Shown: positions 1-64,000 of the stretch, in pieces
How positions within the stretch are numbered: position 1 is the first letter of the stretch
How the letters are laid out: every line of letters starts with the position of its first letter
Origin: Hymenobacter sp. YC55
Lineage (GTDB): Bacteria > Bacteroidota > Bacteroidia > Cytophagales > Hymenobacteraceae
Assembly (NCBI RefSeq): GCF_029433095.1
Contig: NZ_JARNTX010000001.1
Coordinates: 496,001-560,000 of the forward strand
Direction of reading: 5' to 3'
DNA length: 64,000 bases
Notes under the pieces: model-generated
What the model was told of the DNA's origin: nothing
Seen by the model: only the letters and a program-made list of their open reading frames with translations
The model's database searches: none
Made by a program: the position numbers and the translations under genes

Positions 1-964
1 TTTGGGCCAATGCCTTGCCCAGGGCAATCTGCACGTCTTCCAGCAGGTTTTCGGGCACAATGATGCGGCGAATGGCGGTGCATTTCTGCCCGGCTTTGGC
101 CGTCATCTCCTTGCGCACTTCCTTGATAAACAAATCAAATTCCACGGTGCCTGGCACGGCATCCGGACCCAGCACTGCCGAGTTCAGCGAATCGGCTTCC
201 ATGTTGAACGGCACGGCTTCGGCCAGAATACGCGGGTGGGCTTTTAGCTTGCGTCCCGTTTCGGCAGAGCCTGTGAAGGTCACGACATCCTGGTACGTGA
301 CGTGGTCGAGAATGCCTTGGCCTGTACCACATACCAGTTGCAAGGCGCCTTCCGGCAGAATTTTCGAAGCAATAATTTCCCGTACCACTGCTTCGGTAAG
401 GTAGGCTGTGGGCACTGCCGGCTTCACAATGGCCGGCATGCCGGCCAGCAGGTTCACGGCAATTTTCTCCAGCATCCCCCAGATAGGGAAGTTATAGGCA
501 TTGATGTGCACCGCTACCCCTTCTTTGGGTACCATGATGTGATGCCCAATGAAGTTGCCGGCTTTCGACAGCGCAATTGGGTCGCCGTCTACATAGAAGG
601 GCTTGTCTGGAAACTTTCGGCGCAGGGAAGCATTGGCAAACAAGTTGCCGATGCCGCCTTCAATGTCGATCCAAGAGTCGGCACGGGTGGCACCGCTGCG
701 GTAGCTGAGGGTATAGAAGTCTTCTTTTTTGCTGTCCAGATGCAGAGCTAGCGCCTTGATCATGCGGCCCCGCTCGTGGAACGTCATTTTGCGTAATGCC
801 TTGTTGCCCTTGGTGCGGGCGTAGTGCATCATTTCGGCGTAGTCGAGGCCGTCGCTGCTGGCGGTTGCAATGATATCGCCGGTACTCGCGTCGTATAGCT
901 CTTGTGGCTGGCCCGTACCGGCAACCCAGCGGCCGAGGGCGTAATTTTCAAGTGCGGGAGTCAT
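1..964 (-). CDS. paaZ: PaaZ N-terminal part (oxepin-CoA hydrolase / semialdehyde dehydrogenase), cut by window edge
   Basis: The bifunctional ring-opening enzyme of phenylacetate catabolism: the aldehyde dehydrogenase half oxidises 3-oxo-5,6-dehydrosuberyl-CoA semialdehyde, and the MaoC-like hydratase half, outside this window, hydrolyses oxepin-CoA. The visible 321 codons start at the ATG complement of 962-964 (MTPALENYALGRW) and read as an ALDH-fold domain. Counting codons puts the catalytic Cys of AGQKCTAIRR at residue 295 and the Glu of NMEADSLN at residue 256, the same numbers as the known E. coli PaaZ pair Glu256/Cys295. It is last of the visible paa genes, separated from paaH by a repeat-filled gap, so it may have its own promoter. 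The C-terminal hydratase domain cannot be checked here. Confidence 0.93.
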   Translation of the reverse strand, partial: MTPALENYALGRWVAGTGQPQELYDASTGDIIATASSDGLDYAEMMHYARTKGNKALRKMTFHERGRMIKALALHLDSKKEDFYTLSYRSGATRADSWIDIEGGIGNLFANASLRRKFPDKPFYVDGDPIALSKAGNFIGHHIMVPKEGVAVHINAYNFPIWGMLEKIAVNLLAGMPAIVKPAVPTAYLTEAVVREIIASKILPEGALQLVCGTGQGILDHVTYQDVVTFTGSAETGRKLKAHPRILAEAVPFNMEADSLNSAVLGPDAVPGTVEFDLFIKEVRKEMTAKAGQKCTAIRRIIVPENLLEDVQIALGKALAQ

Positions 965-1387
965 AGACAATGGGTGGGATTTTTACTTTCTGAAGTCTGC
1001 TGTTAAGCGGAAAGAAGACAGGTATTAAGCACTATTTCCCCTACTTCGATGAGGAGGGGTTCGAAGTAGTTGATTGGCGCCAGAACAATCTACAGAACTG
1101 TCATGCTCGATCTGTCAATGGCTTGTCAAAGCATCGTACATGCAAAATACTTACTGTCATGCTGAGCTTGCCGAAGCATCTCGCGTGCTGACATTGTGGT
1201 GCTACTTGAGTTTACCACACTAGCGAGATGCTTCGGCTTCGTTGCACTGCGCTCAGCATGACGGTACGGGCTAAGTAAACAGTGCGGAGTCGACCACCCC
1301 TGACCCCTCCTCATCGGAAGAGGTAAACTAATTTTTAGCTCTAGTTCTAGGTATGGCCTATCTATTAGAAGAGTAATCTATGTTAGG
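965..1387. other. 423-bp intergenic gap between paaH and paaZ, filled with repeats
   Basis: No gene is visible. The gap holds a degenerate half-copy (about 1099-1138) and one full copy (1155-1263) of the local inverted-repeat element. These are bracketed by a perfect 14-bp inverted repeat, 1047-1060 (CGATGAGGAGGGGT) against 1303-1316. A small 9-bp hairpin, CTACTTCGA/TCGAAGTAG, lies at 1041-1069. A short reading frame on the minus strand at 1126-1314 simply crosses the repeat and is not considered a gene. Confidence 0.7.
1155..1263. repeat. Inverted-repeat element, copy A (REP/MITE-like)
   Basis: The left arm begins TGTCATGCTGAGC and ends GAAGCATCTCGCG (1155-1185). The right arm, 1223-1262, begins GCGAGATGCTTCG and ends GCTCAGCATGAC. 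The arms are near-perfect reverse complements around a loop of about 37 bp that contains TTACCACACTA. The same arms recur at 3401-3509 and 5271-5462. A degenerate left-arm copy precedes it at about 1099-1138. There is no transposase. Confidence 0.8.
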
Positions 1388-2557
1388 CTAAGTGGCTGTT
1401 GATGGAAAAAAGTGCTGCCGGTTTCGGACCATGCGGCGCAGCAGGGGGCTGGCGCGGTACCGGTCTTCGTGGTATTCGGCGTAGAGATTATCCAGCGTGT
1501 CGAGCACATCGGCAATGCCTAACTCATCGGCCCAGGCTAGCAAGCCTTTTGGGTAGTTGACGCCTTTGGTCATGGCTAGCTCTAGGTCGTCGCGGGAAGC
1601 TACTTGTAGGGCTAGCGCGTCGGCGGCTTCGTTGATGAGCATGGCCAGCACGCGGTTCACAATTACGTTGCCTAACGCTTCGTCGCGGTTTGGCTCGGGC
1701 TGTATGGTTTCGGGGGCATAATTGTAGAAGCCGCGGCCAGTTTTGCGGCCGTAGTAGCCGGCTTCAAATAGCCGCTTCTGCGTGAAGGAGGGCTTGTAGC
1801 GCGGGTCGTAGAAAAAGGCCGTAAACACTGATTCCGTGACCCGGTAGTTGACGTCGTGGCCGATGAAGTCCATGAGCGTAAACGGCCCCATCCGGAACCC
1901 CCCAAGCTCGGTAAGCGCCCAGTCGATGGTAGCAATATCGGCAAGGCCTTCTTCTAGCATACGAATGGCCTCGCCGTAGTACGGCCGCGCCACCCGATTT
2001 ACGATAAAGCCCGGTGTATCCTTGGCTAGCACGGGCAACTTCCCCCAGCTTTCCACCAGCTTTCGCACTTCCGTTGCCAGTCCTTCCCGCGTCTGAACAG
2101 CCGGAATTACTTCCACCAGCTGCATCAAGGGGGCCGGGTTGAAAAAGTGGATGCCAATAAACCGCTCCGGCTGTTGGCAGGCGGCCGCAGTAGATGTGAT
2201 AGACAAGGACGAGGTATTGCTGGCCAGCACGCACTCCGTAGACACAATGCTTTCTAGCTGTTGAAACAGCTGTTGTTTGACCGTCAAATCTTCCACTACC
2301 GCCTCTATCACCAATTCGCAATCCGCAAACTGCTGTATATCGCCGGTGGGGTGCAGCCGGGCTGTAACCGCTTCGGCGGCGGCAGCGGTGAGCTTACCTT
2401 TCTCGGCTAGCTTGCGCAGGTTTGCCTCAATAGAGCGGCTGGCTTGTTGTAGGGCCTCGGAGTTCTGGTCGAGCAGGCGCACGGTGTGACCGGCCGTGGC
2501 TACCACTTGCGCAATGCCCGCTCCCATGGCGCCGCTGCCGATAATGCCAATAATCAT
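1388..2557 (-). CDS. paaH: 3-hydroxyacyl-CoA dehydrogenase PaaH (3-hydroxyadipyl-CoA dehydrogenase)
   Basis: NAD-dependent oxidation of (S)-3-hydroxyadipyl-CoA to 3-oxoadipyl-CoA in the lower phenylacetate pathway. The 389-residue protein starts MIIGIIGSGAMGAG at the ATG complement of 2555-2557. A longer in-frame extension overlaps paaG, is not protein-like at its N-terminus and was rejected. Residues about 1-185 form the Rossmann domain, with the GxGxMGxG loop and the HFFNPAPLMQLVEV motif. TPGFIVNRVARPYY opens the first of the C-terminal helical domains, and a second 3HCDH C-terminal copy follows (about 290-389). It overlaps paaG by ATGA, which indicates translational coupling. General fatty acid 3-hydroxyacyl-CoA dehydrogenases are similar, so the PaaH name rests largely on context. 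Confidence 0.88.
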   Translation of the reverse strand: MIIGIIGSGAMGAGIAQVVATAGHTVRLLDQNSEALQQASRSIEANLRKLAEKGKLTAAAAEAVTARLHPTGDIQQFADCELVIEAVVEDLTVKQQLFQQLESIVSTECVLASNTSSLSITSTAAACQQPERFIGIHFFNPAPLMQLVEVIPAVQTREGLATEVRKLVESWGKLPVLAKDTPGFIVNRVARPYYGEAIRMLEEGLADIATIDWALTELGGFRMGPFTLMDFIGHDVNYRVTESVFTAFFYDPRYKPSFTQKRLFEAGYYGRKTGRGFYNYAPETIQPEPNRDEALGNVIVNRVLAMLINEAADALALQVASRDDLELAMTKGVNYPKGLLAWADELGIADVLDTLDNLYAEYHEDRYRASPLLRRMVRNRQHFFPSTAT

Positions 2558-3339
2558 TCGCCCGTGAAGGTTGGTTTGCGTTTCTCCATGAAGGCCGACA
2601 CACCTTCGCGGTAGTCGGCGGTGTGGCCGGCGCGGTACTGGTAGTCGGCCTCGCAACGTAGCTGCTGCTCCAGGCTATTGTGAAACGAGGCGTTGAGTAG
2701 CTGTTTGGTGTAGGCCAGGCCTTTGGTGGGCATAGTGGCTAGCTTGACCACCAGCGCCACTACTTCGTTGTCGAAGTTTTCATCTGGAATTGCCTTGTAG
2801 ATCATGCCCATCTGCTCGGCTTCCGAGGCGCTTACTTTGTCGCCAGTCATCATTAGGGCTGTGGCACGCTGCATGCCAACAAGGCGGGGCAGAAAATACG
2901 TGCCGCCACTGTCGGGAATCAACCCAATCTTGCTGAATGCCTGAATAAACGAGGCCGATTCCTTTGCCACCACTAGGTCACAGGCCAGCGCGATGTTGGC
3001 ACCCGCACCGGCCGCTACGCCGTTCACGGCGGCTACCACCGGCTTGTCCAAGTCCCGAATCAATTGCACAATGGGGTTGTAGTGCTGCTCTACAATTTCC
3101 GAGACGCCTGGACTGCTGGGGTCGGTGATTTCTGCTAAGTCCTGCCCAGCGCAAAAGGCCTTGCCGGTACCCGTCAGCAACACCGCACGCACCGTAGCAT
3201 CTTCCTTGCAGGCGCGCAAACGCTCTTGCAAAGCCAAAGCCAGCGGCTTGTTGATGCTGTTGAACACGTCGGGGCGGTTGAGCCGGATGGTGGCAATACC
3301 AGCTTCCAGAGAGAAAATCAGGGAATCAGAATCGAGCAT
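2554..3339 (-). CDS. paaG: 1,2-epoxyphenylacetyl-CoA isomerase PaaG (crotonase family)
   Basis: Isomerises ring-1,2-epoxyphenylacetyl-CoA to oxepin-CoA, and in E. coli also moves a double bond later in the pathway. It has 261 residues, the usual family length. Crotonase features are visible: FCAGQDLAE near residue 65, the oxyanion-hole segment NGVAAGAGANIALACD near 110, and SKIGLIPDSGGTYFLPR near 135 with the PaaG-type Asp in PDSGG. The C-terminal ADYREGVSAFMEKRKP segment closely matches E. coli PaaG as recalled. Its last bases overlap paaH by ATGA. A repeat-bearing gap of about 270 bp separates it from paaD upstream. Confidence 0.92.
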   Translation of the reverse strand: MLDSDSLIFSLEAGIATIRLNRPDVFNSINKPLALALQERLRACKEDATVRAVLLTGTGKAFCAGQDLAEITDPSSPGVSEIVEQHYNPIVQLIRDLDKPVVAAVNGVAAGAGANIALACDLVVAKESASFIQAFSKIGLIPDSGGTYFLPRLVGMQRATALMMTGDKVSASEAEQMGMIYKAIPDENFDNEVVALVVKLATMPTKGLAYTKQLLNASFHNSLEQQLRCEADYQYRAGHTADYREGVSAFMEKRKPTFTGE

Positions 3340-3400
3340 GGAGAGAGGGTGGATTTGAGAGTTTTGCAGTGATAGAGAGTCAGAGAATCTAGCGAGGTAT

Positions 3401-3509
3401 TGTCATGCTGAGCGTAGCCGAAGCATCTCGCTCGACGCGTTGGGTTTAGTGCCACAACATCAGCACGCGAGATGCTTCGACTACGCCTCCGGCTTCGCTC
3501 AGCATGACG
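3401..3509. repeat. Inverted-repeat element, copy B (REP/MITE-like)
   Basis: The left arm at 3401-3434 begins TGTCATGCTGAGCGTAGCCG and continues into GAAGCATCTCGC. The right arm at 3467-3508 begins GCGAGATGCTTCGACTACGC and ends GCTCAGCATGAC. It lies between paaG and paaD. The right arm is longer than the left by an internal CTCCGGCTTCG-type insertion, which reappears inverted in the left arm of copy C, so the copies are shuffled versions of the same arms. Confidence 0.8.
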
Positions 3510-3608
3510 GGCTTGAGTATTATGGTGGAAGGTTACCTCTTTAACTAACTCCTTGAACGAGGAGGAAAACCGGGTTTCTTTAGTTATTGGCTGATTATAC
3601 TCTTTGTA

Positions 3609-4118
3609 TCAGCTATGGCATTTGAAGTAGTCGAACGGCTCGTGGCAGTCGTCGCACTGGTAGAAGGCTTTGCAGGCCGTAGAGCCGAACTGACTAACTA
3701 GGTGCGTGTGCTCGGACTTGCAAAGCGGGCAGCGCACGGCGGTATCCTGACCGAATAGGTTGAGCAAGTGACCAGTCGCTGTGCCATCTACGGGCGGAGC
3801 AATGCCATACGCTTCCAGCTTTTCGCGCCCGGCTTGCGACATCCAATCGGTGGTCCAGGCTGGGCTGAGTTGGTTGTGGATGGTGACTTGAGTAATACCC
3901 TCGGCCAGGAGCCGCAGCCGAATATCGGTGGCAATGGTGTTCATGGCCGGGCACCCCGAATAGGTAGGCGTGATAGTCACCGTCACGGCTTGGTCCTGCA
4001 CCTGCACCTTGCGGACTATGCCTAAGTCCAGGATGCTGAGCACGGGCACTTCGGGGTCCGATACCTCTTCCAGCAGCTGCCATACACGTTCCTCAGTAGG
4101 CGCCTGCGTTGCTACCAT
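3609..4118 (-). CDS. paaD: Phenylacetyl-CoA epoxidase accessory subunit PaaD
   Basis: Small subunit of the 1,2-phenylacetyl-CoA epoxidase complex, thought to help assemble or mature its metal centres. It has 169 residues. The N-terminal part is an MIP18/DUF59 fold (EEVSDPEVPVLSILDLGIV, then TPTYSGCPAMNTIATDI). The C-terminus is a zinc-ribbon-like segment with CPLC (near residue 135) and CDDC (near 155) plus flanking His/Cys. It overlaps paaC by 7 bp, which indicates tight coupling. The DUF59 domain is shared with Fe-S assembly factors, but the Cys-rich tail and the neighbours make PaaD the clear choice. Confidence 0.92.
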   Translation of the reverse strand: MVATQAPTEERVWQLLEEVSDPEVPVLSILDLGIVRKVQVQDQAVTVTITPTYSGCPAMNTIATDIRLRLLAEGITQVTIHNQLSPAWTTDWMSQAGREKLEAYGIAPPVDGTATGHLLNLFGQDTAVRCPLCKSEHTHLVSQFGSTACKAFYQCDDCHEPFDYFKCHS

Positions 4119-4915
4119 GTCATACCCGGATAAGTGCGCTGCATGTACTGTAGCTCAGTTAGAATGTAGCCCAAGTGCTCGGAATGGCGGCCTTCTTTTC
4201 CGCCGCGCTGCATGTATGTTTCTTGCGGAACCGGTACGGTCGCTTCGGCAAACACTTTGGCTACATGCGCAGTCATAGCCTCCTGAAACCTCGTGTATTC
4301 AGGAATAATGCCTAGGGTTTGTAAGGCTTGCTCAGTGGCTGTGGGCGTGGTTAGCTCGCCGGAGTAGCGCCACAAGTTAGCCAAGGCTTTGTTGAGGCGC
4401 TGGCGGCTTTCGTCGGTTCCGTCGCCTAGCCGGATTATCCATTCCGAGCTCCATTTGAGGTGGTAGGCAGCCTCTTTCCACGATTTTTCGGCAATAGCTG
4501 CCAACCGCTCATCGGAGCTGGTTTGTAGCTGTTGCAGGAAGTGAAAGTGAAAAGTGTCGAACAGAAACTGCCGCACTACGGTAGCGGCAAAGTCGCCGTT
4601 GGGTTGTTCTACCAGCAGTGGGTTGCGGTACTCGGTGGCAACGCGCAAGAAGGCGAGGTCATCTTCGGTGCGGCCTTTGCCTTCCAGTTCGGCAGCGTAT
4701 TGGTAGAAGCTACGAGTTTCGCCTAGCAAGTCCAACGCAATATTCGCCATAGCCAAATCTTGCTCCAGAATCGGCCCGTGCCCGCACCATTCAGATAGGC
4801 GGTGGCCCAGAATCAGGCTTGTATCGGCTAATTGCAGCACATACTGAAACAGGTGTTGGCGCACCTCGGGCGAGTAGGCACTCAACGCAGTGGTGTCGGA
4901 TGGGGCGACTTGCAT
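4112..4915 (-). CDS. paaC: Phenylacetyl-CoA epoxidase structural subunit PaaC
   Basis: Non-catalytic ferritin-like partner of PaaA in the epoxidase heterooligomer. It has 267 residues, slightly longer than E. coli PaaC. The helical segments DTSLILGHRLSEWCGHGP (near residue 33) and NIALDLLGETRSFYQYAAE (near 58) and the WSSEWIIRLGDGT region are typical of the family. It lies 11 bp after paaB and overlaps paaD by 7 bp, so paaB-C-D form one tightly packed translational group. Confidence 0.92.
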   Translation of the reverse strand: MQVAPSDTTALSAYSPEVRQHLFQYVLQLADTSLILGHRLSEWCGHGPILEQDLAMANIALDLLGETRSFYQYAAELEGKGRTEDDLAFLRVATEYRNPLLVEQPNGDFAATVVRQFLFDTFHFHFLQQLQTSSDERLAAIAEKSWKEAAYHLKWSSEWIIRLGDGTDESRQRLNKALANLWRYSGELTTPTATEQALQTLGIIPEYTRFQEAMTAHVAKVFAEATVPVPQETYMQRGGKEGRHSEHLGYILTELQYMQRTYPGMTW

Positions 4916-4926
4916 GCGGAAGGGAG

Positions 4927-5214
4927 TTACATGTGCTTGATGGAATCGGGCACTTCGTAGAACGTGGGGTGCCGATACACTTTGTCGTTGGCCGGGTCGA
5001 AGAAGGCGGCGGAGTCATCGGGGTTAGAGGCGTGCACGTGCACCGACTCTACCACCCAAATGCTGACGCCTTCCATCCGGCGGGTATACACGTCGCGGGC
5101 ATTTTGAATAGCCATGGTGGCATCCGCAGCGTGTAAGCTGCCCACATGCTTATGGTCGAGGCCTTGCTTGCTGCGGATAAAAACCTCCCACAGCGGCCAT
5201 TCTGCTTGATTCAT
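4927..5214 (-). CDS. paaB: Phenylacetyl-CoA epoxidase subunit PaaB
   Basis: Small structural subunit that bridges PaaAC units of the epoxidase. It has 95 residues, the normal length. WPLWEVFIRSKQGLDHKHVG at the N-terminus is the conserved family signature, followed by HAADATMAIQNARDVYTRR and a C-terminal YRHPTFYEVPDSIKHM. The start is the ATG complement of 5212-5214. The gap to paaA upstream contains a compound repeat element, so transcription from paaA must cross a strong hairpin. Confidence 0.93.
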   Translation of the reverse strand: MNQAEWPLWEVFIRSKQGLDHKHVGSLHAADATMAIQNARDVYTRRMEGVSIWVVESVHVHASNPDDSAAFFDPANDKVYRHPTFYEVPDSIKHM

Positions 5215-5270
5215 CTGTAAATTATTTATGCCTTCATCTTCACCCTAGAAACCCGTCACGCTGACCAGAA

Positions 5271-5462
5271 CGTCATGCTGAGCATGTGGCGCATCAAGCC
5301 AGGGTCCGAAGCATCTCGCGGACTGAGGTTGTGCTACTATTGTCATGCTGAGCGTAGCCGGAGGCGAAGTCGAAGCATCTCGCTCGAATCGTTGAATTGA
5401 CGAAAGAAATTACCACACTAGCGAGATGCTTCGGCTTCGTTACACTGCGCTCAGCATGACGG
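5271..5462. repeat. Compound inverted-repeat element, copy C
   Basis: An orphan left arm (5271-5320: CGTCATGCTGAGC to GAAGCATCTCGCG) is followed by a complete element (5341-5461). The left arm of the complete element carries GTAGCCGGAGGCGAAGTCG and its right arm ends GCTCAGCATGAC. The loop before the right arm, TTACCACACTAGCGAGATGC, is identical to that of copy A. It lies between paaA and paaB. Confidence 0.8.
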
Positions 5463-5486
5463 GCTTCTAAATGGTTCTAGTTGTTT

Positions 5487-6449
5487 CTAAGCTGCGGCAG
5501 ACTTCTCCTGCTGTTCGCGCTGTTTGCGTTTGGCGGCGTGGGCTAGGGCGGCTTCGCGCACCCAAGCGCCTTCTTCGTGGGCTTTGATGCGGGCTCCGAG
5601 GCGGTCTTTGTTGCACATGCCATTGCCTTTTACCACATTCCAGAACTCTTCCCAATCCACTTCGCCGAAGTCGTAGCCGTTCTTAGTTTGGTTCCACTTC
5701 ACGTTGGGGTCCGGCACTGTCAAGCCTAAGAACTCGGCCTGCGGTACCATCATATCCACAAACTTCTGGCGCAGCTCGTCGTTGGTGAAGCGCTTGATGC
5801 GCCAGTTCATCGATTGAGCAGTGTTAGGCGAGTCAGCGTCTTTCGGGCCGAACATCATGAGCGTAGGCCACCACCAGCGGTTGAGAGCTTCCTGCGCCAT
5901 TTCCTTTTGCACCGGTGTGCCTTCGCACAGCGTCTGCATAATCTCAAAGCCTTGGCGCTGGTGGAAGCTTTCTTCCTTGCACACCCGCACCATGGCGCGG
6001 GCATAGGGACCATACGAAGTGCGGCAAAGCGGCACCTGGTTGAGGATGGCAGCACCATCAACCAGCCAGCCCACGCAGCCCATATCGGCCCAGGAGAGGG
6101 TAGGGTAGTTGAAAATGCTGGAATATTTGGCTTTACCAGAATGCAAGTCAGCCAGCATCTGGTCACGAGAAGCACCTAGCGTTTCGGCGGCGCTGTAGAG
6201 GTAGAGGCCGTGGCCCGCTTCGTCCTGCACCTTGGCCAGCAGGATAGACTTGCGCTTCAACGACGGGGCGCGGGTAATCCAATTGCCTTCCGGCAGCATG
6301 CCCACCAGCTCGGAGTGAGCGTGTTGGGAAATCTGCCGGATCAGCGTTTTGCGGTACGCGTCGGGCATCCAGTCTTTGGGCTCAATGCGGACGTCCGCGT
6401 CGATACGGGCCTGAAACTGCTCTTCAAGGTTGATTTCTACCGTTTCCAT
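5487..6449 (-). CDS. paaA: Phenylacetyl-CoA 1,2-epoxidase catalytic subunit PaaA
   Basis: Di-iron monooxygenase subunit that epoxidises the aromatic ring of phenylacetyl-CoA, using electrons from PaaE. It has 320 residues. The ferritin-like ligand motifs are visible: QDEAGH (Glu77, His80) and [10 protein letters not shown] (Glu159/Glu160, His163), plus [12 protein letters not shown]. The C-terminus is a Lys/Arg/Ala-rich tail. The start is the ATG complement of 6447-6449. A -7 box and a palindromic operator candidate lie directly upstream, so a regulated promoter probably fires here even though paaE precedes it. Confidence 0.94.
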
Positions 6450-6466
6450 GCACTAGCAACAAGTAT

Positions 6467-6486
6467 TAACTAACATTCGTTAGCTA
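6467..6486. promoter_or_regulatory. Candidate TetR operator upstream of paaA
   Basis: An imperfect 20-bp palindrome, TAACTAAC-ATTC-GTTAGCTA. Its core CTAA-N6-TTAG (6470-6483) is shared with the palindrome in front of the tetR gene at 8371-8404. It lies directly downstream of the -7 box for paaA, where a bound repressor would block transcription. Confidence 0.6.
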
Positions 6487-6492
6487 AAAGTA
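6485..6492 (-). promoter_or_regulatory. Candidate -7 box of the paaA promoter
   Basis: On the minus strand this reads TACTTTTA, one base from the Bacteroidetes TAnnTTTG consensus. It lies about 36 bp upstream of the paaA start and abuts the palindrome at 6467-6486. A convincing -33 box was not seen. Confidence 0.4.
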
Positions 6493-6529
6493 AAGAAATT
6501 TCTGTTGGTTCATCGAAGTGAGGCTCCGG

Positions 6530-7609
6530 TTACTGATCAAAATCAACGGTTACCTTCTCTGACATGGGCCGGGCCTGGCAGGTTAATACGTAGCCTTTGG
6601 CCACTTCCGTATCGGATAGCGAGTAATTCACGTCCATTTCCACCTTGCCATCCACGATGCGGGCGCGGCAAGTGCTGCACATACCGTTTTTGCAGGAATA
6701 AGGGGCATCGGCACCAGTTTCCAGCATAGCATCCAGAATGGTGTTGCCGTAGTACGACATCTGAAGCAAGTGGGTGCTGCCGTCGAGCTTCACCGCGACT
6801 TGGCTTTTCTTATCGTCCTCACCAACGGGGTGCACTTTTGTAGGGCCAGCTTGTTGCTTGTTGCTACCCGCCGAGGTGAACATCTCGAAGTGTATCTTTT
6901 CGGGCGCTACCCCGGCAGAGGTTAGAGCGGTACGTACGCCGTTTATCATCTCCTCCGGGCCGCAAATAAAGCACTCATCAATCTGACTAGGCGGCAAAAT
7001 CTTGTCGAGGAACTGCCGGGTTTTCGCTTCGTCGATGCGGCCGAAAAGCAAGTCGGTGTCGCCTTGCTCCCGGCTGAGAATGTGGTAGACGCTCAGGCGC
7101 CGCAGAAACTTGTTTTTGAGGGCTTCAATGGCCTCCTTGAAAATGATGGAGTTGCGGCCCCGGTTGCCGTAAATAAGCGTGACCTGGCTATTTGGCTCGG
7201 TTAGCAGAATGGTTTTCACAATGGAAAACACCGGCGTGATACCGCTGCCGGCTGCAAAAGCCACGTACCGCTTCGCGTTGGCCGGGTGCAGTTCTGTATA
7301 GAAGCGGCCAGCCGGCGGCATCACCTCCAACTCTTCCCCCACGCGCAAGTTTTCTACGGCCAACGACGAAAACCGCCCATCGGGCACCTTCTTAATAGCC
7401 ACTTGCCACTCGCCATCTAGCGGGCTGCTGCATATAGAATAGGAGCGGCGGAGTTCTTCCCCGTTGTGCTCCCGCCGAAACGTCAAATACTGCCCCTGCG
7501 TGAATTTGAACGTGTCCTGCAATTCGGCGGGCACGTCCAGAGACAGGGTAACACAATCGGGCGTTTCCCGCTGGATACGCTTGATTTTGACTTTATGAAA
7601 ACGACTCAT
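6530..7609 (-). CDS. paaE: Phenylacetyl-CoA epoxidase reductase PaaE
   Basis: NAD(P)H-dependent reductase that feeds electrons to the PaaA di-iron site. It has 359 residues. The N-terminal ferredoxin-reductase FAD domain carries RRSYSICSSP near residue 55. The nucleotide-binding domain has FAAGSGITPVFSIVKTIL near 118 and CFICGPEEMI near 212. A C-terminal plant-type 2Fe-2S ferredoxin domain has the ligand pattern CKNGMCSTC near 305 and a final Cys near 345. It sits between tetR and paaA, all in one direction. The order E-A-B-C-D differs from the A-B-C-D-E order of enterobacteria. Confidence 0.93.
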   Translation of the reverse strand: MSRFHKVKIKRIQRETPDCVTLSLDVPAELQDTFKFTQGQYLTFRREHNGEELRRSYSICSSPLDGEWQVAIKKVPDGRFSSLAVENLRVGEELEVMPPAGRFYTELHPANAKRYVAFAAGSGITPVFSIVKTILLTEPNSQVTLIYGNRGRNSIIFKEAIEALKNKFLRRLSVYHILSREQGDTDLLFGRIDEAKTRQFLDKILPPSQIDECFICGPEEMINGVRTALTSAGVAPEKIHFEMFTSAGSNKQQAGPTKVHPVGEDDKKSQVAVKLDGSTHLLQMSYYGNTILDAMLETGADAPYSCKNGMCSTCRARIVDGKVEMDVNYSLSDTEVAKGYVLTCQARPMSEKVTVDFDQ

Positions 7610-7631
7610 GAGTTGTGAATTACCAGTAACT

Positions 7632-7681
7632 AGCTGAGAGCTATGAGTTATTAATTATCGACTCACATGCAACTCTCAGCT
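7632..7681. other. Hairpin-forming sequence between tetR and paaE
   Basis: A perfect 9-bp inverted repeat, AGCTGAGAG (7632-7640) and CTCTCAGCT (7673-7681), in the 83-bp gap between the two genes. It has no T tract. It could be an mRNA stability element or a weak attenuator; no function can be assigned. Confidence 0.35.
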
Positions 7682-7692
7682 GGCAGCTGATC

Positions 7693-8274
7693 TTATTTTG
7701 CTAAGCCATTCAGCAGAATGGTCATGATATTTCGCTCTAAATCTTCGGCGGAGATGCCCCGACCGGGCCGGTACCACAGTTCCACCCAGCGCACTGCCGA
7801 CAGAATGGTGAACAGGGCCACTGATACATTGACGGGCTGTAGCTCACCGGCCGCAATGCCTTGCTCAATTAGGGCCGCAAAGCCTTGCTCATACCGTTTG
7901 CGGGCCTCTTTGAATTGGATGAGTTTGTCGCCGGTAAGGTATTTCCAGTCGTTGTTGGCCACCGATACGGCAGCTCCATCTTCTATCATCAAGTACACGT
8001 GGCGCCGGAGCAGCGTTTCCACCTTCTTCGTGTAGGAAGCGTCCATCTTTTCCACCTCGGCTAGTTGCGAGATGTACGTATTGGACACGTAGAAGCAGAT
8101 GCTTTCCAATATCTCGTCTTTCGACTTGATGTGGTTGTACATGCTGGCGGCTTCCATGCCTACCTCGCCGCCCAAGTCGCGCATGGAAGTACCGGCAAAG
8201 CCTTTTTCTTTGAAAAGCTTTGCTGCCTCGTCTAGTATGCGTTGGCGCTGATTGACTTTACTCCGTTTGGCCAT
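7693..8274 (-). CDS. TetR-family regulator, probable repressor of the paa genes
   Basis: 193-residue transcription factor. The N-terminal helix-turn-helix is clear: RQRILDEAAKLFKEKGFAGTS (about 9-29), then MRDLGGEVGMEAASMYNHIKSKDEIL. The rest is a variable helical ligand domain. The start MAKRSKVNQR is chosen over a longer frame whose first 30 residues are not conserved-looking and overlap the promoter region. It is first in the paa unit, and the palindrome upstream of it (8371-8404) shares its core with one at the paaA promoter. This suggests autoregulation plus control of paa. The inducer is probably phenylacetyl-CoA, by analogy with PaaR/PaaX systems; this is inference. Confidence 0.85.
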   Translation of the reverse strand: MAKRSKVNQRQRILDEAAKLFKEKGFAGTSMRDLGGEVGMEAASMYNHIKSKDEILESICFYVSNTYISQLAEVEKMDASYTKKVETLLRRHVYLMIEDGAAVSVANNDWKYLTGDKLIQFKEARKRYEQGFAALIEQGIAAGELQPVNVSVALFTILSAVRWVELWYRPGRGISAEDLERNIMTILLNGLAK

Positions 8275-8361
8275 GAATAACTGATGCTGGCTATTGCTCG
8301 TGGTTTTCCGCTGATGCTTTACGTACATCACCCTGAAAAAGAATATCAGCGGGCGGCCCAG

Positions 8362-8369
8362 CAAAACTA
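8362..8369 (-). promoter_or_regulatory. Candidate -7 box of the tetR promoter
   Basis: TAGTTTTG on the minus strand matches TAnnTTTG. It lies about 88 bp upstream of the chosen tetR start and immediately downstream of the palindrome at 8371-8404. Confidence 0.45.
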
Positions 8370-8370
8370 G

Positions 8371-8404
8371 CCTTTAAAAACTAATACCTGTTAGTTTTTA
8401 AAGG
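8371..8404. promoter_or_regulatory. Candidate TetR operator at the tetR promoter
   Basis: A perfect 14-bp inverted repeat, CCTTTAAAAACTAA (8371-8384) and TTAGTTTTTAAAGG (8391-8404), around the 6-bp spacer TACCTG. It lies just upstream of a -7 box, so binding would cover the -33 region of tetR. The CTAA-N6-TTAG core recurs at paaA (6470-6483). Confidence 0.65.
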
Positions 8405-8430
8405 TTCAATTAGAAATTCAGTTTACACCA

Positions 8431-8470
8431 CCAAAAAGCCCCGCCAGAACCAAGTTCCGGCGGGGCCTCT
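8431..8470 (-). terminator. Rho-independent terminator after the GlcD-like gene
   Basis: Stem GCCCCGCC/GGCGGGGC (8438-8445 and 8459-8466), extended by an inner GAAC/GTTC pair, followed on the minus strand by CTTTTTGG. It ends the gene at 8495-9916 and insulates it from tetR. Confidence 0.8.
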
Positions 8471-8494
8471 TTATGCAGCGTTAAGCGGTTACTG

Positions 8495-9916
8495 CTAGAA
8501 TATTTTACCTGGATTCAGGATCCCTGCCGGGTCAAACACGCGCTTGATGCCGCGCATCAGCTCGAGGTTGGCTTCGGGCAGCGCAATGCCGATGTAGCCT
8601 TTCTGCACCAGCCCAATACCGTGCTCGCCCGAGATAGTGCCGCCGAGCTTGACGCACAACTGGAAGATTTCTGTTATCGGCTGCCGCAGCCCCACGTTCC
8701 ACTGCTCATCGGTGAGCTCGCCACGAATGATGTTGACGTGCAAGTTGCCGTCGCCGGCGTGGCCGTAGCACACGCTCTTGAAGCCGTAGCGCGCCCCAAT
8801 TTCCTTGACGCCCTTCAGGAGGGTAGGCAGTTCGGCGCGGGGTACCACGGTGTCTTCCTCTTTGTATACGGAATTGTAGCGCACCGAATTGCCAATATTG
8901 CGGCGGATGCGCCACAGATCGTCTTTCTGGCCGGCCGTGTCAGCCAGCAGGATTTCGCCTACGTCGTAGTGCTCGAGTACGCCGTACACCTGCTCGGCTT
9001 CTTTGTAGAGTTGGTCGAGGTCCTGTCCATCTAGCTCAATCAGCAAGTGAGCGTGGATGTCCTCGGGCAGGGTGAGTGGAATCTTCAAGTAGTCGGATGA
9101 CCAGGCAATGGCTTCGCGCTCCATGAACTCCATGCCCGAGGGGATGATGCCCGCCCGGAACACGGCCGACACGGCCTCGGCCGCTTGCTCGATCTGGCGG
9201 AATGGCACCAGCATCAGGATGTTCTGCTGCGGGTAAGGCAGCAGGCGGAACACTACCTTGGTAATGATGCCCAACGTACCTTCCGAGCCCACCATGAGCT
9301 GCGTGAGGTTGTAGCCCGTGGAGTTCTTGAGCGTGTTCGCCGCCGTCCAGATAATGTCGCCGGTGGGTAGCACCACTTGCAGGTTGAGCACGTAGTCGCG
9401 GGTAGTGCCATATTTAACGGCTTTGGGGCCGCCACTGCTATGGGCCAGGTTGCCGCCCAGGGTGCAACTGCCTTTGCTGGCCGGGTCGGGCGGGTAGAAC
9501 AAGCCTACTTCCTTCACGGCATTCTGAAACGCCTCGTTGATGACGCCCGGCTCGACGGTGGCTTGCAGGTTGCGCTCGTCGATGTGCAGGATGCGGTTGA
9601 GTCGCTCCGTGCTCAGCACCACGCCGTGGTGAATAGGCAGCGCCCCACCGCTCAGGCCGGTGCCGGCCCCGCGCGGGGTCACCGGAATGCGGTGTTCGTA
9701 GCACAGGCGCATAATTTCTCCTATCTCCTCGGCGTTACCCGGGCGCAGCACCACATCCGGGGCGTAGTGCAAGTCCTCGGTATGGTCGCGGCCATAGTCG
9801 GCGTAGGCGTCGGCGGTAGCAGCGGCCTCGGCGCGCTGCGCGGTCAAAACGTGAGTTGGCCCAACAATAGCTTCAAAGGCTACCACCAGCTCGGGCGTGA
9901 GGGATTGGAAATTCAT
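8495..9916 (-). CDS. FAD-linked oxidase, GlcD-like (glycolate/D-lactate oxidase family)
   Basis: Flavoprotein oxidising a 2-hydroxy acid, probably glycolate or D-lactate. It has 473 residues, typical of GlcD. The PCMH-type FAD domain spans about 50-230, with TPRGAGTGLSGGALP, PPDPASKGSCTLGGN and LMVGSEGTLGIITK. The C-terminal FAD-oxidase domain has CYGHAGDGNLHVNII near 385 and SGEHGIGLVQKGYIG near 430, both family signatures. No GlcE/GlcF partner is adjacent, so it may be a stand-alone dehydrogenase. It is transcribed alone: a terminator lies downstream, and the upstream gene is divergent with a gap of only about 50 bp. Substrate cannot be read from sequence. Confidence 0.85.
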   Translation of the reverse strand: MNFQSLTPELVVAFEAIVGPTHVLTAQRAEAAATADAYADYGRDHTEDLHYAPDVVLRPGNAEEIGEIMRLCYEHRIPVTPRGAGTGLSGGALPIHHGVVLSTERLNRILHIDERNLQATVEPGVINEAFQNAVKEVGLFYPPDPASKGSCTLGGNLAHSSGGPKAVKYGTTRDYVLNLQVVLPTGDIIWTAANTLKNSTGYNLTQLMVGSEGTLGIITKVVFRLLPYPQQNILMLVPFRQIEQAAEAVSAVFRAGIIPSGMEFMEREAIAWSSDYLKIPLTLPEDIHAHLLIELDGQDLDQLYKEAEQVYGVLEHYDVGEILLADTAGQKDDLWRIRRNIGNSVRYNSVYKEEDTVVPRAELPTLLKGVKEIGARYGFKSVCYGHAGDGNLHVNIIRGELTDEQWNVGLRQPITEIFQLCVKLGGTISGEHGIGLVQKGYIGIALPEANLELMRGIKRVFDPAGILNPGKIF

Positions 9917-9944
9917 AAATAGAAGAGCTTATGGCTGATTCGCG

Positions 9945-9952
9945 TATCTTTG
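9945..9952 (+). promoter_or_regulatory. -7 box of the NlpC/P60 gene promoter
   Basis: TATCTTTG, an exact TAnnTTTG match. It places the transcript start near 9959, which favours the ATG at 9970 over the upstream in-frame ATGs at 9931 and 9958. Confidence 0.55.
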
Positions 9953-9969
9953 GCTCAATGCGAGAATAC

Positions 9970-10629
9970 ATGACGAAGGTACATCATTCGGCGCACAGGC
10001 GTATTGCGTGGCCATTATTGATGCTAGTTCTACTGAGTTGGTTGGCAAGTTGCAGCGGCTCAAAGAAAGTCAATTACCGCAACGGCCGTTACTATTCGGC
10101 CCGCGACATGGCCCGCATAAAAGCCGCCGAGCGCAACCGCCGGGGCCGCGCCCCAATTGCTAAATCCAAAACGCGGGCTACCACGGCATCCGGTACAGCC
10201 AAGATAGTAACCAAACGCCGGAGTACGCCCCTTAATGCCAGCCGCGAAATGGTAACGGTTATTGAAACGGCCCGTTCTTACCAGGGCACTCCTTATAAGT
10301 ATGGCGGCACCACGCGCTTGGGCATGGACTGCTCGGGTTTATTGTGCGCGGCGTTTGCCGCCATTGAAGTGCCCATTCCGCGTTCCAGCAATGAGCAAGC
10401 CGCGTGGGGCGAACAAGTAAAGCCGCAAGATTTGAAAGTGGGGGATTTGCTGTTCTTCGGAGCGTCGCCGGGTAGCAACTCTATCACGCACGTAGGCCTC
10501 GTAACGGAAGCCACCCCGGAAGGCGTGCAGTTTATTCACTCTTCCAGCTCGCTCGGGGTGATTGAGAACAGCCTGGAGACCGACTACTACTTAAGCCGCT
10601 TTATTAAGGCGGTGCGGCCCCCTTTGTAA
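9970..10629 (+). CDS. NlpC/P60 family cell-wall endopeptidase, lipoprotein
   Basis: Probable peptidoglycan hydrolase cutting the stem peptide (C40 family). With the start at 9970 (MTKVHHSAHRR) it has 219 residues. A hydrophobic signal ends in the lipobox LASC at about residues 25-28, predicting a membrane-anchored lipoprotein. A basic linker (about 30-95) precedes the NlpC/P60 domain. The catalytic triad is visible: Cys121 in GMDCSGLL, His174 in THVGLV, His190 in FIHSSSS. Upstream ATGs at 9931 and 9958 are in frame, but the -7 box at 9945-9952 argues against them. Confidence 0.88.
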   Translation: MTKVHHSAHRRIAWPLLMLVLLSWLASCSGSKKVNYRNGRYYSARDMARIKAAERNRRGRAPIAKSKTRATTASGTAKIVTKRRSTPLNASREMVTVIETARSYQGTPYKYGGTTRLGMDCSGLLCAAFAAIEVPIPRSSNEQAAWGEQVKPQDLKVGDLLFFGASPGSNSITHVGLVTEATPEGVQFIHSSSSLGVIENSLETDYYLSRFIKAVRPPL

Positions 10630-10717
10630 AATTCTTAGTTGAATTTGGCTTCTACTGACGAGGCAGGGGAGCGTGTGCCCTTAACCATTCTGTAATAGCA
10701 AACGTTAAAGTGCTGAC

Positions 10718-10725
10718 TATCTTTG
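10718..10725 (+). promoter_or_regulatory. -7 box of the first TonB-dependent receptor
   Basis: TATCTTTG matches TAnnTTTG. The ATG at 10761 follows a T-rich leader (a run of ten T near 10748-10758) with no Shine-Dalgarno sequence. Confidence 0.5.
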
Positions 10726-10760
10726 TATAGCGCTTGAAAGCACGATTGTTTTTTTTTTAC

Positions 10761-13700
10761 ATGAAACAGTCGAGTTTACACTACCACCTCTTTTTGCTGT
10801 TGCTTCTGCTGTCGGCGCGCGTTGGTTGGAGCCAAGGTGCCACAACATCGGCTATGAATGGCATCATCACCGACCAGAGTGGCGCAGGCCTGCCGGGAGC
10901 TACCGTCATTGCGGTTCACATACCAACCAACACTCAATATATAGCGCCCACCAATGCGGAAGGGCGCTACAACATCCAGAACATGCGAGTGGGTGGCCCT
11001 TACACGGTGCGGGCTACTTTCATCGGGTATCAGGATGCTACCCAGCAAGGCGTATTTCTGACCTTGGGTCAAAACCTGCGCCTCGATATTCGCTTGACCG
11101 ACGCCACACAGCAACTCAACGAAGTAGTTGTGACAGGTCGCCCCGACCCTGTGATTAGCGCAGGGCGTACGGGGGCCGCTACCACTGTGCAACGCGAGCA
11201 GATAGAGCGCCTGCCTACGCTCAACCGCAGCTTGCAGGACTTCATCCGGGTGTCGCCGCAAGCGACTGGCGGGGGAAGCAGTTCCCTCGGCGGCGCCAAC
11301 AACCGCTACAACAACATCACCATTGACGGGGCCGTGAACAACGACGTGTTCGGGCTGTCTGGTACCGGCACGCCAGGTGGTCAAGCCGGTACCGGACCGA
11401 TTTCGCTGGATGCCATTCAGGAACTCCAGATTGTACTTGCACCGTACGATGTGACCCTTGGCAACTTTACTGGGGGCGGCATCAACGCCGTGACGCGCTC
11501 CGGGACCAACGACCTGTCGGCGTCGATTTACGGTTTCGGCCGCAACCAGAACATTGTGGGCAAAAGTGTAACCGAGCCCCGCACTAAAGCGGCCGAGTTT
11601 TACAACTACCAAACCGGCTTTCGGGTGGGTGGCCCCGTTGTGAAGGATAAGGTATTCTTCTTCTTGAATGGGGAAATCAACCGGCGCAATGAGCCGCTTT
11701 CTTTTGTGCCTGGCACCTCCACTTCGCGGCTGGACGTGAACGTTATCAACCAGATTGCCAGCACCGCTCTGGAGCGCTACGGCTACGAAATAGGCGAGTA
11801 CGGCGACATCACCCGACGCACCGAAAGCAACCGCATCTTCGGCCGCCTGGACTTCAACTTGTCCGACAAACATCAATTAGTGGTGCGCCATAACTACGTA
11901 GATGCCTTTGACGATAATATCACGCGTACGTCAACGGCCCTGCGCTTCGGCAGCAACGCCTACGTATTCAATAACAAAACCAACAGCAGCGTTGTCGAGC
12001 TAAACAGCAACCTAGGTACATTTTCCAATAAGCTGTTGCTAAGCTACACCCGCATCCGTGACACACGTGATGTGCCCGGTTCGCTGTTCCCGACATTTGA
12101 AATCAACGAAGCTGGCAACCGTTACACCTTTGGTACCGAACGTAGCTCGGGCTTCAACGAGCTTGATCAGGACATTTTCGAACTCACTGACAACGTGACC
12201 AAGTCGTTTGGTAAGCACAACGTCACAGTAGGTACTCACAACGAGCTGTTCAAGTTCCGCAACCTGTTTATCAACAACGGGGTCGGGTACTACCAGTTTC
12301 CGTCGCTGAGTGCGTTTCTCAATAGCCAGCCCAACCGGATTCAGGCGGCCTATGCTACTGCCAACAATGGCGAAGCCAAGTTTAGCGCCATGCAGTTTGG
12401 TGTGTATGCGCAGGATGAATACTCACCCCTTGAGAACCTGCGCCTTACGCTAGGTGTGCGTCTGGACGTACCCTTCTTCTTTGATAGACCGGTATATAAT
12501 GCAGGAGTTACCGAGCAATTCGGCAGCAACATTAGCACGCGGAATGTGCCCAACGGGCAGCTGCTGTGGGCTCCTCGCCTAGGTTTCAATTGGGACGTTA
12601 ATAACGACGCCAAAGTGCAGGTGCGTGGGGGTACGGGTATTTTCACAGGCCGCGTGCCCTTTGTTTGGGTTTCCAATAGCTTCACCAACAATGGCCTGAT
12701 TCAAGGCGCAGTTGACGCTAGTCCAATGGGCACGGGCGCCAACACCGTCTATCCACCGATTGTCACCGATCCTTCGCGCATTCCAACCGTCTTTACTACG
12801 GCTCCTTACCGCGCCGTCGGAACGGCCGAAATCAACGTGTTGGGTAAAGACTTTAAACTGCCCCAGGTATGGCGCACCAACGTAGCAGTTGACTTCCGCC
12901 TCCCCGGCGAGATTGTAGCTACGCTGGAAGGTATTTTCTCTAAAACAGTGAATGATATTTATTATCAAAACATCAACCTAACTGCTCCCGTGGATCGTCT
13001 TGCCGGCCCGGACCAGCGGCCGGTTTATGCTAGTACCACAGCCGGGCGCCGAATCAATCAAAACTACACCAACGTGTTGTTGCTTAACAACACCAACGAG
13101 GGTTACCGCTACAACGCCACGGCGCAGTTGCAAAAGCAGTTCACCAACGGCCTGAACACAACGGTAGCGTATACCTATGGTAGGGCAAGGGAGATAAATA
13201 GTGGTACTAGTAGCACCGCCTTATCGAACTGGCAGTTCAACCAAGTGCAATCCGACCCGAACAATCCCGAGCTAGGCTATTCAATAAATGACCGCCGGCA
13301 CCGCATCCTAGCTACTGGGGGCTACACCATCCGGTATGCAAACAACAAAACTGCTACCAACATCTCGATTATCTATGAAGGGCTGGCTGGCTCGCCCATT
13401 GCGTATGTCTACGGTCAGGGTGGCCGTGATGTGAACAACGACGGCGCATTCTCGAACGACCTGATTTATATTCCTCGCAACGCCCGCGACCCCAACGAAA
13501 TTGCTCTGGTAACTAGTGGTTCAACGGATACGCGCACTATAGCCCAGATACAAGATCAGCTAGAAGCCTTCATTCAAAACGACCCCTACCTGCGTACTCA
13601 CCGCGGGCAATACGCTGAGCGCTTCGCCGCGCGCACCCCCTGGACGCACCAAGTGGACATTCGTGTAGCGCAGGATTTCAACTTTGTAGCTGGTGGCAAG

Positions 13701-13952
13701 AAAAACACCATCCAAGTAAGCTTCGACGTTCAGAACGTCGGCAACCTGCTCAACAATAACTGGGGCAACCAGTATTCGGTAGCTAATAACGCCATCGAAC
13801 TACTTCGCCCGGAGACTATCACCGGCCCTAACGTCCGCCCCACTTTCTCTTTCCCGGCCACATTTGCCGCCAATAATAACCGCGGCTACGATATAGCGCC
13901 TTTTAATTCGCGCTGGCAAGGACAGCTAGGTGTGCGCTACACCTTCAACTAA
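10761..13952 (+). CDS. Oar-like TonB-dependent outer-membrane receptor 1
   Basis: Outer-membrane beta-barrel of 1063 residues. A signal peptide (about 1-25, ending GWSQG) precedes a carboxypeptidase-regulatory-like beta-sandwich (about 30-115: ITDQSGAGLPGATV, NAEGRYNIQNMRVGGPY). A plug domain (about 125-245) follows, with REQIERLPTLNRSLQDF and GGGINAVTRSGTND, and then the barrel, which ends in RYTFN, a typical C-terminal aromatic beta-signal. The ATG is preferred over an in-frame TTG at 10734. There is no SusD partner, as is usual for Oar-type receptors. Oar of Myxococcus has been linked to protease secretion; the role here is unknown. It is paralogous to the genes at 14173 and 18498 and ends at a strong terminator. 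Confidence 0.88.
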   Translation: MKQSSLHYHLFLLLLLLSARVGWSQGATTSAMNGIITDQSGAGLPGATVIAVHIPTNTQYIAPTNAEGRYNIQNMRVGGPYTVRATFIGYQDATQQGVFLTLGQNLRLDIRLTDATQQLNEVVVTGRPDPVISAGRTGAATTVQREQIERLPTLNRSLQDFIRVSPQATGGGSSSLGGANNRYNNITIDGAVNNDVFGLSGTGTPGGQAGTGPISLDAIQELQIVLAPYDVTLGNFTGGGINAVTRSGTNDLSASIYGFGRNQNIVGKSVTEPRTKAAEFYNYQTGFRVGGPVVKDKVFFFLNGEINRRNEPLSFVPGTSTSRLDVNVINQIASTALERYGYEIGEYGDITRRTESNRIFGRLDFNLSDKHQLVVRHNYVDAFDDNITRTSTALRFGSNAYVFNNKTNSSVVELNSNLGTFSNKLLLSYTRIRDTRDVPGSLFPTFEINEAGNRYTFGTERSSGFNELDQDIFELTDNVTKSFGKHNVTVGTHNELFKFRNLFINNGVGYYQFPSLSAFLNSQPNRIQAAYATANNGEAKFSAMQFGVYAQDEYSPLENLRLTLGVRLDVPFFFDRPVYNAGVTEQFGSNISTRNVPNGQLLWAPRLGFNWDVNNDAKVQVRGGTGIFTGRVPFVWVSNSFTNNGLIQGAVDASPMGTGANTVYPPIVTDPSRIPTVFTTAPYRAVGTAEINVLGKDFKLPQVWRTNVAVDFRLPGEIVATLEGIFSKTVNDIYYQNINLTAPVDRLAGPDQRPVYASTTAGRRINQNYTNVLLLNNTNEGYRYNATAQLQKQFTNGLNTTVAYTYGRAREINSGTSSTALSNWQFNQVQSDPNNPELGYSINDRRHRILATGGYTIRYANNKTATNISIIYEGLAGSPIAYVYGQGGRDVNNDGAFSNDLIYIPRNARDPNEIALVTSGSTDTRTIAQIQDQLEAFIQNDPYLRTHRGQYAERFAARTPWTHQVDIRVAQDFNFVAGGKKNTIQVSFDVQNVGNLLNNNWGNQYSVANNAIELLRPETITGPNVRPTFSFPATFAANNNRGYDIAPFNSRWQGQLGVRYTFN

Positions 13953-13977
13953 GGTACTAATCCTGTATTTAGTGGGA

Positions 13978-14006
13978 GCGGACGAAGAAGATCTTCGTCC
14001 GCTTTT
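13978..14006 (+). terminator. Terminator after receptor 1
   Basis: Perfect 11-bp stem GCGGACGAAGA/TCTTCGTCCGC with an AGA loop, followed by TTTTC. Confidence 0.85.
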
Positions 14007-14137
14007 CATTTATCGAGGATCTTGCTAGGTAAAAGCAATATGCAACAGATAGTTATAAATATTATTTTTTGCATATGTAACGGCCCTAATCAAAATTAAT
14101 AATTACCTAAGAGTGTGTTTTAAACTGACGGGGTAGG

Positions 14138-14145
14138 TACTTTTG
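14138..14145 (+). promoter_or_regulatory. -7 box of the second TonB-dependent receptor
   Basis: TACTTTTG matches TAnnTTTG, 28 bp before the ATG at 14173. Confidence 0.5.
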
Positions 14146-14172
14146 TGCCCAGTTTTCATCAATCACTCTTTC

Positions 14173-17100
14173 ATGAAAAACACGTATTACAGACATTTTC
14201 TCTTCCTACTATTGATGCTGCTGTCGGCACACATCGGTTGGAGCCAAGGCACCACCACGGCAGCCATGAACGGTGTGATTACTGACAAGGAGGGTTCGGG
14301 CTTACCTGGCGCGACAGTTATTGCTGTGCACACACCTACCAACACACAGTACGTAGCGCCGACTAACTCAGAAGGTCGCTTCAACATTCCGAACATGCGG
14401 GTAGGTGGTCCCTACACCGTTCGGGTAACATTTGTTGGCTACCAGGACATTAGCCGGGAAGGCATTTTCCTGAGCTTGGGTCAGAACCTACGCTTGGACC
14501 TTAATCTAAGCGAAACCACAACACAACTGGCAGGCGTAACCGTAACAGCTACCCAGGACCCAGTAATTAATGCTGGTCGGACTGGTGCTGCTACTACCGT
14601 ACGTCGTGAGCAGATCGAGCGTCTGCCTACTATCTCTCGTAGCTTCCAAGATTTCACTCGCCTCACCCCACAAGCCAACGGCAATTCGTTGAGCGGCCGT
14701 AGTGGCCGTTTTAATAATGTGCAAATTGATGGTGCTTCTAACAATGACTTGTTTGGTTTGGGTAGCTCGGGTGCGCCAGGTGGCCAGGCCGGTACCAATC
14801 CTATCTCACTGGATGCTATTCAGGAATTCCAAGTGGTGCTTGCTCCTTACGACGTACGCCAAGGACGCTTCAGCGGTGGCGGTATCAATGCCGTAACACG
14901 TTCCGGTACCAACGACTTCTCGGGTTCAGCTTTCGCTTTTGGCCGCAACCAAAACACCGCTGGCAAAAGTCCAACACCTGACGCAGCTGGCAACAGAACT
15001 AAGCTCGACAAGTTCAACGATTACCAGGCTGGTTTCCGTTTGGGCGGCCCAATTATTAAGGACAAGCTGTTCTTCTTCGTAAACGGCGAAATCACTCGTC
15101 GTACTGCTCCTTTACTGTTCAACACGGGAAGCGCCGCTGACATTACATCGAGCACCAGTTCTAGCTTGGTTCGCTTCGTAAGCACAGAAGATTTGCAGCG
15201 CATTTCTGATAAACTAGCTGAATACGGCTACGATGCGGGCGAATTTGGTGAAATCAATGCTGAGACCCGTAGCAACAAGGCTTTTGCTCGTTTAGACTGG
15301 AACATCAGCCAAAACCACCAACTTACGCTGCGCCACAACCTCGTAGATGCTACGGATGATAACATCACGCGCAGCTTGACGAACTTTCGCTTCGGCAACA
15401 ACGCTTACCAATTCCTGAGTAATACTAACTCAACAGTTTTGGAGTTGAAAAGCCGCTTTGGCAGCCGCTACGCAAACAACTTACTTGTTGGATACTCGCG
15501 TATCCGTGACAGCCGCTCACCAGTAGGCGACCTGTTCCCTTCTATTGAAATTACGGCTGGTAATGCTTCAATCTTCGCTGGTTCGGAATTCAGCTCGGTA
15601 GCTAACCGTCTTGACCAAGATATCCTCGAAATAAACGATAACTTCAATATTTTCGCTGGAAAACACGCTATTACGATTGGTACTAACAACGAAATATTTC
15701 GTTTTGACAACCTGTTCGTGCAGAGCACTCAAGGACGTTATAACTTCCCAAGTATTCAATCTTTCCTAGATAATAACGTAACCGCCTCGGGCTTTCGTTA
15801 TCGCCAAAACTTCGCGCTGCCCGGTGGCAAGCCGACTGCTAAATTTGGTGCTGCTCAGTTCGGTCTATACGCTCAGGATGAATACAGCATCACAGACAAT
15901 TTCCGTCTGACTGGTGGCATTCGGTTCGATATGCCGATGTACTTCGATGATCCATCCTATAACTCGAAGGTTGATGCCACGTTCGCAACAGAGTCAACTG
16001 CTGGTCCGGCATACGATGTAAAAACTAATCGTCTACCTAAATCACGCGTTCAGTTTTCACCCCGCTTAGGATTCAACTGGGACGTGCAGAAAAACCAAGC
16101 TCTGCAGTTGCGTGGTGGCGTAGGCATCTTCACTGGGCGTCCAGCTTATGTATGGATTTCCAATCAATATGGTAACACAGGTATTGACTTCGCTACATAC
16201 GATACAGGTACCTTCGGTACACCTGTGCCAGCTAGTGGTCTGGGTCTGACCCAGGATTATACTACACTGCGCGATGTAATCAGTAGCACACCAGCTACTG
16301 CTGCTCGTGGTAGCATAGCTGTAACGGATAAAGATTTCCGTAACCCACAGTTGGTGCGCTCTAACTTGGCAGTCGACTACCGCCTGCCGCTAGGTTTCGT
16401 GGCTACACTGGAAGGTATCTACTCGAAGACGCTCAACGACGTGCTACCGCAGGATATTAACCTGACCAACCCAACAGGAACGTTAGCAGGTGACGGTCGC
16501 CCTGTGTACCCTTCGAACCGTCTGCGTAACAGCACCGACTTCAACAATGTAATTCTGCTCACTAACACTAGCAAAGGCCACCAGTACAGTATCACAGGTG
16601 AACTTAAGAATCAGGTAACTCGGGATTTGTTCGCGTCGGCAGCTTACACTTATGGCCAATCGCGTGACCTGTACTCAGGATCTAGCTCAACCGCTGTTTC
16701 GATTTGGGAATTCAACCCTCATGCTGGCAATCCGAACGACTTGACCATGTCGTGGTCGAATTTTGATCTGCGCCACCGTGTAGTTGGTTCGTTGTCATAT
16801 CGTAAAGAGTATGCTAACCACTTTGCTACGACGTTTTCTGCCATCTATGTTGGTCAGTCAGGCGCACCTTACTCGTATACTTATTATGGTGGCGACGTAA
16901 ACGGCGATGGTGGCAGCTTCACTAGCAATTCCAACGATTTGATTTATGTTCCACGTACCCGCGATGAAATTGTGCTGGTAACCGATGGTCCAAATGACCG
17001 TCGCACGCTAGATCAGCAGTGGAACGAATTGAATGCATTCATCGAAAACGACGAATACCTAAGTGAACATCGGGGTGAGTACGCTGCCCGTAACGGCGGC

Positions 17101-17418
17101 CGTACTCCCTGGCAGCACCGCATCGACGTTCGTTTATTGCAAGACATCTTTACGAAAGTCGGCAGCAAAAACCACACTATTCAGTTGTCGGTTGACGTCA
17201 TTAACTTCGGTAACCTGCTAAGCAAAGACTGGGGCCGCGACTATTTTGTATCGAACCAGAATTTTGGCTTGCTGCGTTACCAGGGCCTAGAAGGTACCGG
17301 TGGCCGTCCGACGTTTAGCTTTGGATCTGGCACGTCTGCTTCACCAACAGTTGGTTATCAAATTAGCCAGTTGTCTTCACGTTGGCAGGCTCAGTTCGGG
17401 GTACGCTACTCGTTCTAA
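14173..17418 (+). CDS. Oar-like TonB-dependent outer-membrane receptor 2
   Basis: 1081 residues with the same layout as receptor 1: signal peptide ending GWSQG, carboxypeptidase-regulatory-like domain, plug (RREQIERLPTISRSFQDF, GGGINAVTRSGTND) and a long barrel ending RYSF. The ATG at 14173 is chosen over an in-frame GTG at 14143 that lies within the -7 box. Arg is mostly CGT, Gly GGT and Ala GCT, unlike the GC-ending codons of receptor 1; this pattern fits a very highly expressed gene. No terminator separates it from the DUF4397 lipoprotein 29 bp downstream, so the two are probably co-transcribed. Confidence 0.88.
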   Translation: MKNTYYRHFLFLLLMLLSAHIGWSQGTTTAAMNGVITDKEGSGLPGATVIAVHTPTNTQYVAPTNSEGRFNIPNMRVGGPYTVRVTFVGYQDISREGIFLSLGQNLRLDLNLSETTTQLAGVTVTATQDPVINAGRTGAATTVRREQIERLPTISRSFQDFTRLTPQANGNSLSGRSGRFNNVQIDGASNNDLFGLGSSGAPGGQAGTNPISLDAIQEFQVVLAPYDVRQGRFSGGGINAVTRSGTNDFSGSAFAFGRNQNTAGKSPTPDAAGNRTKLDKFNDYQAGFRLGGPIIKDKLFFFVNGEITRRTAPLLFNTGSAADITSSTSSSLVRFVSTEDLQRISDKLAEYGYDAGEFGEINAETRSNKAFARLDWNISQNHQLTLRHNLVDATDDNITRSLTNFRFGNNAYQFLSNTNSTVLELKSRFGSRYANNLLVGYSRIRDSRSPVGDLFPSIEITAGNASIFAGSEFSSVANRLDQDILEINDNFNIFAGKHAITIGTNNEIFRFDNLFVQSTQGRYNFPSIQSFLDNNVTASGFRYRQNFALPGGKPTAKFGAAQFGLYAQDEYSITDNFRLTGGIRFDMPMYFDDPSYNSKVDATFATESTAGPAYDVKTNRLPKSRVQFSPRLGFNWDVQKNQALQLRGGVGIFTGRPAYVWISNQYGNTGIDFATYDTGTFGTPVPASGLGLTQDYTTLRDVISSTPATAARGSIAVTDKDFRNPQLVRSNLAVDYRLPLGFVATLEGIYSKTLNDVLPQDINLTNPTGTLAGDGRPVYPSNRLRNSTDFNNVILLTNTSKGHQYSITGELKNQVTRDLFASAAYTYGQSRDLYSGSSSTAVSIWEFNPHAGNPNDLTMSWSNFDLRHRVVGSLSYRKEYANHFATTFSAIYVGQSGAPYSYTYYGGDVNGDGGSFTSNSNDLIYVPRTRDEIVLVTDGPNDRRTLDQQWNELNAFIENDEYLSEHRGEYAARNGGRTPWQHRIDVRLLQDIFTKVGSKNHTIQLSVDVINFGNLLSKDWGRDYFVSNQNFGLLRYQGLEGTGGRPTFSFGSGTSASPTVGYQISQLSSRWQAQFGVRYSF

Positions 17419-17447
17419 GTCAGTAGAAATTGCTAAAGCATCATTCC

Positions 17448-18251
17448 ATGAAATTCTCTTTTTCTTCGACTTTCACCAAGTTAACACTTGCTGCCGCTGT
17501 AGCTACTTCAGTAGCTAGTTGCGACGATCCAGAATATCCCACTCCCACACCGGCTACAGCTCCTTCCACCTCGCAGGGTCGATATCTGGTAGTTAATGCT
17601 GCCCCAAACTCAGGTAGCGGTCAACTCGTCAGCATTGACAATGTGAATGTGACTACCCCCCCAGCTGCAGTTCCTTACCTGAGTACTTCAGCAGCTTACA
17701 CTAGCATTTCGGCTGGACCACGGCTATTGCTGTTTTCTACGCCTACTAACCTTAACAATCAGTTGATTCCGGCTCGTGCTACCTTTGGTACCAACACAAC
17801 CAGCACGGTATTCCTTACTGATTTGCCTACACGCGCTGCATCAGGAACTGATCTTGGCGGTATTCGTAGCGTAGTTTTATCTGACAACCTAGCAGCTCCA
17901 GCGGCAGGTAAGGCTAAAATCCGTTTTGTGAATTTGGCGACTTCAGGCACCTACGGCATCTTCATCACGGGTGCGTCGCCAGCAACTCCACTCTTCCCTG
18001 TTGCTCCTACACGTTCCTCGCGAGGAACTACCACCACTATAAACGGTAGTACGTTCAACTTCGCTAATTTTATCGAGGTAGATGCTCGCACGTATGCATT
18101 AGATGTACGCTCCTCGGCTACAGCTGCACCGGTAACTGGTACGCAACAGGCTTTCACCTTTGCTGCTGGCAAGATCTATACTTTGTATGTGCGTGGGGTA
18201 GCAGGCAATTCTGCTACAGCATTAGGAATTTCTACAGTACTACATAACTAA
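17448..18251 (+). CDS. DUF4397-domain lipoprotein
   Basis: 267-residue protein of unknown function. A signal peptide ends in lipobox VASC at about residues 25-28, followed by a Pro/Thr-rich linker (DDPEYPTPTPATAPST). Beta-rich segments fit DUF4397: RYLVVNAAPNSGSGQLVSI, a middle KIRFVNLATSGTYGIF and a C-terminal KIYTLYVRGVAG. The ATG at 17448 replaces an in-frame TTG at 17430. It shares the optimised codon use of receptor 2 and its transcript, so a surface or periplasmic lipoprotein partner of that receptor is plausible but unproven. Confidence 0.78.
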   Translation: MKFSFSSTFTKLTLAAAVATSVASCDDPEYPTPTPATAPSTSQGRYLVVNAAPNSGSGQLVSIDNVNVTTPPAAVPYLSTSAAYTSISAGPRLLLFSTPTNLNNQLIPARATFGTNTTSTVFLTDLPTRAASGTDLGGIRSVVLSDNLAAPAAGKAKIRFVNLATSGTYGIFITGASPATPLFPVAPTRSSRGTTTTINGSTFNFANFIEVDARTYALDVRSSATAAPVTGTQQAFTFAAGKIYTLYVRGVAGNSATALGISTVLHN

Positions 18252-18270
18252 TAGAGCCTGATTAGTATCG

Positions 18271-18307
18271 GAAAAAGCGAGCAGAGATATTCTCTGCTCG
18301 CTTTTTT
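18271..18307 (+). terminator. Terminator after the DUF4397 gene
   Basis: 16-bp stem AAAAAGCGAGCAGAGA/TCTCTGCTCGCTTTTT with a TAT loop, followed by further T residues. Confidence 0.88.
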
Positions 18308-18462
18308 TATGCCTTTTTGTTTGTTGCCTGCTATAATTCTGTGTGTTCTTATGAGCAGTGTAATATCTGTGCTTGTCTAGAAATGTATAGCCGAGGTGCA
18401 TATCGGCTAAATAAAATTTCTTAATAACATTTTAATAACATGGGATGAGTTGCGCTGATAAG

Positions 18463-18470
18463 TACTTTTG
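18463..18470 (+). promoter_or_regulatory. -7 box of the third TonB-dependent receptor
   Basis: TACTTTTG matches TAnnTTTG, 28 bp before the ATG at 18498. This is the same box and spacing as for receptor 2, so the two promoters are probably duplicates. Confidence 0.5.
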
Positions 18471-18497
18471 TAGCTGGTTTTCACCTATAACTTTTTT

Positions 18498-21400
18498 ATG
18501 AGAAGCACCATTTACCGTTCTCTTCTTCTACTGCTTCTAGCAGTCCTGTCGATACAGCAAGGCTGGTCGCAAGGCACTACTACGGCAGCCATGAGCGGCG
18601 TGATTACTGACAAGGAAGGAGCTGGCTTGCCTGGCGCTACTATCATTGCGGTACACACGCCTACTAACACACAGTATGTAGCACCTACTAACTCAGAAGG
18701 GCGTTACAACATCCAGAACATGCGGGTAGGTGGCCCTTACACCATCCGCATCACCTTTGTAGGATACAAGGAAGCTACGCGAGAAGGTATCTTTTTGACT
18801 CTTGGCCAGAACTTGCGCTTGGATATCAACTTGAGCGAGGCTACCACTGAACTGGCTGGTGTAACAGTTTCAGGCCGCCAGGACCCAGTAATCAATGCCG
18901 GTCGTACGGGTGCTGCCACAACGGTGCAGCGCGAGCAAATTGAGCGTCTGCCCACACTGAACCGTTCGTTGAATGATTTCACTCGCCTCACGCCTCAAGC
19001 CAATGGACAGAGCTTTGGTGGCCGGAACAGTGGTTTCAACAACATTACTGTTGACGGTGCCATCTTTAACAATGCCTTCGGTTTATCGTCAACTGTAGGT
19101 GGCCAAGCTAGTGCACAACCTATTTCGCTAGACGCCATCGACCAGATCCAAGTAAGCATTGCTCCTTTCGACGTACGTCAGGGCTCGTTTACGGGAGCTG
19201 GCATTAACGTAGTAACTCGCTCTGGCACCAACAAATTCTCGGGTTCTATCTATGGCTTCTACCGCGACCAAAATCTGGTGGGTAGCAAGGTAGGTGACTT
19301 CAAGCAGGATTATCCTGATTTCAAACTCAAGAACTACGGCTTCCGTGTTGGCGGCCCTATCATTAAAGACAAATTGTTCTTCTTCGTTAATGCCGAACAA
19401 GAACGTCGTACGGACCCACCGACTGGCAACTTCACCGCAAACCGCGAAACCACTACTCCGCCAGCTGGCTCGCAAACGTCGCAGGCTTCAGCCCGCGACT
19501 TGGATGCCCTGAGTTCTTTCTTACAGGAGCAATACGGCTACAACCCCGGTTCTTACGAGAGCTTCAAACTGCGTTCGAACAGCGACAAGGCGACCATTAA
19601 AGTTGACTGGAACATCAACCAGAACAACCGCTTTAATATCAAGTACAACTACTTGAAGTCATACGCCGACATTCCACCAAGCACGTCAGGTGCTATTGCT
19701 GGTCAACGTTCGCAGTCGCAGTTTGGCCTCCCTTTCTCGTCGTCTTATTACGTAATCAACAACAACCTTAACTCGTTGATTGCGGAATTAAACAGCACAC
19801 TGGGTGGGGGTAAATACTCTAATAACCTAACGGCAGGTTACTCAGCTTTTCGCGATTTTCGCGAGAGTCTAGGAGGCAATCCGTTTCCGCTGGTTGATAT
19901 TGGAAATTCAGTTGGTCGAAGCACGACAACAACTGCTTTAGCTGGTATTACTGCAACGAACTCGCTGACTTCGTTCGGTTATGAACCCTTTACGGCATTC
20001 AACATTCTAAACTCGGATGTATATCAAATTGGTGACAACTTCACTGCCTACTTAGGCAAGCACAACGTGACAGTTGGTACCTACAACGAGTTTTATAAGT
20101 TCGAAAACGGCTTCGCGCCGAACTATTACGGCAACTACTCTTTCAACTCGCTGGAGGATTTCTACGCATCGGCTGGTTACAATTATGACCGCGCTAGTGC
20201 TAGCGTGACGCCACTAGCTGCTGGTGCTGTTCGGCCTGGTCCTGCTCGCTACAACCTGCAGTACACTACGCCTGGTCAGACAGCTATTGTAGGATTGAAG
20301 GCTGCACAGCTTGGCTTATATGCTCAAGATGAATGGTCGCTTCTTAATAACCTGAAAGTAATTTACGGTCTGCGTGCCGACCTGCCGTTCCTCACCTCAG
20401 ATCTACTACAAAACACCAACGCTGCAAGCTTAACTTTCCGCGATGGAGTGCAACTCAACACGGGCGGCGTACCTAAGAAATCGGTACTGTTCTCGCCCCG
20501 GGTTGGTTTCAACTGGGATGTGAACGATGACAAGCAGACGCAAGTGCGAGGTGGTTCGGGTATTTTCACCGGACGTATTCCTTTCGTGTGGCTTTCCAAC
20601 CAGGCCAGCAACAACGGCTTGCAGTTCGGTTCGTTTAGCACCTCGGGTTCGGTGGCTACTACTAATGCTACTACAGGCGTAGTTTCTCCTAACGCTTCCA
20701 TCTATCCATTCAGCCCCGATGTTGATGCGTATCGTCCTCAGAATGCAACGGCTAACACGTCTTACAACTTAGCTGTAACTGATACAGACTTCAAATTCCC
20801 GCAAGTATGGCGGACCAACATTGCCGTTGACCAGGTATTGCCTGGAGGTGTTATTGCCACGTTGGAAGCCTTCTACACCAAGGATCTTAACGCCATATAT
20901 CACCAGAACGTGAACTTGCCCGGTAGTGAAAGCGCACCATTTGCTCGCGCAAACGGTGCCGACAACCGGGAGATTTTTTACACATTGGGTGCAGCGCAAG
21001 CAGCTCCGAATGCTGATCTGCGAGTAGCAACACGCAACTATCAGATCTACGGTTCAGTCCCTGCAGCTCAAGGAGGCAACACAGCTGCTCGCCCAAATAT
21101 TAGCGATGCTATCTTGATGACGAACACCAAGAAAGGATATTCTTACGCTGTAACCGGACAGCTGCAGAAGAGCTTTGCTAGTGGTTTCTATTTGAGTGCA
21201 GCTTATACCTACTCGGATGCTCGTTCGGTAAACGATGGTGGTTCGATTGCTCAGTCAATCTGGCGCGACCGTTCTATTTCGGGCGACCCGAATGCGGATG
21301 TACTAAGCTATTCGCAGTTCTTGCAGCAGCACCGTGTAATTGCATCGGGTTCTTATCGTAAGGAGTACCTCGGCCACTTAGGTACCACTATTTCGTTGTT

Positions 21401-22049
21401 CTATGAAGCTGCCCCAGCGGTGGTTAGCAGTACGGCACGCTTTTCATATGTCTACTCTGGCGATATGAACGGCGACAACCAAACCTCAAACGACCTGATG
21501 TACATCCCGCGTAACCAAGCTGAGATTAACCTGCGGGATATTATATACACCTATACGCCTGCACCAGGTGCGACACCAGTGGAGTATGCACGGTACACGG
21601 TAGCTCAGCAGTATGCTGACCTGGAGAACTATATCAATCAGGATAAGTATTTGAGCAAACACCGTGGCGAGTATGCCGAGCGTAACGGCGCCGTACGTCC
21701 ATGGCAGAAGCGTCTTGATGCTCGTTTGCTTCAGGACCTATTCACTAACATTGGTGAAAACCGTAACGCGTTGCAGTTGAGCATTGACATCTTCAACATC
21801 GGTAACCTAATCAACAAAGATTGGGGAGTGTTGCAGACGCCTAACCGCACCAACCCGCTCACTTTTGCCGGGTACAATGCACAAGGCCAGCCGGTCTTTA
21901 CTTTCCCTTACTTCACCAATCCAGTTCGTAACGCTGCGGACAACACAGTGACGCAAGGCACGCCACTTACCAAAACCTTCCGTAACGATACGGGTGGACT
22001 TGGCTCACGTTGGCAAGGACAGATTGGCTTACGTTACATCTTCAACTAA
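18498..22049 (+). CDS. Oar-like TonB-dependent outer-membrane receptor 3
   Basis: 1183 residues, the longest of the three. A signal peptide ends GWSQG, followed by the regulatory-like domain (ITDKEGAGLPGATI, NSEGRYNIQNMRVGGPY), the plug (REQIERLPTLNRSLNDF, GAGINVVTRSGTN) and a barrel ending RYIFN. The N-terminal third is very close to the paralogues, while the barrel and its loops diverge strongly, suggesting different ligands. Codons are optimised as in receptor 2. It is flanked by terminators on both sides, so it is a single-gene transcript. Confidence 0.88.
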   Translation: MRSTIYRSLLLLLLAVLSIQQGWSQGTTTAAMSGVITDKEGAGLPGATIIAVHTPTNTQYVAPTNSEGRYNIQNMRVGGPYTIRITFVGYKEATREGIFLTLGQNLRLDINLSEATTELAGVTVSGRQDPVINAGRTGAATTVQREQIERLPTLNRSLNDFTRLTPQANGQSFGGRNSGFNNITVDGAIFNNAFGLSSTVGGQASAQPISLDAIDQIQVSIAPFDVRQGSFTGAGINVVTRSGTNKFSGSIYGFYRDQNLVGSKVGDFKQDYPDFKLKNYGFRVGGPIIKDKLFFFVNAEQERRTDPPTGNFTANRETTTPPAGSQTSQASARDLDALSSFLQEQYGYNPGSYESFKLRSNSDKATIKVDWNINQNNRFNIKYNYLKSYADIPPSTSGAIAGQRSQSQFGLPFSSSYYVINNNLNSLIAELNSTLGGGKYSNNLTAGYSAFRDFRESLGGNPFPLVDIGNSVGRSTTTTALAGITATNSLTSFGYEPFTAFNILNSDVYQIGDNFTAYLGKHNVTVGTYNEFYKFENGFAPNYYGNYSFNSLEDFYASAGYNYDRASASVTPLAAGAVRPGPARYNLQYTTPGQTAIVGLKAAQLGLYAQDEWSLLNNLKVIYGLRADLPFLTSDLLQNTNAASLTFRDGVQLNTGGVPKKSVLFSPRVGFNWDVNDDKQTQVRGGSGIFTGRIPFVWLSNQASNNGLQFGSFSTSGSVATTNATTGVVSPNASIYPFSPDVDAYRPQNATANTSYNLAVTDTDFKFPQVWRTNIAVDQVLPGGVIATLEAFYTKDLNAIYHQNVNLPGSESAPFARANGADNREIFYTLGAAQAAPNADLRVATRNYQIYGSVPAAQGGNTAARPNISDAILMTNTKKGYSYAVTGQLQKSFASGFYLSAAYTYSDARSVNDGGSIAQSIWRDRSISGDPNADVLSYSQFLQQHRVIASGSYRKEYLGHLGTTISLFYEAAPAVVSSTARFSYVYSGDMNGDNQTSNDLMYIPRNQAEINLRDIIYTYTPAPGATPVEYARYTVAQQYADLENYINQDKYLSKHRGEYAERNGAVRPWQKRLDARLLQDLFTNIGENRNALQLSIDIFNIGNLINKDWGVLQTPNRTNPLTFAGYNAQGQPVFTFPYFTNPVRNAADNTVTQGTPLTKTFRNDTGGLGSRWQGQIGLRYIFN

Positions 22050-22069
22050 GCCAGTGGTTTAGCTTACTG

Positions 22070-22107
22070 AAAACGGGGTTGGCACTACTGCCAACCCCGT
22101 TTTTTTG
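22070..22107 (+). terminator. Terminator after receptor 3
   Basis: Perfect stem AAAACGGGGTTGGCA/TGCCAACCCCGTTTT around CTAC, followed by a T run. Confidence 0.88.
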
Positions 22108-22149
22108 TGCGCATACGCTATTTATTTCACTGTTTTTTCGTGTTTAGCC

Positions 22150-22179
22150 TTGCAGTTTCCAAAACCAGCCGTACTTTTG
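22150..22179 (+). promoter_or_regulatory. Promoter of tRNA-Ala
   Basis: -33-like TTG at 22150-22152, 19 bp spacer, and -7 box TACTTTTG at 22172-22179; the mature tRNA begins 40 bp downstream. Confidence 0.6.
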
Positions 22180-22217
22180 TCCCACTCAAACGCAAGCGGC
22201 GAATGAGGAATTAAAAA

Positions 22218-22292
<75 letters not shown>

Positions 22293-22298
22293 CTTCCT

Positions 22299-22330
22299 AA
22301 AAGCCTAACCCACACGGTTAGGCTTTTTTG
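22299..22330 (+). terminator. Terminator of the tRNA-Ala transcript
   Basis: Stem AAGCCTAACC/GGTTAGGCTT with loop CACAC and a T6 tail, starting 9 bp after the tRNA. Confidence 0.85.
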
Positions 22331-22376
22331 TTTTTCTACTTTTGCATTTGTTGCCTAAACGAACTTGTGTGAAAAC

Positions 22377-22412
22377 AAAAAAGCTGCTCCTGAAACTAGG
22401 AACAGCTTTTCA
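22377..22412 (-). terminator. Terminator of cysK
   Basis: On the minus strand AAGCTGTTCCT pairs with AGGAGCAGCTT (one G-U) around a 6-nt loop, followed by TTTTTTG. Confidence 0.8.
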
Positions 22413-22430
22413 ACTAGTGGGCTTCGGAGG

Positions 22431-23351
22431 TTATACAAACAAGCCTTCAACAGATAAGTACCGTTCGCCGGTGTCGTAGCAGAAGGTGAGGACCCGGCCA
22501 CCCTGTGGTACTTCGTCTAATTTCTTAGCTACTGCTGCCAATGAAGCTCCTGAAGAGACGCCCATGAAGATGCCTTCTTCACGAGCAGCACGACGGGCCA
22601 TATCGAAAGCTTCTTGCTGGCTTACTTGGATAGTGCCATCGAGAATCTCGCGGTGCAGGTTGGCAGGAATAAAGCCAGCGCCAATGCCTTGGATGGGGTG
22701 GGGGCCAGGAGCACCGCCGCTAATAACCGGCGAGAGTTCCGGCTCAACGGCAAAAGTCTTCATGTTCGGAAAAAGGGGCTTGAGCACCTCCGTAACAGCT
22801 GTGATGTGGCCACCGGTACCTACCCCAGTGATGTGGTAGTCGAAGCCTTCGGGTGCGTCGCGCAGAATCTCCTGCGCTGTTGTTTCGGCGTGTACCTTGA
22901 TGTTGGCTGGATTTTCGAATTGCATGGGCATCCAAGCACCGGGGGTATCTCGCACGATTTCGTGCGCTTTCTCTATGGCGCCCTTCATGCCCTTCTCACG
23001 AGGGGTGAGTTCCAAATTAGCGCCGTAGGCAGCCATTAGTCGCCGCCGCTCTATCGACATGGATTCGGGCATTACCAACGTCAGCTTATAACCTTTCACG
23101 GCTGCTACCATGGCCAAGCCTACTCCGGTATTACCGGAGGTCGGTTCTACAATCAGGCTGTCTGGGGTCAGAATGCCGTCTTGCTCCGCCTGTTCGATCA
23201 TGCTTAAGGCAATACGGTCCTTGATGCTACCGCCGGGGTTGGCACGTTCTAGTTTCACCCACACTTCCACATCGGGGCGGTGGGCAAAAAGTTTGTTGAT
23301 ACGCAATAGGGGCGTGCTGCCAATAGTATCCAGAATGGATTGGGCTTTCAT
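22431..23351 (-). CDS. cysK: Cysteine synthase A (O-acetylserine sulfhydrylase)
   Basis: PLP enzyme that makes L-cysteine from O-acetylserine and sulfide. It has 306 residues, the normal length. The PLP lysine is Lys44 in NPGGSIKDR. The substrate loop [11 protein letters not shown] lies near residue 68, the phosphate-binding loop [11 protein letters not shown] near 175, and [10 protein letters not shown] near 262. The start is the ATG complement of 23349-23351. It follows cysE (gap 108 bp) in the same direction, so the two steps of cysteine synthesis are encoded together and their products could form the cysteine synthase complex. Confidence 0.94.
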
Positions 23352-23459
23352 CAGAGAATCTGTAAGAAGGTGAGAGTTGGGAGTTGGAAAGTGCTTGTTG
23401 CCTGTGAGAGTCTCGCACTAAAAATGAGGAATTCTCTATTCTTGGCAAGGACAAGCTAG

Positions 23460-24299
23460 TTAAATCGAGAAAGTAAGGTCGGCGGCGGGGTCCTCGCTGC
23501 GCGTGACGTGTATTTGGGCCCGGTGATACACGCGCGAGTGAGAAGGGACACTTTCTGTAAGCCAGACGTTGCCGCCGATGATGCTGTGGCGGCCGATTAC
23601 TGTGTTGCCACCCAGAATAGTGGCCCCAGCGTACAGCACTACATCGTCTTCGATGGTAGGGTGGCGCTTGATACCCTGCAATTCTTTGCTAACACTCAGG
23701 GCCCCTAGCGTTACGCCTTGGTATATCTTCACATGAGCACCAATAACCGTGGTTTCCCCAATCACGATACCGGTGCCGTGGTCGATGCAAAACGAAGGAC
23801 CGATGCGGGCCCCCGGGTGTATATCAACCCCTGTGAGTTGGTGCGCATGCTCACTGATTAGGCGTGGTACCCGGGGGACACGCAGCAGATGCAGGGCATG
23901 AGCCACACGGTGCATAGCCGTAGCGTAGAAGCCCGGATACGTAGCAATAACCTCTTCAATGCCTTGTGCAGCCGGGTCGGCAGCCAGAACAGCGGCGGCA
24001 TCACGTAGAAGTTGCTCGCGCATGGATGGCAAGCCAGCCATAAGAGCGGCGGCCACGGCTGCGGGCGTATCGGGCATAGATACGCGGGTAAGGAGAGACG
24101 CCAAGTCGGTTTGGAACTGACTGAGAGTAGCCGCTATGGCATCTGGGCGGAGCAGTGGCTGGCTGGTCCGCTCCGGAAACAGCAGCTCAAGCAGTGACTC
24201 GGCAAGCTGACAAAAGGCAGGACCTGGCAGCGGCGTAGCTACTTGCTGGTGCGCCCGCGCTAGAGCCCGCACAAAAGGAGTATCAGAGGAAAAAGACAT
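23460..24299 (-). CDS. cysE: Serine O-acetyltransferase
   Basis: Acetyl-CoA-dependent acetylation of L-serine, the first step of cysteine synthesis. It has 279 residues: a helical N-terminal region (about 1-150), then a left-handed beta-helix of hexapeptide repeats, with GVDIHPGARIGPSFCIDHG and TGIVIGETTVIGAHVKIYQG (His of IDHG is the usual catalytic residue). The C-terminus does not end in the classic Ile-rich CysK-binding tail of E. coli but does end in Ile (LTFSI), so complex formation with CysK remains possible. It is first of a cysE-cysK pair and divergent from the cupin gene. Confidence 0.92.
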   Translation of the reverse strand: MSFSSDTPFVRALARAHQQVATPLPGPAFCQLAESLLELLFPERTSQPLLRPDAIAATLSQFQTDLASLLTRVSMPDTPAAVAAALMAGLPSMREQLLRDAAAVLAADPAAQGIEEVIATYPGFYATAMHRVAHALHLLRVPRVPRLISEHAHQLTGVDIHPGARIGPSFCIDHGTGIVIGETTVIGAHVKIYQGVTLGALSVSKELQGIKRHPTIEDDVVLYAGATILGGNTVIGRHSIIGGNVWLTESVPSHSRVYHRAQIHVTRSEDPAADLTFSI

Positions 24300-24516
24300 A
24301 GAAAAACGGGCAGAGCCAGCAATCTTAATTTACGCTTGAGCTAAGAAAAGGAGCTGAAAAAACATGCAGCACTTCTGCAACAGCTCTCAACTAGCAACAA
24401 CACGGAAAGTTCGAGCCATAAAACGTAGCAACCGCAACCGAGGAGTCTGCGTTAGGAAGTTGGTCTTCCCGCGAAGACGCTGCATTCATTCGTACACTCA
24501 TTTACGCTACATCGAC

Positions 24517-24858
24517 ATGGCCGATACCACCATTACGAAAATTGATTCCACGCATTCACCTAAAGGTGCGGAAGGCGAAAAGTATTTGGCCTCCGGCATT
24601 CACGTAGCCATGCGCCTGTGGGAAGATGAAGAGCCCGGCGAATCGAAAGAACCCGTTAGTCGTCCTTATGAAACAGTTGGGTATGTGCTAAAGGGAAGAG
24701 CCGAACTGCATTCAGAAGGCCAGATGGTATTGCTTGAACCCGGCAATTCATGGGTGGTACCTAAAGGTGCCGCACACACCTACAAAATTCTAGAAACCTT
24801 CTCGGCTGTTGAAGCCACTACGCCGCCAGCCCAAGCACACGGCCGCGACGGACACTAA
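24517..24858 (+). CDS. Small cupin-domain protein
   Basis: 113-residue single-domain cupin of unknown substrate. The beta-barrel core is seen in YETVGYVLKGRAELHSEG (motif 1 region) and LLEPGNSWVVPKGAAHTYKI (motif 2 region). The first-motif His pair is incomplete (Glu and His remain), so metal binding is uncertain. The start MADTTITK is chosen; an in-frame ATG at 24364 would add 51 basic residues that do not resemble the family. It is divergent from cysE and convergent with the HEAT-cyclophilin gene through a shared terminator. Confidence 0.75.
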   Translation: MADTTITKIDSTHSPKGAEGEKYLASGIHVAMRLWEDEEPGESKEPVSRPYETVGYVLKGRAELHSEGQMVLLEPGNSWVVPKGAAHTYKILETFSAVEATTPPAQAHGRDGH

Positions 24859-24876
24859 GCAGCGCATACGAGGCAT

Positions 24877-24927
24877 AAAGGGCACCAAACCGTACTATAG
24901 CCGTGCAGTTTGATGCCCTTTTTTATT
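24877..24927. terminator. Bidirectional terminator between the cupin and HEAT-cyclophilin genes
   Basis: AAAGGGCACCAAAC (24877-24890) pairs with GTTTGATGCCCTTT (24908-24921) with one mismatch, followed by T-rich sequence on the plus strand. It lies between convergent genes and overlaps the last codons of the minus-strand gene. Confidence 0.7.
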
Positions 24928-26914
24928 TTACTAGCTCCATTCGCACTATTTTGTCGCCAATGTCGAGGCGGTGCACTACATCCATGCCCTTCACTACTTG
25001 AGCAAAAATAGTGTAGCGGCCATCGAGGTGGGGGGTGGGCGTATGAGTGATAAACCACTGGCAACTTTCGGTGTCTTTGCCTGCTGAGGCCAGTCCTACG
25101 GCTCCTTCCCCGTAACGCAAATCGCCAAATTCCGAGCGCAGATTGTAGTCGGTGCTGCCTGAGCCGTCGCCGCGAGGGTCCCCGCCCTGCACAACAAAAT
25201 TGGGTACTACGCGGTGAAACGTTTTGCCATTGTAGAAGCCTTGGCGCACTAATTCCACGAAGTTAGCCACCGAGCCCGGAGCATCTGCCACGTGCAACTG
25301 CATGAAAATTTCGCCTTTTGTCGTGCTTAGCAACACCCGTTGCTGAGTTGAGACAGAGCGCACCACAACCCAATTGATAGGGTGGCTAGCGGCAGTAGCT
25401 ACGGGCGTCGGGGTAGCAGGTTTATTCTGAAGATAGTCCAGGGTTTGCTGCAATGCCTGCCAAGCTTCTAAGTCGCGAGGCAATACCAATTTGTCGCGGG
25501 CCGCAACAATAAAAGTTGAGTCGGGGAGCAACTGCCGTAGGTTTAGCTTGGGGTCACGTAACGCCTCGGCGGCAGTGCTCATGATGGTGACGTCGCCGCT
25601 GCCCATAGCCCGGCGTATCGTAAGAGCAAAGGCAGCTTGTTGAGCTTCAGGGAAGTCAGGCAGCCGGCGCATAGCTACCAGCGCCTCCATTCCATAAGAC
25701 CCTACAACTAGCGGCTGCCCGCTGGCAAACGTGGCTTGCTCCACAAATTCGTAGGCTGCCGGGTCCTCGCCCAAGGCCTTCAGCAGATAGGCCTTCTCAT
25801 ACGGATCGGTAGCGGCAGCATAACGCTGTTGCACCGCGGTCCGGATGGCACCTCGCTCGGTACCCCCAAGTTTGAGTGCTGTAGCTAGCAGTGTGGCCCG
25901 AACGCGCCAATTAGTAAGCTTGTTGGCTTTCTCTAGAAACAATACTCCAGGCTCGCCGCTGGCGTGATTCAAGAAAAACTCGGCCGCCGTTAAGGCCACT
26001 TGGTTGCTCGGGTCAGAAATGGCTTCCCACGCCGCCTCTTTCACGGGAGCGTACATGGTAGCATTCATGGCTCGCAAGGCACTTACCCGCACCCGATAAT
26101 CCGAGTCCCGACGGGCCAAACCCACCAACGTGGGAGCGATAGTCGGACTTTTAACTTTGCCTAGTGCGGTAGTTGCCATGGCCCGAACTACCGCATCACG
26201 GTCGGTGGTGGCAGTTGTTAGCGCTGTTTGGTAGGCTGTAAGGTCGAGGCGCGGAGTACGAGCCAACGTGAAGGCCGCGCCTTGCCGGGCCGCCAGGGGC
26301 ATTTGTTGATCGAGCAAAGCTACTGCTCGAGCCACTGCCGCCTCGGAAGTAACGCCTCGATTACCGGCCCGAAGTAGCGCCCACGCCTGTCCTGCCACGG
26401 CTGCTGTGTCGGTGCCGACAAAGCTCCGAACAAGTTGGCGCAAGGAAGTAGTAGTGACGCAACGGCCCAGTGCCTCAAACAAGTAGCGCTGATCAGTAGG
26501 AGCGGGGGAAGACGACGTAAGCCGCGCCATGAGGGGTGCCACTGCGGTTGAGTCGCCGGTTTGGCCTAACGCGTATGCTGCCGCCCGCCTAACGGCTTGG
26601 TCAGCGTCGCCGAGCAAAGGCTGCAAACTGACAGTGGCAGCCTTGTCTTGCACCGAAGCCAATGCCAACGCCGCGGCCCGCCGGTAGCGTACTTCAGCAT
26701 TCGTCAGATAAGGTAGCAGCGCCGCGGTGTTGCGCTCGTCCTGAGCGGTTGCAATAGCCCGCAAAGTGGCATCCTCAAACGGATTGGCAGCAGCCAGTGC
26801 CGTTGGCACAGAAGCTTTGGGCGAGGAAGTAGTGCAGGCTGTTGTGAACACAGCTAGCAGGCTAGTCCAACAAACTAAGTTGGTTAACCTAATCGGACGA
26901 GTACATAGAATCAT
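24923..26914 (-). CDS. Lipoprotein with HEAT repeats fused to a cyclophilin-type peptidyl-prolyl isomerase
   Basis: 663-residue envelope protein. An N-terminal signal with lipobox-like TTAC (near residue 27) is followed by about 440 residues of alpha-helical HEAT-like repeats (RYRRAAALALASVQD, VRRAAAYALGQTGD, VRAMATTALGKV, RVRVSALRAMN). The C-terminal 160 residues are a cyclophilin domain: FVELVRQGFYNGKTFHRVVP, VQGGDPRGDG and QWFITHTPTPHLDGRYT. This predicts a periplasmic foldase with a large scaffold. The start at 26914 (MILCTRPIRL) gives a clean signal peptide; a longer frame to 26992 was rejected. It is a single-gene transcript. Confidence 0.85.
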   Translation of the reverse strand: MILCTRPIRLTNLVCWTSLLAVFTTACTTSSPKASVPTALAAANPFEDATLRAIATAQDERNTAALLPYLTNAEVRYRRAAALALASVQDKAATVSLQPLLGDADQAVRRAAAYALGQTGDSTAVAPLMARLTSSSPAPTDQRYLFEALGRCVTTTSLRQLVRSFVGTDTAAVAGQAWALLRAGNRGVTSEAAVARAVALLDQQMPLAARQGAAFTLARTPRLDLTAYQTALTTATTDRDAVVRAMATTALGKVKSPTIAPTLVGLARRDSDYRVRVSALRAMNATMYAPVKEAAWEAISDPSNQVALTAAEFFLNHASGEPGVLFLEKANKLTNWRVRATLLATALKLGGTERGAIRTAVQQRYAAATDPYEKAYLLKALGEDPAAYEFVEQATFASGQPLVVGSYGMEALVAMRRLPDFPEAQQAAFALTIRRAMGSGDVTIMSTAAEALRDPKLNLRQLLPDSTFIVAARDKLVLPRDLEAWQALQQTLDYLQNKPATPTPVATAASHPINWVVVRSVSTQQRVLLSTTKGEIFMQLHVADAPGSVANFVELVRQGFYNGKTFHRVVPNFVVQGGDPRGDGSGSTDYNLRSEFGDLRYGEGAVGLASAGKDTESCQWFITHTPTPHLDGRYTIFAQVVKGMDVVHRLDIGDKIVRMELVK

Positions 26915-27037
26915 GGCTCGCCCAAAATAGCCAAAATCCGTCAGCCGATAGTTACATGGCTGTTTAGAAGCTACTGAGTTCTCTGCCAGCACAACTATAA
27001 AGTGCCGTTGCTTGAACAGCTCTTATAACCATCTAGA

Positions 27038-27083
27038 CACGACTCGGCCCACTGTATTGTGTGATGCAGTGGGCCGAGTCGTG
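27038..27083. terminator. Long perfect hairpin between the HEAT-cyclophilin and ACBP genes
   Basis: A perfect 17-bp inverted repeat, CACGACTCGGCCCACTG (27038-27054) and its complement (27067-27083), with a 12-nt loop. It lies 14 bp after the end of the acyl-CoA-binding protein gene on the minus strand. There is no T tract, so it may stop transcription weakly or protect the 3' end. Confidence 0.55.
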
Positions 27084-27096
27084 AATAAGGAACGTC

Positions 27097-27597
27097 TTAG
27101 TTTTGTTCGTCTTTCAGATGATCTTCGCCGCCGTAAGGTGCTCCAGCGGTGATATCACCCCGTAAACCACCCTGCGACACGCCCGGACCTGTATTAGGTT
27201 GCTGTGCTAAAGTGCTGTTTTCTTCGGCGGTATTCACCTGAGACCCGGTAGCAGGCTGCCCGTTACCCGTGATAACCGAAGCGGCTTCGCCTACTGGACC
27301 TGCTAGCTCGTTCACTTTCTGAATGTACTCGCGGCGGGCTTCATCTTCACTCATGCCCTTGAACTTGCTCCACGAATCCCATTGCGCCTGTGACATGCCC
27401 TGTGGGCCGCTTGGATTCGAAGGCGTGTCGTCGCCTACCACGTCTTTTTCGGTGTCGTGGTCACCTTCAGTTGCTTGTTTGTAGAGGCCATACAACTCGT
27501 TCATATGGGCGGCGGCTTTATCGCCGGGAAGGTTATCTACGCGCGATACAGCCGCTTCAAACTGCTGTTGCAGATTAAGATTATCCTGAAGATTCAT
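27097..27597 (-). CDS. Acyl-CoA-binding protein (ACBP family)
   Basis: 166 residues. The first ~90 form an ACBP domain: QQQFEAAVSRVDNLPGD, HMNELYGLYKQATEGD, and SQAQWDSWSKFKGMSEDEAR, with the YxLYKQAT and WDxW(x)KxKGMS features of this mostly eukaryotic fold, followed by YIQKVNELA. The C-terminal ~70 residues are a low-complexity Gly/Gln/Asn-rich tail. It is expected to bind long-chain acyl-CoA in the cytosol. The start MNLQDNLNLQQ is chosen; a longer frame to 27723 would overlap the divergent asnB. A hairpin lies just downstream. Confidence 0.85.
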   Translation of the reverse strand: MNLQDNLNLQQQFEAAVSRVDNLPGDKAAAHMNELYGLYKQATEGDHDTEKDVVGDDTPSNPSGPQGMSQAQWDSWSKFKGMSEDEARREYIQKVNELAGPVGEAASVITGNGQPATGSQVNTAEENSTLAQQPNTGPGVSQGGLRGDITAGAPYGGEDHLKDEQN

Positions 27598-27723
27598 GGT
27601 AAAGGAGGTGGCTGAAGAGTGGAATTTATCTTGTGTACTAAGCAAGCACGGCTTTGGTTGCAAGGCGTGCCTTGCTACTTTTTCACTCAACAAGTCTTCA
27701 GACTTCGTACTTTTACCCACCAT

Positions 27724-29661
27724 ATGTGTGGAATAACTGGACTATTCGCTTTCACTGATACAGGCCGTAATGCGCTAGCTTCGCTGCCCGCATCTACCGA
27801 CGCTATTATTAGCCGGGGCCCCGATTCGCAAGGACACTTCGTGTATGACCGTTGTGGCCTTGGTTTCCGCCGACTCGCTATTCTCGATTTATCAGCTGAT
27901 GGTAACCAACCCATGACCGATGAGTCGGGCCGGTATACCATCGTCTTCAATGGGGAGATTTTCAACTTTCGGGAGCTGCGGCAACGGCTTATGAATAAAG
28001 GGTATCAGTTTCATTCTCAAACTGATACTGAAGTTATATTGCGCCTCTATATCACGGAAGGACGAGGCTTCCTGAAAAAGCTGAATGGCTTTTTTGGCTT
28101 GGCTATCTACGACAAAGAAGAAGACTCGCTGTTCATCGCCCGCGACCGAATGGGGGAGAAGCCCGTACTCGTGTACCGCGACGAGGACAAGTTTATGTTT
28201 GCCTCCGAGATGAAGTCGTTGATGGCGTTGGGCATTCCCCGCAAGCTCGACTATGTAGCATTGAGTCACTATTTGCAGCTCAACTATATCCCGGGGCCTG
28301 CTACTATCTTTAAAGGAGTTAAAAAGCTACTGCCGGGCCACTACCTCTATATCAAAGGGAAGAAAGTGGTGCGCAAGCGTTGGTATAAAATCCCTTATGA
28401 CCCGAAAAAGGTCGAAAAAAATAAGCTTAGCTACGAGCAGCAGCAAGCCAAGCTCGTCAACCTGCTTGATGACGCTACCGCCCGCCGGCTTGTGGCCGAT
28501 GTGCCTCTCGGCGCGTTTCTAAGTGGCGGTATTGATTCCAGCGTAATTGTCGCTTTGGCGTCACGGCATACCGAACACCTAAATACATTCAGCATTGGCT
28601 ACCGCGACGAGCCTTTCTTCGACGAAACGAAGTACGCCAAGCTAGTTGCCGATAAGTACAAGACCAACCACACAGTTTTCTCGCTTTCCAACCAGGACCT
28701 CTATGACCATATTTTCGAGGTGCTGGATTACATCGATGAGCCGTTTGCCGACTCGTCAGCCCTAGCAGTTTACATCCTCAGTAAGCGCACCCGCGAAAAG
28801 GTTACGGTTGCCCTATCCGGCGATGGTGCCGATGAAATGTTTGCGGGGTATAATAAGCACATGGGCGAATTCCAGGTGCGCAAAGGTGGCTTCAAAGCAG
28901 AGGCAGTGACGGGGTTGAACCTGCTTTGGGACATTCTCCCCAAGTCACGCAACTCGTTTTTCGGCAACCGGGTGCGACAGTTTCAACGGTTTTCGCGGGG
29001 CATGCTTAGTGGCCCTAAAGACAGGTATTGGGATTGGGCGAGTTTTGCCTCCGCAGCCGATGCGCGCGGTTTGCTGAGTGCCGAAGCTCGCCGCAAAGTA
29101 GGCAAGAAGCTCGCTGAAAAGCGCCGCAAAGACATCTTGGAAAATCTGCATGCCCAAGGCGACCTAAATGAGGTGCTGCTGACCGATATGCAACTCGTGT
29201 TGCCCTACGACATGCTGACCAAAGTGGACCTCATGAGTATGGCCAATTCGTTGGAAGTTCGGCCGCCTTTCCTTGACCCCAACGTGGTTCGCTTTGCGTT
29301 TAGCTTGCCAGTGGAAAGCAAAATCGACGCGAATATGAAGAAGCGCATTGTGCAGGATGCCTTCCGTCCCATGTTGCCCGAAGAACTCTACAAGCGCCCC
29401 AAGCATGGATTTGAGGTGCCTTTATTGAAGTGGTTCCGTGCTGAGCTTCGTCCACTTATCGAAGATGATTTATTATCCGATGCTTTTGTTGAGGCACAGG
29501 GTATATTTGATTTAAATGCGGTCCGGGCTTTGAAAACGCAGCTTTTCTCCCGCAGCCCCGGCGACGTACATGCCCGTATTTGGGCACTAATTGTATTTCA
29601 GCACTGGTGGAAGCGCTACATGATGGCTTCAGTACCACAGGTGGCTAGCTCCACGTTATAA
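27724..29661 (+). CDS. asnB: Asparagine synthase (glutamine-hydrolysing)
   Basis: Amidates aspartate using glutamine and ATP, or acts as an amidotransferase for a glycan component. It has 645 residues. The start is fixed by the MCGITG N-terminus, whose Cys2 is the glutaminase nucleophile; a longer frame from 27619 was rejected. The glutaminase domain covers about 1-215 (SRGPDSQG, FNGEIFNF). The synthetase domain has the ATP-pyrophosphatase loop SGGIDSS at 267-273 and SGDGADEMFAGY near 373. A TACTTTTA box at 27708-27715 would give an almost leaderless mRNA, so the true promoter is uncertain. It is first gene of the glycan locus, 25 bp before ugd; AsnB homologues are common in Bacteroidetes polysaccharide clusters. 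Confidence 0.9.
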   Translation: MCGITGLFAFTDTGRNALASLPASTDAIISRGPDSQGHFVYDRCGLGFRRLAILDLSADGNQPMTDESGRYTIVFNGEIFNFRELRQRLMNKGYQFHSQTDTEVILRLYITEGRGFLKKLNGFFGLAIYDKEEDSLFIARDRMGEKPVLVYRDEDKFMFASEMKSLMALGIPRKLDYVALSHYLQLNYIPGPATIFKGVKKLLPGHYLYIKGKKVVRKRWYKIPYDPKKVEKNKLSYEQQQAKLVNLLDDATARRLVADVPLGAFLSGGIDSSVIVALASRHTEHLNTFSIGYRDEPFFDETKYAKLVADKYKTNHTVFSLSNQDLYDHIFEVLDYIDEPFADSSALAVYILSKRTREKVTVALSGDGADEMFAGYNKHMGEFQVRKGGFKAEAVTGLNLLWDILPKSRNSFFGNRVRQFQRFSRGMLSGPKDRYWDWASFASAADARGLLSAEARRKVGKKLAEKRRKDILENLHAQGDLNEVLLTDMQLVLPYDMLTKVDLMSMANSLEVRPPFLDPNVVRFAFSLPVESKIDANMKKRIVQDAFRPMLPEELYKRPKHGFEVPLLKWFRAELRPLIEDDLLSDAFVEAQGIFDLNAVRALKTQLFSRSPGDVHARIWALIVFQHWWKRYMMASVPQVASSTL

Positions 29662-29686
29662 AACAATCTTACGCTTCACACCCCTT

Positions 29687-31045
29687 ATGAAAGTAGCAGT
29701 AGTTGGCACTGGTTATGTTGGCTTGGTAACAGGTACCTGTTTTGCCGAGGTAGGTATGGATGTCACTTGTATTGATATCGACCAGAAAAAAATCGACAAC
29801 CTCAAGGAAGGCATTCTACCAATATACGAGCCTGGCCTCGAGGAGATGGTCACGCGCAACGTATCAGCGGGGCGTTTGCACTTCACCACCAACATAGGTG
29901 ATGGCATTAAGGATTGTGACGTTGCATTTATTGCCGTAGGAACCCCTCCGGGCGAAGACGGCTCCGCTGATTTGAAGTACGTACTGGCGGTAGCTCGGGG
30001 TATCGGTGAAAATATGAATGGCTACAGCGTGGTGGTGACCAAGAGCACAGTACCAGTCGGTACAGCTGCCAAAGTACACCGAGAACTGACGCAAGCCCTG
30101 GAAAAGCGAGGAGCCAATATCGAGTTCGACGTAGCTTCCAATCCTGAGTTCTTAAAGGAGGGTGCTGCTATCGATGACTTCTTAAAGCCTGACCGTATTG
30201 TAGTAGGCGTTTCGTCGGAACGTGCTGAGGAGGTAATGAGCAAGCTCTACAAGCCTTTCTTGCTCAATGGCCACCCAATTATCTTCATGGATATTCCATC
30301 AGCTGAGATGACGAAGTACGCTGCCAATTCCATGCTGGCAACTAAGATTTCGTTTATGAACGACATTGCCAACCTGTGCGAAATCATGGGAGCCGATGTA
30401 AACATGGTGCGCAAAGGCATCGGTTCTGATGCTCGGATAGGAACAAAGTTCATCTATCCAGGCATCGGCTATGGCGGTTCGTGCTTCCCGAAGGATGTAA
30501 AAGCGCTGATCAAGACTGCTGCCGAAAACGGCTATCAGATGCAGGTATTACAGGCCGTAGAAAGCGTAAATGAAGCGCAGAAAGAAGTGCTTTTCGATAA
30601 AGTGAAAAAGCATTTTGGCGGCGAATTGGAAGGCCGGAAAATTGCCGTTTGGGGTTTGTCGTTCAAGCCTAAAACAGACGATATGCGCGAGGCTCCCTCG
30701 TTGGTTATTATCGAGAAGCTGCTTGCCCATGGTTGCTCGGTATCTGTGTATGACCCGGTTGCTATACCAGAAGCCAAGCACTCGTTAGGTGACACGGTGA
30801 AGTACGCAAAAGATCAGTTCGAAGCCTTAGTTGATGCCGACGCGCTACTAGTCGTAACTGAGTGGCCTGAATTCCGTTCGCCAAGCTTCGAGGTAGTAGG
30901 CAAGCTCCTCAAGCAAAAAGTTATCTTCGACGGACGCAACATCTATGATCCGCAGGAGATGAAGCAAATTGGCTTTGCCTACCACTGTATTGGTATCCGT
31001 ACCGACCACAAGGAGCCTGTAATAGCAGCAAGCGAGAAATTCTAA
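29687..31045 (+). CDS. ugd: UDP-glucose 6-dehydrogenase
   Basis: Two-step NAD-dependent oxidation of UDP-glucose to UDP-glucuronate. It has 452 residues. The N-terminal Rossmann domain starts MKVAVVGTGYVGLVTGTCFA. The central domain has the NPEFLKEGAAIDDF and KYAANSMLATKISFMND signatures and the catalytic Cys266 in YGGSCFPKD. The C-terminal UDP-binding domain has WGLSFKPKTDDMREAPS. The product feeds the decarboxylase encoded 57 bp downstream. Confidence 0.94.
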   Translation: MKVAVVGTGYVGLVTGTCFAEVGMDVTCIDIDQKKIDNLKEGILPIYEPGLEEMVTRNVSAGRLHFTTNIGDGIKDCDVAFIAVGTPPGEDGSADLKYVLAVARGIGENMNGYSVVVTKSTVPVGTAAKVHRELTQALEKRGANIEFDVASNPEFLKEGAAIDDFLKPDRIVVGVSSERAEEVMSKLYKPFLLNGHPIIFMDIPSAEMTKYAANSMLATKISFMNDIANLCEIMGADVNMVRKGIGSDARIGTKFIYPGIGYGGSCFPKDVKALIKTAAENGYQMQVLQAVESVNEAQKEVLFDKVKKHFGGELEGRKIAVWGLSFKPKTDDMREAPSLVIIEKLLAHGCSVSVYDPVAIPEAKHSLGDTVKYAKDQFEALVDADALLVVTEWPEFRSPSFEVVGKLLKQKVIFDGRNIYDPQEMKQIGFAYHCIGIRTDHKEPVIAASEKF

Positions 31046-31102
31046 GCCACTAGCCTTTCACTTCAAAAAGCTTGCAGCGTTTTGCTTGCAACTTCAACTA
31101 CT

Positions 31103-32047
31103 ATGTCTGACAAGAAACGCGTACTTATTACCGGCGGAGCTGGCTTCTTAGGGTCTCACCTGTGCGACCGGTTTTTGGCAGAAGGTTACCATGTTATTGC
31201 CATGGATAACCTCATCACCGGGGACCTATCCAACATCGAGCATTTGTTCGGCCGCGAGGATTTTGAGTTTCACCACGCTGACGTCTCGAAATTCGTATTT
31301 GTGGCTGGCAAGCTGGATTACATCCTGCACTTCGCTTCACCCGCATCTCCCATCGACTACCTCAAGATCCCAATTCAAACGCTGAAAGTAGGGTCTTTAG
31401 GCACGCACAACTTGCTCGGTCTGGCACGCGTGAAAGGCGCCCGGGTGCTCATTGCCAGCACCTCCGAAGTATATGGTGACCCGGAGATTCACCCGCAGGT
31501 AGAAGAGTACTTTGGTAACGTAAATCCCGTTGGCCCCCGTGGCTGCTACGATGAGGCTAAGCGCTTCCAAGAAGCCATTACGATGGCTTACCACAACCAT
31601 CACGGTCTGGAAACGCGCATTATTCGCATCTTCAACACCTACGGCCCACGTATGCGCCTCAACGACGGCCGCGTGTTGCCAGCCTTCTTGTCGCAAGCTC
31701 TTCGCGGCGAAGCGCTGACTGTATTCGGCGACGGTTCGCAAACACGTTCTTTCTGCTATGTCGATGACCTTGTAGAAGGTATTTATCGGTTGCTGCTCAG
31801 TGACTATCATTTGCCGGTGAACATCGGTAACCCAGCGGAAATCACCATTAAGGAGTTTGGTGAAGAAATTGCCCGTCTCACTGGTGTCGAGTTCAAGCCT
31901 GATTATCGGCCCTTACCCGAAAACGACCCCATGAAGCGTAAGCCGGACATCACCAAGGCGAAGGAAATTCTTGGATGGGAACCGAAGGTGGATCGGGCTG
32001 AAGGCTTGCGTCGTACTCTTGAGTATTTTCAGGCACACGTGAAATAA
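31103..32047 (+). CDS. UDP-glucuronate decarboxylase (UDP-xylose synthase, UXS-like SDR)
   Basis: Extended SDR epimerase-family enzyme, 314 residues, expected to convert UDP-glucuronate to UDP-xylose. It has the NAD-binding [10 protein letters not shown] loop and the UXS-type signatures [20 protein letters not shown] and [11 protein letters not shown], with the YxxxK pair at Tyr149/Lys153. The ATG at 31103 is preferred over an in-frame TTG at 31082. It follows ugd directly, which supports the substrate. Generic NAD-dependent epimerases are similar, but the GCYDEAKR and SPIDY motifs point to UXS. Confidence 0.88.
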
Positions 32048-32053
32048 AAGCAA

Positions 32054-32458
32054 ATGAAGGTTCCCTACCTAATTGAGTTTCCCAAGGTGGGGGCTTCCGA
32101 TATTGGCTTTATTTCTATAGCAGAACATCCGCAGTACATTCCTTTCGAAGTAAAGCGCGTTTTTTGGACGTATTACACGCCAGAGAGCGTTCTACGCGGC
32201 CGGCATGCGCACCACATCACCGAGCAGGTGCTAGTGGCCGTAGCCGGCCGCATTATTGTTACGGCAGAACAAGCTAATGGTACGGTAGAATTGTTTCGCC
32301 TTGAAGACCCGTATGTAGGGCTCTACATTCCTCCAAACGTGTGGCACACCATGCAGTATTCGCACTCAGCGGTACAACTAGTTTTGGCTTCGTCCACTTA
32401 CGATGAGCAGGACTACATTCGGCAACATGATCAGTTTCGGCAAATATGGAAGGCGTAA
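32054..32458 (+). CDS. FdtA/WxcM-like sugar 3,4-ketoisomerase
   Basis: 134-residue cupin-fold enzyme of the FdtA/QdtA/WxcM family, which isomerises dTDP-4-keto-6-deoxyglucose to the 3-keto sugar. Family signs are VFWTYYTPESVLRGRHAHHITEQ (His pair in RGRHAHH) and GLYIPPNVWHTMQYS. It starts 6 bp after the UXS-like gene and overlaps the next gene by 13 bp, so it is in the same operon. FdtA (galacto) and QdtA (gluco) products cannot be distinguished here. The dTDP-glucose steps (RmlA/RmlB) are not in the window. Confidence 0.85.
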   Translation: MKVPYLIEFPKVGASDIGFISIAEHPQYIPFEVKRVFWTYYTPESVLRGRHAHHITEQVLVAVAGRIIVTAEQANGTVELFRLEDPYVGLYIPPNVWHTMQYSHSAVQLVLASSTYDEQDYIRQHDQFRQIWKA

Positions 32459-33396
32459 ATGCCAGTTTACTATCCAAACGGGCGTCTGTACTTCCATTTT
32501 ATTCTCCCTACAATTTTTTGCGGGATTTGCCCATCGACCCGCAAACTGAAATGTATGGTGCAGGACGTTTTGCTCGGTTTCCTGCCAGTGTGCATGAGCA
32601 GATATTCACTTACCAGCAACACGGGCAACAAATACAGATACTGTATACCGCCCTGCCGTGGGATTCTGAGTATTTTGGTGTTCCGACCTTTAAGCTCCTG
32701 ACTGGTCTTTTTGACCAAGCTGCACCCATGCTCGATCGGGTTGCTGCCCTGCATGCTTGGCAGAGAAAATTAGCCGCCACAGGCGGCTTCTACTGCTTCA
32801 GTGAAATTCCTGTAGAGGATACTACCTTATTGCAAACCTTAACTAGTAGTGGTTGGCGACTTATAGAAACTCGCATGCAGTTTTATCACAACCAACTAGA
32901 AGAGTTCAGGCAGCCGCGATACGCCGTGCGGGCAGCGCGACTAGAAGAGGCCGAACACATTGGGCAAATTGCAGCGGCGGCTCGCAATTCCTATGACCGG
33001 TTTCATGCGGATATGTGGTTTGGCGCTACCCGCGCTGATGCTTTTCTTGCCCGCTATGCTAGTGCTGCAGTGCAAGGTTATTGCGACACTGTGCTCGTAC
33101 CTAATGAGCCTGATGTTTCAGTCGACTCGTTCTTGGCTATCAGTGACCTTGTAGCTGATGCTTCCAAGCTTGGAGTTGGTTTATCAAGAGTAGTGCTAAC
33201 TGCAGTGGGGCCGCAGAATAAAGGTTGGCATCAGCGGCTAGTGTCGGAGACTGTGTACCGAGCGCGTGAGCAAGGGGCCCGCTACGTTTTGATGACCACT
33301 CAGGCTACCAATCGCGCTGTATTCCGCACATGCGAGAAGCTCGGCTTCAGATTGGGAGGAACTACGCATATTTTAGCCTGCCACCATGCTGCTTAA
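32446..33396 (+). CDS. GNAT-family acyltransferase, probable aminosugar N-acyltransferase
   Basis: 316 residues. The N-terminal LPWDSEYFGVPTF resembles the opening of WecD/RffC-type sugar N-acetyltransferases. The C-terminal half has the GNAT acyl-CoA region (VGLSRVVLTAVGPQNKGWHQRLVSETVYRAREQGARYVLM and NRAVFRTCEKLGFRLGG). It overlaps the FdtA-like gene by 13 bp, and an FdtB-like transaminase follows two genes later. It therefore probably acylates the dTDP-3-amino-3,6-dideoxyhexose in place of the usual hexapeptide-repeat FdtC/QdtC. The acyl donor is unknown. The start at 32446 is used; no better Met is seen. Confidence 0.7.
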   Translation: MEGVNASLLSKRASVLPFYSPYNFLRDLPIDPQTEMYGAGRFARFPASVHEQIFTYQQHGQQIQILYTALPWDSEYFGVPTFKLLTGLFDQAAPMLDRVAALHAWQRKLAATGGFYCFSEIPVEDTTLLQTLTSSGWRLIETRMQFYHNQLEEFRQPRYAVRAARLEEAEHIGQIAAAARNSYDRFHADMWFGATRADAFLARYASAAVQGYCDTVLVPNEPDVSVDSFLAISDLVADASKLGVGLSRVVLTAVGPQNKGWHQRLVSETVYRAREQGARYVLMTTQATNRAVFRTCEKLGFRLGGTTHILACHHAA

Positions 33397-33435
33397 CAGT
33401 AGTTTTTCTGCTTGTTTTACTGCCATCTTAGCTCA

Positions 33436-34386
33436 ATGCCCAAGCTTTCCGTCATCGTACCCTGCTATTTCAACGAAGACAACATCCCTGTTACAGTACG
33501 GGAACTGATTGCTAACGAAGGCAGATTTCCACCGGAGGTAGAATTTGAATATGTGTTTGTAGATGATGGCTCACGCGACCAAACGCTACAAGCATTGTTA
33601 ACTGCTCGGAAACAGTATCCCGACCGAATTCAAGTAGTTGAGCTTGTTGGCAATGTAGGTTCCTACAATGCTATTGTGGCCGGTATGGCGCAGGCAGGCG
33701 GCGACTGTATGGCCATTATCACGGCCGATATGCAAGACCCGCCTGAACTGATGGTGCAGATGTACCAATACTGGCAACAGGGCTTCAAGCTTGTTATTGG
33801 AAACCGCCAAGACCGGCAAGAGACAGGCTTATCAAAGTGGATGTCCGAACTGTTTCATTGGCTGATGAAGCATATGGCCCTGCGCAATATTCCTGACGGA
33901 GGATTTGATTTTGTGTTTTTCGATCGGCAGGTTCGTGATGAGATTGTGCGCATGCAGGAGCGCAATAGCAACATTTTTTATTTGATGGTATGGTTAGGCT
34001 ACTCCTACGTCAATATTCCTTATGTGCGCCGAAAACGAGAAATAGGAAAGTCGCGCTGGACTCTGCAAAAAAAGCTTAAGCTGTTTATTGACTCTTTGCT
34101 TTCTTTCTCCTTTTCGCCTATTCGAGCTATTTCGGTTGTAGGGTTGCTATTAGGTGTAACAGCATTATTATATGGTCTGTACGTAATTGGATTGAGGATT
34201 TTCGCACCTCAAGGTCCCGCTGGCTGGACTACGCTTATGGTAGTGGTACTGTTCGTATCAGCTTTCCAGATGATTGCGCTTGGTATTATTGGCGAATATG
34301 TGTGGCGTGGTATGGACGCCGCGCGTAATAGGCCGCTTTACGTCGTTAAGAACGTGTACAGCACTAGCAAAACGGGGGTACAATAA
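33436..34386 (+). CDS. Membrane-anchored GT2 glycosyltransferase (dolichyl-phosphate-mannose-synthase-like)
   Basis: 316 residues. The cytosolic GT-A domain starts KLSVIVPCYFNEDNI and has VDDGSRDQT and the catalytic ADMQDPPE. Two C-terminal membrane segments follow (about 232-257 and 270-295), the layout of ArnC/DPM-type enzymes that load a sugar onto a polyprenyl phosphate. The ATG at 33436 is chosen over an in-frame TTG at 33412. It lies within the FdtA-GNAT-FdtB group, so it may handle that aminosugar; this is inference. Confidence 0.82.
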   Translation: MPKLSVIVPCYFNEDNIPVTVRELIANEGRFPPEVEFEYVFVDDGSRDQTLQALLTARKQYPDRIQVVELVGNVGSYNAIVAGMAQAGGDCMAIITADMQDPPELMVQMYQYWQQGFKLVIGNRQDRQETGLSKWMSELFHWLMKHMALRNIPDGGFDFVFFDRQVRDEIVRMQERNSNIFYLMVWLGYSYVNIPYVRRKREIGKSRWTLQKKLKLFIDSLLSFSFSPIRAISVVGLLLGVTALLYGLYVIGLRIFAPQGPAGWTTLMVVVLFVSAFQMIALGIIGEYVWRGMDAARNRPLYVVKNVYSTSKTGVQ

Positions 34387-34574
34387 TTCCCCATTTGCTC
34401 AACTACCCTGATTACTGACTGGCTTAAGTATAGAAAATGCCGAATAGGTTTTGTGCTACATAAGTACTGCTTGCATTAAAGCAGCCGGCTAACTGTTTAT
34501 TGAAATTCTAGCCATGCCAATCATGAGCATAGCTGCGCAACATCTTCATATTCTTTTGTCGTCGAAAACTGGCT

Positions 34575-35678
34575 ATGCGTATTCCTTTTCTATCCTTTGC
34601 GCCTCAGCATGATCCGCTACGAGAAGAGATTTTGGCGGCTATGGCAGCAGTGTACGACAAGCAGTGGTATATACTGGGCGACGAAGTTCGGGCCTTTGAA
34701 GCTTCTTATGCGCATTATAATCAGGTAAGCTATTGCGTGGGAGTAGCTAATGGGTTGGATGCTTTGCACCTAGCACTGAAGGCGTTGCAAGTAGGGCCCG
34801 GCGACGAAGTCATAGTACCTAGCAACACATACATTGCTACTTGGTTGGCAGTATCCTTTGTGGGGGCTACCCCAGTACCTGTAGAACCTGACCCTTTTAC
34901 ATACAATCTTAATCCTGCTTGCCTTGAAGCTGCTATAACCCCGCGTACGAAAGGTATTATGCCTGTTCACCTGTATGGCCAGGCTTGCGCCATGGGACCA
35001 ATTATGGCTATAGCTGAGCGCCATGGATTGTGGGTGGTAGAAGATAATGCCCAGGCCCAGGGTGCCGCGTGGGAGGGAAGACTTACTGGTAGTTTTGGTG
35101 CTGTTAACGGAACAAGCTTTTATCCTGGTAAAAACCTAGGTGCTTTAGGGGATGCTGGTGCCGTAACAACTAACAGTGCTGAGTTAGCAACTCGAATACA
35201 AACCTTACGCAACTATGGCTCGCAGCAGAAGTACTACAACGAGGTAATTGGGCATAACTCCCGCCTCGATGAGCTGCAAGCTGCAGTACTCAGGGTGAAA
35301 CTGACTTACCTGCCTATCTGGACCCAACAACGCCAGGAGGTGGCTCGCCTCTATGATCAACACCTTGCGGGCCTTGGCGATTTAATACTACCTACTGTAG
35401 CCGCTGGTGCCAACCATGTATATCACTTGTATGTGGTCCGTACGCAGTTTCGAGATGCTCTGCAACAGCATTTAACAAAGTACGGCATAGGCACGCTCAT
35501 ACACTATCCAGTGCCACCGCATAAGCAGCAAGCATATGCTCACATGCATCTTAGTGCTTACCCCATTGCTGATGAACTTGCTGCTACTAGCCTGAGCCTC
35601 CCATTGTGGCCGGGTATGCAGCCAGAGCACGTAAGCGAAGTAGCGAGTATCGTGAGCAGCTTCTTTGCAAATCGATAA
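34575..35678 (+). CDS. FdtB-like sugar 3-aminotransferase (DegT/DnrJ/EryC1 family)
   Basis: PLP enzyme of 367 residues that should aminate the 3-keto sugar made by the FdtA-like isomerase. It has the [13 protein letters not shown] and [11 protein letters not shown] segments of the FdtB/QdtB subgroup, [11 protein letters not shown], and PLP-binding Lys186 in [40 protein letters not shown] is characteristic. It is preceded by a 188-bp gap without a clear promoter. Co-location with the FdtA-like gene supports dTDP-Fuc3N or dTDP-Qui3N synthesis. Confidence 0.87.
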
Positions 35679-36159
35679 GTGAAATGAGGCCTCAAAATAC
35701 AGCCAACATGAGTTTGCTGTAAAAAGCTTTCTTATTGCATTAATCTAAGTGTGTATGTGCTCTTGTTACTCGAAAAATAGTAACAGGCAGGTAGCACTGC
35801 GGCTGTAATGTTAGCTACCGACATATATCTGTCAAAGCTAAACAAGATGCTTATTAAACCTATAAAATACTGTTGTAGAGCAATATACAATTAATCGATG
35901 CTTACCAAGACACACAGGTGTTGTATAAGATTATAATATGCTGAGCAAGGCATATGGAATGGATCGTCATGGCCTAATATAAGCTGAGGGATTGTTGCTA
36001 CTTCCGGTTAAATACAAACAAGCAATAAATCTGCTTGCTGAAAATCATCTACCTTTGCGACTCCAAAGCAGTTTCGGTTCTTCCTAAGAAGCGCAATCAA
36101 ACTCATTTGGTTGTTGCGCCGCCGGATTCGCTGGGTTTTTATCTCATTTAAAAAGTTGC
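35679..36159. other. 481-bp AT-rich gap before the STELLO-like gene
   Basis: No gene is recognised. A TACCTTTG box at 36050-36057 probably starts a transcript with a leader of about 95 nt. The leader contains an imperfect stem (GCGCAATCAAA around 36093 with TTTGGTTGTTGCGC ending about 36120), followed by GGGTTTTTA. This could be an attenuator, but the pairing has bulges. The rest is AT-rich sequence with no structure noted. Confidence 0.5.
36050..36057 (+). promoter_or_regulatory. -7 box upstream of the STELLO-like gene
   Basis: TACCTTTG matches TAnnTTTG. It lies in the longest gene-free stretch of the glycan locus and probably starts a second transcript unit. Confidence 0.5.
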
Positions 36160-37161
36160 ATGAGTACGACTACGAGCATCGTTATCACCTCCATTTTTGC
36201 CCCAACTAAAGCGGTTACCAAATTTGCCGGTTTGCCGGATTATCAGTTGGTTGTAGCCGGCGACAAGAAGTCACCTGCTGCCTGGAGTGAGCCGAATGTA
36301 GTGTATTTATCAGTGGCCGACCAGGAGGCAATGGGCTTTAAAATGGCCTCAAAGCTGCCTTTCAACCATTATGGCCGCAAAATGATGGGCTACCTGCACG
36401 CCATACAGCAAGGAGCGCAGGTAATAGTGGATACCGACGATGACAATATTCCTTACGACGACTGGACGTTCCCGTCGATGGAAGGTGATTTTGCCACTTC
36501 GCCGGCCAACAAAGGCTTTGTTAACATATACAAGAATTTCACGAGTCACCATATCTGGCCCCGTGGGTACCCCCTGGACCTCATTCTCAACCAGGACCAT
36601 AACCTAAAGGAAGAGGAACTGACCACTGAAACCGCAAAAATTGGTATTTGGCAAGGCTTGGCCGACAGCGACCCGGACGTGGATGCCATCTACCGCCTCG
36701 TTGACAATACGGAGGTGTTCTTTGATAAGCGGGCGCCTATCGTGCTGGCAGAAGGCACCCTCTGCCCCTTCAACTCGCAAAACACAGCAGTACGCCGCGA
36801 ACTGTTTCCGTTGCTCTACCTGCCGGCCTACGTTACGTTCCGCTTCACCGACATTCTGCGTGGTCTGGTAGCGCAACCCATTTTGTGGGCGCACGGCTAT
36901 CGGCTTGGCTTCACCGAAGCCACGGTACTACAGGAGCGCAACCCGCATGATTACGTAAAGGATTTCGAGTCCGAAATTCCGTGCTATCTGCATCCCAACC
37001 GTGTAATTGCTGCTGTAACGCGCGCTATCGACAAATCCGTGAGCGTAAGTGAGAATCTACGCCGCGCTTATGCCGAACTGGCCAAAGAAAATATCGTTAC
37101 GGCGCAAGAAATCGAGCTGCTTGACTTGTGGCTGGCTGATGTGCATGCCTTAACCAACTAA
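36160..37161 (+). CDS. STELLO-like (DUF288) putative glycosyltransferase
   Basis: 333 residues matching the STELLO/DUF288 pattern: an N-terminal ITSIFAPTKAVTKFA, then LVVAGDKKSPAAW, the basic NHYGRKMMGYLHAIQ and the acidic VDTDDDNIPYDDW, a DxD-like catalytic centre, followed by IWPRGYPL and NSQNTAVRRELFPLLYLP. STELLO proteins are best known from plants, where they influence cellulose synthase assembly; bacterial members in polysaccharide loci are presumed glycosyltransferases. It is the first gene after a promoter, 16 bp before a GT2 gene. Acceptor and donor are unknown. Confidence 0.72.
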   Translation: MSTTTSIVITSIFAPTKAVTKFAGLPDYQLVVAGDKKSPAAWSEPNVVYLSVADQEAMGFKMASKLPFNHYGRKMMGYLHAIQQGAQVIVDTDDDNIPYDDWTFPSMEGDFATSPANKGFVNIYKNFTSHHIWPRGYPLDLILNQDHNLKEEELTTETAKIGIWQGLADSDPDVDAIYRLVDNTEVFFDKRAPIVLAEGTLCPFNSQNTAVRRELFPLLYLPAYVTFRFTDILRGLVAQPILWAHGYRLGFTEATVLQERNPHDYVKDFESEIPCYLHPNRVIAAVTRAIDKSVSVSENLRRAYAELAKENIVTAQEIELLDLWLADVHALTN

Positions 37162-37177
37162 AGGCTGTTCTTAACCT

Positions 37178-38161
37178 ATGCAGGCTTTCCCCTCGCTTTC
37201 CGTTATTATCCCTTCCTGGAACCAGGGCCGCTTTATCGAGCGGACGCTACTTAGCATCTTCCGCCAAGACTATCCAGGTGAGGTGCAGGTTATCGTTTCC
37301 GATGGGGGCTCTACCGACGAAACGGTCGAGGTACTAAAAAAGTACGACGACCGGCTCACGTGGTGGTCGGCGCGCGACAAAGGTTTTGTGGATGCGGTAA
37401 CAAAAGGGCTGGCTGCGGCCACCGGCGAAATCCTAGCTATTCAAAGCAGTGACGACTTTTATCTACCAGGCGCTTTCCGGCGCATGGCCGAAGCCTTTCA
37501 AAACCACCCCGAAGCTAGCTTTATTTCCGGCGGCGAATATGGCATCGACCTGCACGACAAAATAGAATATGCCAATTCTTTCACCGGACCCATTACTCCG
37601 CATTCTATACTCTTTCAGTTCGTGCCGCCTCAGCATGCTACCTTTGTGCGCCGGGAGGTATTAGAGAAAACAGGTGGCATGCGGGTAGAAGTGGATATGT
37701 GCGCTGATATTGACCTATGGTATAGGGTAGCTCATTTCGCTCCCGGCTATGCCATTCCCGACATGCTAGCCGCTTACCAGCTGCACCCCGACCAGCGTAC
37801 CGCTACTTCTCCCAAATGGTATCCTAATCTGGTGAAAATGGTGGAAAGCTGCGAGGAAAACCCCACCTACGGTTCCCAGTTTAAGCTTACTGCGGACGAG
37901 CGGCGCAATCTGTATACCTACTGGGAAATCAACTGGACGGCCAAGCGCGACGCCGCCGCTGCCCGGCCTATTGCTTGGGCCAAGTTACCTGGCTTAATGA
38001 GCTACAGCTCGCGGACCCGGCGCATGATTCTGGGTTCTACCTTAAGCCCGATAGTGAAAGGCCTGCTGCCTGCTACCTTAGTTCAGACCTTGAGGTCTCA
38101 AACTACGGCACCTGTTAGCGCTGCTGCGCCAGTAAACCTAACTTGGTGGAAAACTAACTGA
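37178..38161 (+). CDS. GT2 family glycosyltransferase
   Basis: 327 residues. The GT-A domain opens LSVIIPSWNQGRFIERTLLSI, with VSDGGSTDETVEVLKKY and a QSSDDFY motif in the DxD position. VDMCADIDLWYRVA fits the acceptor-side segment of family 2 enzymes. The C-terminal ~90 residues are less conserved, without a membrane segment. It follows the STELLO-like gene by 16 bp and precedes fcl by 73 bp. The sugar transferred is unknown. Confidence 0.82.
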   Translation: MQAFPSLSVIIPSWNQGRFIERTLLSIFRQDYPGEVQVIVSDGGSTDETVEVLKKYDDRLTWWSARDKGFVDAVTKGLAAATGEILAIQSSDDFYLPGAFRRMAEAFQNHPEASFISGGEYGIDLHDKIEYANSFTGPITPHSILFQFVPPQHATFVRREVLEKTGGMRVEVDMCADIDLWYRVAHFAPGYAIPDMLAAYQLHPDQRTATSPKWYPNLVKMVESCEENPTYGSQFKLTADERRNLYTYWEINWTAKRDAAAARPIAWAKLPGLMSYSSRTRRMILGSTLSPIVKGLLPATLVQTLRSQTTAPVSAAAPVNLTWWKTN

Positions 38162-38234
38162 TACTCCTTCTCAAACTATTTGATGTGTCGCTAGTGTTTG
38201 CGGCGTAATCGGACGAGAAAACAGCCTTTACCTC

Positions 38235-39170
38235 ATGGAACAGAACGCAAAGATTTATGTAGCCGGCCACCGCGGTATGGTGGGCTCCGCCATCCTACGC
38301 CGCCTCGAAAAAGCAGGCTACCACAATTTTGTGACGCGCGTATCCTCAGAGCTTGACTTGCGCAACCAAGAAGCTGTAGCCGAGTTTTTCGCTACAGAAA
38401 AGCCAGATTACGTAGTACTGGCAGCGGCCAAAGTGGGCGGTATCAATGCCAACAACATCTACCGAGCTGAGTTTCTGTACGACAATCTGATGATTCAAAA
38501 CAACGTTATTCATCACAGCTACCTCAATGGCGTGAAGAAGTTGTTGTTCTTGGGTTCGTCGTGCATCTATCCCAAAATGGCGCCCCAACCCTTGCAGGAG
38601 AATGCCTTGCTAACCGGTGAGCTAGAAAGCACTAACGAGCCGTATGCCATTGCGAAAATTGCGGGCATCAAAATGTGTGACGCCTACCGGAGCCAGTACG
38701 GGTGCAATTACATTTCAGCCATGCCCACTAACCTTTATGGGCCTCACGACAATTACGACCTCAAGAACTCACACGTGCTGCCAGCCCTGATTCGCAAGTT
38801 TCATGAAGCCAAGCTTAGTGGAGCACCCGAAGTAGAAGTATGGGGCACCGGCACACCTCGCCGTGAGTTCCTGCATGTTGATGATTTGGCTGATGCCTGC
38901 TTCTACCTTTTAGAAAACTACAACGAACCCGGCCTCGTGAACGTGGGTACTGGCACCGACCTCAGCATCCGCGAGCTAGCCGAACTGGTACAGCGCATCG
39001 TAGGCTACGAAGGAGTTATCCGCTTCAACTCAGATTATCCTGACGGTACTCCGCGCAAGCTGATGGATGTGAGCAAGCTGGCTGAAAAAGGTTGGAAAGC
39101 AACTATCAGGCTCGAAGAAGGAGTAGCTGCTGTGTACGCCGACGCTTTCGAGACGGCTCGTCCGGCATAG
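38235..39170 (+). CDS. fcl: GDP-L-fucose synthase
   Basis: NADPH-dependent epimerase/reductase that converts GDP-4-keto-6-deoxymannose, the Gmd product, to GDP-L-fucose. It has 311 residues. The loop [12 protein letters not shown] binds [21 protein letters not shown] and [15 protein letters not shown] carry the catalytic Ser/Cys region and the Tyr137/Lys141 pair. Its partner gmd lies about 14 kb away at 53505, not adjacent as usual. A hairpin CTCGTCCGGC/GCCGG-AA-ACGAG spans the stop codon (39157-39181) and could terminate weakly. Confidence 0.94.
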
Positions 39171-39244
39171 CCGGAAACGAGATTTAGCAGATTTCAAATA
39201 GTAGAGAAGACGAGCTTATCAATCGGCGTTTTGTGCGTTTGGGC

Positions 39245-39252
39245 TACCTTTG
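39245..39252 (+). promoter_or_regulatory. -7 box upstream of the ABC exporter genes
   Basis: TACCTTTG matches TAnnTTTG in the 190-bp gap between fcl and wzm; the leader would be about 100 nt. Confidence 0.45.
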
Positions 39253-39360
39253 CCTTATAAACGAGGCGTGCGTTAGTGGGAACTTGCTGAGCCATAGAGC
39301 TTTGTTTTGGCTGTGGTTGCTTTCAGGCTTACTGAATAAAATCTTATTATCTAACTTATT

Positions 39361-40260
39361 GTGCAAACCACAGAAGCTTTAGAACAAACCAGATCAACTT
39401 CGGGCATTGACTCGTCTAAGGATGAAAGATGGACGGAAATTATCGAGCCGCGGACTGGCCTATTTGACCTGAGGCTAGACGAAGTGTGGCGTTACCGAGA
39501 CCTGATAATGCTCTTCGTACGGAGAGATTTTGTCTCGACTTATAAACAGACTGTGTTGGGGCCAATATGGTTCTTTATCCAGCCTCTGCTTACCACACTT
39601 ACCTACGTTATCATCTTTGGCAATGTAGCAAAGCTCTCTACCGATGGCATGCCGCAGCTATTGTTCTACATGGCGGGTATTACGGTCTGGAACTACTTTG
39701 CTATAACTCTAACGAACGTTTCGACGGTGTTCACGGCCAATGCAGGCATATTCGGTAAGGTATATTTCCCTCGCCTGACTATGCCGCTCTCTATCGTGCT
39801 ATCCAACCTAGTGCGTTTTGGAATTCAGCTGGCTCTTTTCGTGGCGCTCTGGGTGTATTACCTACTTGCCGACAGCCGTGTGCAACCTACTTGGCTGCTG
39901 ATACTCTTGCCGCTGCTGGTGGTACTGATGGGGCTGCTCTCGCTAGGCCTAGGTATGATCTTCAGTGCCCTCACTACGAAGTACCGTGATTTGGCTATGC
40001 TGCTTATTTTCGGTGTGCAGTTGTTTATGTATGCTACACCAGTCATCTATCCATTGTCGAGTGTACCGGCCAAGTTCCAATTGCTGCTGCTGGCCAACCC
40101 GATGACATCGATTGTGGAAACATTCCGCTATGGCTTCTTAGGATCGGGAACCTTCAACTGGCTACACTTAGCCTACACAACGGTCGTTACGTTGCTGATT
40201 TTGGGAGTTGGTATCGTTATTTTCAACAAAGTGCAGAAAAGCTTCACGGATACGGTGTAA
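39361..40260 (+). CDS. wzm: Polysaccharide ABC exporter permease (Wzm-like)
   Basis: Inner-membrane subunit exporting lipid-linked glycan, 299 residues starting at GTG. A cytoplasmic N-terminus (WRYRDLIMLFVRRDFVSTYKQTVLGPIWFF) is the ABC-2 family signature. About six membrane spans follow, and PMTSIVETFRYGFLG lies near residue 245. It pairs with the ATPase gene 83 bp downstream. GC content is still that of the flanking genome. Confidence 0.88.
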   Translation: MQTTEALEQTRSTSGIDSSKDERWTEIIEPRTGLFDLRLDEVWRYRDLIMLFVRRDFVSTYKQTVLGPIWFFIQPLLTTLTYVIIFGNVAKLSTDGMPQLLFYMAGITVWNYFAITLTNVSTVFTANAGIFGKVYFPRLTMPLSIVLSNLVRFGIQLALFVALWVYYLLADSRVQPTWLLILLPLLVVLMGLLSLGLGMIFSALTTKYRDLAMLLIFGVQLFMYATPVIYPLSSVPAKFQLLLLANPMTSIVETFRYGFLGSGTFNWLHLAYTTVVTLLILGVGIVIFNKVQKSFTDTV

Positions 40261-40343
40261 CCTCATTACCAATATGGCCCCGCTACCGCGGGCATGCCCT
40301 GACACAAATAGAGAAAACTGTATTACTGGCCGCATAACCATTG

Positions 40344-41612
40344 ATGAGCGACATTGCTATAAAAGTTGAGAACCTTGGCAAACTCTATCGCCTAGGTGAA
40401 GTAGGCACCGGCACCGTTAGCCACGACCTGAATCGCTGGTGGGCTCGCATTCGTGGCAAGGAGGATCCCTTTGGTTTAGTGGGCGAAACAAATGACCGCA
40501 CTACTAAGGGTATCAGCGACTACGTGTGGTCGTTGAAGGATGTGAACTTCGAGGTGAAACAGGGCGAAGTGTTGGGTATTATCGGTCGTAATGGTGCCGG
40601 CAAATCCACATTACTTAAGCTGCTCTCTAAAGTCACTACCCCTACTACGGGACGCATCAAAGTTAATGGCCGCATTGCTTCCTTGTTGGAAGTTGGCACA
40701 GGCTTTCATCCAGAGTTGACTGGCCGCGAAAATATATTCCTGAATGGGGCAATCTTGGGCATGACTAAGGCCGAAATCCGGTCAAAATTCGATGAGATTG
40801 TCGATTTCTCTGGTGTACAACGTTACATCGATACGCCTGTAAAGCGTTACAGTAGCGGTATGTATGTGCGATTGGCATTTGCTGTAGCAGCTTTTTTAGA
40901 ACCGGAAATTTTAATCATTGATGAAGTACTAGCAGTAGGTGATGCTGAATTCCAGAAAAAGTGCTTAGGTCGCATGAAAGATGTGAGTGTGAATGATGGA
41001 CGTACCGTACTTTTTGTAAGTCACGACTTAGGTGCAGTTCAAAATTTATGCAACCGGTCAATATTATTAAGCAAAGGAGTTGTTAGTTATTCAGGCATAA
41101 CAGATACGGCTGTAGAGAAATACATCAGTGAAAGGAACACTATTCAAAGAATCACAGATCAGTGGACGGCTACGGAGGTTACTCCTGAATCTTCGCTTAC
41201 TTTGATTGATGCTAAGATTGCTGATATAGTTAGAAGTAGTGGTTCATATCAAATTAAACTAGATATGAGCTATGCTCATTTTGCTAATCATAAGGATGCA
41301 TTTATAGCAATCGATTTGAGTAATAATGTAGGTACTGTTCTGTTACAAGCCTTACCTACTTTTGAAAAATTTTTAAAATTTAAGGGCGATAGAAAAAGTA
41401 AAATAGAAGTAATTATTGATTGTCCTCCTTTAATTCCAGGTGAATATTATCTTAGTTTTTGGGCTGGTTCTCATAATACTGAAACTATAGATTTTAAGAA
41501 CGAAATTATACGCTTTGAAATAATTGAGTCTCCTACTGAAGGACGCTTATATCCGCACTCTGCTAACCATGGATATATAGTACCTCATTCTAAAGTCTCT
41601 ATTTTGCAATAG
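40344..41612 (+). CDS. wzt: Polysaccharide ABC exporter ATPase with C-terminal glycan-binding domain (Wzt-like)
   Basis: 422 residues. The ATPase domain has Walker A GRNGAGKST (Lys87), signature YSSGMYVRLAFA, Walker B ILIIDEVLAVGD (Asp193/Glu194) and the switch FVSHDLG. From about residue 265 a beta-rich C-terminal domain follows, which in Wzt proteins recognises the glycan end (PPLIPGEYYLSFWAGSH). The ATG at 40344 is chosen; a TTG directly before it is in frame. Base composition changes sharply inside the gene: the ATPase part matches the flanking genome, while from about 40.9-41.1 kb onward the gene is AT-rich with A/T-ending codons, as in the next genes. This suggests recombination at the domain junction. 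Confidence 0.9.
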   Translation: MSDIAIKVENLGKLYRLGEVGTGTVSHDLNRWWARIRGKEDPFGLVGETNDRTTKGISDYVWSLKDVNFEVKQGEVLGIIGRNGAGKSTLLKLLSKVTTPTTGRIKVNGRIASLLEVGTGFHPELTGRENIFLNGAILGMTKAEIRSKFDEIVDFSGVQRYIDTPVKRYSSGMYVRLAFAVAAFLEPEILIIDEVLAVGDAEFQKKCLGRMKDVSVNDGRTVLFVSHDLGAVQNLCNRSILLSKGVVSYSGITDTAVEKYISERNTIQRITDQWTATEVTPESSLTLIDAKIADIVRSSGSYQIKLDMSYAHFANHKDAFIAIDLSNNVGTVLLQALPTFEKFLKFKGDRKSKIEVIIDCPPLIPGEYYLSFWAGSHNTETIDFKNEIIRFEIIESPTEGRLYPHSANHGYIVPHSKVSILQ

Positions 41613-41642
41613 ATGAATTTTAAATTGTAAAATAAAAAAGCC

Positions 41643-42512
41643 ATGTCCAAAATAAAAAATGTACTTGCTAAGTGGGGGTTTTTAGATTCAATTAAGCTAT
41701 TGGCTGGTATTTATGTTGTTAAATTTTATGAAAAAGCAAATAAATTATATGTTAATAATTTTAAATACTTAATTGATGAAAACAAGAAAATAGAAGTTAT
41801 AAAATCTTTTGGTTATGAAGTTTCAAGGCATGGTAATCTCCTTGAGTTCAGCAATAGAAATGAGAACTTTAAAATATTGTGTAGAAAGCACACAAGCGAT
41901 GTTGATGTTGTTAAACAGATATTTATTGATGATGAATTCAAAGAGCTTATTGAATTGGTAAGGTTAAAAGGTGTAGTTGTAAAGAATATAATTGATGCGG
42001 GTAGTAATATTGGTCTATCTACCATAAGATTTAGTAAAGAGTTTACTGGTTCAAAAGTCTATTCCATAGAGCCTTTCTCTGCTAATTATAATATGCTAGA
42101 AAAAAATATAAGAATAAACAACATAGATGCCACGACACTTAAAAGCGGGTTATGGAACAAAAGTACTAAACTCTACTTTGATCGAAGTTTTAGAGATGGT
42201 AAAGAGTGGTCTATTTCTTTGACTGAAGAGAATGTAGGAGGAGATTTTGTTGATGCGATAAGTGTTAATGATTTATTAGGTAAGTACAATATTAATCAAA
42301 TTGATTTATTGAAAATTGATGTAGAAGGAGGCGAAAGATTTATATTTGATGAATATAAAAATTCGTTACATTTCCTCGAAAAAACAAAAGTTATTGCTAT
42401 TGAACTGCATGATGAGTTTAATGTCTCGGAAGGTATTATAGCAATTCTTCAGAGATATAAATTTGAAATAAGTCGCAGTGGGGAATATGTAATTGGTATA
42501 AATAAGTCTTGA
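41643..42512 (+). CDS. FkbM-family methyltransferase
   Basis: 289 residues, very AT-rich. The SAM-binding core is IIDAGSNIGLSTIRFS (near residue 118), followed by VYSIEPFSANYNMLEKNI and the FkbM motif IDLLKIDVEGGERFI (near 220). It probably O-methylates a sugar of the glycan, perhaps as a chain terminator, since it lies next to a Wzt with a glycan-binding domain and such exporters often recognise a capped end; this is inference. The first ~100 residues are not recognised. Confidence 0.82.
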   Translation: MSKIKNVLAKWGFLDSIKLLAGIYVVKFYEKANKLYVNNFKYLIDENKKIEVIKSFGYEVSRHGNLLEFSNRNENFKILCRKHTSDVDVVKQIFIDDEFKELIELVRLKGVVVKNIIDAGSNIGLSTIRFSKEFTGSKVYSIEPFSANYNMLEKNIRINNIDATTLKSGLWNKSTKLYFDRSFRDGKEWSISLTEENVGGDFVDAISVNDLLGKYNINQIDLLKIDVEGGERFIFDEYKNSLHFLEKTKVIAIELHDEFNVSEGIIAILQRYKFEISRSGEYVIGINKS

Positions 42513-42559
42513 TTATTTAGGATAGTTCTTTCCAAAGGGTAATGATTGTCGGGCTGTAA

Positions 42560-43381
42560 ATGAAAAATTTGGTATCAATTGTAATTCCTTGTTTTAACCA
42601 TGGCAAGTATCTTTATGATGCTATCATGAGTGTTGAGCGTTTTTACGGTCTTTATTCTTATGAAATCATAATAGTTAACGACGGATCTACTGATAGCTAT
42701 ACCAATGATATTGTGTCATCCCTGAACAAGGACAAGTATATCGTTATTAATCAAAGTAATCAAGGGCTTGCTGCAGCGAGGAATAATGGAATAAATATAG
42801 CATCAGGTGAGTATATAATTCCTTTGGATAGCGATAATATGCTTGAAGAGGCTTATCTAAAGACAGGAGTGGGTATTTTAGAGAAAGATCCATCTGTTGA
42901 TGTAGTGTACGGTGATGCTATTTTTTTTGGTGATAATGATGGAATAAGGAAAACAGGTCTGAGCGAAGCTGGCTCTTTCGACCTTGTTAGAATACTTAAT
43001 TCTAATTATATAGATGCATGCGCAATATTTAGAAAGTCAGCATGGAAGAAAGTAGGTGGATATGACGGTAAGATGCCTGCTATGGGCCATGAAGACTGGG
43101 AGATGTGGATTCATATATTTCTTTCTGGTGGAAACCTATACTACCTAAACGAAGTGTGCTTTCGCTATAGAATTGTTGTTGGATCAATGTTAGTAACCGA
43201 CTTAGAGGCTAAACATAAAGCTAATAAAGATTATATTTATAATAAGCATACAAATAGTATCATAAATAATCTTTCGGAGAGTGTTAAGAAATTAGAAGCT
43301 AGTAAGCATGAAATTATCAACTACCTTGCTCATTATAAATTAAGGAGTATATTTAAATTAATATTAGGATATAAGTTTTAG
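42560..43381 (+). CDS. GT2 family glycosyltransferase
   Basis: 273 residues. It has the GT-A motifs NLVSIVIPCFNHGKYL, VNDGSTDSYTNDI, QSNQGLAAARNNGI and the catalytic PLDSDNMLEEAY. YGDAIFFGD and MGHEDWEMWIHIFLSGG form the acceptor half. It is AT-rich like its neighbours and lacks membrane segments. Specificity is unknown. Confidence 0.83.
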   Translation: MKNLVSIVIPCFNHGKYLYDAIMSVERFYGLYSYEIIIVNDGSTDSYTNDIVSSLNKDKYIVINQSNQGLAAARNNGINIASGEYIIPLDSDNMLEEAYLKTGVGILEKDPSVDVVYGDAIFFGDNDGIRKTGLSEAGSFDLVRILNSNYIDACAIFRKSAWKKVGGYDGKMPAMGHEDWEMWIHIFLSGGNLYYLNEVCFRYRIVVGSMLVTDLEAKHKANKDYIYNKHTNSIINNLSESVKKLEASKHEIINYLAHYKLRSIFKLILGYKF

Positions 43382-43400
43382 TTAGATCAATTAAAGTATT

Positions 43401-44282
43401 ATGATTTCAGTAATCATTTGCTCTCGTGATGACAAAAGCTTGCAATTGGTAAGCAGGAATGTGAAGAGTACAGTTGGTGTGCCTTACGAAATTATAGGGG
43501 TTGATAATAGAAAAGGTGAGTATAGTATTTGCCAAGCATACAATATAGGCGCGTCTCAGAGCAAGTATGATATATTATGCTTTATGCATGAAGATATTTG
43601 TTTTCACACCCAGGAGTGGGGTAGTATTGTAGAAGATATTTTATCTGACCAAACAGTTGGTGTGTTAGGTGTAGCCGGAAGCGAATACCAAATTAAGGCT
43701 CCTTCATCTTGGTGGTCAATTGGTGCTCAATTCAATAGAATTCAGATATTGCAAAAGTTGCCAGGCAAGGATTCTGAATTATTATCAGCTAATCCAAAAG
43801 AAACGGGTTTAGCAGATGTCGCAGTGCTAGACGGTCTGTGGTTATGTTCGCGCAAAGACGTGTGGTTGCAGCATAAATTTGATGAAAAGACATTTAAGGA
43901 TTTTCACTTTTATGATGTAGACTTCTGTGCAAGTATATTTCCTCATTATCGTATTTGTGTCACATTTGATATATTGATAGAGCACTTTTCAAATGGCACA
44001 ATTAATAAGCCATGGTTAATCAATGCTTTGAAATATCAAGCAAAGTATAAATCCGCTTTGCCTTTCGGTGTAGTGAGTGTTGATAAAGAGCAAAATGCTT
44101 TATTAGAGAAAAATGCTACTCATGACTTTGTGAAACGTCTTATTGATATGGGTGCTCCACATAGCTTAATTTTAAGTAATATTGTAAAACTTGCTTCATA
44201 TAGCTTAACAGATAAACATCTAGTAAATTTGATTAAGAGATACATACGTAATAATATATTAAAAAAGGCTAATGTAGAATAG
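43401..44282 (+). CDS. Glycosyltransferase of the StrF-like / GT2-related family
   Basis: 293 residues. The opening MISVIICSRDDKSLQLV, EIIGVDNRKGEYSICQAYNIGA and ILCFMHEDICFHTQEW match the small GT-A group often annotated as StrF-like. The VDNRKG and HEDI segments occupy the positions of the nucleotide-binding and DxD motifs. DGLWLCSRKDVW and FHFYDVDFC complete the pattern. It is AT-rich and lies 19 bp after the preceding GT2 gene. Donor and acceptor are unknown. Confidence 0.72.
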   Translation: MISVIICSRDDKSLQLVSRNVKSTVGVPYEIIGVDNRKGEYSICQAYNIGASQSKYDILCFMHEDICFHTQEWGSIVEDILSDQTVGVLGVAGSEYQIKAPSSWWSIGAQFNRIQILQKLPGKDSELLSANPKETGLADVAVLDGLWLCSRKDVWLQHKFDEKTFKDFHFYDVDFCASIFPHYRICVTFDILIEHFSNGTINKPWLINALKYQAKYKSALPFGVVSVDKEQNALLEKNATHDFVKRLIDMGAPHSLILSNIVKLASYSLTDKHLVNLIKRYIRNNILKKANVE

Positions 44283-44326
44283 CTTTTGCTTAAGCTTGAA
44301 AATAATTTGATTTTGAATAGTTTGAC

Positions 44327-45316
44327 ATGTCACTTAATCGTCCTAAGGTTTCAGTTGTAATTCCAAACTATAACCATGCACTTTACCTGCCGAAAAGGAT
44401 TGACAGTGTGCTAAATCAAACGTTCTCAGACATTGAGATTATATTGTTGGATGATTGCTCATTAGATAATAGTAGTGAAATAATTAAAAATTATGCTGCG
44501 TTAGATAAGAGGATACAGCCAGTATTTAACACTAAAAATAGTGGCAGTGTTTTCAAACAGTGGGAAAAAGGCCTTTCGTTAGCCAAGGGCGAATACGTAT
44601 GGATAGCAGAAAGTGATGATTTTGCTGAGCTTGACTTTTTGTCAACCCTAATTCCATTACTTGATAACGACGAATCAGTAGCTTTTGCTTATAGCGATTC
44701 ACGCATAGTTAATGAGAAGGGGGAGCCAATAGGTAAAATATCCGATATAAAAGAGCGTATTTTTAAAACGGATTATTGGGACCATAATTACATTGCAGAG
44801 GGTAAAACAGAGCTTCGGCGTTTTTTATCATTGCAATGCACTGTAAATAATGCTAGTGCAGTACTATTCAGACGTAGCAGTATAGAAGCTGCTGGGGGAG
44901 TAGATACCAGTTTCCGATACACTGGTGACTGGATGATGTATATAAAGCTGAGTTTGTTAGGCAAAATAGCTTATAAGGCGGCTTGCTTGAACAATTACCG
45001 TGAGCATGGAGCAAATGCTAGTAAAGCATCAGAGGCAAATGGCAATCAACTCTACGAACGTCAGAAGTGCTTTGCCTATGTATACCAGTCTAGCGCCTTA
45101 GACAATAAGTCGCGCAAGACGATGCTTGCCCAAAGCAGTAACGAGTATATCAAGTTGGTGTATCTAGTGGTGAAAGAACGGCGGCAGCCATTGCGCTTAA
45201 TGAAAATGATGGGAAATCTTATTAAGATAAGCCCAGCTTATTACGCGCTGGTGCAATATCATTCCCTCAGGCAGGTACAATACCGCGCCTTTAGGGGAAT
45301 AAATCTATTCGATTGA
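44327..45316 (+). CDS. GT2 family glycosyltransferase
   Basis: 329 residues. The GT-A domain has KVSVVIPNYNHALYL, LLDDCSLDNSSEI and WIAESDDFAE in the DxD position. The acceptor part has FRYTGDWMMYIKLSLLGK and NNYREHGANASK. It is clearly paralogous to the gene at 47089, sharing the SVVIPNYNHA, NSGxxFKQWxKG and WIAESDD segments. The C-terminal third returns towards GC-richer codons. Confidence 0.83.
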   Translation: MSLNRPKVSVVIPNYNHALYLPKRIDSVLNQTFSDIEIILLDDCSLDNSSEIIKNYAALDKRIQPVFNTKNSGSVFKQWEKGLSLAKGEYVWIAESDDFAELDFLSTLIPLLDNDESVAFAYSDSRIVNEKGEPIGKISDIKERIFKTDYWDHNYIAEGKTELRRFLSLQCTVNNASAVLFRRSSIEAAGGVDTSFRYTGDWMMYIKLSLLGKIAYKAACLNNYREHGANASKASEANGNQLYERQKCFAYVYQSSALDNKSRKTMLAQSSNEYIKLVYLVVKERRQPLRLMKMMGNLIKISPAYYALVQYHSLRQVQYRAFRGINLFD

Positions 45317-45406
45317 ATAGAGCATAACAGCAGACTATATCTGGTAAGGCCCCTAAACTTTCATATAGTAGCTTCGCATTCTAAACAGAGGACCAAAGCG
45401 CAAGCA

Positions 45407-46963
45407 ATGCAGTACCCAAAACTCTTCATCATAGTTCGCAACGATAATAACCCCATAGGACTGGGACAAACGCTAGAGAGCGTAGCCACTCAGACATATG
45501 AGTCAATAGAATGTCTCGTTGCTGACAATGGTTCGGATGAGGCAAGCTTGTCTGTTATAGAACGGTATAGTAACATCATTACGCATTGGGTAAGCGAAAA
45601 GCATGTTGCTCTGAATGCACTAACGGCAACTTTGTTGGTTCGTGCTACGGAGGGCTACGTCCTGGTTTTAAATAGCGGGTTCACACTTAGTGAGGAAACA
45701 GTAGTAGCTCGGATGCTGGCCGCAGGGCAGGATCAGCATGTGCTGTTTGGCAATTTAATTAAAGTGCATCCTGACAGCACACTGGAAACACTAGTTGTGC
45801 CCGCAGAACTTGATCTAGAAACATACGCTTGGAAGCTGGATAATCTACTCCAGGCTTCCTTTATCAAGTATACTCTGTTTCAAGAATTTGATTTCTATGA
45901 TGAAAATTTGGTATTAACTACAGACTGGACTTTCTTATTAAAAGTTCTTTTATGGCCTACAGTACAATATGCACACCAGAATATTACTGTAACTCACCTG
46001 CCGGTAGGTCGACACGGTGGTACCGATAAATTATCTAATAATCAGCTTGCCGTTAAGGAAAAATATTGGGTTATAGAGAATTATTTGCCCGCTGTAATTA
46101 GAAAGCTACTAACAGACAGAGAGCAATTAGAAAAAACGCAATCTAACATGTTGCGGCATCCCATGCTACAAGTACAATTGCGATTGTTAAGCAAAGTATC
46201 GCATTGGAAGATACTGGCCGTAGAGAGTATGAAGAGGCAATACCGGTCTATTCGGACCATGATTGAACTGCCAGCATACCGTAAAAAGTTTGCCAAGGAA
46301 TGTTATGAGATTCCTATCATCATCAACAATCGTAACCAGCTAACGTACCTTCAGCGGCTAATTGCTTCTTTGGAAAAGAGGGGCTACAAGAATATCTACA
46401 TCCTTGACAATGATTCTAATTATGAACCACTGCTAAAATTTTATGGAGAAACCCCTTACAAAGTGTTTTATCTGGGTAAAAACGTTGGTTTTTGTGCACT
46501 TTGGGACACTGAAATCTTTGATTATTTTAAAGATTCCTATTACGTCTATACCGACAGTGACTTGGAATTGGTTGAAGAATGTCCCAACGACTTTTTGACG
46601 GTTCTTCACTATCTCCTGAATAAATATCCGTTGGGAAAAGTTGGGCTATCATTATTGACCGAGGACTTGCCTGCTCATTTTGCTAACCGCGATGAAGTTA
46701 GACAGTGGGAAGCCGGCTTTCAAAAGAAGAAAGTAGAAATTTTAGCATATCAAGCTATGGTAGACACGACGTTTGCGCTCTACCCACCCAACCGATTTGG
46801 GGATGCAGGAATGCTTTATGCGTTTAGAACTAGGTCACCTTATAGCGCACGTCACTTACCTTGGTATGAAAATACTAGTGCGCTTACCTTAGAGCAAAAA
46901 TATTACTACTCCAATGCTAAAACTTCGTCGCATTGGAGTAGTAAGGTCAAACTAAACAGCTAA
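45407..46963 (+). CDS. Two-domain glycosyltransferase-like protein with a degenerate first domain
   Basis: 518 residues containing two GT-A-like halves. The N-terminal half (about 1-235) opens KLFIIVRNDNNPIGLGQTL with CLVADNGSDEASL, but the position of the catalytic DxD reads LVLNSGFTLSE, without acidic residues. The C-terminal half (about 300-518) opens IPIIINNRNQLTYLQRLI, with ILDNDSNYEPL and YVYTDSDLELVEECP, an intact DSD motif. The first half may be structural or acceptor-binding and the second catalytic. The linker (about 240-295) is basic and helical. Confidence 0.7.
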   Translation: MQYPKLFIIVRNDNNPIGLGQTLESVATQTYESIECLVADNGSDEASLSVIERYSNIITHWVSEKHVALNALTATLLVRATEGYVLVLNSGFTLSEETVVARMLAAGQDQHVLFGNLIKVHPDSTLETLVVPAELDLETYAWKLDNLLQASFIKYTLFQEFDFYDENLVLTTDWTFLLKVLLWPTVQYAHQNITVTHLPVGRHGGTDKLSNNQLAVKEKYWVIENYLPAVIRKLLTDREQLEKTQSNMLRHPMLQVQLRLLSKVSHWKILAVESMKRQYRSIRTMIELPAYRKKFAKECYEIPIIINNRNQLTYLQRLIASLEKRGYKNIYILDNDSNYEPLLKFYGETPYKVFYLGKNVGFCALWDTEIFDYFKDSYYVYTDSDLELVEECPNDFLTVLHYLLNKYPLGKVGLSLLTEDLPAHFANRDEVRQWEAGFQKKKVEILAYQAMVDTTFALYPPNRFGDAGMLYAFRTRSPYSARHLPWYENTSALTLEQKYYYSNAKTSSHWSSKVKLNS

Positions 46964-47088
46964 GTGAGGTTGTAACAGTTCATAAGTTCGTTTGACCAAA
47001 ATTCAAGCTTATGTCTAAATAATATCAACTGCCTTACCTAAAGAGAAACACATATTTTTTTCACCTGTACAAGCTACTGTAATTATTG

Positions 47089-48051
47089 ATGATGGTAAAT
47101 AGTCAGGAGAAGCTTCTAAAGGTTTCCGTTGTTATCCCTAATTATAACCACGCCTCGTTTTTACAACAACGGATTAAGTCCGTGTTAGATCAAACATACC
47201 AGAATTTAGAGGTCATTATATTAGACGATTGCTCTAGCGATAGCAGCCGTGATATATTAGAACTATATCGTGAGCATCCGAAAGTAAGCTATATTGTTTT
47301 AAATGAAGTAAACAGTGGTACAACATTCAAACAATGGCAAAAAGGTATTGAACTGGCACGAGGAGAATGGATATGGATAGCTGAAAGTGATGATTGGTGT
47401 GAGCCAACGTTATTGGAAACCTTAATAAAAGGCATTGACGAGAGCTGTTCAATTGCGTTTTGCCAATCGCTTGTTGTTCACAATAATGGCGATATATTTT
47501 GGAATACAAGAGCTGATAGATTTAATCAAATACTAGCAGGAGATGATTTTATTGCTAATAAAATGTTGCTTGGCAATGCCATTATAAATGCTAGCATGTG
47601 CATTTTTAAGAAAGATTGTTATTATAAGATTAGCCCTTACTTCACTAGTTATAAGTTTTGTGGAGATTGGTTGTTCTGGATTGAAATTGCGCTACAGGGT
47701 AAAGTATATAGTTCAGGAAAAATACTAAATTATTTCCGTAAGCACGATAAGGATGTAAGTGGTGGTGCTTATGCTAAAGGGCTGTTTTATTCAGAACATA
47801 TAAAACTTCTGGATTATCTAGAGTCCAAAAGGGTCATTACAAACTATAAAAAGCAAGAGGTATTAGCCGAAAGACTAAAACATCTTATTGTTGACAAAAG
47901 AATAGACCAAAATTTAGCTATAAATTTGCGGGCTCTCTTTTTTAAGAAAATTTCTCCTGCTTTCTTTTATTCCAAGTCAAGGTACATACTAGGTGAAAAA
48001 TTGTTTTTGAAACTTATGTATCCATATTCCTTGCATTACCTGAAAAAATGA
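47089..48051 (+). CDS. GT2 family glycosyltransferase
   Basis: 320 residues, with two possible ATG starts at 47089 and 47092. The motifs KVSVVIPNYNHASFL, LDDCSSDSSRDIL, NSGTTFKQWQKGIELA and WIAESDDWCE make it a paralogue of the gene at 44327. FCGDWLFWIEIALQGK forms the acceptor segment. It ends in an ATGA overlap with the next glycosyltransferase, which indicates translational coupling. It is AT-rich. Confidence 0.83.
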   Translation: MMVNSQEKLLKVSVVIPNYNHASFLQQRIKSVLDQTYQNLEVIILDDCSSDSSRDILELYREHPKVSYIVLNEVNSGTTFKQWQKGIELARGEWIWIAESDDWCEPTLLETLIKGIDESCSIAFCQSLVVHNNGDIFWNTRADRFNQILAGDDFIANKMLLGNAIINASMCIFKKDCYYKISPYFTSYKFCGDWLFWIEIALQGKVYSSGKILNYFRKHDKDVSGGAYAKGLFYSEHIKLLDYLESKRVITNYKKQEVLAERLKHLIVDKRIDQNLAINLRALFFKKISPAFFYSKSRYILGEKLFLKLMYPYSLHYLKK

Positions 48052-49049
48052 AAGGGGTTTCAGTAATTGTGTGTTGCCACAATAGTGCTGCCAGACTTGG
48101 TGCTACTATAAAGCATTTGGCTAATCAAAACGTGTCTGTCGCTATACCGTGGGAGATAATCATTGTTGACAACAACTCTAGTGATAATACTAGGGAGAAA
48201 GCAGAAGCAGAATGGCAACACTATAGTCTTGCTGTTCCATTCCGTGTAGTAGATGAGAGTACGCCTGGGCTATCAGCTGCTCGTGAGAAGGGGATAGGGG
48301 AGGCCGTATATGATTTTCTGATTTTTTGTGATGATGATAATTGGTTGGATCCTAGCTACGTTAGCAACGCCTACCAACTACTACATGCACACCCACAAGT
48401 AGCGGTAGTAGGTGGTAATAACATAGGAGTGTTTGAAACCCCGCCTCCCTCTTGGTTGCCTTTTTTTCAGCATTCCTACGCGATTGGCACACAGGGTAAG
48501 CTGAACTTTGAGATCCTAGAAGGTAATCAGTATATAGTGGGAGCCGGTATGGCTTTTAGAAAAACCGCGTACACAAGCATTAAGCAGAAAGGTTTTAAAT
48601 TTTACCTTACTGATAGAATAGGTAATAAAGTAGTTGGTGGCGGCGATGTAGAGTTGTGCTACATTTTCAAACTGGCTGGCTACCAAATTGCTTATAGTTC
48701 TGCGTTAACGTTGCAGCATTACATGCCAAGTGGGCGCATGACTAAGAAGTACCTGGCCTCAATGTGGCACCAGTACAGTTACTCTTGGCTGGTATTTGAG
48801 GCGTATAAAGCTGTGCTAGGTACAACTATAGATGCTAAGCTTTTTACAGAAGGGCATTGGAAAGCAGTAGCCAAGCAAAACCTCGTGGGCGAACTGTCCA
48901 TTTTGCCCCAGTACCTATACAGCCGTTTAAGGGATGATATTGCGTATTCCTTGCCCCATGAAGCAAAAGTTTTATACAATTACTTTCTGTTGCGTAATTC
49001 TAGGATGCTTGTTTCTATAATACGCGAGCTTCATACAAAGATTGCCTAG
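48048..49049 (+). CDS. GT2 family glycosyltransferase
   Basis: 333 residues. The opening is GVSVIVCCHNSAARLGATI, with VDNNSSDNTREKA, STPGLSAAREKGI and the catalytic FCDDDNWLDP. The acceptor part has VGAGMAFRKTAY and GGGDVELCYIFKLAGY. It starts inside the stop codon of the preceding gene (ATGA). The C-terminal ~90 residues are helical without an obvious membrane span. Confidence 0.83.
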   Translation: MKGVSVIVCCHNSAARLGATIKHLANQNVSVAIPWEIIIVDNNSSDNTREKAEAEWQHYSLAVPFRVVDESTPGLSAAREKGIGEAVYDFLIFCDDDNWLDPSYVSNAYQLLHAHPQVAVVGGNNIGVFETPPPSWLPFFQHSYAIGTQGKLNFEILEGNQYIVGAGMAFRKTAYTSIKQKGFKFYLTDRIGNKVVGGGDVELCYIFKLAGYQIAYSSALTLQHYMPSGRMTKKYLASMWHQYSYSWLVFEAYKAVLGTTIDAKLFTEGHWKAVAKQNLVGELSILPQYLYSRLRDDIAYSLPHEAKVLYNYFLLRNSRMLVSIIRELHTKIA

Positions 49050-49167
49050 AGGCATTTTAAATTCAAGCAGAATAGCTGTTGCAAGCCTTAATAATAGTTG
49101 GACGAGATGGTGTTGAGAAATGCCTCTCAATCAGCTTTGTGCAATGTAAAACCTTAGTCCAAAGTAA

Positions 49168-49989
49168 GTGAATAAAGCAGCCAATGTAGTTGTCGTGATT
49201 CCCGTGCATAGTGCTCAGCCAACAGCCAACGAGCTTATAGCATTTGAGCAGTGCTTTCGTGTATTACATGGACGTACAATCAAGGTGCTAGCTCCACAGG
49301 GATTAGAACTGCATGCGTATCGCAATCATGTAGCGGACTTTGATGTGCTATTTATTGATCCAAAGTGGCAGGCTTCCATTGCCGCCTATAATAAGTTAAA
49401 ACTCAGTAAATATTTTTACAAACTATTTCGTCGATACAATTACTTATTGACATACGAGCTTGACTGCTTCATATTTCGTGATGAGCTGGACTATTGGTGC
49501 TCGCAAGGCTACGATTATATTGGAGCCCCATGGTTTGAAGGTTTAAGTAATGCCAAACCAGATGCGGCTATTGTAGGTGTGGGCAATTCTGGTTTCTCTC
49601 TTCGTAATATACAAACTGCTCGACGGATTCTCAATAAAATTTATTATCAGAATCCATTGCATAGCCCCTCTTCAGGTATCGGCACCGGAATTGCTTATAT
49701 AAGAGCAGCTTACCGTTGGCTGCGTAACCAATTTGGTGAAAATTATACACTTAAAAGTGCAGGTGACATTCACGAAGATTTCTTCTTTAGTAAATTAGCG
49801 CCACAATACTTCCATGATTTTAAATTGCCTCTAGTTACCGAAGCACTAAAGTTTAGTTTCGAAATAAATCCCCAAGTGCTACTTGTTATGAACAACGGTA
49901 ACTTACCTATGGGGTGCCATGCATGGCAGCGATACGATATGCACTTCTGGAAGCCTTATATAGAAAAATTTGGCTATAATATAAAATGA
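49168..49989 (+). CDS. DUF5672-domain protein, putative glycosyltransferase
   Basis: 273 residues beginning at GTG. It matches the DUF5672 pattern seen in glycan loci: NVVVVIPVHSAQPTANELIAF, YLLTYELDCFIFRDELDYW, YDYIGAPWFEG and VGNSGFSLRNIQTA, then HEDFFFSKLAPQYF. ELDCFIF could serve as the metal-binding acidic motif and HEDFFF as the catalytic-base segment, as in GT-A enzymes, but this is inference. It lies next to two fucosyltransferase types and is AT-rich. Confidence 0.72.
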   Translation: MNKAANVVVVIPVHSAQPTANELIAFEQCFRVLHGRTIKVLAPQGLELHAYRNHVADFDVLFIDPKWQASIAAYNKLKLSKYFYKLFRRYNYLLTYELDCFIFRDELDYWCSQGYDYIGAPWFEGLSNAKPDAAIVGVGNSGFSLRNIQTARRILNKIYYQNPLHSPSSGIGTGIAYIRAAYRWLRNQFGENYTLKSAGDIHEDFFFSKLAPQYFHDFKLPLVTEALKFSFEINPQVLLVMNNGNLPMGCHAWQRYDMHFWKPYIEKFGYNIK

Positions 49990-50041
49990 GTAATTCATAA
50001 ATTAACTGAACGTTCTACTTCTAACTGCTTGCATTCTTGAT

Positions 50042-51001
50042 ATGAATGAATGGATAGATACATACAGAGGGATAAATAATTCCTTTAAAAAGAAATTAGT
50101 TTTTAGATTTGGCGTGGAGGCAGGATTTTTCTCTGAATATAATAACCTAATTATATCAATTTTATATTGCCTTAAACATAGTATAAAGTTCGAATTGTAC
50201 TCTCGTCATGCGAATTTTGCAAAAAGTGATGGATGGAATGACTTCTTTGTGCCATTTGTAGCTGTAAATAATCAAGATATAAATAGATATTTCAACTTGC
50301 GCTATGGAGTAGAACGAGTAGAGCTTGAATACCCATTACAATCTATTATAAAGCCCCGTTATGTAGGTATTGCCTATAAAGCCCTTTACGGTATCACGTA
50401 TCTTACACAAGATTTGTGGTCGAGGCAACGCGACCCATCACTTGCTTCAGAACATTTTACTATCTCTGCGCTTGGAATCAACCAAGCTACTTTAGTCGAA
50501 GCTGCACGTCCATTTATTAATGCATTTTGGAGATATAATAATAATGCCGCCAAAATTATTTCATCAATAATTGATACGGTTCCTTTACCCGCAAGTTATG
50601 TTAGTATTCATATTAGAGCAGGTGACAAATCATCGGAAACAAAAACGTATGATTATAGTCAATATATGGTTTTAGCTCAACAATTTTCGCTTAACAAAAA
50701 AGCATTTATACTAACTGATGATTATACTGTAGTTGAATTTCTCAGAAGTGATTATAGTGATTGGGAATTTTATACGTTATGTGACCCCTCCGAAAGAGGC
50801 TATCATCAAGATGATTTTAATAAGTTAGATAAAGAGGTCAAGTATAGGCATAATCTACGTCTATTTGCCGAATTGGACATTGCATCAGCAGCAGCTAGGT
50901 TCATTGGAACATACAGTTCTAATGTTGGCATGTATATGGGTATGCGTATTGGGCCAGAGAGGTGTTCATGCGTAGATTTCGATAATTGGGTAATGTGGTA
51001 A
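50042..51001 (+). CDS. GT23-like putative fucosyltransferase, copy 1
   Basis: 319 residues, AT-rich. Two motifs suggest the alpha-1,6/POFUT-type fucosyltransferase superfamily (NodZ/FUT8-like): YVSIHIRAGDKSSETK near residue 185, resembling the HxRRGDK donor motif, and ARFIGTYSSNVGMYMGMRIG near the C-terminus, resembling the FVGTxSSN motif. ILTDDYTVVEFL lies between them. It is a close paralogue of the minus-strand gene at 56180-57145. The GDP-fucose genes gmd and fcl in the same locus support the assignment. The exact CAZy family is not certain. Confidence 0.62.
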   Translation: MNEWIDTYRGINNSFKKKLVFRFGVEAGFFSEYNNLIISILYCLKHSIKFELYSRHANFAKSDGWNDFFVPFVAVNNQDINRYFNLRYGVERVELEYPLQSIIKPRYVGIAYKALYGITYLTQDLWSRQRDPSLASEHFTISALGINQATLVEAARPFINAFWRYNNNAAKIISSIIDTVPLPASYVSIHIRAGDKSSETKTYDYSQYMVLAQQFSLNKKAFILTDDYTVVEFLRSDYSDWEFYTLCDPSERGYHQDDFNKLDKEVKYRHNLRLFAELDIASAAARFIGTYSSNVGMYMGMRIGPERCSCVDFDNWVMW

Positions 51002-51080
51002 TGGCGTAATGTATTTATTCATTAATGGTCGTAATGCGTATTAATGCATTAATTATTTGCTTTAAATAAAATAAAATAGC

Positions 51081-52178
51081 ATGAAAGCAACGTTGGTAGT
51101 ATTAGACGAGCCAGACTTCTTGAATAACCGGATTTTTTCTGATCTGCCTATTAATGGCGTAAAAAACTATGGTTATATGTTTGCAGAATTACGCCGCCAG
51201 CTTGCTGAATTTAATATCGACTTAGCTACTCATGATATTCATCCTGCCGAAGAATCAAGTATTATCATTGGTCTTGATGTAGTAGATTTTTTTCAGACCT
51301 ACAAACGGAAATTAGGCCAGGCCCTTTACTTGCTTCTTAATGAACCAGCAACATACTACCCTAAGGTATGGGATAAGAGTAATCATGCTGTTTTCGATAA
51401 AATTTTTACTTATGACTATACATTAGCTGATGACAGAAAATATATTCATCATTATTTTGCTATTGATTTAGAGGCAATTCCCCCTCTCATGCCTGTTTCG
51501 GAGCATGAATTCAATCGTAGAGAACTATGTGTCTTGATGGCCGGTATGTTTCAGGTAACTAAACCAACTAAAGGCTCCACTTCTCTGCTTTATGATCGTT
51601 ATCAGATAATGAAATGGTTTTCACGTTATCATCCACAAGATTTTGCTTTATACAGCAGAGGTATTAATCTGCGTCACTTGCAAAGTTTCAGAGGTTTGGG
51701 CGTGTTGCAGCGAGTTTTGCCAACTCCTTTTTTAAAGCAAATAACGGATTCTGTTGTGGCCCGTCGTAAGGTTGCGTTCGATTTAGTTAATAAGGGCCCG
51801 GTAGCGCCAGATGCTAAAATTAGCACATTTCAAAACTACCGCTTTGCAATTTGCTACGAAAACACTGAATTGGCGGGATATATTTCTGAAAAAATATTCG
51901 ATTGTTTTGCTGCCTCCTGTGTTCCTATCTATCTAGGCGAGCCAGAGATACATCGGTTCATTCCAACTCAATGCTTTATCGATAGACGCAAATTTAAATC
52001 TAACGAGGAATTATATAATTTTATCAAAAACATGGACTATGCACAATATAATAATTATATTCAAGCAATATCTGACTTTATGCAAGGAGTGGAGTACAAT
52101 AAGTTTGGCTCTATGCCAAATGCTGAGCGAATTGCAAAAGTTATGCTTCAAGACTTACAGTCGCCCGCATTAAGCTAG
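51081..52178 (+). CDS. GT10 family alpha-1,3/4-fucosyltransferase, copy 1
   Basis: 365 residues, GT-B fold. The C-terminal GT10 signature is visible: YRFAICYENTELAGYISEK (near residue 255), followed by IFDCFAASCVPIYLGEPEI, which binds GDP-fucose. DYAQYNNYIQAI follows. The N-terminal half has the EPATYYPKVW and FDKIFTYDYTLADD segments. The donor would come from Gmd and Fcl. The tandem paralogue starts 54 bp downstream. It is AT-rich. GT10 members can also act on other acceptors, so the linkage is inferred. Confidence 0.85.
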   Translation: MKATLVVLDEPDFLNNRIFSDLPINGVKNYGYMFAELRRQLAEFNIDLATHDIHPAEESSIIIGLDVVDFFQTYKRKLGQALYLLLNEPATYYPKVWDKSNHAVFDKIFTYDYTLADDRKYIHHYFAIDLEAIPPLMPVSEHEFNRRELCVLMAGMFQVTKPTKGSTSLLYDRYQIMKWFSRYHPQDFALYSRGINLRHLQSFRGLGVLQRVLPTPFLKQITDSVVARRKVAFDLVNKGPVAPDAKISTFQNYRFAICYENTELAGYISEKIFDCFAASCVPIYLGEPEIHRFIPTQCFIDRRKFKSNEELYNFIKNMDYAQYNNYIQAISDFMQGVEYNKFGSMPNAERIAKVMLQDLQSPALS

Positions 52179-52232
52179 ATACAAGCTTTGCGTCGGACTA
52201 ATATCAGATGCATCCTGGGCACGAAAGCAGAA

Positions 52233-53339
52233 ATGAAACATAACGGAAAATCAATAAAGGCGACGCTTTATGTTATAGAGGACCCTGTGCTTTTGCAAAA
52301 TGGCATTTTTTTGAATAAGTCATTTTATGGTATGAAAAATAACGCATTCATGTTTGCGTCGTTGCGTACCGACTTAGCAGAGCATAACATTGACTTAGCT
52401 ACTCAAGATATTCATCCTCCCGAAGAATCTGATTTGCTAATTAGCCTCGATAATTGCTTGCCGTTTCAAAAAGCTGTCTGGCGGGCAGGACGCAAGAACT
52501 ACTTGGTTTTGAGCGAGCCAGCTACTTATTATCCGCATAATTGGAATCCTCAAAACCACCACGTATTCGATAAGATATTTACCTACAACTATAATATGGT
52601 GGATAACAAGCGGTACTTCCACTACTATTTTGCTATCGATTTAGAAGAGAACAATCAATTTAGAGCTGCAACTGAAGAAGAGTTTGAACGTCGTAAGCTG
52701 TGTGTACTGATGGCCGCTTCGTTTGGGGTGGTGAAGCCACTACATAACTCGCTTTCGTTACTACATGAGCGTTATTTAACGCTTAAATGGTTTGCAGAGA
52801 ATCATCCTAATGAATTTAGTCTTTATAGCCGGATGATTCACCCTAAAACATACCAGAGCTTTAGGGGCCTAGGTCTTTTGCAGAAGATAGCTCCTGCCGC
52901 CCTAGTGGAGGGGATTACTCAAGTAGTAGCTAGCCGGCGCAAGGCATTGTTCGATATTGTAAATAAAGGCCCCGTACCGCACGATCAAAAGATTCCAGCC
53001 CTGCGCCAGTACCGCTTCAATATTGCATACGAAAACACAGGTGGTTTACCCGGCTACCTCACGGAGAAGATATTCGACAGCTTTGCCGCATGCTGCGTAC
53101 CTATTTATTGGGGCGATCCGGAAGTAGAGAAATCAATACCCAAAGAGTGTTTTATTGATCGACGCAATTTTAAATCGCATGAGGAATTGTACCGATTTCT
53201 AAAAGGAATGAACTACCAAGAGTACAAGCAATACACTGAAGCAATTGCTGAATTCATAAGTGACGTAAAGCAAGAAAAGTTTGGTGCTGAAGCTAATGCC
53301 CGTCGTATTAGCGAAGTAATTCTAAAGGATATAGAATAG
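52233..53339 (+). CDS. GT10 family alpha-1,3/4-fucosyltransferase, copy 2
   Basis: 368 residues with the start at 52233 (MKHNGKSIKATLY). An in-frame TTG at 52188 would add 15 residues lacking in copy 1. It aligns with copy 1 along its length, sharing EPATYYP, FDKIFTY, YHYYFAIDLE-like, SFRGLG, GYLTEKIFD, CVPIYWGDPEV and CFIDRRNFKS. GC content is intermediate between copy 1 and gmd. Two GT10 enzymes in tandem suggest two fucose additions at different positions. Confidence 0.86.
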   Translation: MKHNGKSIKATLYVIEDPVLLQNGIFLNKSFYGMKNNAFMFASLRTDLAEHNIDLATQDIHPPEESDLLISLDNCLPFQKAVWRAGRKNYLVLSEPATYYPHNWNPQNHHVFDKIFTYNYNMVDNKRYFHYYFAIDLEENNQFRAATEEEFERRKLCVLMAASFGVVKPLHNSLSLLHERYLTLKWFAENHPNEFSLYSRMIHPKTYQSFRGLGLLQKIAPAALVEGITQVVASRRKALFDIVNKGPVPHDQKIPALRQYRFNIAYENTGGLPGYLTEKIFDSFAACCVPIYWGDPEVEKSIPKECFIDRRNFKSHEELYRFLKGMNYQEYKQYTEAIAEFISDVKQEKFGAEANARRISEVILKDIE

Positions 53340-53381
53340 CAGGCTTAAATGCAGCTATCCAAGCGTTGTAACAAGCAATGG

Positions 53382-53414
53382 TTTGGGAGCCTTTCTTTTT
53401 TGCTCTTATCTTTG
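53382..53414 (+). promoter_or_regulatory. Promoter of gmd
   Basis: -33 box TTTG at 53382-53385, 21-bp spacer, -7 box TATCTTTG at 53407-53414, giving a leader of about 83 nt. This is the best full match to the Bacteroidetes consensus in the glycan locus. Confidence 0.6.
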
Positions 53415-53504
53415 CCAACTGCTAGCGCGTATTCGCGTTAAACGCTGAGTTTTACTGGAATCTGGACAGGAAGTCCATATACGACCCATTTTTACCTTTA
53501 CACC

Positions 53505-54617
53505 ATGAAAGTAGCCCTGATTACGGGTATCACGGGCCAGGATGGCGCGTACCTGGCTGAACTCCTACTGGAAAAAGGCTACGAGGTACACGGCCTCAAA
53601 CGCCGTTCCTCGCTCTTTAACACGGATCGGATCGACCATTTGTATCAAGATCCGCACGAACTAAATGTGCGCTTCAAGCTTCACTATGGTGACTTGTCGG
53701 ACTCTACCAACCTGATTCGGATTATTCAGGAAGTACAGCCCGATGAGATTTATAACCTGGGCGCGATGTCGCACGTGAAAGTATCGTTCGATACGCCGGA
53801 GTATACCGCCAACGCCGACGGTATTGGTACGTTGCGCCTTCTCGAAGCTATCCGAATTCTGGGTCTTACCAAGAAAACTCGCATTTATCAGGCTAGCACA
53901 TCCGAATTGTATGGATTGGTGCAGCAGGTGCCGCAGAGCGAGACTACCCCTTTTTATCCTCGCTCACCTTATGCGGTGGCCAAGATGTACGCTTACTGGA
54001 TTACAGTAAACTACCGCGAAGCTTATGGTATGTATGCTTGCAATGGCATCCTCTTCAACCACGAGTCGCCACTACGGGGCGAAACCTTTGTGACGCGTAA
54101 GATTACGCGTGGTGTTGCTCGTATCTCACTAGGCCTACAGCAAAAGATTTTCCTTGGTAACATTGACGCCAAACGCGACTGGGGTCATGCACAGGATTAT
54201 GTGGAAGCCATGTGGCGGATTCTTCAGCAGGATACCGCCGAGGATTTCGTTATTGCCACCGGAGTAACCACTACGGTGCGGGAATTCGTGCAGCGGGCGT
54301 TTGCCGAAGTAGGTATTGAAGTTGCCTTCTCGGGCGAGGGTGTGAATGAAAAAGGTCATGTAGTAAGCTGCGATAATCCAGCTGCCGGCCTAGAAGTAGG
54401 TCAAGTAGTGCTCGAAATTGATCCTCGCTATTTCCGTCCAACTGAAGTGGAATTGCTGATTGGCGACCCTACGAAAGCCAAGACTAAACTAGGATGGGAG
54501 CCCAAGCATGACCTCACGTCGCTGGTTAAAGATATGATGGCCGCTGACGTTGCCCTATTCCAGCGCGACGAGTATCTGTTGAAAGGCGGACACAAAGTGT
54601 ATAACTATCACGAGTAA
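53505..54617 (+). CDS. gmd: GDP-mannose 4,6-dehydratase
   Basis: First step from GDP-mannose to GDP-L-fucose. It has 370 residues. The N-terminal loop [18 protein letters not shown] binds [21 protein letters not shown], the STSELYG motif, and [12 protein letters not shown] with Tyr156/Lys160 are diagnostic, as are [19 protein letters not shown] and [19 protein letters not shown]. It has its own promoter and is followed by a terminator, so it is transcribed alone, and its codons are those of the flanking genome rather than of the AT-rich island just upstream. Confidence 0.95.
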
Positions 54618-54661
54618 CCGGCAAACTGCCGTTTGTAGCGGTTTATATTTTGTCTTTTTAG

Positions 54662-54707
54662 ATAGTGGCAGTATCCGCCTAGATGGCGGCTTCTGCCACT
54701 ATTTTAT
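54662..54707 (+). terminator. Terminator after gmd
   Basis: ATAGTGGCAG (54662-54671) pairs with CTGCCACTAT (54693-54702), with an inner CCGCC/GGCGG stem, followed by a T-rich tract. Confidence 0.75.
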
Positions 54708-54722
54708 TATACTCTATCTCTA

Positions 54723-56156
54723 GTGATTAATCGATTTCGAGGCAACCTAAAAGCTAACGTCAAGCAGATTCGGCAGAAAGGCTCATTTGCACAGAACCTC
54801 GCCATTACATTTTCTGCTACTGCATTTGTAGCAGTTCTAGGTTTTGCCGTTTCACCAATTATGACGCGGCTTTACAATCCGCAGAGCTATGGCCTATTTG
54901 CCCTATTTACCGCTATAGTTAACAACGTTAATTTGATTTCGACTCTTGGGTATGCTCCCGCATTTGTATTGCCTCGTCAGCGCAAGCGCTCTATAGCATT
55001 AGTGCAGCTAACAGTGTTGCTTAGCTTAGCAGCATTGTTGCTCATGAGTTTGGCGTTCTGGTTAATACATGACAAGTTGCTGCGCTGGTTGAGAGCAGAG
55101 GAGCTCGGCGTGTGGTTCTATGTAATTCCATTAGCAGTATTTGTTTTCAACCTAAACGTGCTGATGAGTGCTTGGTACTTGCGCACCAAAGACTTTAAGA
55201 AGCGTGCTGGCATTGATGTGGTTACGGCAGTTGCGGGCCGGAGTATCACATTAGCAGTAGGTTGGTTAGGACACGGGCCAGCAGGGGGGCTACTACTAGG
55301 GGACCTGTTTTCCAAGTTTACCATGTTCTTCAGTATGCTGTTCAACGGCATACATCGGCAGTTAGGAGAACTGCGGCGGCCATTCTCATGGTCTCTAATT
55401 CGGGCAGTGGCCTGGGAGTACAGAGAATATCCTTTTTATGTAATGCCAACAGCCTATTTAAATACTTTGGCTGGGCAACTGCCTATTTTCTTCCTGGCCA
55501 CAGGGTTTGGTACTACTGCAGTAGGACTATTTGCTTTCTCAACCAGTTTGCTTGAACTGCCAATTAATTTGATTGGCAACGCAGTGGCTCCTGTTTTTCT
55601 GCAGAAGGCGGCCGAAACTTATCAGCAAGATCCTGAGCGGCTTAAGCAGATTTGTTTGAATCTATATAATAAGCTTTTCTACCTGGGACTATTACCTTTT
55701 GGTGTTATCACAGTTTTTGGCGACTGGATATTCAGTTTTGTATTTGGCGCCCGCTGGGAGCAAGCAGGGGTATTTACTGGATACTTAGGCTACTACTACG
55801 TATTTAAACTGGCTTCTTACGCTACTAGTCCTATATACGCTGTACTGCAGCGACAGCGAATTGCTTTGCTCGGTACTGCGCTATTGGTACTGGCAAGAGC
55901 CGGCAGCTTGGTACTTGGCATGAGATTACACAACCTAAACTTAGGGATGTTGCTTTTTGGGTTAAGCAGCCTAATTGTAACGTTCTTGGTTGATCTAAAT
56001 GTTTTATACCTACTTCATGTGCCAATGCTGCGAGTAGCTATGAGGACCTTGCTTTTTGTGGTTATAACCTTAGGATTACTGTGGGGCTTGCGAGCAAGCC
56101 TAGAGGGCTTTCTTGCTGGATCCTTCGTCAGAGTTGCCAGCACCGCTAGAATCTAA
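54723..56156 (+). CDS. wzx: Wzx-like oligosaccharide flippase
   Basis: 477 residues starting at GTG, with about twelve hydrophobic segments from residue 22 onward (NLAITFSATAFVAVLGFAVS, then MTRLYNPQSYGLFALFTAIV), typical of the polysaccharide-transporter/MATE-like flippases. It would turn lipid-linked repeat units across the inner membrane. The locus also has an ABC exporter, so two export routes or two glycans are implied. It converges with the GT23-like gene at 56180. No Wzy polymerase is visible nearby. Confidence 0.83.
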   Translation: MINRFRGNLKANVKQIRQKGSFAQNLAITFSATAFVAVLGFAVSPIMTRLYNPQSYGLFALFTAIVNNVNLISTLGYAPAFVLPRQRKRSIALVQLTVLLSLAALLLMSLAFWLIHDKLLRWLRAEELGVWFYVIPLAVFVFNLNVLMSAWYLRTKDFKKRAGIDVVTAVAGRSITLAVGWLGHGPAGGLLLGDLFSKFTMFFSMLFNGIHRQLGELRRPFSWSLIRAVAWEYREYPFYVMPTAYLNTLAGQLPIFFLATGFGTTAVGLFAFSTSLLELPINLIGNAVAPVFLQKAAETYQQDPERLKQICLNLYNKLFYLGLLPFGVITVFGDWIFSFVFGARWEQAGVFTGYLGYYYVFKLASYATSPIYAVLQRQRIALLGTALLVLARAGSLVLGMRLHNLNLGMLLFGLSSLIVTFLVDLNVLYLLHVPMLRVAMRTLLFVVITLGLLWGLRASLEGFLAGSFVRVASTARI

Positions 56157-56179
56157 TTCTTACGCATAGGCTGGTAAGC

Positions 56180-57145
56180 TTACCAAATCAGCCACTCATC
56201 GAAATCCAAGCAATGACAACGTTCGGGTCCGATACGCATACCCATATACATACCTGGATTGGAACTGTAGGTGCCAATGAACTTAGTGGAGTCAGCGCAT
56301 ATATCTATAGTAGCAAATAGCTTAAGGTGTTGCATGTACTTGAAATACCGATCTTGTTTCACGAAGTCACGGTGAAAGTAACCGCGTTCTGAAGGGGTGC
56401 ACAGTGTATGGAATCTCCATTGAGGATATTGTTGTTGCAATTGCTCTATTACTGTGTAATCATCTGTCATTATAAAGGCCTCATTATTAACAGAAAACTT
56501 TGCCGCAGGTATCATGTACTCACTGAAATCGTACATCTTAGCTTCCGTAAACTTGTCGCCAGCTCGCACGTGCAAACTGATATACTCGTCAGGTAGCTGA
56601 ACTGAATTAGTAAAAGAATTTATGATGGGAGCACTCTGTGCATTATAGCGCCAGAAAGCCTTAATAATTTGTTGGGTAGCTGCCAAGAGAGGAGTCTGAT
56701 TAAAACCCAATTCAGGTATATTAAAGATAGACTGAGCAAATGCTTGGTCTCGATGGAATGCCCATAAGTCCTGAGTCATGTAATCGATGCCAAACAGAAA
56801 TTTATAGGCGGCCGTGATGTAACGATACTTAATGACTTTCTGTAATTGAGCTTCTCTGCTTTGTTCAATGATATAAGGTCTTAAACTGTAATCCTTATTT
56901 ATATGCTGAGTATTTATGGCTCCAAATGGCAGAAAAAAGTCCTGCCAACCGTCGCGCAAGGCGAAACGCGCATGGTCAGAGTATAGCTCGAAGCGAATAC
57001 CATATTTCAGGCAGTAAAGCAGCGCCAGAATCATGTTATTATACTCGGAGAAAAAGCCAGAATCTACTCCCAAGCGAAATATGAGCCTCTGCTTAAATGA
57101 ATTATTAAGCTTGTTGTATTGCTGAAGCCACTCTTCTGTAGTCAT
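56180..57145 (-). CDS. GT23-like putative fucosyltransferase, copy 2
   Basis: 321 residues on the minus strand, the only glycan-locus gene so oriented. It is a close paralogue of the gene at 50042: it shares NSFKQRLIFRLGVDSGFFSE, an AFWRYN segment, YISLHVRAGDKFTEAK, IMTDDYTVIEQL, PSERGYF and FIGTYSSNPGMYMGMR. It has the same proposed fucosyltransferase role. Its codons are less AT-biased than copy 1, so the two copies have different histories or ages. The inverted placement fits duplication followed by inversion, or two separate acquisitions. Confidence 0.62.
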   Translation of the reverse strand: MTTEEWLQQYNKLNNSFKQRLIFRLGVDSGFFSEYNNMILALLYCLKYGIRFELYSDHARFALRDGWQDFFLPFGAINTQHINKDYSLRPYIIEQSREAQLQKVIKYRYITAAYKFLFGIDYMTQDLWAFHRDQAFAQSIFNIPELGFNQTPLLAATQQIIKAFWRYNAQSAPIINSFTNSVQLPDEYISLHVRAGDKFTEAKMYDFSEYMIPAAKFSVNNEAFIMTDDYTVIEQLQQQYPQWRFHTLCTPSERGYFHRDFVKQDRYFKYMQHLKLFATIDICADSTKFIGTYSSNPGMYMGMRIGPERCHCLDFDEWLIW

Positions 57146-57247
57146 TACTTATAAGGCAATGGAGTGTGTTACCTCGTGGAAAACACAGTAAAGTTACATG
57201 ATTGCATAGGGGCATGGCAGCTTGCGCGAGAGTGTAAACTTCCAAGC

Positions 57248-57255
57248 TACCTTTG
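57248..57255 (+). promoter_or_regulatory. -7 box upstream of the GT2 gene at 57344
   Basis: TACCTTTG matches TAnnTTTG; a TTG at 57222-57224 lies 23 bp upstream. It would begin the last visible transcript unit after the convergent flippase/GT23 pair. Confidence 0.5.
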
Positions 57256-57343
57256 TAGACTAACCCATCAAGCTTGTGGCCATAGAGAATCTTTCTAAGC
57301 GCCATTTACAAGCAAGACTATTTACGGTAAAGCTCGCGCCTAC

Positions 57344-58246
57344 ATGTCTGTGCCTTTTTTCAGCGTTATTATCCCCACATACAATCGTGCTAGCTTTATT
57401 GCGGACACCTTGCGTTCCGTGTTAGCTCAAACATTTGCAGCTTTCGAAATTATTGTAGTGGATGATGGTAGCAAGGATAACACGGCCGAGGTAGTGCAGC
57501 AATTCACGCAGCCAAGTGTGCAATACCATTTTAAAGAAAATGGAGAGCGAGGAGTAGCTCGCAATTACGGTTTTGCACGGGCACAGGGGGCATATGTGCT
57601 ATTTCTGGATTCCGACGACGTATTGCACCCTAATCATCTGGCCACACTGCACGCTGCTATTCAACAGCAGAACCAGCCTAACTTTATTGCTACGAAGTTT
57701 GATTTCAACCGTAATGGTCAGCGTAGTGCTAGCGACTTGGCACTGCTGCCAGCTGGTAGTTATAGTTTAGAATTCTTCCTAAAAGGCAACGCCCTGGCTT
57801 GCAATATCTGCGTGCGGCGGCAGAATCCGGCCTTGAAGCTGTTCGAAGAAGACCGTTCCTTTGCAGCTGTCGAGGATTGGATGTTCATGTTGGAAAATAT
57901 GCAGGCTGATACCGTATACCTAGTAGATGCAGTGACACTAACCATGAACGACCATGATGCGCGCTCGATGCGCGCCGACAACCAAGGTCTTATCAAGCGC
58001 TGGTTGAAGCTTATGCAGTGGGTGGCAGTTCATTTGAGCCTTACGCCAGCCCAAAACAAGCAGTTAGAAGGCCATATCTTCTACCTCTGTGCCATACATG
58101 CATATGCTGACAATCACCGTCAGCAAGCAGTGGGTTTCTTGCGCCAAGCTTGGCCGCACTTGCCATTACGTAAAGCGCTGCTACTAGCTGTGCGTATAGT
58201 GGCAGGTCCACAGCTGATAGGTCTGTTGAAGGGACCTCGCGCTTAA
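57344..58246 (+). CDS. GT2 family glycosyltransferase
   Basis: 300 residues. The GT-A motifs are PFFSVIIPTYNRASFI, VVDDGSKDNTAEVV, ENGERGVARNYGFA and the catalytic FLDSDDVLHPNH. EDWMFMLENMQAD forms the acceptor helix. The C-terminus is helical. It starts a run of co-directional genes that continues to the right edge. The donor sugar is unknown. Confidence 0.83.
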   Translation: MSVPFFSVIIPTYNRASFIADTLRSVLAQTFAAFEIIVVDDGSKDNTAEVVQQFTQPSVQYHFKENGERGVARNYGFARAQGAYVLFLDSDDVLHPNHLATLHAAIQQQNQPNFIATKFDFNRNGQRSASDLALLPAGSYSLEFFLKGNALACNICVRRQNPALKLFEEDRSFAAVEDWMFMLENMQADTVYLVDAVTLTMNDHDARSMRADNQGLIKRWLKLMQWVAVHLSLTPAQNKQLEGHIFYLCAIHAYADNHRQQAVGFLRQAWPHLPLRKALLLAVRIVAGPQLIGLLKGPRA

Positions 58247-58269
58247 CTACATTGTCTATCTAATTGCTG

Positions 58270-59490
58270 ATGAACCTTCTTTTTTTGAGTTATTGGGGCC
58301 TCGAAGATCCACTTACTGTTTCTACAGTATTCCCTCATCTGCGGCTGCTTCAACAACTGCCCGAAGTGAAGCATATTGTACTAGTTACGATAGAGCGAGG
58401 ACCGGGTGCCAACCGGGAGTTGCACTTAGGTTCAGAGTTTGCAACAAATAAAATCACGCTTGCACCCCTACGAAGCCGCCAAAACCAGCCGTTGTTGCTC
58501 AACAAAATCGATGATTTCGTAAGGTTCCCTAATGAATTGGTTAATTTAGTCCAGCGGCACACTATCGAGGTGATTATTGGCCGCGGAGCGCCTGCAGGAG
58601 CTTTAGCTTATTTGGTATGGAAGAAAACACAAACCCCATTTCTTGTCGAATCTTTCGAGCCGCATGCTGATTATATGCTGGAATCGGGGGTATGGAAGGC
58701 TTACGACCCGCGGTATCTATTCCAGCGTTATTGGGAAAAAAAACAGAAGCAGTTAGCCGTGGGATTAATGCCTGTTGCGGAGAATTACCGGCGCAAGCTC
58801 ATACAGGAGGGAGTTGCTGCCCGAAATATTGTTACAGTTCCCTGTTCGGTGAATGTAGCTGACTTTAGCTATGACTCTAGTCGCCGGCAGCAGGTGCGCA
58901 CCCGCCTTGGTATTGCGGCCGATGCACCAGTGGGAATCTACGTTGGCAAGTTTGGCGACATCTATTATGATGCAGAGGCTTTTGATTTGTTTCGAGATGC
59001 TGCGGCGCACTTTGGGCCTAACTTCCGTTTGATAGTGCTTACACCCAATCCTGAGCCAGAAGTGCGCGCCAAGCTAGCCAAAGTAGGATTCAGCACCGAG
59101 CAAGTATTTGTAACCAAGTCCCCGCATGCCGAAGTGCCTGATTATTTGTCGGCTTCAGATTTTGCCTTTGCTACCATTAAGCCCGCCGAGTGCCGACGTT
59201 TTTGTTCACCAATTAAAGTAGGCGAGTATTGGGCGGCAGGTTTGCCTGTACTACTTACGGAAGGGGTGGGCGACGATAGTGACATTATCAAACAGGAAGG
59301 CGGCGGGGCTATATTTAATCTAGATCAGCCTGCTACCGTTCCTGCTGCTTTACAACGAATTGCCTTCTTGTTGCAGAAACCCGACTATAGAAAGAAAATT
59401 CGGGAGTTGGCAGTCCGGCATCGTGCGGTGACACGTGCCGCAGAAGCATATGAACAGTTGTTGTTGCCGTTGGCCATGCAGCATCCTTGA
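58270..59490 (+). CDS. GT4-like (GT-B fold) glycosyltransferase
   Basis: 406 residues. The N-terminal domain begins NLLFLSYWGLEDPLTVSTVFPHLR, and IIGRGAPAGALAYLVWKK lies near residue 100. The C-terminal donor domain has VGIYVGKFGDIYYD, LIVLTPNPEPEV, and the EX7E-like region PIKVGEYWAAGLPVLLTEG. The ATG at 58270 is chosen over TTG/CTG codons just upstream. No signal or membrane segment is seen. Confidence 0.78.
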   Translation: MNLLFLSYWGLEDPLTVSTVFPHLRLLQQLPEVKHIVLVTIERGPGANRELHLGSEFATNKITLAPLRSRQNQPLLLNKIDDFVRFPNELVNLVQRHTIEVIIGRGAPAGALAYLVWKKTQTPFLVESFEPHADYMLESGVWKAYDPRYLFQRYWEKKQKQLAVGLMPVAENYRRKLIQEGVAARNIVTVPCSVNVADFSYDSSRRQQVRTRLGIAADAPVGIYVGKFGDIYYDAEAFDLFRDAAAHFGPNFRLIVLTPNPEPEVRAKLAKVGFSTEQVFVTKSPHAEVPDYLSASDFAFATIKPAECRRFCSPIKVGEYWAAGLPVLLTEGVGDDSDIIKQEGGGAIFNLDQPATVPAALQRIAFLLQKPDYRKKIRELAVRHRAVTRAAEAYEQLLLPLAMQHP

Positions 59491-59504
59491 GGTCGTAGCT
59501 TTCT

Positions 59505-59512
59505 TATATTTG
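59505..59512 (+). promoter_or_regulatory. Possible -7 box upstream of the WbqC-like gene
   Basis: TATATTTG matches TAnnTTTG, 20 bp before the GTG start, in a 42-bp gap. No -33 box at suitable spacing was found. Confidence 0.35.
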
Positions 59513-59532
59513 TAATTAACTAAGTTTAAGCG

Positions 59533-60255
59533 GTGTCTGATTTTACCAAGAAGGTTGCCATTCTGCAGTCTAATTATATTCCTTGGAAAGGCTATTTCGA
59601 CCTGTTGAATCAGGCTGATGATTTTATATTTTATGACGAGGTGCAGTATACTTCTGGTGATTGGCGTAATCGTAATCGTATCAAAACCGCACAGGGTATC
59701 CCTTGGCTCACTATTCCAGTACATCAGGGAAAGCTCTCGCAAAAAATCCGTGAAACTCCTGTGGCTGATCCTAGCTGGGGAGCCCGCCATTGGCGTAAAC
59801 TAATGCAGGCGTATGCCCGGGCTCCATATTTTGAACTGTATCGAGCCGATTTAGAAAAGTTATATCAATGTGTTCATTCAAAATGGCTTAGTGAAATCAA
59901 TCAGCTTTTTATTCAAACAATTAATGATTGGTTAGGTATTCAAACACGATTACACGTATCAGATGATTTTGAAAAGCGTACTAGTACCGACCGGACAGCG
60001 CGGCTAGTACAGCTGGTGCAGGCATTAGGGGGTACCGAGTATATTGTAGGTCCAGCTGCGGCAGCGTATCTAGATCCTGCTCAGTTTGCAGAGGCTGGTA
60101 TATCCCTTACTTGGATGAGTTATGAGGGATATCCTGAATACCGTCAATTACATGGTTCATTTGAGCATCGGCTAAGTGTGCTAGACTTGCTATTAAATGA
60201 AGGGCCAGAAGCCCCACGATACATGCTCTCATTCCCTGATCGTATTGCGTTATGA
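59533..60255 (+). CDS. WbqC-family protein
   Basis: 240 residues beginning at GTG. The family opening is clear: KKVAILQSNYIPWKGYFDLL, DDFIFYDEVQYTSGDWRNRN, and IPWLTIPV. YIVGPAAAAYLDPAQF and GYPEYRQLHGSFEHRLSVLDLL near the end also match. WbqC proteins occur in O-antigen loci next to aminosugar genes; their reaction is not firmly established. Here it overlaps a GT2 gene by ATGA and lies two genes before an acyltransferase and a WecE transaminase, so a role in making or attaching an acylated 4-amino-4,6-dideoxysugar is plausible. Confidence 0.82.
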   Translation: MSDFTKKVAILQSNYIPWKGYFDLLNQADDFIFYDEVQYTSGDWRNRNRIKTAQGIPWLTIPVHQGKLSQKIRETPVADPSWGARHWRKLMQAYARAPYFELYRADLEKLYQCVHSKWLSEINQLFIQTINDWLGIQTRLHVSDDFEKRTSTDRTARLVQLVQALGGTEYIVGPAAAAYLDPAQFAEAGISLTWMSYEGYPEYRQLHGSFEHRLSVLDLLLNEGPEAPRYMLSFPDRIAL

Positions 60256-61187
60256 TACCTACTCCTGATTACTCGGTGGTGGTGCCGGTTTTTCAAGGGC
60301 AGGATACGTTGCTTGGTTTGGTGGAGCAGCTTCAGGCATTTTTTACTGAGATTGGCCGCTCTTATGAGTTGGTATTTGTACACGATGGTGGACAGGCGGC
60401 AGCTTGGGACGCTGTGCTACAGATGCGCCAGAAACTAGGAGCGTCTAATGTCAAGGCAGTTCGGCTTTCGCGCAATTTTGGGCAACACAACGCGCTGCTT
60501 TGTGGTTTTCGTCATGCAAAAGGGCGTTTTATTGTCACTCTTGATGAGGACTTGCAGCACGCTCCAGCTGATATCAGGTGTTTGATTCAGCGCCAGGCTG
60601 AAGGAAATTTCGATGTTGTATACGGCTGCTACACGATAAAGCAACACGCAAGCTGGCGAAACTTTACCTCTTCGATTTTGCGGCAAATGCTACGCCTTGG
60701 CATTCCGGAGTTACACGCTGATTACTCTGCGTTTCGCTTGCTCAAGACAGAGGTGGCTCGTCATTGCTTAGCTATGCGTAACTCTTATACATTTTTGGAT
60801 GGGTATTTAACTTGGATAACTAACAGTGTGGCCAGTGTTCCGGTTACTCACCAGCCACGAGTTGCTGGCCGTAGTAGCTATACATTAGGTAGGTTGGTGC
60901 GGCACTCTATTAATATTTTTGTTACGTTCTCTGATTTGCCAGTGCGGCTGCTTACCTATGCATCCTTGCTAGTGTTTGCTAGTACTAGCATATACTCATT
61001 CTATATTCTGCTACGTAAGCTATTATACAATGACTTATTGCCTGGCTTTACTAGCCTAATTATTGCCATTGGTTTTGGAGTAGGATTGCTGCTGCTGGGT
61101 ATGGGTGTATTGGGAGAATACATTCACCGAATCAACCTCAAAACCACGCGTCGTCCCGATTTTATTGAAGCTGAAATTTTAAACTAA
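60252..61187 (+). CDS. Membrane-anchored GT2 glycosyltransferase (ArnC/DPM-like)
   Basis: 311 residues. The GT-A domain starts PDYSVVVPVFQGQDTLLGLV, with RLSRNFGQHNALLCGFRHA and the catalytic TLDEDLQHAPAD. Two membrane segments (about 231-253 and 265-290) close the protein, as in polyprenyl-phosphate sugar transferases. It overlaps the WbqC-like gene by ATGA, so the two are translationally coupled. Such enzymes load an aminosugar onto undecaprenyl phosphate for periplasmic transfer; that role here is inference. Confidence 0.82.
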   Translation: MIPTPDYSVVVPVFQGQDTLLGLVEQLQAFFTEIGRSYELVFVHDGGQAAAWDAVLQMRQKLGASNVKAVRLSRNFGQHNALLCGFRHAKGRFIVTLDEDLQHAPADIRCLIQRQAEGNFDVVYGCYTIKQHASWRNFTSSILRQMLRLGIPELHADYSAFRLLKTEVARHCLAMRNSYTFLDGYLTWITNSVASVPVTHQPRVAGRSSYTLGRLVRHSINIFVTFSDLPVRLLTYASLLVFASTSIYSFYILLRKLLYNDLLPGFTSLIIAIGFGVGLLLLGMGVLGEYIHRINLKTTRRPDFIEAEILN

Positions 61188-61251
61188 CAAAGCTTCTTAC
61201 GTAGTAACATTGCGAATTGCTAGTAGAAATTAACAGCCTGTATTTCATATA

Positions 61252-61935
61252 ATGACGCAACCTGCCATACGAACTGCTATTATCGGGGCAGGTGCATTAG
61301 GTCAGCAGTTTGCTCAGCACTTACGGCAAACACCACCGTGGAAGGTTGCGGGCTTTTTTGACGATTGGCAAACAGCTAGTTCTGGCTCAGAGCTTATACT
61401 TGGTAAAGTTGCTGACGTGGTTGCTGCATATGCAGCAGGACAATTTGATAATCTGTTACTCGCAATTGGTTACCGCCATATGGATCGGCGGAAGCAGTTA
61501 TTTGAGGAATTGACAGGTGCGGACGTGCCATTCGCCCGTTTTGTACATCCAAGTGCGTATGTTGATTTTAGTGCAGTGCTGGCACCTGGAGTGTTTATTT
61601 CACCTGGATGTATTCTCGACTTGAATGTGCAAGTGGAGGCCAATGTCATGTTGTACCCAGGATGCGTAATAGCCCACGACAGCCAAATAGGTGCGCACTC
61701 CATTTTAGCGCCTGGTGTTCGCCTAGCAGGTCAGGTTAGAATAGGGGAGGGGTGCTTTTTGGGTATTGGCACTACTATCATTGACTCTCTGTCACTAACT
61801 GCCAATGTGCGTACCGGAGGCGGAGCTGTGTTCATTCACGATGCTAATGCTTCCGGTACTTATGTAGGAGTGCCTGCCCGCCGGCTACCATTACACTCCA
61901 TTACACCGGAGCCCGGTTCACTGGAATCCTGCTAG
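61252..61935 (+). CDS. NeuD/PglD-like sugar O/N-acyltransferase
   Basis: 227 residues. The N-terminal PglD-type nucleotide-sugar-binding domain reads RTAIIGAGALGQQFAQHL and VAGFFDDW. A left-handed beta-helix of hexapeptide repeats follows (about 95-205): HPSAYVDFSAVLAPGVFISPG, LYPGCVIAHDSQIGAHSILAPG. The His of AHDS is the likely catalytic base. It lies directly before a WecE-type transaminase, so it probably N-acylates dTDP-Fuc4N. Confidence 0.83.
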   Translation: MTQPAIRTAIIGAGALGQQFAQHLRQTPPWKVAGFFDDWQTASSGSELILGKVADVVAAYAAGQFDNLLLAIGYRHMDRRKQLFEELTGADVPFARFVHPSAYVDFSAVLAPGVFISPGCILDLNVQVEANVMLYPGCVIAHDSQIGAHSILAPGVRLAGQVRIGEGCFLGIGTTIIDSLSLTANVRTGGGAVFIHDANASGTYVGVPARRLPLHSITPEPGSLESC

Positions 61936-61972
61936 TTTTGCTGCCTCTTTTGTCGGTAGCCGACTATAGTTT

Positions 61973-63106
61973 ATGCTTATTCCGTTCAACAAGCCTTTTT
62001 TCGTTGGTACTGAGACTCGCTATATAGAAGAGGCGGTACGCTCGGGCAAGCTATCCGGCGATGGTATGTTTACTCGACGCTGCGAAGAATGGCTACAAGC
62101 CAAACTAGGCGCTCCTCGGGTACTGCTCACCACCTCAGGCACCGATGCCCTGGAACTGGCTGCTCTGTTGCTTAACCTAGAGCCAAATGATGAAGTGTTG
62201 TTGCCAAGTTTTACGTTTTCCTCTACAGCCACCGCCTTTGCACTCCGTGGAGCGCGGCTTGTCTTTGTGGATAGCACAGCAAACAGACCTGCATTTGACG
62301 CTGACCAACTAGATAGCCTTGTTACGCCCCGCACTCGGGCTATTGTGCCTGTGCACTATGCCGGAATTTCCTGCGATATGACGACTATAAATGCGGTTGC
62401 CGAAAAGAACAATTTGCTGGTAATAGAGGACGCAGCACAAGCACTTGGAGGCAGGTTTGAGGGAAAACCATTAGGTACACAAGGGGCACTGGCTGCTTTC
62501 TCGTTCCATGAAACTAAAAATGTAACTGCTGGCGGTGAAGGAGGAATGTTGGTAATAAACGAACCAAGTTTAGTGGCGAGGGCCGAGGTTTTACGTGAAA
62601 AGGGCACCAACAGAGCCGCTTTCTTTCGGGGTGAGGTAGCAAAGTATAATTGGGTAGACGTAGGCTCCTCCTTCCTACCTGCAGAAATAAATGCCGCTTT
62701 CCTATGGGCCCAACTAGAAAAGCTAGATTTTATTCAGCAGCGACGCCAAGAGTTATGGGCGCGCTATTATAAGGAATTACAATCCTTAAATGCTTTTGGT
62801 ATAGGCCTGCCCAATGTTCCTGATTATTCAGCCCAGAATGGTCATTTATTTTACTTAGTCTGCCGCTCCTCTACTGAACGTACTGCTTTAATTGACTTCC
62901 TGAAACAGCGAGATATTACGGCCATATTTCACTACCAACCTCTACATAACAGCCCATATTACGCATCGCGACACGATGGCCGGGAGTTGCCGTGGGCAAT
63001 TTATTATGCTGATTGTTTGGTTAGGCTACCTTTGTACACTGAATTAGAAGCAAGTCAGCAGCAGCGAATTATTAGTGCTGTCTTAGAGTTCTATCAAGTA
63101 TTGTAG
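61973..63106 (+). CDS. wecE: dTDP-4-amino-4,6-dideoxygalactose transaminase (WecE/RffA-like)
   Basis: PLP enzyme of 377 residues that aminates dTDP-4-keto-6-deoxyglucose at C4. It matches E. coli WecE, as recalled, throughout: the MLIPFNKPFFVGTE opening, SGKLSGDGMFTRRCEEWL, VEDAAQ, PLP Lys182 in FHETKNVTAGGEGG, REKGTNRAAFFRGEV and IFHYQPLHNSP. The substrate requires RmlA/RmlB, which are not in this window. The acyltransferase upstream probably uses its product. Confidence 0.92.
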   Translation: MLIPFNKPFFVGTETRYIEEAVRSGKLSGDGMFTRRCEEWLQAKLGAPRVLLTTSGTDALELAALLLNLEPNDEVLLPSFTFSSTATAFALRGARLVFVDSTANRPAFDADQLDSLVTPRTRAIVPVHYAGISCDMTTINAVAEKNNLLVIEDAAQALGGRFEGKPLGTQGALAAFSFHETKNVTAGGEGGMLVINEPSLVARAEVLREKGTNRAAFFRGEVAKYNWVDVGSSFLPAEINAAFLWAQLEKLDFIQQRRQELWARYYKELQSLNAFGIGLPNVPDYSAQNGHLFYLVCRSSTERTALIDFLKQRDITAIFHYQPLHNSPYYASRHDGRELPWAIYYADCLVRLPLYTELEASQQQRIISAVLEFYQVL

Positions 63107-63133
63107 ATTTCCCTGATTGGCCGTTTGCCACCT

Positions 63134-64000
63134 ATGCGCATTCTCTTCATCGTTCCGTACCCACCCGGCAAAGCTCCCTCACAACGGTTTCGGTTCGAAC
63201 AATACCTGGATATTCTTACACAAGCGGGACACTCTTATCGCTTAGCGCCTTTCCTCTCTGATTCTACTTGGGCGATACTTTATAAGCCCCAACATACCTT
63301 AGCAAAGGTGTTGGGTATTTTGATGGGTTTTGTGCGGCGAGCGGGCCTGCTCTTTACAGTGCCTGCCTATGATTATGTCTTTATTCATCGAGAGGCTGCG
63401 CCTATTGGGCCACCAGTAATAGAATGGATCATCGCGAAGGTGTTACGAAAAAAGATCGTTTATGATTTTGATGATGCTATCTGGATGAAGGATCCTGCTG
63501 GTGAACAAACTTTCATCAGCCGGTTGAAGTGGCAGCAGAAGGTGGGGAAAATCTGCCGATGGGCCTATAAAGTGAGTTGTGGGAACGCATACCTGCGTGA
63601 TTACGCTCAGCAGTTCAATGCTCACTGTATTATCAACCCCACTACGCTCGATACCGAGCATCTACACAACCGCATCCGAGACCAATATAACTCAACTCGT
63701 TCTGTTATAGGTTGGACAGGTACACATACTACCTTGCGTCACTTAGATTTAGTGTGGCCAGTACTAGAGCGTTTAGAGCAAGAAGGATACGACTTTGAGT
63801 TTCGCGTTATCTCCAACCAGCCGCCTGATTATGTAGGTTTGCGAGCATTAGCTTTTATCCCTTGGCGTAAGGACACCGAAATCGAGGACTTAAGTCAGTT
63901 CCACGTAGGGTTGATGCCGTTAGTAGATGATCCTTGGGCTCGTGGTAAATGTGCTTTCAAGGCTTTGCAATACATGTCGTTGGGAATGCCTGCGCTTGTC
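63134..64000 (+). CDS. GT4-like glycosyltransferase, N-terminal part, cut by window edge
   Basis: The 289 visible codons begin at the ATG at 63134 (MRILFIVPYPPGKAPSQRFR). The N-terminal GT-B domain has DYVFIHREAAPIGPP and KKIVYDFDDAIWM near residue 110, a feature of GT4-like enzymes. The donor domain begins near 180 with VIGWTGTHTTLRHL. The visible end reads KCAFKALQYMSLGMPALV, the region where the EX7E-type motif sits. No stop codon is reached. It lies 27 bp after wecE in the same operon. Confidence 0.82.
   Translation, partial: MRILFIVPYPPGKAPSQRFRFEQYLDILTQAGHSYRLAPFLSDSTWAILYKPQHTLAKVLGILMGFVRRAGLLFTVPAYDYVFIHREAAPIGPPVIEWIIAKVLRKKIVYDFDDAIWMKDPAGEQTFISRLKWQQKVGKICRWAYKVSCGNAYLRDYAQQFNAHCIINPTTLDTEHLHNRIRDQYNSTRSVIGWTGTHTTLRHLDLVWPVLERLEQEGYDFEFRVISNQPPDYVGLRALAFIPWRKDTEIEDLSQFHVGLMPLVDDPWARGKCAFKALQYMSLGMPALV

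Follow-up and report, generated by a model that had tools for sequence, protein, structure and literature searches.

How the genes for phenylacetate breakdown (paa) are controlled in Hymenobacter is the question raised by the 64-kb stretch of DNA analysed here (the window), in which a TetR-family gene stands before paaE and paaABCD and a palindrome lies upstream of both tetR and paaA. Control of paa genes by a TetR-type repressor, PaaR, is already known, and a Bacteroidota case with an internal operator at paaA would add to that. Among the papers listed in our literature search, mostly of open-access papers, there was no characterised phenylacetate regulator for Bacteroidota, and the accessible text of the open-access literature, including PMC13186573 and PMC3840689, describes no operator for one; the accessible part of the former mentions the full pathway for two Hymenobacter strains (PMC13186573).

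The genes of the locus are given in Table 1, together with the predicted control elements. The proposed regulator is a TetR-family DNA-binding protein by its domains, scoring 46.8 bits against PF00440 (cut-off 24) and 85.3 bits against PF17932 (cut-off 26.4). The order tetR-paaE-paaABCD is found in the window and in many relatives, with tetR and paaA lying apart in other relatives.

Table 1. Genes and predicted control elements of the paa locus (window coordinates)
Feature	Position	Strand	Basis or remark
GlcD-type FAD oxidase gene (glcD)	9916-8495	-	
tetR operator (predicted)	8371..8404	.	core CTAATACCTGTTAG at 8381-8394; matches 7/8 fixed positions of CNAAC-N4-GTTNG
TAGTTTTG, -7 box, proposed tetR promoter	8362..8369	-	just 3' of tetR palindrome, 11 nt 3' of core
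TetR-family regulator, proposed PaaR (tetR)	7693..8274	-	TetR_N + TetR_C_24; paa neighbourhood
paaE, first structural gene after tetR	6530..7609	-	TIGR02160 above cut-off
TACTTTTA, -7-type box, proposed internal paaA promoter	6485..6492	-	touches 5' end of paaA palindrome
paaA operator (predicted)	6466..6487	.	core CTAACATTCGTTAG at 6470-6483; gap to paaA ATG 16 nt
paaA, first gene behind internal operator	5487..6449	-	TIGR02156 above cut-off
paaB	4927..5214	-	TIGR02157 above cut-off
paaC	4112..4915	-	TIGR02158 above cut-off
paaD	3609..4118	-	TIGR02159 above cut-off
paaG-like enoyl-CoA hydratase/isomerase	2554..3339	-	best NCBIfam TIGR02280, 321 bits, below 345-bit cut-off
paaH-like 3-hydroxyacyl-CoA dehydrogenase	1388..2557	-	NF006124 above cut-off; TIGR02279 (PaaH) below its cut-off; start set at internal ATG by ORF inspection

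The sequence-only reading had described a perfect 14-bp inverted repeat at 8371-8404 and an imperfect 20-bp palindrome at 6467-6486, sharing CTAA-N6-TTAG and each adjoined by a TAnnTTTG-like box, one upstream and one downstream, and all of this is borne out by the sequence. The tetR palindrome, between glcD and tetR, is CCTTTAAAAACTAA-TACCTG-TTAGTTTTTAAAGG, with perfect 14-bp arms about a centre of 6 nt, while the paaA palindrome, between paaE and paaA, is TAACTAAC-ATTC-GTTAGCTA, with one arm pair mismatched. CTAA-N6-TTAG occurs at only two places in the whole window, namely these palindromes, and the boxes lie 5' of the paaA palindrome (TACTTTTA) and 3' of the tetR palindrome (TAGTTTTG). The long arms at tetR are not conserved as such and are incidental; in a relative whose TetR is 97% identical (G118), palindromy is left only in AACTAA-N6-TTAGTT. 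The shared core is better written as C-N-AAC-N4-GTT-N-G, extended at paaA to TTAACTAAC-N4-GTTAGTTAA.

In the 7.59-Mb genome that contains the window, ACTAA-N6-TTAGT gave 5 sites versus 4 for the reversed control, CTAAC-N4-GTTAG gave 6 versus 6, and AACNAAC-N4-GTTNGTT with at most one mismatch gave 21 versus 35, the 21 including both sites of the window. The genome-wide search for ACTAA-N6-TTAGT that the sequence-only reading had proposed thus does not discriminate, and, with counts close to those of the control, the short motif is as common elsewhere, the outcome which that reading had itself named as speaking against it. Palindromic operators were kept and the consensus was corrected to C-N-AAC-N4-GTT-N-G. 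When a regulator has two or three targets, a count within one genome tests little, and the case for more than chance comes from position and from conservation in relatives rather than from this genome by itself.

For the comparison in Hymenobacter, 80 loci were collected, comprising those of 75 TetR orthologues (65-100% identity, from 73 of 120 genomes) and of 5 of 46 more distant homologues, and within them 48 paaA genes of >60% identity. CTAAC-N4-GTTAG is found upstream of paaA in 45 of these 48 regions, the exceptions being L082, L085 and L096, and a 22-bp site stands exactly 16 nt before the paaA ATG in 43 of 48; in L062 and L063 it is weaker and shifted. In 10 shuffles of the same 48 regions, the best dyad was reached in at most 3/48. 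Once duplicates and the three regions lacking the site were removed, 39 distinct upstream regions remained, and in these the stretch from about -50 to -9 before paaA is largely invariant, whereas the DNA farther upstream is unconserved. Within that block TACnTTTA and, just 3' of the operator, TTGTT are almost invariant. The extended palindrome, with at most 2 mismatches, was found in 55/120 Hymenobacter genomes, at 62 sites versus 12 for the controls (summed over the table). An exact scan for the 22-bp site in the genomes of named species returned 47 stretches, 24 of them from Hymenobacter, and in all 24 the gap between the site and paaA is 16 nt. Where paaA and tetR are on different contigs, as in G021, G050 and G112, the 16-nt spacing is kept, and the site stays with paaA when paaA moves.

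A perfect CNAAC-N4-GTTNG is present in the 250 bp upstream of 34 of the 75 orthologous tetR genes, versus 0.3% of letter-shuffled regions, and 24 of the 41 regions that have no perfect core come from loci where paaK is directly before tetR. In these paaK-led loci the site is before paaK in 24/24 and before tetR in 0/24, whereas in the other 56 of the 80 loci it is found within 300 bp before tetR in 44. The 12 remaining loci have no perfect tetR site, and in 10 of them, including the window and its two nearest relatives, the tetR region matches 7/8, a level reached in ~8% of shuffled tetR regions. The site heads the unit to which tetR belongs. Over the 80 loci (1.147 Mb), which were picked around tetR, there are 125 cores versus 27 for the reversed pattern in the same DNA, and 116 of the 125 lie before the target genes tetR (47), paaK (24) and paaA (45). 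One of the other nine was assigned to another query gene and eight are elsewhere, two of them (L088 and L089) just before a paaA that starts at the end of the locus. Across the 120 genomes AACNAAC-N4-GTTNGTT gave 129 sites versus 38 controls; among the 75 of these sites that are listed, 57 are before paaA (32), paaK (17) or tetR (8), and 18 are elsewhere.

The placement of the sites can be read against the -7 box of flavobacterial sigma-A promoters, TAnnTTTG at -12 to -5 in the accessible text of PMC9723704. Among distinct tetR sites, 35 of 45 have TAnnTTT[GA] in the 30 nt on their 3' side (1.3 expected from shuffles), as have 15 of 24 paaK sites (1.4 expected); at paaA it is on the 5' side in 43/43 distinct sites (2.7 expected). 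These counts are not independent, since the sequences are related. TTG at a spacing of 19-21 nt gave 18 matches at tetR sites and 11 at paaK sites; a clear -33 TTG is absent from the tetR promoter of the window, and the 39 distinct paaA upstream regions share no conserved -33 element for the paaA box. A downstream -7 box for paaA (TAAnCTTTG) was considered and rejected, there being no TAnnTTT[GA] at normal spacing in the 30 nt 3' of the 43 distinct sites. A divergent second paa lineage of Hymenobacter (L109-L112; PaaA 53-55% and TetR 34-36% identical) has a perfect core inside the spacer of a TTTG-N20-TAnnTTTG promoter at tetR in 4/4 loci. By this geometry the window's paaA transcript would start near 6480 (- strand), and its core would span about -3 to +11; for tetR the start would be near 8357 (- strand) and the core would span about -37 to -24.

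From the sites and from how they are conserved, placed relative to promoter boxes and linked to tetR and the paa genes, we arrive at a reading to which we give a probability of roughly 85%: the TetR protein encoded at 7693-8274 would be a PaaR-type repressor acting both on its own gene and on an internal promoter of paaA. A dimer would bind both palindromes, in each of which two C-N-AAC half-sites face one another across 4 bp. At the tetR promoter the operator would cover the -33 region, 5' of the -7 box, while at the internal promoter it would overlap the end of the TAnnTTTA -7 box and the predicted start site. Both positions suit steric repression, with tetR-paaE and paaABCD-G-H predicted to stay off until an inducer, most likely phenylacetyl-CoA, releases the repressor. 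Binding, repression and this presumed ligand are what we infer from the arrangement. Since many related bacteria carry the same palindrome at those genes, the palindromes are very probably repressor switches, and the comparative data favour what had been proposed for this DNA beforehand, namely an operator at each of tetR and paaA, autoregulation, and transcription of paaA from an internal promoter. If so, phenylacetate breakdown in Bacteroidota would have a precise operator model and a small predicted regulon, and the conserved control block of ~42 bp would make paaA a candidate inducible promoter for use in these bacteria.

The closest precedent is PaaR of Thermus thermophilus HB8 (TTHA0973), described in the accessible text as a TetR repressor of paa genes which binds the operator CNAACGNNCGTTNG with a KD of ~1 nM and is released by phenylacetyl-CoA (PMC6651687, PMC9493321); in vitro selection with this protein gave AACnAACGTTnGTT, with tighter spacing (PMC6651687). 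As far as these descriptions go, its gene, like that of the window, heads an operon with paaA, and its operator has the same CNAAC half-sites and spacing as the Hymenobacter core. The window's paaA site, CTAACGAATGTTAG, matches 9/10 fixed positions of CNAACGNNCGTTNG and its tetR site 7/10, while the tetR site of L110 and L111, CTAACGAACGTTAG, matches all 10, which suggests that one operator half-site has been kept over a large evolutionary distance. The second, internal operator at paaA is a difference of the window from Thermus. The window system would then work like PaaR, whose testable features it appears to share, the likeness being one of operator and gene context. In the PaaA plasmid searches Thermus was absent among the matches listed (best 60 of 174 each), and in the TetR plasmid search, which covered plasmids only, Thermus was represented by the pTT27-type TetR only (10 records). 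This pTT27 protein, 29% identical to the window TetR, is presumably TTHB023, and the PDB chain closest to the window TetR, 3vpr, we take to be PfmR. PfmR (TTHB023), a TetR-type protein of T. thermophilus linked to phenylacetic and fatty acid metabolism, has in the available part of its description (PMC7022988) an operator, TACCGACCGNTNGGTN, unlike those of the window, and by inspection its half-site TACCGACCG is in neither palindrome. Available descriptions of PaaR from Burkholderia cenocepacia (BCAL0210) likewise give a TetR-type paa repressor, whose site of action is a near-perfect inverted repeat lying between -35 and -10; its operator ACCGACCGGTCGGTT has a different half-site, and its gene is downstream of paaABCDE, unlike that in the window. 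PaaX of E. coli and Pseudomonas, a paa regulator described as having the same inducer as PaaR, is of another family (GntR), whereas the window protein shows TetR domains only.

Beyond the genus, paaA was found at E <= 1e-60 in 100 of 296 genomes sampled from the phylum, and 40 of these 100 loci, taken largely from the upper part of the list, were examined. A core within 400 bp 5' of paaA, paaE or tetR is present in 13/13 loci with a tetR homologue, versus a core near a paa gene in 4/27 without one, one of the four being weak and >300 bp away; the homologue was scored only inside the fetched stretch of each locus. The 40 loci together have 32 cores versus 17 controls. The contrast is in part a class effect, because within the window's class the core is found in 12/12 loci with tetR and 4/8 without, and outside it in 1/1 and 0/19. 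On two Saprospira plasmids one core precedes paaA and another precedes the gene of a thiamine-pyrophosphate (TPP) enzyme that follows tetR; a third match on each is inside a thioesterase gene. In sets of 15 and 11 sequences the TetR proteins have A-x-S-x-Y-x-H-I-x-S-K in common in the helix-turn-helix region, with the I almost invariant in the set of 11.

The palindromes might be thought chance features of AT-rich intergenic DNA, as the counts in the window's own genome, not above control, would allow, but the largely invariant block beside unconserved flanks at paaA, together with the counts given above, already refutes this, and we regard its probability as practically nil. Very improbable too, and rejected here, is the proposal that they work at the RNA level, as hairpins (terminator, attenuator or mRNA stabiliser), and not as DNA operators. 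They do fold better than shuffled sequences, at -14.4 and -8.0 kcal/mol with z of about -4.4 in both cases; all 45 of 45 paaA sites have complementary bases at the variable second position, and the paaA site would fall in the 5' leader. At tetR and paaK, however, that position holds non-complementary bases in 25/47 and 18/24 sites, which would break a stem pair but leaves the half-sites intact, and most of these sites, being 5' of a -7 box, would not be part of the predicted transcript, which begins downstream of them. Neither palindrome is directly followed by a U-run, and a strong GC-rich terminator-like hairpin belonging to glcD itself lies at ~8435-8469 (-30.2 kcal/mol).

The sites could be real and belong to a different regulator, with the local TetR controlling something else, which we consider improbable. 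Exact 22-bp matches outside Hymenobacter number 23, and for 22 of them the fetched stretch lacks paa genes; these comprise three on Methanobrevibacter contigs, beside another TetR-like N-terminus (helix-turn-helix), and 19 more. In Winogradskyella (L154) the exact site lies between a tetR homologue and paaE. Matches away from paa genes mean that the motif is not exclusive to this TetR, and the four phylum loci noted above carry the core with no tetR nearby. Against this stand the core in every tetR-neighboured phylum locus, a difference that persists within the class, the position of the site at the start of the unit containing tetR, and the match to the Thermus PaaR operator, as described in the available text. 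It is somewhat less improbable, though still unlikely, that the sites are operators of this TetR and that its effector is something other than phenylacetyl-CoA, for example another CoA ester, or that the protein also activates. Fatty-acid regulators are among the weaker relatives of the TetR (all NCBIfam matches below cut-off), and PaaK has no match in the window's own genome, so that phenylacetyl-CoA would need another route; yet the TetR-type PaaR proteins of Thermus and Burkholderia both answer to phenylacetyl-CoA in the accessible descriptions, and placement over promoter elements suits repression.

Wider, and distinctly tentative, is an extension in which C-N-AAC-N4-GTT-N-G would be an operator code common to Deinococcota and several Bacteroidota lineages, heading the unit that holds tetR (paaK or tetR), with the internal copy 16 nt before paaA in Hymenobacter; the window's species might then sense phenylacetyl-CoA derived from phenylpyruvate or phenyllactate, not from free phenylacetate.

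The genome of Hymenobacter sp. YC55 yielded no match to the phenylacetate-CoA ligase PaaK, either in a whole-genome protein search (E ≤ 1e-60) or in a whole-genome profile search with TIGR02155 (PaaK; E ≤ 0.001), a search that was positive in 10 of 14 control genomes. At the same protein threshold PaaK was found in 40 of 120 Hymenobacter genomes, whereas paaA was present in 119. In YC55, as in G118, G116, G112 and G050 (further Hymenobacter genomes), tetR is preceded by a gene for a GlcD-type 2-hydroxyacid oxidase, and in Saprospira a TPP enzyme gene lies between tetR and paaE; together these neighbors hint at a route via phenylpyruvate. Within the window, the GC-rich strong hairpin followed by a T-run (−30.2 kcal/mol) is likely to be the terminator of the GlcD-type gene.

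Features of the window discussed here
Feature	Coordinates	Strand	Position or size
TTGTT	6458-6462	−	between paaA operator and start codon
Hairpin and T-run	8435-8469	−	
GlcD-type 2-hydroxyacid oxidase gene	8495-9916	−	before tetR
Three large ORFs	10734-22049	+	1072, 1091 and 1183 aa

The TTGTT 3′ of the proposed paaA operator was nearly invariant among 39 distinct paaA upstream regions. A dyad screen of the Hymenobacter loci around tetR (L035-L114) also returned GGCCG-N8-CGGCC in 28 of 59 paaE upstream regions; this may be no more than conserved coding sequence from the end of tetR.

The 22-bp palindrome proposed as the paaA operator also occurs outside Hymenobacter. On three Methanobrevibacter contigs (L161, L168 and L178) an identical copy adjoins a TetR-like helix-turn-helix (38–41% over ∼58 aa), and this proximity suggests another regulator that uses this operator. 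The palindrome was also found in Sediminibacterium and Sphingobacteriia contigs (L152, L165, L185, L186, L192 and L194), where paa genes were absent from the stretch fetched around it.

In some species of Hymenobacter there is a divergent lineage of paa operons (PaaA identity 51–55%); it has its own tetR immediately 5′ of paaA in all four fetched loci (L109-L112).

Elsewhere in the window, the three large ORFs are mutually similar and, judged from their translations by eye, look like TonB-dependent receptors.
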